A DNA stretch of 37,462 bases from Deltaproteobacteria bacterium (GTDB taxonomy: Bacteria; Myxococcota_A; UBA9042; CAIXZC01), in contig VGRX01000011.1 in assembly GCA_016875215.1 (NCBI GenBank), positions 1-37,462 on the forward strand, in the 5' to 3' direction. The translations under genes were made by a program, and so were the position numbers. Shown in pieces: positions 1 through 37,462 of the stretch. How positions within the stretch are numbered: position 1 is the first letter of the stretch; every line of letters begins with the position of its first letter. The notes under the pieces were generated by a model. The model had not been told where the DNA came from and made no database searches. It saw only the letters and a program-made list of their open reading frames with translations.

Positions 1-46
1 CAGGGCTATCAAGGTCGAAAGCACGATGCGCATGGCGAGCCCTCCT

Positions 47-1165
47 TCACCAGTCCAGTTGCGGGGCCTTGACCGCGGCTTCAGGCTGCTTGCCGACAAA
101 CTCCTCGGCATGGGTCGAGTAGCTGGACAGCGCCGTCGTGGCCGATTCTCCGCCGTGCTTCCCGGCGATGAACGTCCTGTCCTTCGGGATGTTCGCTGCC
201 GCGTAGGCCTGGATGTCGGTCGTGGCGTTTCCGTAGGCTGCGGCGAAACTGAACCCCCGTCTTGCCAGGAGCTCGAGGAAAGCGGTCTTGTACGCGCCCA
301 CTCCGTCCTCGTCCGGTGCGGCCTGGTGGAGCGTGTCGGTGAGGTGCAGCACGCCCGGCGGAAAGCCCTTGTCCACCAGCCACTCCCGCGTGATCCCGTA
401 GAGCAGGTCGGGGCGCCCGGTGAGGTACAGCACCAGGTACCCCTTGTCCCTCCAGGCTCGGGCCGCAGCCGGTCCTCCGGCTCTGAGCTCCGGGACGTTG
501 CGGCGGTGGATCAGGTCGCCGATGATCTCCTTGATCAACTCGGAATCCCCGGTGGTCAGAGTGCCGTCCACGTCGAACACGACGACCTGTGTCCCGGGCC
601 GTGCCACGATCACCTTGAAGTCCGCGTGGCTGGAGTCACCCCGGACCCGCATGCGCACGGCGTGCACGCCCAACGGCAGGCGCTTGCTCCCGGGGATCTC
701 GAAGAACACGCGGCCGCCGTCGTTCTCGACCCCTTCGACGGTCTTGGAGGGACCATCCTTGGTCGTACGGACCGTGGCAAGTTGCTCCCATCCGCCGCAC
801 GGAGCATTCTCCTGGACCCAGATCTCGACCTCCTCATCTTCGAGGTCCTTGTCCGCCGGGCCATAGGCGAACTTCCCGATGAGCCATTGACTGTTGCCCT
901 CGACGACCAGGAGGTCCTGGCCGCGGTGGGCGGCAGCCCCCTGGGGGACGGTGAACAGGCCGGTGCGCGTGTGCCGCCAGGCCGTCGTGCCGCCAGGTTC
1001 AGGAAACGGGACCGGTTTCCCGCAACCGGGGGATGTCTGCGACGAGCTGCCGGCGATGGCGGCAGGGGCCGCTGCCGGAGCGGACGGCTCCCCGCCGCGG
1101 CAGGCCGGGGCCGGTGCGAGGCATAGAAGGGCAACGAGAACAGCGATGGTGGAAGATCGGATCAT
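47..1165 (-). CDS. Predicted lipoprotein with C-terminal LNS2/lipin-like HAD phosphatase domain
   Basis: 372 aa ORF; lipobox-like LAPAPAC; DxDGT motif [14 protein letters not shown] followed by [10 protein letters not shown], typical of LNS2/lipin-type HAD domains. Start overlaps the stop of the upstream NikR gene (ATGA). Confidence 0.8.
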
Positions 1166-1584
1166 GCGAGCCCCGCTCCGGTGGTGGTGAAGGTCATCTT
1201 GCCGTGCTTGATACCGCGAGTGGAGACGAGCTTTTCGCCGAGCTTGCGGACTCGGCCGGCCTCCCCCTTGAGCACGAGCACCTCGAGGCAGTTGTGGTGG
1301 TCGAGGTGGACGTGCACGGTCGAGATGACCAGGTCGTGGTGGTCATGCTGGACCTCGGTGAGGCGACGGGGCAGCTCGAGCTCGTGGTGGTCGTAGACCA
1401 GCGAGACGGTGCCGGCCACGAGGGTTTCCTCCGCAGCCCATTCCTGCTTGATCAGGCGCTCCCGGATCAGGTCACGGATTGCCTCGGAGCGATTGGTGTA
1501 GCCCTCCTCCTGGATCATGGTATCGAACTGATCGAGCAGCTTGGGGTCGAGCGAGACCCCGAAACGAACTACCTGGTCAGTCAT
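1162..1584 (-). CDS. nikR: NikR-type nickel-responsive ribbon-helix-helix regulator
   Basis: C-terminal 140 aa of the ORF-track entry 1162..2280, from [25 protein letters not shown]-terminus plus [17 protein letters not shown], which holds the NikR His/Cys nickel ligands. ATG at 1584. Confidence 0.9.
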
Positions 1585-1652
1585 TGGCAGACCTCCTGCC
1601 GGGGGTGTCCTCCGAGAAGTTCTGTGCTCTTCATCCTTCCCTCCTCGCCCCG

Positions 1653-4040
1653 CTAGGGGATGAGATCGAACGTGGCCACGGCTCCGACCTCCGGCGGGTC
1701 CGCCGGGTCGTGCCACTCCGGGAGCGTCTGGTTGCTGATGCCGGGCTTGTCGCCGTATCGGTCGGTGAGCTTGACGACCAGCCCGACCTTGGTTCCTGCC
1801 TGGGGTGCTCCCCCCTTGTAGAGCGTGGACAGCGGGATTGCCGCCTCGATGCCCTTGTCCGTGCACGCGACGGTCCCCTGGATCCACGAGAGGTTGTAGG
1901 GCGGACCCAGCTCCCGCCATCCCACGAACTTGGAATCGCCGAGATTTCCCCCCTCCTTGTACGAGGCCATGCCGCGTGTTCCAAAGCCGTAGTCCCCGCC
2001 AAACCCGGCAGCAGTCACTTCGAGGATGTTGCTGAGCGCATCGTCGAGATCTCCGTCGCCGGCATTGTCCGACAGCCAGATCATCTCGGCCGTGCCCGAG
2101 GCCTTGCCAAAGTCGCCGTCGACGTAGCCGACGATGTAGTTCTGCCCCTCGCACCAGCCTGCGACCGCGACGTAGAGGTGGGTGGCGTCGAACGCTGCGT
2201 AGAGGGTTGCAAGGCTGTTGAGCGCGGCATCCCAGTTGCTGACCAGCGAATTGGTCCCGACCTGGAATGTGTCGGTCCACTCGTCGAGCTTGCCATCGAG
2301 CGTGGGGGTGAAGCGCAGCACATAGGTAAAGGCATCATCCAGCTTGGCGGACTGGCCGTCGGGGTTGACCAGCGAGACGGCGACGCTGCCGGCAGCGTGC
2401 TCCGGGACGATCAGCTCGACCGACTGGGACGTGACCTTGCCAGGGGCCAGCTGCGCCCCTGCGAACGTGAGCACGAGGCCGTCGACGAAGTGCTTGCCCG
2501 TGACCGTGACCTTGTCTCCGCCCAGGACGGTGCCGTGATCCGGGACAACCCCCGTGATCTCGGGCGGCGGTGGGACGTCGAGCATCCCGAGCTTCTGCAC
2601 GTCGAAGCCGCCCGAAAGACCGTCCGAGTCCGCGTACACCCAATGCTTGCCGTCGAGGGAGAAGCGGAACGTGTACGCCCATGTCCCGGGCGAGGGGGTG
2701 ATCAACAGGCTCTGCCAGACGTCGAAACCTCCGTCGTCGCCCTCATACGCGGCCTTGGTCCAGATCCACTCGCCCGGCTGCAGGTCCGGGGCGGAACCTC
2801 CGGGACCCAGGCCGATCTCCCCGACGATCCCGGGGCCGGGGCCGGGAGCGGGAGTCACCCCGGCTTCCTTCACCCGGGCCTTCAGCACGTCGGTCGGCTT
2901 CCCGCTCGCTTTCGTCTGGACCAGCGGCGCCATGAGCACAGCGTCGTCCGGCACGTCGGGCTGGCAGTAGCCGCCCACGCACTCGTCACCGGAAGCACAT
3001 TCGATGTCGGTGTCGCACCCGGGCTTGCAGTCGCCGAACAGGCACTTGGTTCCCGGCATGCACTCGCCGCAATCACCGCCGCAACCGTCATCTCCGCACT
3101 TGGTTCCGGCACAGGAGGGCACGCAGACGCACGTTCCGTCCACCTGGCAGACGTTGAACGGAGGGCACTTGCCGCAATTGCCGCCGCAGCCGTCGTCGCC
3201 GCATTCCTTCCCCTGGCAGGAGCAGATCACGCAGACGTCGGGGTCGTCGAGCATCCCGTCGCAGTCCTCGTCCTCGTCGTTGTCGCAGACCTCCTCGGCC
3301 GGAGCCTTGGCATTGCAGGCGGACAACCCGGTCTCGTCGCAGCTCCGCCACCCGGAGCACGTCCCGAATTCGCTGGTGGCCTGGCAGGGAGTGGCCAGCT
3401 TCGACAGGACTGCGTAGTCCGTACAGTCACACTCCCCGGACGTCCGCATGCAACGGGTCGCGGCCCCTCCCTCCACCGTCGTGGCTTCCTTGCAATCATA
3501 GCCGTCGGGGCACGCGACGTCCGCGCTGCACGCCCCGCCGCAGAAGGCTCCCAGCCCTCCGGGATACACCACACACCGGTCCATCGGGGAAGGACATTCG
3601 CTCGATGCGCTGCAAGGAAGGCACAACCCCGGGAAACGGGACATGCAGACGAACACGGGGTCCGCCCCGAATGCCAGTGTCTGCTCGCATGCGAAGCCCG
3701 TCGGGCATTCGTCGATGCAGTCGGTCGTGCAGATCCGATTCCCGAGATGGAAGGTGCAGAAGCCCGAAGCGCAGTCACCGTTGGCGTGGCACGGGCAGCC
3801 GGAGCCTCCGGGCAGCTCGTCGCAGGAGGGAGGAACGACCTCGAAGTCGATCCCGGGTCCGTCGGGCCTCAGCGAAAGGTCCGGCTCCGCATCGCCGTTG
3901 CCGATCCGAACATCGGCGTCGGCCGGCGCCGGGAGGTCTGCCGCAGCGTCGGGCTGAGGACTCGCAGAGGTACCTCCGCAGCCCGTTGCGACCGCAAGCG
4001 CCACAGTCACGCTGAACCATGCGACCCGAACCCTGTGCAT
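1653..4040 (-). CDS. Large Cys-rich lipoprotein with IPT/TIG-like and CBM9/DOMON-like C-terminal domains
   Basis: Start [23 protein letters not shown] (lipobox ATGC); Cys-rich module; [13 protein letters not shown] repeats; IPT-like [31 protein letters not shown]9-like [13 protein letters not shown]...LYVAVAGW. Confidence 0.75.
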
Positions 4041-4215
4041 CTGCCCCCTCCATCCCTGCTGCCAGTCCATCGGGCGGAACATACCAGATGGGAGCCCGAA
4101 CCGGAAGGGCCGTGTGGTACGCGTTCCAGACATCTTCGTGGTGGTTCTTGGAGGGGGGATCGGGTAGACTTCCTGCTTGATGCGGCCGGGAAGACCGGGC
4201 GCACGGAGGTACGGG

Positions 4216-5832
4216 ATGAGAAACAAGGCGATGTGGCTCGTGGCAGCAGCGGTGCTCACAGGGTGCGGCGGGAACGGGACGTCCGCGCCGGATACGGCGC
4301 AGCCCGAGACGTCGACAGGAGACATCGCTGACGCGGCGGGGCCGGATGCACCGGGCGGGGATCATGCTTCAGACCTTGCCCGGGATTCCGTGGATGCGCA
4401 GGACATCGCGGTCACTCCCTTCCCTCTGGACCCGGCGCAGCGGGGGCTCGTCGAGCTGAGAGGGATCATCCACCTGCACTCCGCACTGTCGCACGACGGA
4501 TGCGGGCCGAACGGCTACGAGGACTTCGGTGGACCCGATCCCGAGTGTGTGGCCGAGCTTCGGGCCGCCCCCTGCCAGACCGGCATTGACTTCATGATGA
4601 TGACCGACCACCCGGGCGAGCTCAAGAACCACCCGTACGAAGAGGGACTCCAGCACCAGGAGGGGGACGAGATCGCCAAGGACGACAAGGGACGGCCGTT
4701 CGCCAACCGGATTGCCTGCCCTGACGACAGCCTCGTGCCTCATGCCTGGGTGTTCTACGGAACCGAGGGAAGCAAGAACATGCCGGTCGGGCTCGCGGGC
4801 CCGGACATTCCCAAGGAGATCTACTCGACCTCGTATGCGGATTCCACGCCGTTGGAGGATGCTCAGGCCGCAGTGTCCATGGTGCACGATCTGGGCGGCA
4901 TCGCACTGGGGGTCCACACCGAGGAGCCGGACATCACGGCCGAGCGGATCGCAGCGATTCCGTTGGATGGCATGGAGATCTACAATCTGCACGCGAACCT
5001 GATTGGTGCGCTGGAGAGCATCGACACGCTGCTGAAGCTGGACCGGTTCATGGTCCCCGGGACGGACGCACCGAGCCCGGATCTGAGCCTCCTGCTCTTC
5101 CTCTCCGAGGTGAGCAAGGACGTGGAGAAGTTCGATTGGGTCTCTCCCCGAGTCCACATGGTTTCGGTCGCTGCCACCGACATCCACCGCAACGTCGAGG
5201 TACCTGCGCTGTGCCCGAACGGCGTGGAAGGCTCGGTGTGCGAGGGGTTTGCCGAGGAGTATCCGAACTTCGTGGCGTTTGCGATGAAGGGGGGCCCGCT
5301 CCCGCTTTCGGATGGGGAGCGGATGGATTCCTATGCCCGCTCGTTCCGCTGGTTCTCCAATCGTTTCCGGGGAGCAAGCGGCGATCCTTTTGACATCCGA
5401 GAGGCCGTTCGGACCGGCCGGGGATACGCCTGCTTCGAGGTGTTCGGTTACCCGGGCGGATTCGATTTCTACGTGGTCAACGGCGGCAAGCTCATGGAGA
5501 TGGGGGACGAGGGGCCGCTCGACGGCGAGGCCTATGCGTGGTTCCGTACGCCGAACATCGAGGCGCCGCCCTGGATGGATCCGGCCGGAATCGCGTTTGG
5601 CATGGCGCAGGTGAAGACGCACCTGGTGCGCGCAACCGAGGAGGGGATCGAGATCGTCACAGAGGTGAAAGGTCAGGGGGACGTCGTCTCGGCATTGTTG
5701 CCCGGCCCGGGGGCATACAGCCTGCGCATCGCGGTGATGCCTCTCCACCTGAAGCCGCGGCTGCCCGGGGTGGAGAGCCTGGCCAGCAAGACCTACCCCT
5801 ACATCTACACGAACCCCGTGTTCCTCCGGTAG
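4216..5832 (+). CDS. Predicted lipoprotein with PHP-like metal-dependent phosphoesterase domain
   Basis: MRNKAMWLVAAAVLTGCGGN lipobox; LRGIIHLHSALSHDGCG ... DFMMMTDHPGE matches PHP HxH/TDH motifs. Confidence 0.75.
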   Translation: MRNKAMWLVAAAVLTGCGGNGTSAPDTAQPETSTGDIADAAGPDAPGGDHASDLARDSVDAQDIAVTPFPLDPAQRGLVELRGIIHLHSALSHDGCGPNGYEDFGGPDPECVAELRAAPCQTGIDFMMMTDHPGELKNHPYEEGLQHQEGDEIAKDDKGRPFANRIACPDDSLVPHAWVFYGTEGSKNMPVGLAGPDIPKEIYSTSYADSTPLEDAQAAVSMVHDLGGIALGVHTEEPDITAERIAAIPLDGMEIYNLHANLIGALESIDTLLKLDRFMVPGTDAPSPDLSLLLFLSEVSKDVEKFDWVSPRVHMVSVAATDIHRNVEVPALCPNGVEGSVCEGFAEEYPNFVAFAMKGGPLPLSDGERMDSYARSFRWFSNRFRGASGDPFDIREAVRTGRGYACFEVFGYPGGFDFYVVNGGKLMEMGDEGPLDGEAYAWFRTPNIEAPPWMDPAGIAFGMAQVKTHLVRATEEGIEIVTEVKGQGDVVSALLPGPGAYSLRIAVMPLHLKPRLPGVESLASKTYPYIYTNPVFLR

Positions 5833-5840
5833 GTGCAGAC

Positions 5841-6449
5841 GTGGCAGCGCTGAAGGCTCTCTTCCTGGATCTCGGCGGGGTGCTGGTCACGGTCGACCTG
5901 GCGGCCGGATGCCGGCGGATTGCATGCCTTGCCGGGGGGGCCGATCCGGCTGCGGTTCTGCGGGTGATGACGGACGGGTTGCAGGCAAGGCTCAGCACGG
6001 GAAACATGAGCCCGGCCGAGTTCCACGAGGCGGTATGCTCGCGGCTGGAGCTGAAGGTCGGGTATGCTGACTTCGCCAGGGCGTACTCGGACATCTTCGC
6101 CCCGATCCAGGGAACCTGGGATCTGCTGGCGCAGGCCCGCAAGCGTTTCCGCATCCACCTGCTCTCCAATACCGACCCGCTGCATTTCCGTTTCATCGCG
6201 GACGAGCTGTTTCCCGGGAAGTTCGAGATGTTCCGACACCTGGTGCTGTCGTACGAGGTCGGGCACTTGAAGCCGGGCTCCGAGATATACCGGCACGCGC
6301 TCGAGCTGTGCGGCGCCCCCCCGGAGGCCTGCCTGTTCGTCGACGATCTTGCCGGAAACGTCGAAGGGGCAAGGGCCGTGGGGATGCGCGGGATCGTGTT
6401 CCAGTCGCCGGAGCAGCTGGCCGTCGAGCTCGTGCGCGCGGCATGGTGA
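5841..6449 (+). CDS. HAD-superfamily hydrolase (subfamily IA-like)
   Basis: GTG start; ALFLDLGGVLVTVD, HLLSNTDP, LKPGSEIYRHALE, CLFVDDLAGNVEGARAVGMRGI are HAD motifs I-IV. Confidence 0.8.
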   Translation: MAALKALFLDLGGVLVTVDLAAGCRRIACLAGGADPAAVLRVMTDGLQARLSTGNMSPAEFHEAVCSRLELKVGYADFARAYSDIFAPIQGTWDLLAQARKRFRIHLLSNTDPLHFRFIADELFPGKFEMFRHLVLSYEVGHLKPGSEIYRHALELCGAPPEACLFVDDLAGNVEGARAVGMRGIVFQSPEQLAVELVRAAW

Positions 6450-6570
6450 TGCACCACCCGGATGACAAGGAGCGCGGACGATGCGGCAAACCCCGGATTC
6501 TTGCCTCCGTCCGTGCTTCGGGTAGGCTACCCGAGTGGCGGTCCGTGCGCGGGCCGTGAGCGGAGAAGGC

Positions 6571-8199
6571 ATGCACGCATTGCAACCCAAGACGCAGCCG
6601 CCGGTTTCCCCGGGCGTGGACTACGTGATCTTCAGCGATCTGCACCTGGGCGAGGGGTTCAATCCGGAGGTCTGCCGCTACTACCCGCTCGAGGACTTCT
6701 TCCACGACAGAGCATTTGCCGGCCTGATGGGGCAGCTTCGTGAGCGGTATGCTGCCGATCCGTCCCGGCTGGTCATCGTGTTGAACGGAGACGTGTTCGA
6801 CTTCCTGACGGTGACCGGGTTGCCGTCGGAACCTTCGCAGGCGGAGCTGGGCATCTTCCCGTCCCCGACCGAGAAGCGGCTCGGGCTGGATCCCACGCCG
6901 ACGCGGTCTCTGTTCAAGCTCGATCTCATCGTTGCCGGACACCCGGAGTTCTTTGCCGCCCTGGGGAGAATGGTGGCATCCGGCTTCCGGGTGGAGATCC
7001 TGCGCGGCAATCATGACATGGAGCTGTACTTCGACGTGGTGCAGCAGCGAATCCTCGAGAGCCTCTGCCGCCTGGCTCCGGAGCTGACGCCGGAGAAAGC
7101 ACGCCGTCTCGTCGCTTTCCACCAGTGGTTCTTCCTGGAGCCCGACCGCGTCTACATCGAGCACGGCAACCAGTACGAGGCATCGAACAGCATCCGCTAC
7201 ACGTTGCGCCCCGTCCTGCCCGAGAAGCGCCCGAAAGAGGGGTTGCTCAATCTCCCCCTGCTGCGGGCCAAGACCGTCGTCCGAGAGGACCAGCCGGTGC
7301 TCGACTACCCGCTGGGCAGCCTGTTCATCCGCTACTTCTACAACCGGGTGCACCGGATGAACCCCTACGCACCCAGGGTGGCCTCGCTGGAGCAGTACCT
7401 CGACTTCATCCTGCACTACAACCTCTCCGACATCGTCCGCGTGCTGCGGGATCACTGGAGTCACTTCATCGCTGCGCTTCGCCCCGGGGCAACGGCGGGC
7501 ACATCACGGTCGACGGCCGCAGCCGATGCGGTGCAGGAGGAGCAGTTCGATCAGATCGAGGAGTCGCAGGAGGTGAGCGACCTCTGCAGCCGCCTCAACG
7601 CGCTCAAGGTGCACCCCAAGGCAGCATCGAAGCTGGCGTTCGTCAAGGAGATGTTCCGCCCCATCGTACGGCGGGTGCTGTTCGCAGGCGGAGCTGCCGT
7701 GGCTGCGCTGTACGTGTGGCTCCTGGTGTTCAACATCATCCAGGCGCCGCTGCTGGTGGAGAACGTGTTTGCCAAGGCGACGCTGCTCTTCCTCTTCTCG
7801 CTGCTGTCGGCCGGCGTCCTGGTGTGGCTCGGTGCCCAGGCCCGGCGTTTCCTCGGCTCCCGGGAGGACGTGACGGTGGACAACTGCGTCCAGGCAGCGG
7901 AGCAGATCGCTCGAATCACCGGAGTGCGGTTCGTCGTCATGGGCCACACGCACGTGGTGGACATCCGGCCGGTTGCCGGCGGTCAGGCAGTCTACGCCAA
8001 CAGCGGCACGTGGATCGCTGTGCACAATCCGTGGCAGCAGCTCGACCCGGATGCCCGACGGAAGTCATTCGTGTGGATTCGTGGGGGGGAGGTCCAGCTC
8101 TGCCGGTGGAACGACGATGCGCAGCGGGTGGATCTCGTGCCGATGTTCGACAGGCGGGAGGACACGGTGCGGACCCCCAGGCGGATCAAGCCGATGTAG
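6571..8199 (+). CDS. Calcineurin-like metallophosphoesterase with inserted transmembrane hairpin
   Basis: VIFSDLHLGEG, LNGDVFDF, LRGNHDME, VVMGHTHVVD motifs; hydrophobic stretch between GNHD and GHTH. ATG 6571 has an upstream GGAG; alternative GTG at 6535. Confidence 0.8.
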   Translation: MHALQPKTQPPVSPGVDYVIFSDLHLGEGFNPEVCRYYPLEDFFHDRAFAGLMGQLRERYAADPSRLVIVLNGDVFDFLTVTGLPSEPSQAELGIFPSPTEKRLGLDPTPTRSLFKLDLIVAGHPEFFAALGRMVASGFRVEILRGNHDMELYFDVVQQRILESLCRLAPELTPEKARRLVAFHQWFFLEPDRVYIEHGNQYEASNSIRYTLRPVLPEKRPKEGLLNLPLLRAKTVVREDQPVLDYPLGSLFIRYFYNRVHRMNPYAPRVASLEQYLDFILHYNLSDIVRVLRDHWSHFIAALRPGATAGTSRSTAAADAVQEEQFDQIEESQEVSDLCSRLNALKVHPKAASKLAFVKEMFRPIVRRVLFAGGAAVAALYVWLLVFNIIQAPLLVENVFAKATLLFLFSLLSAGVLVWLGAQARRFLGSREDVTVDNCVQAAEQIARITGVRFVVMGHTHVVDIRPVAGGQAVYANSGTWIAVHNPWQQLDPDARRKSFVWIRGGEVQLCRWNDDAQRVDLVPMFDRREDTVRTPRRIKPM

Positions 8200-8321
8200 A
8201 GGGCCCGGACGATCCGGTGACGGAGGGGGGGGGCGGAAGGGCGTGAGTCGTGCAGTGCAAGTGGGCTCTGGCGCGAGCCGACGAGTTGCAGGAAATCCGT
8301 TACGTGACAGAAGGAGAGACG

Positions 8322-10610
8322 ATGCGTTGGACAGAGGCTATCTGGGGTGGGATCTTCTTGGCGGCACTGGTTTCGTGTGGGGGGAACGACGGGAAGAGCG
8401 CCGCGGACACCGCGGACATTCCAGGCGATGCAGCCGCCGTTGACGCAGCGGTTGACGCAGCCCCCGACATCGCGGCCGATGTCGCGGTGGATGTCACGGA
8501 CCTCGGAAGAGGGGGCGACGTGGCCGAGGATGTCGCCGAAGATGTCCCTCCGGACGGCGTCGAACCGGATGTCGTTTGGCCACTGCCGCCGCTGCCCACG
8601 CAACCTCCGCTGGCGACACCGGCGGACCCGCTGGCCGGCACGGGAATCGAGAGCTGCGCCCTGTTCAAGGAAGAGCGTTGCGAGGGAGGAAAGCTGCGCA
8701 CGTGCGACCTCTACGATCCGGCCTCGAATCAGTTCGTGGATGCTCCGGACCCGCTCCTGAAGAGAGCGTACCTGTTCGACCGGTGGCGGGATCTGTACAA
8801 CTCGCCGGACGGGCAGGCGGTCGACCGTGATTTCGCCGTACCGGTGCCCCCCGGAACTCCGGAATCCGAGTGGAGCAAGCCGGAGAGCTTCTCGGGATAC
8901 TGGGGGTCGGGGGACGGGGGGATCTGGACCGGCTGGTCCACGGTCGCCTCGATCCTGAGGTACTCCCAGACCGGCACCGAGGCCGACTACCAGAGAATGG
9001 AGCAGCAGGTGCGCGACATGGTGACCCTGTACGACGTCACCGGTGTGCCCGGATACCTCTGCCGGTTCCACTACCTCCTGCTTCCGGAAGGGGCGCCGAA
9101 CGACACGGAGCACATCCTGCGCTGGGAGAACTCGACCACGCTGGGCAGCCATGACCGTCCCGTCGCGGATCCGGTGAACACCCCCAACCTCCCCAAGATC
9201 TACACTGAAGGGATCGTGGACAAGGACGGGAAGGTGTGGAAGGGAAAGCCCATGTGGCACGGCCGCCCGTCCATCGACCAGAACACGGGTCCCATGACCT
9301 CGCTGCCCATGGCATACTCCCTGCTCAAGGACGAGGCCCTCAAGGAACGCATCGTGCACCACCTGACGTGCTACCTCAAGCGGCTCAAGCGGGTGGAGCT
9401 GGTGAACCTCCAGTCCAACCCGGAGCTCATCGAGGGACTCATGGCCTACTTCAGCGTGGGCGAGCTGAGCTTCGACCCGGGGGACATCGACCTGACCAAG
9501 CTCGACCGCATCGTCGGCTACGTGCACGTGCAGATCAACACGAAGAACGAGGCCACCTTCGACAAGTCGTGTCCCGACCATGTCGCGATGGAGCCGTGGC
9601 GCGTCGTCGATGCAGCGGCCGATACGTTCTTCGGCGACATGCTTTCCCTCGTGATGGACATGGATACCGATGCAGAGGGTCCCAACCAGATCGACCACTA
9701 CTACTGGCCGAGCATCCGAGGCGGCGACGCCATGCACCTGATGCACCTGGCGACCATGGCGTACTACCTGACCGGGGACGAGCAATACAGGGAGTTCCTC
9801 TACGAGGAGCTCGTGGGCAACATCGATACGGTTGCCGTCGTGCACACGGCAGGTGCGTTCAACCTGCCCAAGTTCTGCAAGAAGTTCTTCGGTGACCAGA
9901 TCACCTTCGGCCCGTGGTGGGATTTCATCCATCTCCTGGGGGACTGCGACCTGAAGACCGAGGTCCAGAAGGCGTTCCACAACGAGATGTGGGACAAGCT
10001 GGTCAAGGTGGCGGGCAACGTCGACTTCGACATCATGTACGCGGGGGCGCTGCCGCCCGAGATCGCGACGGACCGGGAGCAGGCACTGGCTTACGGACTG
10101 GACCAGCTTGCATGGATGGGGGGCAACGGCGGACTGCCGGCCGGGGCTCCGGACGATGCTGCCTACCTGGATGAGCCGAGACGCTCCTACACGACGACGC
10201 CGGAGATGATCCTGGCAGCGACGCCGGACGGAATCACGGCCGAGTGCCCCACGCAGCATGACGTGGACGTGTGCACGGCCAAGGTCGAGGTGATGGGAAT
10301 CGACCTGGGCAACCTCACGGGGTGGTCCACGTTCAAGTGCTCGGGCGGGGAGTACGAGTGCGAGGTGACCCCCGGCCAGTGCGTGCGCATGGAGGCCTCG
10401 GGCCCCCTGCCGGTGCATCTTCGCAACCACACCGACTACCTCTGGCAACGCGATCCGTTCGAGCTCGGCTCTGGTGCCGGCTTCCCCGGACAGCGCCAGT
10501 TTGCAGGCTCCGACTACTCGGTCCCGTACTGGAATGCCCGCCGCTACGGCTTCATCCAGGAAGGGAGCGGCCAGGTGCTCGCCTGGCGTGACGAAGGGAC
10601 GTGCGAGTAG
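8322..10610 (+). CDS. Predicted lipoprotein, Asp/Ala-rich linker, possibly alpha-toroid-like, unknown function
   Basis: AAGGAGAG RBS before ATG 8322; MRWTEAIWGGIFLAALVSCGGN lipobox; 763 aa. Confidence 0.7.
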   Translation: MRWTEAIWGGIFLAALVSCGGNDGKSAADTADIPGDAAAVDAAVDAAPDIAADVAVDVTDLGRGGDVAEDVAEDVPPDGVEPDVVWPLPPLPTQPPLATPADPLAGTGIESCALFKEERCEGGKLRTCDLYDPASNQFVDAPDPLLKRAYLFDRWRDLYNSPDGQAVDRDFAVPVPPGTPESEWSKPESFSGYWGSGDGGIWTGWSTVASILRYSQTGTEADYQRMEQQVRDMVTLYDVTGVPGYLCRFHYLLLPEGAPNDTEHILRWENSTTLGSHDRPVADPVNTPNLPKIYTEGIVDKDGKVWKGKPMWHGRPSIDQNTGPMTSLPMAYSLLKDEALKERIVHHLTCYLKRLKRVELVNLQSNPELIEGLMAYFSVGELSFDPGDIDLTKLDRIVGYVHVQINTKNEATFDKSCPDHVAMEPWRVVDAAADTFFGDMLSLVMDMDTDAEGPNQIDHYYWPSIRGGDAMHLMHLATMAYYLTGDEQYREFLYEELVGNIDTVAVVHTAGAFNLPKFCKKFFGDQITFGPWWDFIHLLGDCDLKTEVQKAFHNEMWDKLVKVAGNVDFDIMYAGALPPEIATDREQALAYGLDQLAWMGGNGGLPAGAPDDAAYLDEPRRSYTTTPEMILAATPDGITAECPTQHDVDVCTAKVEVMGIDLGNLTGWSTFKCSGGEYECEVTPGQCVRMEASGPLPVHLRNHTDYLWQRDPFELGSGAGFPGQRQFAGSDYSVPYWNARRYGFIQEGSGQVLAWRDEGTCE

Positions 10611-10654
10611 GACGGCCACCTCGCTGTGTGGTAGCGAATCCCACGAACATTGCC

Positions 10655-11839
10655 TCAGAGTGAGCCCGGGGCCGGGTCACCACACCCGGTCAGCAGGTAG
10701 ATCGCGAAGCTGGCCAGCCAATGCTCGCCGCCGTATCCGCTGTCGAACACGAGGCTGGAGCCGTGGCCGCACATGGCCGCAGAAAGCCCTGCAATCACTG
10801 AATGTTCCGCACTGTCCGCCGGCCAGACATCCGCCAGTCCCCGCAGCGCCCACGCACGCTGGAACGACAGGCCGACGAGATGCCCGAGCTTGGGGTCCTT
10901 CACGTCGCGGATTTCCGGAGGGATGCCGACGGGACCGAGCTTGCCCGTCGAAAGCCCGGGCAGGAACACGGCCAGCCAGGGCATCAGCTCGTCAGGGGGA
11001 AGGACTCTGCGCATGAGGTCCGCTTCGGCCAGGCACGGGGAGATGAAGTCCTCGCCGGAGGGCTCGTATGCGACAGGGCAGTCCACATCACTCCGGTAGA
11101 AGCGGAGGGCCGCCTCGACGATCGCCTTCTCCAGTGCCTCGTCACCGACCGTCCGTGCATAGTCGAGTGCGTGGACCATGGAGAACGCGGTATTGGCGTG
11201 AGTGCCCTCCCGAACTGGCCGGCTCAGGCGGGCAAGGTAGCTCTGGAAGGCCCCGGAGAAGTGATCCGCCAGCAGCCGCAGGTTGACGCGCCAGGCAGCG
11301 GCCTGCGAAAGCTCCATCCCGTGCAGCTCCGCGGCCAGGCGCAGGAGCCAGCCCCAGCCATAGGGCCGTTCGAAGGTGGCGCTGCGCTTCAGCGCGAAGA
11401 AAGCGAGCTCCCTGTCGAGCCGTTCCCTGGACAGGTGGGTGTCGAGCAGCGAGAGGATTGCGTCGCGTTCGGGCAGGTTGGGGAAGACCTTGAGCGCACG
11501 CACCATGGCCCAGTGTCCGTGGACTGCGGAATGCCAGTCGAAGCAGCCGGCAAAAGCAGGGGTCGCATGGCGGGGAGGCACGACGGTCTCGTCCCCGTCG
11601 AAGACGTGTCCCGGCTTGTTCGGATACTCCCGATCGACGCACGCCAGAGACAGCCGAACGAAGCGGCTCACCTGCTCAGGCGACAGGGCCGGGCAGGAGG
11701 CCGGCCTGGTGGCCGATGGCGAAGCATCCGATGCGGACGGTGCAGGGGCCGAGGCCTGCGGCATCACCGGAGCCTCCCGGCAGGCAAATGCAGCGACCAG
11801 GGCCAGTGGCAGGAACAGTCGGGGCAGTTTCATCGGCAT
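10655..11839 (-). CDS. DUF2891-like predicted lipoprotein
   Basis: Lipobox AAFAC; PAFAGCFDWHSAVHGHWAMVRALKVFP ... RPYGWGWLLRLAAEL resembles DUF2891. Starts 12 nt after the upstream gene, same strand. Confidence 0.7.
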   Translation of the reverse strand: MPMKLPRLFLPLALVAAFACREAPVMPQASAPAPSASDASPSATRPASCPALSPEQVSRFVRLSLACVDREYPNKPGHVFDGDETVVPPRHATPAFAGCFDWHSAVHGHWAMVRALKVFPNLPERDAILSLLDTHLSRERLDRELAFFALKRSATFERPYGWGWLLRLAAELHGMELSQAAAWRVNLRLLADHFSGAFQSYLARLSRPVREGTHANTAFSMVHALDYARTVGDEALEKAIVEAALRFYRSDVDCPVAYEPSGEDFISPCLAEADLMRRVLPPDELMPWLAVFLPGLSTGKLGPVGIPPEIRDVKDPKLGHLVGLSFQRAWALRGLADVWPADSAEHSVIAGLSAAMCGHGSSLVFDSGYGGEHWLASFAIYLLTGCGDPAPGSL

Positions 11840-11851
11840 CGCCTCAGCGTC

Positions 11852-14800
11852 TCAGGGCACGCACGTGTAGACGGGCCACCAGTTCGAGTCTCCGTACTTC
11901 TGGTAGTTCTCGAAAGGCGACCCGAAGTTGTGCGTGCCGCACTGCTTGGTCCCGTTGTTGCACCACATGGCATGTGCGCAGCACTCGTACTTGCCGATGG
12001 AGGTGAACCCCCAGGCTGCGGCGACCTGGGTCAGGACCGTGTTGTCCCACGGGACGTTGACGCTGTACGGAGTCTGGGGCTTGCCGATACGGGCGCATGC
12101 GGCCGAGTGCGTTTCCTCCCAGGCAATCGCCTTGACCCAGCAGTAGTTGTGGACGTAGGCCGTCCCGACCGGACAGGGGGATTCGTTCTGGCAGGTGGCC
12201 GAGCAGCCGTCCCCTCCCTTGTTGTTGCCATCGTCGCACTGCTCGCCCGCTTCGACGATGCTGTTGCCGCAGCAGGGAGCGATCGGGGCGTGCACGCATC
12301 CCTTGGTCTTGTCGCACGAGTCGGTGGTGCACGGCTTGTTGTCGTTGCAGTCGGGCGGGTTGGAGCCGACGCACTTGCCGGCCGCGCATTGGTCGGTCTG
12401 GGTGCATGCGTCGAGGTCGTTGCACAAGGTACCGTTCTGCACAGGGGTGTTCACACAACCGATCCCGGGTTCGCACGTGTCGCTGGTGCAGGGATTGCCG
12501 TCGTTGCAGTCGGGCGGGTTGGAGCCGGTGCACTTGCCGGACGCACACTGATCCGTGAGTGTGCACTTGCTGCCGTCATCGCAAGCGGTCCCGTCGGGGC
12601 GGTTCGTGTGGGTGCACCCGGACTTGGGGTCGCAGGCGTCCTCGGTGCAGGCGTTGAAGTCGTCGCAGGCGAGGGCCGGCCCCGGGGTGCACGTCCCGTT
12701 CACGCAGGCATCGCCATTGGTGCAGGCGTTGCCATCGTCACACGGGATGTCCAGCGGCAGGTGCTTGCAGCCGGTTGCCGGAACGCACGAGTCCACAGTG
12801 CACGGGTTGCCGTCGTTGCAATCGACGAGGGCCTTGCCTACGCAGGCTCCGGCAGTGCAGGCATCACCCGTGGTGCAGGCGTTCTGGTCATTGCACTGAG
12901 CCGCATTGGGTGAGAACACGCAGCCCTGCGCAGGGTTGCACGAGTCGTCGGTGCACGGGTTCGCATCGTCGCACTTGAGGCTGGAGGCAGGCTTGCACAC
13001 GCCGTTTGCGCACTTGTCGCTGAGGGTGCAGACGTCGCCGTCGTCGCAGGGGGCGGTGTTGTGCAGGTGCACGCACCCCTTGGCCGGGTCGCAGAAGTCG
13101 GTCGAGCATATGTTGTCGTCGTCGCAGTTGACGGCCAGGCCGGGGGCGCAGACGCCATTGGCACAGGAGTCCCCCTTGGTGCACAGGTTGGAATCGTCGC
13201 ATGCCCCTTGTGCCGGGGCGTGCTTGCAGATTCCGGCATCGCAGGAGTCGAGCGTGCACACGTTTCCGTCGTCGCACTGGACCGGGATGCCCGGAACGCA
13301 CTTCCCGCCCGAGCACTTGTCGCCGGTGGTGCACAGGTTGCCGTCGTCGCATGCGGCCTGGTTCGGCACGGACTTGCACCCGCCGTCGGGCAGGCAGATG
13401 TCGGTAGTGCACGAGTTCTTGTCATCGCACTGGACGGGGCTGAGCGACACGCACTTGCTCTGGGCGCAGTGGTCGTCCTGCGTGCACGCGTTGGCATCGT
13501 CGCATGGGCCGTCGGCAGGGAGAAACTGGCACCCCTTCGCCTTGTCGCATGAATCCTTGGTGCAGATGTTCCCGTCGTCGCAGGTCAGGGCGGCTCCGGG
13601 GATGCACAACCCTCCCTTGCACTGGTCCGCCACGGTACACACGCTTCCGTCGTTGCACGGAGCGGTATTGGCCTGGTGCGAGCAACCCGCCATGGGAACG
13701 CAGAAGTCGTCGCTGCACGGATTCCCGTCGTCGCAGCCGACCGCTCCGGAACCGACGCAGCTTCCACTGGCGCAGACGTCTTCCTGCGTGCAGGGGTCCA
13801 GGTCGTCGCAGGAGGCCGTGTTGTTCACGTGCATGCAGCCCAGGAGGGGATTGCACGAGTCGTCCGTGCACGGGTTGCCGTCGCCGCAAGCGAGAGCCTT
13901 GCCGGGCTGGCATTCGCCCCCCGCACACTTGTCACCGAGCGTGCAGAGGCTCGAGTCGTCGCACGGGAGCGCGTTGGGCACGTGGGTGCACCCCTGCGTC
14001 GGGTCGCAGGCATCGGTTGTGCACAGGTTGCCGTCATTGCAGTCGTCAAGCGCCTTGAAGGTGCATTTCCCCAGCGAGCAGAAGTCCCCCGTCGTGCACG
14101 GGTTCAAGTCATCGCAAGGGCCGTCCACGGGTTGGTACAGGCACCCCTTGTCGGCATCGCAAAGGTCCTTGGTGCAGGGATTGCCGTCGTTGCAGGTCAC
14201 CTTCGGCCCCGGGGTGCACGTCCCTTCCTGGCACTGGTCCGCGAGAGTGCATGGGTCGTCGTCGTCGCATGGCATCTTGTTGTTCGGGAAGGCACAGCCG
14301 CTGACCGCATCGCACAGGTCATCCGTGCACGGATTGCCGTCGTTGCAGGTCACCGCGCTCCCGGAGCAGGTGCCCTCGTCGCACATGTCACCGGTGGTGC
14401 ACTTGTCCGAGTCGTCGCACGGGGTGGCGTCGAGCGGTGCGTGCTCGCATCCCTTCTCCGGATTGCAGAGGTCGTCGGTGCAGGAGTTGCCGTCATCGCA
14501 ACTCCCCTCGTCGTAGTCCTCGTCACAATCGTCGTCCAGGCCGTTGCAGGTCTCGGCCTTCGGAATCCCTGCGTCGCACGGCGCCAGCCCCTCCTGAGTG
14601 CATACACGGCGTCCGGTGCAAGTCCCGAACTCGCTAACCTGTTCGCATGCCGTTCCCATGGCCAGCTTGATCGCCCAGTCGGTGCAGTCGCACTCCCCGT
14701 CTGCAGCGACGCACTGCTTGGTCACCGTCCCCTCGGTGCTCATGGCATCCTGGCACAGGTAGCCGTCCGGGCAGGGATGCTCTGAATCGCACGAGGCTCC

Positions 14801-15331
14801 ACAGAAGGCCCCCAGGCCGGGGTACAGGATGCAGACGTTCTGCACGTAGGACATGCTGCAGTCGGAGCTCTCGCCGCAGGGGACGCACAGATGGCTGCGC
14901 TGCGAGATGCACAGCGCGACCGGATCAGGACCCAGGAGGTAGGTCATCTTGCACAGCCAGCCGTCCGGGCACTCCTCGATGCAGAAGTCGGTACACACCA
15001 GGTTGCCCATGTGCTCGACGCACACGCCGGAGATGCAGTCCGCCCCGCTTTCGCACGGATCACCGAAGCAGCCTGGTCCCCGGCAAGCGGAGGAGTGCTC
15101 GCCAGCCAGGTCCGGGACATCGACCGGAGTCGAGGTTTCGAAGCGGCCCCCCGGATCCGGAGTCGCATCCGTGCGGGCTGCCGTTTCCGCCACGTCAGCG
15201 ATCGCCACGTCCGGAAGCTCCAGGAGCACCGTGGTCCCGCCCGAGCACGCGGCAAGAACCGCAGCGCAGGCAGGTCCGAAGCACGCAGCGGGAACCACCC
15301 GAAGCCAAGAAGACAGTGGCGTTTCCTTCAT
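11852..15331 (-). CDS. Giant Cys-rich lipoprotein with tandem CTDC-type repeats and DUF4215-like motif
   Basis: MKETPLSSWLRVVPAACFGPACAAVLAACSGG; about 15 units of CxDGNxCTxDxCxxxxGC...PCDDxxxCTxxDxCxxGxC; CGNSIVEAGEQCDDGNNKGGDGCSATC near the C-terminus. GAGG upstream of ATG 15331. Confidence 0.8.
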   Translation of the reverse strand: MKETPLSSWLRVVPAACFGPACAAVLAACSGGTTVLLELPDVAIADVAETAARTDATPDPGGRFETSTPVDVPDLAGEHSSACRGPGCFGDPCESGADCISGVCVEHMGNLVCTDFCIEECPDGWLCKMTYLLGPDPVALCISQRSHLCVPCGESSDCSMSYVQNVCILYPGLGAFCGASCDSEHPCPDGYLCQDAMSTEGTVTKQCVAADGECDCTDWAIKLAMGTACEQVSEFGTCTGRRVCTQEGLAPCDAGIPKAETCNGLDDDCDEDYDEGSCDDGNSCTDDLCNPEKGCEHAPLDATPCDDSDKCTTGDMCDEGTCSGSAVTCNDGNPCTDDLCDAVSGCAFPNNKMPCDDDDPCTLADQCQEGTCTPGPKVTCNDGNPCTKDLCDADKGCLYQPVDGPCDDLNPCTTGDFCSLGKCTFKALDDCNDGNLCTTDACDPTQGCTHVPNALPCDDSSLCTLGDKCAGGECQPGKALACGDGNPCTDDSCNPLLGCMHVNNTASCDDLDPCTQEDVCASGSCVGSGAVGCDDGNPCSDDFCVPMAGCSHQANTAPCNDGSVCTVADQCKGGLCIPGAALTCDDGNICTKDSCDKAKGCQFLPADGPCDDANACTQDDHCAQSKCVSLSPVQCDDKNSCTTDICLPDGGCKSVPNQAACDDGNLCTTGDKCSGGKCVPGIPVQCDDGNVCTLDSCDAGICKHAPAQGACDDSNLCTKGDSCANGVCAPGLAVNCDDDNICSTDFCDPAKGCVHLHNTAPCDDGDVCTLSDKCANGVCKPASSLKCDDANPCTDDSCNPAQGCVFSPNAAQCNDQNACTTGDACTAGACVGKALVDCNDGNPCTVDSCVPATGCKHLPLDIPCDDGNACTNGDACVNGTCTPGPALACDDFNACTEDACDPKSGCTHTNRPDGTACDDGSKCTLTDQCASGKCTGSNPPDCNDGNPCTSDTCEPGIGCVNTPVQNGTLCNDLDACTQTDQCAAGKCVGSNPPDCNDNKPCTTDSCDKTKGCVHAPIAPCCGNSIVEAGEQCDDGNNKGGDGCSATCQNESPCPVGTAYVHNYCWVKAIAWEETHSAACARIGKPQTPYSVNVPWDNTVLTQVAAAWGFTSIGKYECCAHAMWCNNGTKQCGTHNFGSPFENYQKYGDSNWWPVYTCVP
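12290..14510 (-). repeat. Tandem coding repeat of about 150 bp period (about 14.5 two-part CTDC units)
   Basis: Protein units recur, e.g. CNDGNPCTDDLCDAVSGCAFPNNKMPCDDDDPCTLADQCQEGTCTPGPKVT; nucleotide motif ttgccgtcgttgca/ttgccgtcgtcgca recurs. Confidence 0.8.
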
Positions 15332-15516
15332 GAAGATCCTCACTGGTTCGAAGTCGAAAGCCCGTCCCGAGCCTCTCCGCCCGGGCCGCGTGGAGGCTAC
15401 TTCCGCACAAGGGCCCTGTCAACCTGCACAAACCGTTTCCGCACGGACCGTTCGTCGACTTCTTCCCCTCGCGTTGGATATCAACTAGACTACAGATCAG
15501 CCGAAGGAGGGGGGGA

Positions 15517-17418
15517 ATGGCGAGACGTGACAGCCTGCTTGTCGGTGCGTGTCCTAGGAGGCCGATCGAAGTGATTTTGGGCAGCCTCCTTACTCTGGCA
15601 GCGGTAACGGCCGCTGCCGGGCCGGCCCAGTCGCCGGCACGGGTCGACAAGGCTGCGCTCGAGGTGGACATCCGCTATCTGGCCGATGATTCGCTCGAAG
15701 GGCGGGGGCTCGGGAGCCCTGGGCTCGAGGCAGCGGCCGCATACCACGAGAAGATCTACCGGGAACTGGGGCTCGAGCCGTTCGGAGGGCCGAGCTTCCG
15801 GCAGCCGTTCAGCCTGGTGGGGAGCCTGCCTTCGCCCGACACAAGCATCGTGGTGAGGGAAGGGAACGGGAAGGGGAAGCGGAAAGATGAGGTGGGCGGG
15901 AGGGGGAAAGGGGAGGGGAAAGGGGAGGTGGACGGGAGTGGGAAAGGAAAGGGGAAAGGGGAGGGAAGGACGGAGACCAGGGAGAGGAAGCTGGCCTGGC
16001 AGGAAGACATGGTCGTGGTCACGCACAGGCGGGACGCGCCTGCCGTGGTCGAAGCCGAGGCGGTCTACGCGGGGCACTTCATCGAGGCACCGGAGCGTGG
16101 TTGGGATGACGTCAAGGGGACCGATCTTGCGGGCAAGGTGCTCATCGTCGAGATCAACGAGCCGGAGAACCGGCCCGGCGGGTTGTTCGACGGGACCGCA
16201 ATGACCTGGTACGGTCGCTGGGGGTACAAGTTCGAGCACGCGGCCCGACTGGGAGCGCTGGGCGTGCTGATCATCCACGACGACGTGGGGGCGGGTTACG
16301 GCTGGAAGGTGGTGCGCAACGGATGGTCGCAGGAGGAGCTCTTCTTCGCCGGAGCGCCGACCGAAAAGCTGGCGTTCATGGGATGGGTGACCGGGGGGGC
16401 GGGCGACCGGATCCTGGCGTTGGCCGGCAAGGACCGTTCGAAGCTGCGGGTCGGCGCGGAGACCCGTGATTTCCGCCCGGTGCCTTTGGGTGTCACCGTG
16501 CGGGTGAAGCAGGCTCCGTCATTCCGGCAGGCGGACGTGGCGAACGTGGTCGGGTTGCTGAGGTCGCCGAGGAAGGAAGCGGAAGGGCGCTACGTCGTGG
16601 TGTCGGCCCACTTCGACCACATGGGGATGCAGACCTCTCCCCCGGAGTCGAGCACCGGACCTCCGAGAGGCGATGACGCTCCGACTCGGGCCGGGGGGCC
16701 AGGCAGCCCCGCCACGGCCGCAGGGACCCCGGAAGGAGCGAAGACGCCCGCTCCCGTCGACCGGATCTACAACGGAGCGGTGGACAACTGCTCCGCTTCG
16801 GCCGCGATGCTGGCGACTGCCCGCACACTGGCTGCCCATCGTGAAGAGCTCCTGGTGAACGTGGTATTCCTTGCGGCGACTGCCGAAGAGGATGGGCTTC
16901 TCGGGTCCGGCTGGTTCGTGAGCCATCTGCCGGTTCCTTCGAGCCAGGTGCTGGCGAACGTCAACTTCGAGATGACCAATGTCTGGGGGCGCACGCTCGA
17001 TGCCTACTGCATCTCGGCCAGGCATTCCGACATGGAGGAGATCTGCCGGCAGGCGGCGGCACTGGAAGGAATGGATCTCATCGAGGAGCGTGACGGGGAG
17101 AAGGGGTACCCGTTCCGCTCGGACCAGCACAGCTTCGTCAAGGCCGGGATCCCGGGGGTCTGGCTCCACGAAGGGGTGAAGTCCGCACCCGGGGCGAAGC
17201 ACGACGTGGCTGCCCGCCGTGTCGAATACGAGAGGAACCACTACCACCAGGTCACCGACAACGTGCGGGACGACTGGGACCTGGAAGGGACCGTGCAGGC
17301 AGTGGAGTGGGCGGTATCGATCGTGGAGGTGCTGGGGCGTTGGAAGGGGGTACCCGGCTTTGCCCCGGAGAGTCCGTTCCAGAGGCCTGCCATACCGTCG
17401 AACGGGCCGAAGGACTGA
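15517..17418 (+). CDS. M28-family metallopeptidase with PA-like domain and two low-complexity insertions
   Basis: VVVSAHFDHMG, NGAVDNCSASAAM, AATAEEDGLLGS, SDQHSFVKAGIPGVWL zinc-peptidase motifs. Confidence 0.85.
   Translation: MARRDSLLVGACPRRPIEVILGSLLTLAAVTAAAGPAQSPARVDKAALEVDIRYLADDSLEGRGLGSPGLEAAAAYHEKIYRELGLEPFGGPSFRQPFSLVGSLPSPDTSIVVREGNGKGKRKDEVGGRGKGEGKGEVDGSGKGKGKGEGRTETRERKLAWQEDMVVVTHRRDAPAVVEAEAVYAGHFIEAPERGWDDVKGTDLAGKVLIVEINEPENRPGGLFDGTAMTWYGRWGYKFEHAARLGALGVLIIHDDVGAGYGWKVVRNGWSQEELFFAGAPTEKLAFMGWVTGGAGDRILALAGKDRSKLRVGAETRDFRPVPLGVTVRVKQAPSFRQADVANVVGLLRSPRKEAEGRYVVVSAHFDHMGMQTSPPESSTGPPRGDDAPTRAGGPGSPATAAGTPEGAKTPAPVDRIYNGAVDNCSASAAMLATARTLAAHREELLVNVVFLAATAEEDGLLGSGWFVSHLPVPSSQVLANVNFEMTNVWGRTLDAYCISARHSDMEEICRQAAALEGMDLIEERDGEKGYPFRSDQHSFVKAGIPGVWLHEGVKSAPGAKHDVAARRVEYERNHYHQVTDNVRDDWDLEGTVQAVEWAVSIVEVLGRWKGVPGFAPESPFQRPAIPSNGPKD
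15851..15990 (+). repeat. Purine-only-like low-complexity tract (GGGGAAAG/GGGAGGG) inside the M28 gene
   Basis: About 140 nt nearly devoid of C/T on the + strand, encoding GKGKRKDEVGGRGKGEGKGEVDGSGKGKGKGEG. Confidence 0.85.
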
Positions 17419-17423
17419 CTACT

Positions 17424-20594
<3,171 letters not shown>

Positions 20595-20793
20595 CTGTCG
20601 TCCCTCCGACTTCGTGCCTCCGAGTCTACGCCAATCCGTCCGGTTGGGGAAGTGCGCTTGCCCGCGATGTGGAAGCCCCTTGCCGAACGGAGGACCGCAG
20701 ATCCGCTCGACATGGACTCCTCCTCCGTTGCGGAGCCGTCGACACAGAGCCGTTCCGATGGTAAGCTCCTTGGGGCAACGGGGAGTGAGGTCC

Positions 20794-21201
20794 ATGAGAT
20801 CCGCGGCATGGTGGGTCATTTGTGCAGTGATGCTGTCGACTGTCGGCAGCGGCTGTCGGCAGGCGGCTGCGCGAGGGGCGGGGGCGTCGGAGGGGACGGC
20901 TCCGATCGGCCTCACCGCTGCGGTGACGAACGACGAAGCCGATGCCGGAACTGCCGGGGAACACGGCGGAGCTCGGGCTCCGGCCGCAACGACCGACGTG
21001 GCATCGCCGCCGGGTCGTGAGCCCCCCGACGCAGAGTCCGAGGAACTGGTGTTCAATGTCAAGATCCCCAAGCCGGAGGCGATGATCTTCGAGAAACGGG
21101 CCGATACGTCCATCCAGCCGATCGATGACAAGAAGAGCTTCCTGGACCGTATCGGTGATCCGGTCGGGAAGGAGCCGCCTCCGTCCGAGGGGAAGGAGTA
21201 G
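20794..21201 (+). CDS. Small predicted lipoprotein, unknown function
   Basis: GGGAGTGAGG upstream of ATG; MRSAAWWVICAVMLSTVGSGCRQ lipobox; 135 aa. Confidence 0.65.
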   Translation: MRSAAWWVICAVMLSTVGSGCRQAAARGAGASEGTAPIGLTAAVTNDEADAGTAGEHGGARAPAATTDVASPPGREPPDAESEELVFNVKIPKPEAMIFEKRADTSIQPIDDKKSFLDRIGDPVGKEPPPSEGKE

Positions 21202-21252
21202 CTCGTGGATTCCGGCCCGATTCCCGGTCCCGCCAAGGCGGGGGAGGTCAAC

Positions 21253-23061
21253 ATGCGCGCAGTTCTGCCCTGTCTGGGTGTTCTCTCCGTGTCCGTGATC
21301 TTCGGTCTGTCCTGCGGCTCCGCTCCGGTGCCGAAGCTGGCCGGAGACGGCAGCGGCTGGGAGGTCGACGGGATCTCGGACGGGCTCGAAGGTGAAGGGG
21401 GAGTGACGTGTGACGGCCCGGGATGCGGGAAGGAGGATGTCGTCCTCTCGGAGCAGCGCGGTGGGGATCGTGCGTCATCGGACGATACTGCCGACGGTTC
21501 GGCCGTCGAGGATGTCCTCCCGGACGGGAGCGGCGGTGACGGGGGCGATGCCCTGACCGAGGACGTCGACCCCCTGGACGGCCAGGAGATCGGCGAGGAC
21601 TGCGGTCAGCTCGACGAGGACAACGATTCGGTGCCCGACTGTGTGGACAACTGTCCGATCGTGCACAATCCCGGGCAGGAGGACCAGGACAAGGATGGGG
21701 TCGGGGATCCGTGCGACCCGGACGTCGACGGTGACGGAGTCGACAACATGGAGGACTGCGCCCCGGCAGACCCGACCGTGTACGCAGGGGCGGAGGAGCT
21801 CTGCGACGACGTGGACAACGACTGCAACGGGCTGGTGGATGAGGATCCCCTGGCCGACTGCTCCTGGCTCGGCGTCTGCGAGTCGGGGATGTCCGTGTAC
21901 TGCGAGGACGGCATGGCAAAGTGCAACTACGGGGCGGTCCAGGGGTGGTGCAGCTACGACATCTGCGACGGGCTGGACAACGATTGTGACGGCCAGGCGG
22001 ACGAGGACGATTTCGGGATCTGCTGCGACTGCGATTCGGATCTGCTGCCGCCGCCGGCGTGGTACTTCGAGTGCGATCCTGCCGCTGCCAATCCGGACGA
22101 TGACGGCGACGGCGTGCTCGACGGTGAGGACAACTGCCCCGCAGTTGCCAACCCGGAGCAGGAGGACTTCGACCAGGACCTGGTCGGAGATGCCTGTGAC
22201 GAGGATGACGACAACGACGGCGACCCCGACGGGACCGACTGCGCTCCTCTGGATGTAGCGGTGTTCACCGGCGCTGCGGAAGCCTGCAATGCCGTGGACG
22301 ACAACTGCGATGGGAACGTGGACGAGACCTTCGGTCTTCTCACCTGCGGCATCGGGGCATGTGAGAACTCCGTGGCCGAATGCGCCGGCGGCGCATTGCA
22401 GCAGTGTCTTCCGCTCGAAGTCGCGCTTCCGGAGGCGTGCGACGGGGTGGACAACGACTGCAATGGCGCAGTGGACGACGGATTCGAGGACATCGCATGC
22501 GGCAGCGGGGTCTGTGCAACGGTGGTTTCGGGTTGCAAGGACGGTGTGGTCCCCGAGTGCATCCCGCTTCCCGTTGCCGCACCCGAGGCATGCGACGGAG
22601 TGGACAACGACTGCAACGGTGAGGTGGACGAGGAGCTGGGGCAGACCACGTGCGGCGAGGGACCTTGCTCCTCGACCGTGGACAACTGCGTGGGCGGCCA
22701 ACAGCAGCAGTGCGTCCCCGGCCCCGTCCCGCCCGGGACCTGCAACGCCCAGCCCGCGGTCTGCAAGACGACCACCTACGGTACCGACGCATGCGGAGAC
22801 ACCTGCACCAAGGTCGGACCGCCCAAGTGCTATACCATGCACCCTGCCTGCTTCAACTCCGGCCCGGGAACGTTGACCGATGCTCCTTCGTGCACCACCC
22901 CCAAGGGGCAGTGGGACTGCGGTCTCACGTGCCAGCAGTGGGCCAACAGCATCGGAGCGGACTGCGTTTACTGCAAGAACATTCTGTGCCAGTCCATCAT
23001 GGGGGGGAAGGACATGGCGCAGTTCCAGTGCAACAATCCGCCGGCACCGGCAACCCCGTAG
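21253..23061 (+). CDS. MopE/TSP3-type Asp-rich repeat lipoprotein
   Basis: [23 protein letters not shown] lipobox; [13 protein letters not shown] and [24 protein letters not shown] repeats. Confidence 0.8.
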
Positions 23062-23092
23062 GCCAGCGATTGTCGCCTTCTCGGTGCCCCGG

Positions 23093-23109
23093 GGGGGCGC
23101 GAAGCCCCC
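23093..23109 (+). terminator. Possible terminator hairpin after the 21253-23061 gene
   Basis: GGGGGC(GCGAA)GCCCCC followed by TTGCTT; 32 nt after the stop. The U-tract is weak. Confidence 0.35.
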
Positions 23110-23138
23110 TTGCTTCAAGCTCGGAGCTGGCCTATTCT
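23110..23138 (+). promoter_or_regulatory. Candidate promoter TTGCTT-N17-TATTCT
   Basis: Hexamers with 17-nt spacing upstream of ATG 23204. Confidence 0.35.
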
Positions 23139-23203
23139 CTTCTCGAAACTTCGGTGCGCCGGGCCCGGCCCGTGAATGAGTGGAGCCAGCAGGAGGAGGT
23201 AGA

Positions 23204-25471
23204 ATGCGCAGAACAGACCGCACGGCCGTAGCGTTTCTTTCCGCCTTGGCTCTGCTGAGTTCGATGCTGTTCGTTGCCGCGTCGTGCTCTGGCGGATCAG
23301 CGGGAAGCCCACCGGATTCGACTTCTGAGCTGCCTTCGGCCATGGACGGCCAGTGCATGGACTCTGCCTGCGGTGACGCAGTCCCAGGTACGGACCTGCC
23401 CGGTGACGTTTCCGTCGACTCGGCAGGCGAGGTGGGAGCGGACGGCATGACGACGGCAGACGCCGATGAGGCGGACGCAGCGGCTCCCGGCTGCGAGGAC
23501 CCGCTGGCCGGCATGGACCTGGCCTATGCCGGCACCGACTCGCTCGAGCCGCCCGATCCTGGTATCGAGGCCTTTCTTGCCGAGGTGGACGACGCCTTCG
23601 CGTTGGCAGCGCTCTCCGACCCGCCGGTAGCGCTTTCGCGCCAGGACTTCCCGGTCTACGACTTCAAGCCCGAGGGATCGCCGAAGGGGCGCCTGGCCTG
23701 GGAGTACCGGGTGCGCCACGGACATTTCGACAACCCTGGCTACCTGAAGGGGCTTCAGGCGCAGCTCGAGCAGGCCGGCGGCGATACAGCGGTGCTGCTT
23801 TCATTCCTGTCCGACAAGGTCGATGCCTATGTCGAACCCGGTTCCGTGGAGCCTCTGCTTGCGAGGGCCGATGAGCTGGCCGCTCAGCCCGAAGCCTTGA
23901 GCTGTGCTCTTCTTTCACTCTCCGAGGCGGCCGTTTCGCTTCCGCCGGAGTGGGAAGCGCTGCCGGCCGACATGCAGGAACAGATTGCCCGGTTTCTGTT
24001 CGCCGCTCGCATCTCCCGGGCGCTGCAGGAGCAGGCCATGGCCGGATGTGAGGCTCTGATCCCCATCGACGAGTCTCTGTACGGCAAGGCGCTGACCCCG
24101 ACATTCGATGCCCTGGCTTCGGCCGACGGGCTCGAGGCCTGCGGGAACCAGGTGGACTTCCGGCAGCTCTTCCGGGGAGCCCAGGTGCTGACCTCAGCGG
24201 CCGAGACGCTGGCCGACCAGGCCGAGGGGTGGGAGACGGAATCCAAGCTCGTGCTCGACACGGGGTTGGGGCGGGTCGTGATTGCTCCCGCCGGCAAGAA
24301 CATGCACAAGGGCAAGGACGCGGACTACCTGCTCATCCTGGATCTCGGGGGAGATGATACCTACCTCGACGGGTTGGCCACGAGTCGCCCGACCCTCCCG
24401 CTTGCCGTGGTGATCGACATGGCAGGCAACGACCTGTACACGACTCAGGGGGCCGGACCTGCGTTCGCAGCGGGTTTCCTCGGATACGGGATCCTGTTGG
24501 ATCGGAGCGGGGACGATACCTACTCGGCCCGGTACGACAGTGTCGCTGCGGCCTGCCTCGGTGTGGCCGTGCTGAAGGACGAGTCAGGGGTCGACTTCTA
24601 CGATTCCGTGGATGGTGCGCAGGCATCCGCGCACCTGGGGGCAGCGCTGCTTCTCGACATGGCGGGGGACGACCACTACTACGCGTTCCGGATGGCCCAG
24701 GGAATGGGGGCCTACCGGGGGACCGGCCTGCTGCTCGACCGCAGCGGGGACGATTTCTTCGAGGCCGAGGACGACGAGGTGATCTATCCGGCCGCGCAGA
24801 ACCCGAACTACAACGCCAACATGTCTCAGGGGGCCGGCTTCGGGTTCCGGAATGATGTCGTGCCTTTCACCGACACCTATTGCGGCGGAATCGGGATGCT
24901 GGCCGATCTGGTGGGGGCCGACGTGTACTCGGGGGGCATCTTCTCGCAGGCCGTCGGATACTGGTTCGGAGTCGGCTTCCTGATCGATTCGGAGGGGGAC
25001 GACTCGTACAGCGGCGTCTGGTACAACCAGGGGGCGGCAGCGCATTTCGCCGGCGGCGCTCACCTGGATTCCGCCGGAAACGACACGTACTACTGTGTCC
25101 AGGACCAGTGCATGGGAGAAGGACGGGACTACTCCATCGGCACGCTCATCGAGCTTGGCGGCAACGACGAATACTACGCCAAGGGGGGCCGCAACATCGG
25201 CTCCGGCGACCTGTTCGGCAGCGGCGTCCTGTGGGACGCGGGCGGCAAGGACTCCTACAAGGACGATACGCCGTGGGCCATCGGCTTCGTGACGACCGAT
25301 ACCTATGTCGAGAACTCCTTCACGTTCGGTCTCTTCCTCGATACCGGCGGCGCCCCGGATAGCTACACGCTCCCCTCGAACCACGCTGCGGATTCCACCT
25401 TCTGGACCCAGCTCGGCAACGGCAACGACGGCCAGTACGAAAACGTGATTGCCGTGGGCCGGGACAAGTAG
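23204..25471 (+). CDS. Predicted lipoprotein with GDDxY-type repeats (possible beta-helix), unknown function
   Basis: AGGAGGAGG RBS; MRRTDRTAVAFLSALALLSSMLFVAASCSGG; about 11 copies of DxxGxDxY. Confidence 0.75.
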   Translation: MRRTDRTAVAFLSALALLSSMLFVAASCSGGSAGSPPDSTSELPSAMDGQCMDSACGDAVPGTDLPGDVSVDSAGEVGADGMTTADADEADAAAPGCEDPLAGMDLAYAGTDSLEPPDPGIEAFLAEVDDAFALAALSDPPVALSRQDFPVYDFKPEGSPKGRLAWEYRVRHGHFDNPGYLKGLQAQLEQAGGDTAVLLSFLSDKVDAYVEPGSVEPLLARADELAAQPEALSCALLSLSEAAVSLPPEWEALPADMQEQIARFLFAARISRALQEQAMAGCEALIPIDESLYGKALTPTFDALASADGLEACGNQVDFRQLFRGAQVLTSAAETLADQAEGWETESKLVLDTGLGRVVIAPAGKNMHKGKDADYLLILDLGGDDTYLDGLATSRPTLPLAVVIDMAGNDLYTTQGAGPAFAAGFLGYGILLDRSGDDTYSARYDSVAAACLGVAVLKDESGVDFYDSVDGAQASAHLGAALLLDMAGDDHYYAFRMAQGMGAYRGTGLLLDRSGDDFFEAEDDEVIYPAAQNPNYNANMSQGAGFGFRNDVVPFTDTYCGGIGMLADLVGADVYSGGIFSQAVGYWFGVGFLIDSEGDDSYSGVWYNQGAAAHFAGGAHLDSAGNDTYYCVQDQCMGEGRDYSIGTLIELGGNDEYYAKGGRNIGSGDLFGSGVLWDAGGKDSYKDDTPWAIGFVTTDTYVENSFTFGLFLDTGGAPDSYTLPSNHAADSTFWTQLGNGNDGQYENVIAVGRDK
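24343..25265 (+). repeat. GDDxY degenerate protein-level repeat array
   Basis: GGDDTY, AGNDLY, SGDDTY, SGVDFY, AGDDHY, SGDDFF, VGADVY, EGDDSY, AGNDTY, GGNDEY, GGKDSY. Confidence 0.75.
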
Positions 25472-25475
25472 GGCA

Positions 25476-25973
25476 TCACCCCGGCGCAATCGTGACGAGT
25501 TGCCGGATGAGAACGATGGCCTTGTCCACCGCCGCAATCACGGGAGCAGACATTCCGGGCTCGACATGCTCCGGGACGTGTGCGGTCTGGCAGGCGACCA
25601 CGCGGACGTCGATGCCGGCCTGCTCGCGCATCTCGTGGAGCATGTTGGTGGTGGGGAACTGGTGGAAGGAGAAATCGGGCAGCTTGATCTTCGGCATGGC
25701 GGAAATGTCCATCTCGAAGACCTCGCCCGGTTGTCGCCCTTCCAGAGTCACGGCATCGACGATGATCACCATCCGGGGGCGTTTCCTTGCCACCGTGATG
25801 TTGAACAGGATGTCCCGGACGCTGGTACCGCAATCCTCCGCATAGGCATGGTCCGGAAGGACCCCGGGGACCGAGAGCCGGTCCGCGACTTCCGGACCGA
25901 AGGCATCGTCCCCGAAAAGGACGTTGCCGCACCCCAGGATCAGAACCTCCTTGGTTTCGATCTCACGAAACAT
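25476..25973 (-). CDS. [NiFe] hydrogenase maturation protease
   Basis: ILGCGNVLFGDDAFGPEVADRL is the HyaD/HycI/FrhD-type signature; directly downstream of the large subunit gene on the same strand. Confidence 0.9.
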   Translation of the reverse strand: MFREIETKEVLILGCGNVLFGDDAFGPEVADRLSVPGVLPDHAYAEDCGTSVRDILFNITVARKRPRMVIIVDAVTLEGRQPGEVFEMDISAMPKIKLPDFSFHQFPTTNMLHEMREQAGIDVRVVACQTAHVPEHVEPGMSAPVIAAVDKAIVLIRQLVTIAPG

Positions 25974-26152
25974 GTACGGGCACCTCTCTGTGGTATCGCC
26001 CCTTCCCGTGTTCGGACAGACGAAGGCGGCCGCAGGACGAGAGTAGCGCGCCTGCGAGACGCGAGCAGGAAGCGACTGTGGCGTACTTCCCGTAGGCCGC
26101 AGAAAGCGACGCAGCGATGAAGCGACGTAGGCGTGTCACTATGGGCCTGCGG

Positions 26153-27601
26153 CTAGAAATTCCGGATCGTGTCGACGTGTTCACCCGTGCTGTCCACGAT
26201 TTCGGCCTCGATTGCAAGACCGCCATCCAGGCGGTGCGTGGCGCAGGACAGTCAGGGGTCGTAGGCGCGCACCGCCATCTCGACCTTGTTGAGCAGCCCC
26301 TGGTTCACCACGCCTCCGTGGATGAGGGCCTTGGCCGCTGCATTGACCGACATGTTGATGGGCGCCTGGTTGTGGGTGGAGCCCACGATCAGGTTCGCGT
26401 TGGTGATGAACCCTTCCCCGTCGCCGGTGTAGTCGTGGATGAGGGTTCCGCGCGGAGCCTCGACGCAACCCACACCGCGACCGGCCTTGGGGGTGACCTG
26501 GGCCCGGACGTCCTTGGAGAGGATGGCCGGGTCCTGGGCGAGCTGGAGGGCCATCTCGCAGTTGGCAACGAGCTCGATGAGCCGTGCCCAGTGGTAGAGC
26601 AGCGTGAACTGGGCGGGGCGGCCGAACGCTGCCCGGAACTCCTCGAGCTCCTTCTGGGCCAGCGGGGTGGGCATGCGGTCGCACACGTTGATTCGTGCGA
26701 GGCAATTGGCCCGGTAGATGCCCTTGGGGGCAGCGAGGTCCATGGAGAAGCCCTCGCCCCACTTCTTGGCATAGGGCATCTTCACGTAGGACCAGCCCTC
26801 GACGTGCTCTTCGAGGTAGTCGGAGTACTGTTCGTAGGTGAAGTCGTCGTAGCTGCCGTCCCGCTTCATGAGGCGGAGCTTCCCGTCGTAGATGTCCCAG
26901 GTGCCGTCCGCAGTCACCGTTCCGAGGAAGCCGGAATCGAAGTTGCCGAGGATCTTGACCGTGTCGAGGTACTTCGGGAACACGTTCTCCTTGGCGAACT
27001 TGATGGTGAACTGAGCGAACTCGAGCTGCTCCTTGGTTTCCTCGATGATCCGCTGCTGGATGGCGGCGGCCAGCGGGGTGGAGAAGCCGCCGGTGACTGC
27101 CGCCACCGGGTGGATCACCTTGCCCAGCCAGTCCTCGAGCAGCATGGCTCCCTTCTGGCGCAGGTGGACGACCTTGCGGGCCAGGTCGGGGGCGGCGCCG
27201 ACGATGCCGATGACGTTCCGGACCGACGGGTCGGCGTCGGGGCCGATGACGAAGTCGGGGGCTGCGAGGAAGTAGAAGTGCAGCAGCTTGTCCGGGATCC
27301 AGGCCAGGTGCTGTGCCATCCGCCGCAGCTTGACGGCTGTGGGCGGAAGCTCCACGCCGAACACCTTGTCGGTGGCCTTGACCGAGGCCAGGTGGTGGTT
27401 CCACGGGCAGATGCCGCAGATCCGGTTGACGATGCGGGGCATCTCCTCGACGGGCCGGCCTTCCGCAAACTTCTCGAACCCGCGGAGGGCCATGACGTGA
27501 ACGCGGGTATCGTTCACTTCCCCGGCGTCATCGAGCTGGATGACCACGCGGGCGTGCCCTTCGATTCGCGTGACGGGCTGTATCTGGATTGTCTTTCCCA
27601 T
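26153..27601 (-). CDS. Group-3 (Mvh/Vhu-like) [NiFeSe] hydrogenase large subunit, selenoprotein with Sec at TGA 26252-26254
   Basis: L1 motif RICGICPWNHH; readthrough of TGA gives AYDP-U-LSCATHRLDGGLAIEAEIVDSTGEHVDTIRNF then TAG (26153-26155); 482 aa. The ORF track stops at 26252 (449 aa). Confidence 0.88.
26219..26235 (-). promoter_or_regulatory. Candidate bacterial SECIS hairpin
   Basis: On the mRNA strand ACCGCC-UGGAU-GGCGGU: perfect 6-bp stem, 5-nt loop with G at loop position 2, stem starting 16 nt after UGA. Confidence 0.75.
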
Positions 27602-27616
27602 GTCTTCACCTCCCTC

Positions 27617-28582
27617 CTAGCGAGGTCCGGGCATGCCGGGACGCTGAGGCAGCGGCCGGAGCTTGTTGTGCGCACCGATGAACCGATTGAGGATCAGTCT
27701 CCGGTCGGGGACGCTCTGGGGGTTGATCCCCACCGAGGTGAGGGCGCCCATCATGTCCACGAGCGGGTTGGACGTCTTCTTGATCGGGCCGAAGCAGCCG
27801 CGGCACGGCATGCGAGCATCGATGCAGCGCGGGTTGCCTTCCTTGCCTGCGCATCCGGCCAGGGTGACCGGGCCGAGGCAGAGGAAGCCCTGCTCCATGA
27901 GGCAGCGCATCTTCTGGATCGGCTCTTCCGCTTCGAAGGTGGCGTTGGTCAGTGAGCGCTTGATGTTGGCGCCACCCGCTGCCTTCTTCTCACGGATGAC
28001 CTGACAGGTGTCGCACACGCTGCGCTCGGGCAGCTTGAACTCGGTCTTCCCATCGAGAAGGGCGAGGATCGCTGCCGCGATCCAGTCCGGGTGCGGGGGG
28101 CAGCCGGGCAGGTAGATGTCCACCTTGAGCCCGGGGATCTCGTCCAGGGCGTAGACCCGGTCGAGCAGCTTGGGCACCACCTGGGTCGGCGTTTCGGCCG
28201 GCGGGGTGGTGATGCTCCCCTTGAACACCTTGTTGAGCACGTCCGCGTTGTCCCAAGCATTGGCCTGGGCCGGGATGCCTCCGTTGGTTGCGCAGGTTCC
28301 CAGGGCAATCAGGAACTTGCACTTCTTTCGGAGCTCCAGCGCCACCTCCTTCTGCTCTTCGTTGCGGACTCCACCAGAGATGATCCCGACCTCGCATTCC
28401 GGAAGCGTGAGGTGGGTTCCGTCCCCGTTCGGACCGAAGTACTTGCTGTCCACGAGGGCCGGGATGTGCACCAACTGCAGCTTGGCCGGAATCAGGTCGA
28501 GGATCACGTCTCCCAGGTTCAGAATGGAGATCTCGCAGCCAGAGCACGAGCTGAGCCATTCTGAAACGACTCTCACCGCCAT
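27617..28582 (-). CDS. Group-3 [NiFe] hydrogenase small subunit (MvhG/VhuG-like)
   Basis: MAVRVVSEWLSSCSGCEISILNLG, GTCATNGGIPA, LPGCPPHPDWI, CLGPVTLAGC, PCRGCFGP; GGAGG-6-ATG at 28582. Confidence 0.9.
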   Translation of the reverse strand: MAVRVVSEWLSSCSGCEISILNLGDVILDLIPAKLQLVHIPALVDSKYFGPNGDGTHLTLPECEVGIISGGVRNEEQKEVALELRKKCKFLIALGTCATNGGIPAQANAWDNADVLNKVFKGSITTPPAETPTQVVPKLLDRVYALDEIPGLKVDIYLPGCPPHPDWIAAAILALLDGKTEFKLPERSVCDTCQVIREKKAAGGANIKRSLTNATFEAEEPIQKMRCLMEQGFLCLGPVTLAGCAGKEGNPRCIDARMPCRGCFGPIKKTSNPLVDMMGALTSVGINPQSVPDRRLILNRFIGAHNKLRPLPQRPGMPGPR

Positions 28583-28637
28583 GTTCCACCTCCATGAGAG
28601 AACGGACCGTTCGTCGACCGACACTTCAAACCGCGCC

Positions 28638-28666
28638 ATTAGAGCAAAGGCAACGCGAGGCGTCAA
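28638..28666 (-). promoter_or_regulatory. Candidate sigma70-type promoter TTGACG-N17-TCTAAT for the hydrogenase genes
   Basis: 5/6 matches in both hexamers with exact 17-nt spacing, upstream of the small-subunit ATG. Confidence 0.6.
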
Positions 28667-28823
28667 GGGCAATTTCCTACGAGGGGAGTGGAATCCCCAA
28701 GCCGGAGTTGGCTTGACGGAAAAACTAGTAATTCGATGGGATTTTAGCATGCTGGTGCGGCGCGGCATCGCGGGTTGTCAGCCGGGAACGGAGACCCTCG
28801 GTGTTATCCAAGAAAAAGTCGTG

Positions 28824-29372
28824 CTACTGCTTCAGGCCGAGGCTCGATTGTTTCTCCAGGACCGTCTCAGCCACGAAAGTCAGGACAGCGCCGTCCCGGA
28901 AGCAGCCTGTTCCAAGCTCTTCCTCCAGCGCTGCGCTTTCCAGGAGGTACGCGGGCCCGTCCCCCACGAGCAGGACCTCCAGCCGGAAGTCGGCCTCGTG
29001 TGCGAGCACGGCGGCCACGGTCTGCCCCAGGTCCCCCAGCGGCTGCCGGTCCGGGTGCGAGAGGCAGAAGCGGGCCTCGACGCGAGTCCCCTTCCCGGGC
29101 ACGGACTCCAGCCGCGCCGAGCCGCCTGCCTGCTCGGCCGCCTGCTTCAGCATCGGGAGTCCCAGCCCGAAGCGTCGCTCGGTCCGGGTGGTCACGAACG
29201 GGTCGAACACCCGCTCCGCCAGGTCGGCGGGCATGCCTCTGCCATCGTCCTCCACCACGATCGACAGGGTGTCCGCTGCCCGGTCCATCGCAACTTCCAG
29301 GCGGATGACGCGTGCGCCTGCGCGTATGCAGTTCTCGATGATGTCCAGCAGGTGAAGGGAGATTTCATCCAT
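28824..29372 (-). CDS. HATPase_c-type ATP-binding protein (histidine kinase-like ATPase)
   Basis: VVEDDGRGMPADLAERVFDPFVTTR...GLGLPMLKQAAEQAGGSARLESVPGKGTRVEARF. Confidence 0.85.
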   Translation of the reverse strand: MDEISLHLLDIIENCIRAGARVIRLEVAMDRAADTLSIVVEDDGRGMPADLAERVFDPFVTTRTERRFGLGLPMLKQAAEQAGGSARLESVPGKGTRVEARFCLSHPDRQPLGDLGQTVAAVLAHEADFRLEVLLVGDGPAYLLESAALEEELGTGCFRDGAVLTFVAETVLEKQSSLGLKQ

Positions 29373-30114
29373 GGAGATACTCCGGCGTGACGGCGCCGAT
29401 GCGCAATGCCCGGGCCAGCGTGTCGAAAGACGGGGGGCCTCCTTCCACGACCGTGAAACGACGGCCGATTTCGTGCAGGAGATGCGCGTCGGAGGTAGCG
29501 ATCACAGGTCTTCCCCTGGGCAGCGCGGCTGCCACGTTCTCAACGGCCGCAGCGGATGTCGCCTCTGCCGCATCGAAGTCCAGGCTCGGTGGGACGAAGC
29601 CGAGCTGGCCCAGAATCCCGAATGCCTCCCGGTCCGCATGGGCCAGGATGACCAGCCCGTCGAGGCAGCGGATCCGGCGCACCGCCTCCTCGAGCGAAAA
29701 CGATGTTGCGGCCAGCAACAGCCTCTTCTCGAAGCCGTCCACGCCGCCGTCCTCATCGGCCAGCACCTGGAGTCCGAATGCGTCGGGGTCGTTCAGGGCC
29801 GTGAGCGTATCGAGGCATGCGGCCTGGAGCTGCGCTGCGGCCTGGAGCGTGGGCAGAAGGGCCACCAGGTGGACTTCTTCCACGGTGCAGACCTCGATCC
29901 CCGGCAGCACGACCAGCCGGCTGCCGGCGGCCGCCTCCAGCGCGGCAGCGGCTCGTGTGACCGAGGCAGCGTTTCCCGCGTGGTTGTGGTCACAGACCGC
30001 GATGAGGTCGAGTCCGACCTGGAGTGCCTGCCGGACGATCTCCCGAGGGTGCATGTCCAGGTCGCCGCAGGGGGAGAGGCAGGTGTGGATGTGCGGGTCA
30101 GCGCGGTAGGACAT
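29365..30114 (-). CDS. PHP-domain phosphoesterase
   Basis: RADPHIHTCLSPCGDLDMHP, ICDHNH-like AVCDHNHAGN, VLPGIEVCT, VILAHADRE, IATSDAH motifs; overlaps the HATPase start by 8 nt. Confidence 0.85.
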   Translation of the reverse strand: MSYRADPHIHTCLSPCGDLDMHPREIVRQALQVGLDLIAVCDHNHAGNAASVTRAAAALEAAAGSRLVVLPGIEVCTVEEVHLVALLPTLQAAAQLQAACLDTLTALNDPDAFGLQVLADEDGGVDGFEKRLLLAATSFSLEEAVRRIRCLDGLVILAHADREAFGILGQLGFVPPSLDFDAAEATSAAAVENVAAALPRGRPVIATSDAHLLHEIGRRFTVVEGGPPSFDTLARALRIGAVTPEYLHG

Positions 30115-30211
30115 GGGAGCCGGCGGTCAGGAGGTGGACTGCAACATGGAATTCGGGACGTCTCAATCCAGACCCTCCCCTCGGTTCCTTTCCGATCCGC
30201 GGCCGCCCCCC

Positions 30212-31897
30212 CTATTTCCCCACTCCCAACTCGTACAGCCTTCCTGCGACCTGGTACGCGGTGAGCGCCGTGGTGAGCAGCGGCAGCCCTTCCTCTTCGG
30301 CCTTTGCCAGCGTGTCCGCTGCCGGCTGCCGGCCGTTGACCAGGACGATTCCGGCCAGGTTGTTGAGCTTGGCGACTGCGACGACGTTGAGATGCGTCTG
30401 GAGGGTGATCCAGAGGATTCCGTCGGCCGCGTGTGCGATGACGTCGGACAGCAGGTCGGAGACGTAGCATCCGGCAACCTCGACGTCGAGGTGCTGCCGG
30501 CCGCTGACCGGGGACAGGGACAGGGACGAGGCGACTTCGGCAAGCTTCATGGTGTTCTCCTTACGTGCGGTTCGAGTTCCACGAGCGGCAAGGACCAGGC
30601 AGTCTCCCACGCTTGCGAGAGAACGCACGACGTCATCCGCGAGCTCGGCGCAGGTCGGGGCGCCGCAGGCGCCGCAGTCGATTCCCGGGAGCGAGGAGAG
30701 CAGCTCCTCCTTCTCGCGTGCCAGCAGGAGGGAGCGCCTGAAATCGGAATCGAGGGGAGGCAGCGGGGAAGCGACGAGGTCGTGCTTGCGCTGCAGCTCT
30801 CCCGAGCGGGCGATGGTGCGCAGCGAGGGGAAGTCGGCGCGCTCCTCCGGGGGGGGCAGCTTGCGGAGGTACTCGATGGCCTTGCTGCGGGCCGGGTAGG
30901 GGTTGTCCACCACGAGGCTGCCGCCGACGCATCCTTCGGGGCAGGCCATGCATTCGACGAGGTCGACGTGCTGGAGGCGTCCCTTCTCGATCTCGTCGAG
31001 GACGCGGCGGACGCTGGGGAGCTGGGCGACGGGAAGATAGTCGGTGTGGTCGGCCTTGCGTTTGCGCCCCCGCCCGGAGCGGGAATCGAGGGCATAGACC
31101 ATGCGGCGGAGGTTCCGGGACATGCCGCCGAGGAAGGCCCAGCCGAGGTCCGCGGATGACGAGCCTTCCCGGGTGAGCTCGCCTCTGAGGCGCATGTGCG
31201 ACAGTGCCGTGAGCACTTCGTGGTAGATCTCGTTGATGGGCAGCACGGCATGCATTGCCCCCCCGTCCGGGCTCTCGTGGATCATGGTATCCACGATCTT
31301 CGAGGGGCAGGGGGAGATGTAGACGATGCCGATGCGGTCCGGTGCGAGGCCGGTCTGCCGCACGAGGCGCTCCCGCACCCAGCGGGCGGCCAGCTCTCTC
31401 GGGGGGCCGCGCGGGACGAGGTTGCCGAGCAGGTCCGGGTAGAGGGTCTGGATGAGCCGGGTGACCGTCGGGCAGTGGGAGGTGATGAGCGGCCCTTCGA
31501 ACCTCCTCGACAGGACGAGCTCGGCCAGCGAGTACAGGTACGCGAGGCAGGCCTGCTCGAGCGACACCACCTCGTCGAAGCCGAGACGGCGCAGCGCCTC
31601 CGCCACGTCGCTGGGGCCCACGTCGGGTTGGAACTGGACGAGCAGGGGGGAGGAGGGGATGGCCACGATCTTCTCGAAGCGGGCGAGGTCGACGACCTGC
31701 GGCGTGCGCGACGTGATGGCATTCTCCCGGCAGGAGCGGATACACTCGCCGCAGTCGATGCACTTCTCCTGGATGACGAGCGGGTATCCCTTCTTCATGC
31801 GGATGGAGCGGGCGGTGCAGGCACGCATGCACGTCATGCAGCCGATGCAGCGGTCGTGGTTGAACCGCAGGCTGCGGTAGGTTTCGACCGCGCTCAT
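30212..31897 (-). CDS. [4Fe-4S]/iron-only-hydrogenase-C-terminal-like protein fused in frame to a DRTGG domain
   Basis: CIGCMTCMRAC and CIDCGECIRSC clusters; FeFe-hydrogenase-like VYISPCPSK, CPEGCVGG; FeS-domain GIDCGACGAPTCAELADDV; DRTGG-like C-terminus starting MKLAEVASS. Confidence 0.8.
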   Translation of the reverse strand: MSAVETYRSLRFNHDRCIGCMTCMRACTARSIRMKKGYPLVIQEKCIDCGECIRSCRENAITSRTPQVVDLARFEKIVAIPSSPLLVQFQPDVGPSDVAEALRRLGFDEVVSLEQACLAYLYSLAELVLSRRFEGPLITSHCPTVTRLIQTLYPDLLGNLVPRGPPRELAARWVRERLVRQTGLAPDRIGIVYISPCPSKIVDTMIHESPDGGAMHAVLPINEIYHEVLTALSHMRLRGELTREGSSSADLGWAFLGGMSRNLRRMVYALDSRSGRGRKRKADHTDYLPVAQLPSVRRVLDEIEKGRLQHVDLVECMACPEGCVGGSLVVDNPYPARSKAIEYLRKLPPPEERADFPSLRTIARSGELQRKHDLVASPLPPLDSDFRRSLLLAREKEELLSSLPGIDCGACGAPTCAELADDVVRSLASVGDCLVLAARGTRTARKENTMKLAEVASSLSLSPVSGRQHLDVEVAGCYVSDLLSDVIAHAADGILWITLQTHLNVVAVAKLNNLAGIVLVNGRQPAADTLAKAEEEGLPLLTTALTAYQVAGRLYELGVGK

Positions 31898-32343
31898 GAG
31901 GCCTGCTCCGGCGGGATCAGGATGACGGCCTCGAGCCGGGTTCCGTGGCCCACGGTCGAGCGGACGTCCAGGCTGTCGCTGTTGCGCTGGATGTTGGGCA
32001 GGCCCATGCCCGCGCCGAATCCCATCTCGCGGATCTCCTGGGTGGCGGTGGAGTATCCGACCTGCATGGCAAGGCCGATGTCGGGGATTCCGGGGCCGCG
32101 GTCGTCGAACGTCAGCACGATCCGGCGCAGGTCCACGAGCAGGGTCGCGGTGCAGGAGCTGGCATAGATGACGACGTTCATCTCGGCTTCGTAGGATACG
32201 ATGGAGGCCCTCCGGACCAGGGGGGCCGGCAGGCCGAGGCTGCGAAGGATGGCCTTGACCTCGGTGGAGACGGAGCCTGCGTTGGCGAAGTCCTTCCCTT
32301 CGAACCGGAACTGGCGCACGAAGAGTGGTTCGTTGGAGGTCAC
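31894..32343 (-). CDS. RsbW-like anti-sigma/serine-kinase-type ATPase
   Basis: GTG start; YEAEMNVVIYA, DDRGPGIPDIGLAMQVGYST, GFGAGMGLPNIQRNSD motifs. Confidence 0.8.
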   Translation of the reverse strand: MTSNEPLFVRQFRFEGKDFANAGSVSTEVKAILRSLGLPAPLVRRASIVSYEAEMNVVIYASSCTATLLVDLRRIVLTFDDRGPGIPDIGLAMQVGYSTATQEIREMGFGAGMGLPNIQRNSDSLDVRSTVGHGTRLEAVILIPPEQAS

Positions 32344-32726
32344 GTCAGCTTCTCCCTCCGGTGCGCATCGGCTCCGGAGAGGCCGACGGAGCCGAGCAGG
32401 CAGCAGACGTCGAAGGTGCTCAAGGGGGTTGCCAGGAGGACGACCCCGAGAACCCGGGCCTTGTCCAGGGCATCCGGGCCCGGACGCTTTCCCCGGACGT
32501 AGACGATGCCGGCCGCGTCCGCGATGTGAGCCGTCACGACCGATTGCGGGGAAACGAGCCCGGTGACGAGGAGCGCCCCCGCCCCTGCGCTGGCGAGCAC
32601 GTCGCTCATCCGGTCCGAGGCGAACACCTGGGCGACGGTCCTGCCGGAAAGCAGCTCGCTGCCCACGAGAACCTCGAACGAGCAGCGCCGGGCAACGTCA
32701 TCGAGCGTCATCTTCCCCGCTTCCAT
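32340..32726 (-). CDS. DRTGG-domain protein
   Basis: GRTVAQVFASDRMSDVLASAGAGALLVTGL...GIVYVRGKRPG; similar to the C-terminus of the 30212-31897 ORF. Confidence 0.75.
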   Translation of the reverse strand: MEAGKMTLDDVARRCSFEVLVGSELLSGRTVAQVFASDRMSDVLASAGAGALLVTGLVSPQSVVTAHIADAAGIVYVRGKRPGPDALDKARVLGVVLLATPLSTFDVCCLLGSVGLSGADAHRREKLT

Positions 32727-32790
32727 GGGCCCCCTATGCGAGAGGAACCAATCCTATCATGACGCTGGCGCACAGGGAATCATTTTTCGT

Positions 32791-32818
32791 TTGACAGCGT
32801 TGCGCAGCGCGTTGTAAG
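32791..32818 (+). promoter_or_regulatory. Candidate promoter TTGACA-N16-TGTAAG for the HdrC-HdrB-Nuo arm
   Basis: Perfect -35, 4/6 -10, in the divergent intergenic region between the two arms. Confidence 0.4.
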
Positions 32819-32912
32819 GGGGGGACTTGGCGTCGGCCCGTCGGGTGGGGTTGCGGTTTCGGGGAACGGGGACGGATGACGGGGCGACCTGTCAGTGGTC
32901 GAGGGGGTGAAC

Positions 32913-33584
32913 ATGGGTCACTTGATATCCGGCCGCAGGTCTGTCCCTGCGTTCCGCACCGAGGTCGAGGCCCGGGCGGGATGCGGCGTGCTTGCCTGCT
33001 TCCAGTGCGGCAAGTGCGGGGCCGGGTGCCCGCTCCAGGAGCACCTGGACTACTCGCCGTCGCAGATCATCCATCTGATCCGATTGGGACAGGAGGAGAC
33101 GGTCCTCGCCAGCAAAGCCATCTGGCTGTGCGCGTCGTGCGAGACCTGTACCACCCGCTGCCCGCAAGGGGTGGATATCGCTCGGGTGATGGATGCCGCC
33201 CGGTCGCTGGCATTCGACCGGAGAGTTCCCTCCGCGGTACCCTCCGTGCCGTCGTTCTACAAGGCAACCCGGGCCAACCTGATGAAGTTCGGCCGGATGT
33301 TCGAGGTGTGGCTCCTGGCCAGCCTCAAGCTGCGTACCGGCGACATCACCAAGGACATGGACCTGGGGCGGAAGATGATGGCGAAGCGCAAGCTGAATCT
33401 CTTCCCGACCTGGAACCGTGTCTGGGAGACCCGGGCCATCTTCAAGCGCGTCGCCAGGATCGAGAAGGAGCGCGCCGCGGAGCGGGCCGCAGATACCCAG
33501 TCCGGCAGCGGATCGGCCGGCGGCGCCGCTGCCTCCCCTCGTGAGGGAGGCCCCGGCAACGCGAGCGGAGGGGGCAACTCATGA
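32913..33584 (+). CDS. hdrC: HdrC-like heterodisulfide reductase subunit (two [4Fe-4S])
   Basis: CFQCGKCGAGCP and CASCETCTTRCP; RBS GAGGGGG before ATG 32913; low-complexity C-terminal tail. Confidence 0.88.
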   Translation: MGHLISGRRSVPAFRTEVEARAGCGVLACFQCGKCGAGCPLQEHLDYSPSQIIHLIRLGQEETVLASKAIWLCASCETCTTRCPQGVDIARVMDAARSLAFDRRVPSAVPSVPSFYKATRANLMKFGRMFEVWLLASLKLRTGDITKDMDLGRKMMAKRKLNLFPTWNRVWETRAIFKRVARIEKERAAERAADTQSGSGSAGGAAASPREGGPGNASGGGNS

Positions 33585-34450
33585 AATTCGCCTATTTCCC
33601 CGGCTGTTCCCTGCATTCCACGTCGTCCGAGTATGACAAGTCGTTCCGGGCGGTCTGCGCCGCGCTCGGAATCGAGCTCGAGGAGCCGAAGAAGTGGATC
33701 TGCTGCGGCACCACGCCGGCTCACGCGACCTCGCGGCTGCTGGGCGCCGCACTTCCGGTCAAGAACCTCAGGATCATGGAGGAGCAGGGCATGACCGAGG
33801 TCGTGGTACCCTGTGCTGCCTGTTTCTCCCGGTTCAAGTGCGCGGACCACGACATCGGGAAGGACCCGCAGCTTGCTGCCGACGTGGCCCAGGCCATCGG
33901 GGCCGAGTACGGGCGGACCGTGAAGATCCGGCATCCGCTGGAGCTGTTCCTGCGGGAGGACGTGCGGGCGATCCTCCGCCAGAAGGTGGCCAGGCCGCTT
34001 GCCGGACTGAAGGTGGCGTGCTACTACGGCTGCCTGCTGACCCGTCCGCCCGAGGTGACCCAGTTCGACGATACCGAGTATCCCATGTCCATGGACCTGC
34101 TGCTTCGTGACCTGGGGGCAGAGACGATCGACTGGGCGTACAAGGTGGAATGCTGCGGTGCGTCATTGTCGCTGACCAACTCCGATATCATCCTCGATCT
34201 CACGCGCAAGATCATCCTGGATGCGAAGGCCCGGGGAGCCTTGGCGCTTGTCGTGGCGTGCCCGCTGTGCCACGTGAACCTGGATTCGCGGCAGTTCCAG
34301 GCAGAGGAGAAGTACCAGACCAGGCTCGAGATGCCGGTTCTCTTCTTTTCCCAGCTCATCGGGCTGGCACTGGGGCTCTCGGGCAAGGAACTCGGCACGG
34401 ACAAGCACCTGACGGATCCGTCGGCCATCCTGTCCGCGGTCCAGGCATAG
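33581..34450 (+). CDS. hdrB: HdrB-like heterodisulfide reductase subunit (two CCG domains)
   Basis: YFPGCSLHSTSSEYD, ICCGTT, PCAACFSRFK, CYYGCLLTRP, ECCGASLSLTN, CPLCHVNLDSRQ; ATGA overlap with hdrC. Confidence 0.92.
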   Translation: MKFAYFPGCSLHSTSSEYDKSFRAVCAALGIELEEPKKWICCGTTPAHATSRLLGAALPVKNLRIMEEQGMTEVVVPCAACFSRFKCADHDIGKDPQLAADVAQAIGAEYGRTVKIRHPLELFLREDVRAILRQKVARPLAGLKVACYYGCLLTRPPEVTQFDDTEYPMSMDLLLRDLGAETIDWAYKVECCGASLSLTNSDIILDLTRKIILDAKARGALALVVACPLCHVNLDSRQFQAEEKYQTRLEMPVLFFSQLIGLALGLSGKELGTDKHLTDPSAILSAVQA

Positions 34451-34461
34451 GGAGGAGAGCC

Positions 34462-34845
34462 ATGCCCAAGCTGTCGATCGAGGATCTCAAGAAGATGCGG
34501 GAGGATGCTGCACGCAAGCGGATCCTGCGGGACGGGGAATCGAGGGTCCGGATCACGATCCACATGGGGACGTGCGGGATCATGTCCGGGGCCCGGGATG
34601 TCCTCAAGGCGGTGCTGTCCGAGGTGGAGGCATCGGACCTGAAGGATACCATCGTGACCACTTCGGGGTGTGCGGGGCTGTGCTCCCGGGAGCCGATGGC
34701 CACGGTGGAGATCGCAGGTCACGCTCCGGTGAAGTACGTGGACCTGACTGCAGAGAAGGTGGTCCGCATCGTGAAGGAGCATATCGCGGGCGGGACGGTG
34801 GTGCAGGAGCTCGCCCTGGCGGTGGGCAGCGAGATGACACGGTAG
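34462..34845 (+). CDS. Thioredoxin-like [2Fe-2S] ferredoxin
   Basis: HMGTCGIMSGARDVLKAV...TTSGCAGLCSREPMATVEI; GGAGGAG RBS. Confidence 0.8.
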   Translation: MPKLSIEDLKKMREDAARKRILRDGESRVRITIHMGTCGIMSGARDVLKAVLSEVEASDLKDTIVTTSGCAGLCSREPMATVEIAGHAPVKYVDLTAEKVVRIVKEHIAGGTVVQELALAVGSEMTR

Positions 34846-34863
34846 TACACGGGAGGGAACGGA

Positions 34864-35352
34864 ATGCAGAAGATTCTGCAGATCGTGGAGAAGTGGGGGG
34901 GCCGCAAGGACTGCCTCATCGAGATGCTGCACGACGTGCAGACGGAGTACAACCATCTGCCCGAGAGCGCGCTGCGGGTCCTGTCCGCCCGGCTCTCCGT
35001 GCCGCTCACGCAGATCACGCACGTGGCGACGTTCTATGCGTCGTTCAGCCTGGTGCCGAAGGGGGATACCCGTCTGCGGGTCTGCATGGGGACTGCGTGC
35101 TACCAGAAGGGGGGCAACCGGATCCTCGAGGCGCTGGAGCGGGAGCTGAAGGTGAAGTCGGGGGAGGTGACCCCGGACGGCGAATTCAGCCTCGAATCGG
35201 CCCGCTGCATCGGCTGCTGCGGCATCGCCCCCGCGCTGGTCGTCGACGATGACGACGTGTTCGGGAAGGTGAACCCGACGAAGATGAAGAAGTTCGTGGC
35301 GGACATCAAGAAGAAGAAGCAGGCCGGGAAGCAGAGCGCGGCGGAGGCGTGA
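34864..35352 (+). CDS. NuoE-like NAD(P)H-linked [2Fe-2S] subunit
   Basis: VCMGTACYQKGGNRIL...ARCIGCCGIAPALVVDDDVFGKV. Confidence 0.9.
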   Translation: MQKILQIVEKWGGRKDCLIEMLHDVQTEYNHLPESALRVLSARLSVPLTQITHVATFYASFSLVPKGDTRLRVCMGTACYQKGGNRILEALERELKVKSGEVTPDGEFSLESARCIGCCGIAPALVVDDDDVFGKVNPTKMKKFVADIKKKKQAGKQSAAEA

Positions 35353-35353
35353 C

Positions 35354-37168
35354 ATGGAACCGAGACTGTCGGTGCTGATCTGCAGCGGTACGGGTTGCGC
35401 CTCGAACAAGTCCATGGAAGTCATGGATGCGCTTCGCAAGGAGATTGCGACCCGTGGGCTGGAGCAGGAGGTCGAGGTGGTTCAGACCGGCTGCCAGGGG
35501 TTCTGTGCGGTCGGTCCCATCGTGTATGTCCAGCCGGATGACGTCTTCTACCAGCAGGTCGGGGTCAAGGATGTCCCGCGGCTGGTGGAGGAGCACTTCC
35601 TGAAGGGGCGGCCCTACAAGGACAAGTTGTACGTGCCCCCGATGGGCGGGATGCCGATCCCGAAGCTGATGGACATCCCGTTCTTCAAGAGCCAGGTGCT
35701 GGTGGCATTGCGGAACAAGGGGCTCATCGACCCGGAGAAGATCGAGGACTACATCGCCCGGGACGGCTACCAGGCTCTGGCCAGGGTGCTGACCGAGATG
35801 AAGCCGGAGCAGGTCATCGAGTGCGTGACGAAGTCGGGGCTTCGCGGCCGGGGCGGCGGTGGTTTCCCCACAGGGGTGAAGTGGGCCAGTGCGCGCAAGG
35901 CCTCCGGGGACATCAAGTACGTCCTGTGCAACGGCGACGAGGGGGACCCCGGCGCGTTCATGGACCGCAGCATCATGGAGGGTGACCCCCATTCGGTCCT
36001 GGAAGGGATGTGCATCGCGGCCTTTGCGGTGGGGTCGAGCCAGGGGTACGTGTACGTACGCAAGGAGTATCCGCTGGCCGTGCAGCGCATCGAGGTTGCG
36101 ATCGAGCAGGCGCGGGAGTTCGGGTTGCTCGGGAAGGACATCCTGGGGGCCGGGTTCGATTTCGACGTCGAGGTACGGCGCGGGGCCGGTGCGTTCGTGT
36201 GCGGGGAGTCCACGGCCCTGATGGCCTCCATCGAAGGGAACCCTGGCGAGCCGCGGGCCAAGTACATCCACACGGTCGACGCGGGCCTGTGGAACCGGCC
36301 GTCCTGTCTCAACAACGTGGAGACGTTCGCCAACGTCCCGATGATCCTCCAGCGCGGGTGGGAGTGGTTCAGCTCCATCGGAACGGGTGATGTCAGCCAG
36401 GATCCGTGGGGTGGCAGCAAGGGAACCAAGGTCTTCTCCATTGCGGGTGACGTCAACAACACGGGCCTGATCGAGGTCCCGATGGGGACGACGCTGCGGG
36501 AGATCGTCTTCGACATCGCGGGCGGGTTGCCCGAGGGGAAGCGGTTCAAGGCGGTCCAGACCGGCGGGCCGTCGGGGGGATTCCTCCCGGAGAGCCTGCT
36601 GAACCTCCCGGTGGACTTCGACCGGCTGGTGGAAGCGGGCTCGATGATGGGGTCGGGCGGCATGGTCGTGCTGGGGCACGACAAGTGCATGGTCGACTCG
36701 GCCAAGTTCTTCATCGACTTCACCGCGGACGAATCGTGCGGGAAGTGCACGCCGTGCCGCATCGGGAGCAAGATCATGCTCCAGTCCCTCGAGAAGATCA
36801 GCGAGGGGAAGGCCACGGAGGAGGACGTGGAGCAGCTCGAGCGCGTGGCCCATGAGGTGGCCAACCTCTCGCTCTGCGGCCTGGGCAAGTCGGCGCCCAA
36901 CCCGGTGCTGACCGCGCTGCGCTACTTCCGGGACGAGGTGATGGCGCACGTGCACGAGAAGCGCTGCCCTGCCGGAGAGTGCAAGGCGCTGATCACCTAC
37001 TCGATCGATGCCGGGAAGTGCACCGGTTGCACGCTCTGTGCGAAGAACTGTCCGACCGACTGCATCACCGGCGAGCGGAAGGCGGCGCATGCCATCGTGA
37101 CGGACAGGTGCATCAAGTGCGGTTCGTGCAAGATCGTCTGCAACTTTGACGCGGTGGTGGTCCAATGA
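35354..37168 (+). CDS. NuoF-like flavoprotein subunit (FMN/NADH, FeS) with C-terminal 2x[4Fe-4S]
   Basis: LRGRGGGGFPTGVKW, CNGDEGDPGAFMDR, GAGAFVCGESTALM, ESCGKCTPCRIG, CTGCTLCAKNCP, CIKCGSCKIVC. Confidence 0.93.
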   Translation: MEPRLSVLICSGTGCASNKSMEVMDALRKEIATRGLEQEVEVVQTGCQGFCAVGPIVYVQPDDVFYQQVGVKDVPRLVEEHFLKGRPYKDKLYVPPMGGMPIPKLMDIPFFKSQVLVALRNKGLIDPEKIEDYIARDGYQALARVLTEMKPEQVIECVTKSGLRGRGGGGFPTGVKWASARKASGDIKYVLCNGDEGDPGAFMDRSIMEGDPHSVLEGMCIAAFAVGSSQGYVYVRKEYPLAVQRIEVAIEQAREFGLLGKDILGAGFDFDVEVRRGAGAFVCGESTALMASIEGNPGEPRAKYIHTVDAGLWNRPSCLNNVETFANVPMILQRGWEWFSSIGTGDVSQDPWGGSKGTKVFSIAGDVNNTGLIEVPMGTTLREIVFDIAGGLPEGKRFKAVQTGGPSGGFLPESLLNLPVDFDRLVEAGSMMGSGGMVVLGHDKCMVDSAKFFIDFTADESCGKCTPCRIGSKIMLQSLEKISEGKATEEDVEQLERVAHEVANLSLCGLGKSAPNPVLTALRYFRDEVMAHVHEKRCPAGECKALITYSIDAGKCTGCTLCAKNCPTDCITGERKAAHAIVTDRCIKCGSCKIVCNFDAVVVQ

Positions 37169-37462
37169 GCGAACAGGTAGGCAAGACGGTGAAGATGACC
37201 ATCGACGGACGGGAGGGGGAGTTCCCGTCGGGCATGACCATCCTCGAGGCAGCCCGTCAGATGGGGATCCGGATCCCGACGCTCTGTTACAGCGAGGCGG
37301 TCAGCCAGTACGGCTCGTGCCGGCTGTGCGTGGTCGAGGTGAGCAAGCGGGGCCGCAAGCGCATGGTGATAGCGTGCATGCACCCGGTCGGCGATCTGGA
37401 GGTGCGGACAAGCACGCCGGAGATCCGGGATTCGCGCAGGACCATCGTGGAATTCCTGCCCC
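37165..37462 (+). CDS. NuoG/HydA/FDH-type N-terminal [2Fe-2S] ferredoxin domain, truncated by window end
   Basis: ATGA overlap with NuoF; MSEQVGKTVKMTIDGREGEFPSGMTILEAARQMGIRIPTLCYSEAVSQYGSCRLCVVEVSKRGRKRMVIACMHPV. Confidence 0.85.
   Translation, partial: MSEQVGKTVKMTIDGREGEFPSGMTILEAARQMGIRIPTLCYSEAVSQYGSCRLCVVEVSKRGRKRMVIACMHPVGDLEVRTSTPEIRDSRRTIVEFLP

Follow-up and report, generated by a model that had tools for sequence, protein, structure and literature searches.

A candidate redox-signalling cassette with a group D [FeFe]-hydrogenase homologue beside a predicted electron-bifurcating [NiFeSe] hydrogenase

The window analysed here, a stretch of 37,462 nucleotides from a Deltaproteobacteria bacterium (contig VGRX01000011.1), carries on its minus strand, at 28824-32726, a cassette of five genes defined by ORF and domain calls:

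32340..32726, minus: DRTGG-domain protein, 128 aa, first cassette gene (PF07085 22.6 bits, E 9.7e-5, just below the cut-off of 25.2 bits; in most of 81 related loci the RsbW-like gene follows a homologue)
31894..32343, minus: RsbW/SpoIIAB-like ATPase, 149 aa (HATPase_c above cut-off, TIGR01925 weak)
30212..31897, minus: [FeFe]-hydrogenase-like (HydS/group D-like) iron-sulfur protein, 561 aa (Pfam, PDB comparison, residue counts over 82 homologues, AlphaFold, Foldseek)
29365..30114, minus: PHP-domain phosphoesterase-like protein, 249 aa (PHP_C above cut-off, PHP below)
28824..29372, minus: HATPase_c protein, 182 aa (HATPase_c 70 bits)

ORFs and domains agree with the gene order given in a preliminary description of the locus, and the overlaps that it had noted among most of the genes are found at three of the four junctions (in order, a 4-nt overlap, a 4-nt overlap, a 97-nt gap and an 8-nt overlap). 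The N, G1 and G2 boxes of the 149-aa ATPase are intact (EAEMN, DRGPGI, GAGMGL), and its best NCBIfam match is anti-sigma F factor, far under the cut-off. The PHP protein shows the metal-ligand motifs DPHIH, CDHN, GIEV and EVHLV, and the 182-aa HATPase the motifs DIIEN, DDGRG, GLGLP and GKGT, with no HisKA match in Pfam and no recognisable His-phosphoacceptor domain. Pfam returned no STAS match among the cassette proteins, neither a transcription factor nor a STAS partner nor any known target is encoded in the cassette itself, and a promoter scan of 25400-33000 gave nothing exceeding chance.

As had also been described, the cassette reads toward a [NiFe] hydrogenase, the small-subunit gene of which begins about 240 nt beyond the cassette end and whose large subunit is of the [NiFeSe] type on TGA read-through. 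The surrounding genes are as follows:

27617..28582, minus: [NiFe] hydrogenase small subunit, MvhG/VhuG-like (NF045875 VhuG, E 8.7e-57)
26153..27601, minus: [NiFeSe] hydrogenase large subunit, MvhA/VhuA-like, 482 aa with Sec (NF041785 VhuA, E 5e-135, 450 bits)
25476..25973, minus: hydrogenase maturation protease, HycI family (PF01750, 51 bits)
32895..33584, plus: HdrC-like protein (TIGR03290, E 2.5e-19)
33581..34450, plus: HdrB-like protein with two CCG domains (PF02754; TIGR03288, E 1.8e-49)
34462..34845, plus: [2Fe-2S] thioredoxin-like ferredoxin-type protein in the HndB position (conserved between the NuoE and NuoF genes in relatives)
34864..35352, plus: BfuC (NuoE/HydC; NCBIfam HoxE/NuoE matches under cut-offs)
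35354..37168, plus: BfuB (NuoF/HydB; best PDB match 7t2r_B, E 3.6e-232)
37165..37462, plus: BfuA (HoxU-like), 5' part, cut by the contig end (probably continues on contig C768, locus L122)

The in-frame TGA of the large-subunit gene lies at 26252-26254 and, read as Sec, gives DP-U-LSCATH, with Sec at the first Cys of DPCxxCxxH. The genome contains a tRNA-Sec (79 bits), and a Cys-type homologue at a related locus (L074) spans 482 aa from stop to stop and is 63% identical; SECIS folding was not significant (z -0.94). The protein that BfuB matches best in the PDB is the B subunit of HydABCSL, a bifurcating NiFe-hydrogenase. The other half of BfuA, followed by HdrA, is probably located on contig C768, a join to the contig of the window (C11) that we infer. 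The preliminary description had allowed that a HydA catalytic subunit could begin at 37165. This candidate was rejected, because the gene is HoxU-like, neither half of BfuA has an H-domain, the probable continuation on C768 ends without one, and the sole Fe_hyd_lg_C match in the genome (94% complete) is the 561-aa protein. Taken together, the genes are predicted to encode an electron-bifurcating enzyme composed of a group-3c (Mvh-type) [NiFeSe] hydrogenase, HdrABC and a BfuABC core.

For the 561-aa protein, Pfam reports two Fer4 domains, Fe_hyd_lg_C (84.7 bits, cut-off 22.1), an FeS domain (PF04060) and a C-terminal DRTGG domain. The protein consists of two N-terminal [4Fe-4S] motifs, an H-domain, a C-terminal Cx2Cx4Cx16C motif and the fused DRTGG, with no PAS domain, and its AlphaFold model (pLDDT 83.5) matches [FeFe] hydrogenases in Foldseek; it is a homologue of the group D (M2e, TamHydS-type) sensory [FeFe] hydrogenases. 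Whether the H-cluster cysteines are retained had been raised as a question earlier. PDB comparison and residue counts show that all four ligands of [4Fe-4S]H are kept (C142, C197, C319 and C323), and the protein holds all the Cys ligands for four [4Fe-4S] clusters. At the position of the proton-transfer Cys299 it has His141, at that of Met353 a Ser, and at position 497, which is variable throughout the family (residue counts in 82 homologues), the Met is kept. In TamHydS, Met353 is replaced by Ser and Met497 by Leu (PMC8163306). The composition that we consider most likely for the window protein is up to four [4Fe-4S] clusters with the di-iron subsite absent.

Neither HydG nor HydF was found above cut-off in the 94%-complete genome of origin, so that an H-cluster in the 561-aa protein is unlikely; this genome's HydF matches all score far under the cut-off, as other GTPases typically do, and were not accepted as maturases. 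Among the relatives, HydG is above cut-off in 16 of 20 genomes of the HydA branch (see below) versus 3 of 31 of the non-HydA branch (Fisher p 4.6e-7), HydF gives the same picture across the branches, and both are absent from the genomes of the NiFe type (HydG in 0 of 12, HydF in the same 12), absences that are probabilistic because the genomes are mostly MAGs. In hydrogenases, Lys358 contacts the di-iron site. Its equivalent is kept in 29/31 proteins of the non-HydA branch, which would be unexpected if the di-iron site had never been present and argues against an H-cluster-free reading. The retention of this Lys and of every H-domain Cys, and a Ser in place of Met353, which group D also has (PMC8163306), would suit a true H2 sensor with a complete H-cluster as in TamHydS, the maturases being missing from the assembly or replaced, but we regard this as highly improbable given the absence of HydG and HydF from all 12 NiFe-type genomes, the completeness of the genome of origin and the His at the proton-transfer position.

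Dozens of genomes carry homologues of all five cassette genes in identical order; 81 relatives were compared, and neighbourhoods were counted at the 39 loci with long flanks. A Bfu (HydB/NuoF) core adjoins the cassette at 36 of these 39, and the three others are Clostridia-type loci in which the cassette has no Bfu core nearby. The partners vary and include an FeFe HydA, an Mvh-Hdr NiFe hydrogenase, a molybdopterin Fdh, GcvH and a glutamate-synthase-like protein. The association with the NiFe type recurs, with conserved order, in Aminicenantes, Ignavibacteria, Acidobacteria and others, and conservation across phyla rejects a chance neighbourhood. The earlier view of a hydrogenase-linked cassette is thus supported, as its families do not lie equally often beside unrelated genes and the 37165 gene is not a HydA; it needs refinement, however, in that the cassette tracks the NADH/ferredoxin BfuBC core and not the FeFe site, which makes the NiFe enzyme in the window one of HydABC type with a different catalytic part. 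No description of a PHP/DRTGG cassette with hydrogenases was found in the literature searched.

The protein tree separates, with support of 100/99, an FeFe-HydA branch from a branch never found beside HydA, and the window protein belongs to the latter. All four [4Fe-4S]H cysteines and those of the C-terminal cluster are kept in 31/31 members of the non-HydA branch, and positions 299, 353 and 497 do not cleanly separate the two branches. They differ clearly at one point alone: 23 of the 31 non-HydA members have lost the second Cys in the first of the N-terminal clusters, a residue that the window protein retains. A genome without HydA might also be expected if the cassette were the relic of a lost FeFe-HydABC operon, left by accident beside a NiFe hydrogenase, yet this is scarcely credible: all five ORFs are intact with their active-site motifs, the 561-aa protein lies in a separate branch of the tree, and the recurrence across phyla in conserved order contradicts it.

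The five-gene set is presumed to be an H2-sensing switch of FeFe hydrogenases, and in the sensory [FeFe] hydrogenases H2 is thought to be sensed at the H-cluster. Since the host genomes are probably unable to make the FeFe active site, the cassette probably senses the redox state of the cell and not H2. The reading that we favour, with a probability of about 0.6, is that the cassette is a redox-signalling device of electron-bifurcating Bfu (HydABC) enzymes built with an H-cluster-free group D homologue, of which we infer both the sensing and the output. The cluster chain of the 561-aa protein would equilibrate with ferredoxin or with the enzyme, reading the low-potential redox state, and a small molecule, perhaps a nucleotide, would be the ligand of its own DRTGG domain and of the separate one. 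Binding of the RsbW-like kinase and of the HATPase would change with the redox or ligand state; these two would act on a target, either the enzyme or a trans-acting regulator, by phosphorylating or sequestering it, an effect that the PHP phosphoesterase would reverse or tune. A simple relay via the C-terminal cluster is weakened by the finding that in TamHydS this cluster is unresponsive to H2 (PMC13104023). The lack of an evident output gene in the cassette, the HydG found in 3 of the 31 genomes of the non-HydA branch and the three Clostridia-type loci without a Bfu core also count against the reading.

Since the cassette tracks the Bfu core and not the catalytic part, and since assembly can be driven by ATPases, its products might instead assist the assembly or insertion of the BfuBC core with its flavin and iron-sulfur centres, with no signalling involved. 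We consider this unlikely, because folds of the RsbW/HATPase kind, like DRTGG and CBS domains, are typically regulatory and stand-alone cassettes exist; moreover, some well-studied HydABC systems are not known to carry the cassette. At two loci the cassette stands beside an Fdh-Bfu with the FeFe domain lost, in keeping with the signalling reading; in one of the two, analysed with Pfam, the RsbW-like part forms a fusion with two CBS domains and Rnf genes adjoin. Such losses, and the loci in which cassette and core are separated, also count against the 561-aa protein being a physical component of the bifurcating complex that carries or gates electrons and that the other four genes modify. A subunit role would fit its capacity to ligate up to four clusters, as well as related operons in which the homologous genes are flanked by hdr and nuo genes, but the description of purified NiFe-HydABCSL (PMC8880783) lists no homologue among the subunits, and we hold this to be very unlikely.

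More tentatively, and with slightly less than even confidence, the redox-signalling reading may be extended to the H-cluster-free HydS branch with its DRTGG, kinase and PHP partners as a device serving Bfu enzymes with any third substrate, whether H2 at NiFe, formate, or one that is GcvH-linked or glutamate-synthase-like. If so, the well-known H2-sensing HydS would be just the version that acquired, or kept, a di-iron site. In this natural branch the iron-sulfur scaffold and the signalling partners operate in genomes that lack H-cluster assembly, which sets signalling apart from the sensing of H2. This points to the redox poise of the NADH/ferredoxin bifurcation core as the shared signal, a proposal that is directly testable.

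Among known systems, the RsbW/SpoIIAB partner-switching kinases share the ATP-binding motifs of the 149-aa protein, but the cassette is without an anti-anti-sigma or sigma factor and NCBIfam scores are far under cut-offs. Group D genes are found upstream of bifurcating hydrogenases and near kinases, as in Cthe_0335 with Cthe_0340-0342 upstream of HydABC (PMC3561251, PMC8163306). The window resembles group D and TamHydS in the domain order of the 561-aa protein, in the missing proton-transfer Cys and the Ser at 353, and in its kinase-like neighbours with a bifurcating enzyme nearby, whereas it differs in having a [NiFeSe]-Hdr-Bfu partner in place of FeFe HydA, in the lack of HydG/HydF, in its tree branch, and in the fused DRTGG and the Met at 497. 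The NiFe-HydABCSL (NiFe-Bfu) of Acetomicrobium mobile (7T2R; PMC8880783, PMC9304861) provides the best PDB match to BfuB and likewise combines NiFe small and large subunits with a BfuA that lacks an H-cluster, in an operon with an accessory HisK gene; by contrast, the window has an Mvh-like, Sec-containing large subunit and adds HdrBC (probably also HdrA) and the full five-gene cassette. With the methanogen MvhADG-HdrABC the window shares MvhA/MvhG-like and HdrB/HdrC-like subunits, as well as HdrA on C768 and, in relatives (L072), MvhD. An Mvh-Hdr-Bfu operon was not found described in the literature searched. Unlike the methanogen system, that of the window is bacterial and is joined to an NADH/ferredoxin BfuBC core via the HoxU-like BfuA, relatives of which have a HoxU-HdrA fusion; such an operon would join two kinds of bifurcation site.

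A five-gene cassette lies on the minus strand of the window, where ORF and domain searches confirmed the positions put forward in the preliminary description, and is followed after about 240 nt by the subunit genes of the [NiFe(Se)] hydrogenase toward which it had been said to read:

32340-32726, minus strand: DRTGG gene
31894-32343, minus strand: RsbW-like gene
30212-31897, minus strand: gene for the 561-aa FeFe-hydrogenase-like iron-sulfur protein
29365-30114, minus strand: PHP gene
28824-29372, minus strand: HATPase gene
27617-28582: hydrogenase small subunit
26153-27601: hydrogenase large subunit (family match Vhu/Mvh A)
25476-25973: hydrogenase maturation protease

Three of the four cassette junctions overlap (by 4, 4 and 8 nt), as had been described for most of these genes, and the remaining one is a gap of 97 nt. 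The hydrogenase is well supported as a [NiFeSe] enzyme, because read-through of a TGA in the Vhu/Mvh A-type large subunit gives DP-U-LSCATH and tRNA-Sec is present in the genome; a SECIS fold at the large-subunit gene had no significance in a folding test. Elsewhere on the minus strand, a NikR-like nickel-responsive regulator sequence (1162-1600), seen by eye inside a longer ORF, may be relevant to the nickel enzyme, from which 25 kb separate it, and 11852-15343 encodes a probably secreted protein of 1163 aa in which cysteine-rich repeats of the CDDGNPCTDDxCD type are numerous.

From 32895 the plus strand encodes HdrC, HdrB, a [2Fe-2S] protein, NuoE and NuoF, then an incomplete gene at 37165. 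The top PDB match of NuoF is 7t2r_B (E 3.6e-232), subunit B of the bifurcating NiFe-hydrogenase HydABCSL (PMC8880783), and judged by sequence it is BfuB, the NuoF/HydB member of the HydABC-family bifurcating (Bfu) enzymes. The window is a complete contig (C11), the 37165 gene is cut by its end after 99 codons, and family profiles liken the piece to the N-terminus of HoxU/HydA. Another contig of the same genome, C768 (1880 bp; L122 1-1880), starts within a HoxU-like C-terminal half (130 aa, no H-domain) and continues into HdrA; the two halves can be aligned to intact BfuA proteins, leaving ~14 residues uncovered between them, and we infer that C768 continues the window. The enzyme would thus comprise a [NiFeSe] Mvh-type hydrogenase, HdrABC and BfuABC. 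Since the only Fe_hyd_lg_C match in the 94%-complete assembly is the 561-aa protein, this assembly holds no HydA, in line with the earlier remark that none was visible, and the suggestion of a HydA at 37165 does not hold.

In the 561-aa protein, two N-terminal [4Fe-4S] motifs are joined by an H-domain, a C-terminal Cx2Cx4Cx16C motif and a fused DRTGG part. AlphaFold models residues 10-440 for the most part with high confidence and the DRTGG part with low confidence, and the Foldseek matches are [FeFe] hydrogenases. The proposed check of the H-cluster cysteines found all four [4Fe-4S]H ligands kept, with His141 replacing the proton-transfer cysteine and Ser195 at the Met353 position. Neither of the H-cluster maturases HydG and HydF is over cut-off in the genome, so the protein is unlikely to carry the di-iron part of the H-cluster.

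A three-member alignment, run once against 85,488 species genomes, together with genome searches gave 81 further homologues. Most of them have the cassette alongside, although their contigs are often short: RsbW accompanies 79 of the 81, PHP 70, DRTGG 66 and HATPase 61, and NuoF lies beside 58. The neighbourhood comparison bears out a link with bifurcating enzymes: of 39 loci whose flanks reach at least 5 kb upstream and 8 kb downstream, 36 have BfuB. The catalytic partner varies. It is FeFe HydA in loci from Clostridia, Coriobacteria and Bacteroidales, and NiFe in loci from Aminicenantes, Ignavibacteria, Acidobacteria and others. Loci from Zixibacteria, from Aminicenantes and from the window's relatives have molybdopterin formate dehydrogenase (Fdh); further partners are GcvH domains and a glutamate-synthase-like protein. 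Several NiFe-type operons share the order HdrC, HdrB, HdrA N-part, DRTGG, RsbW, FeFe-like, PHP, HATPase, NuoE, [2Fe-2S], NuoF, HoxU-HdrA fusion, MvhD, MvhG, MvhA, and the window therefore carries a conserved set of genes in rearranged form.

L055, L056, L068, L072, L103, L115 and, in the window's own genome, C768 point to a probable enzyme (Mvh-Hdr-Bfu) made of HdrABC, an MvhADG-type [NiFe] hydrogenase and the NADH/ferredoxin BfuBC core. In relatives HdrA comes in two pieces, the C-part being fused to the HoxU-like BfuA; two kinds of bifurcation site would meet within one predicted complex. In L033 (2023-4291, genome G057), L081, L086 and L089, glycine-cleavage H-protein-like domains occur in BfuA or neighbours of the Bfu cluster, with the cassette present and no hydrogenase seen nearby. 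L093, L087 and L104 have stand-alone DRTGG, RsbW-like, FeFe-like and PHP genes and no Bfu core within 10 kb.

The FeFe-like protein tree splits into branches of 51 and 31 (support 100/99). All members found beside HydA fall in the former, as does L045, a NiFe and Fdh locus; none of the 31, the window protein included, was found beside HydA. The window protein and two others sit on long branches, and their exact positions are unsure. Of the genomes tested from the branch of 51, 16 of 20 have HydG over cut-off, against 3 of 31 from the other branch (Fisher p 4.6e-7); the counts for HydF are alike, 16/20 against 4/31, and 0/12 NiFe-type genomes have either. A complete genome, Candidatus Fermentithermobacillus carboniphilus (CP062796.1, L108), carries some of the cassette and a HydA that looks intact (TSCSP), with neither maturase over cut-off. 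Throughout the branch of 31 the four [4Fe-4S]H and four C-terminal cysteines are invariant, and Lys358 is kept in 29. The second cysteine of the first N-terminal cluster (Cys20 equivalent), kept in the window, is replaced by Arg, His, Asp or Glu in 23/31, whose cluster may be altered or of the [3Fe-4S] kind.

In two genomes of the window's phylum (L034, L035) the FeFe domain is gone while DRTGG, RsbW-like, PHP and HATPase remain beside Fdh-Bfu; both keep the DRTGG part of the lost protein at 56-57% identity, and in L034 Pfam places two CBS domains on the RsbW-like part (8585-9514), with Rnf genes adjoining. Most simply, these results can be read as tying the cassette to the BfuBC core, where NAD(H) and ferredoxin are the constant substrates, rather than to the site that activates hydrogen. 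Its input, ligand, target and direction of control are matters of inference. Because the iron-sulfur ligands are kept and the di-iron site is unavailable, redox sensing would be the likeliest input, and kinase-type ATPases with a phosphoesterase suggest phosphorylation as output. The strongest rival to this regulatory role of the cassette is a role in assembly.

A search of the openly accessible literature, outside which many subscription papers lie, turned up no account of this cassette beside Bfu enzymes of the NiFe, Fdh or GcvH type, of an H-cluster-free branch or of an Mvh-Hdr-Bfu operon. Group D (M2e) genes, for putative sensory [FeFe] hydrogenases, are already known to precede the genes of bifurcating FeFe hydrogenases and to have kinase genes in their vicinity (PMC3561251). 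The 561-aa protein shares the architecture of this group, e.g. TamHydS (PMC8163306), whose C-terminal cluster did not respond to H2 (PMC13104023), and has DRTGG in addition. Although the window system departs from group D in two respects, lacking both the maturases and a HydA neighbour, its cassette may work like that of the sensory HydS proteins.
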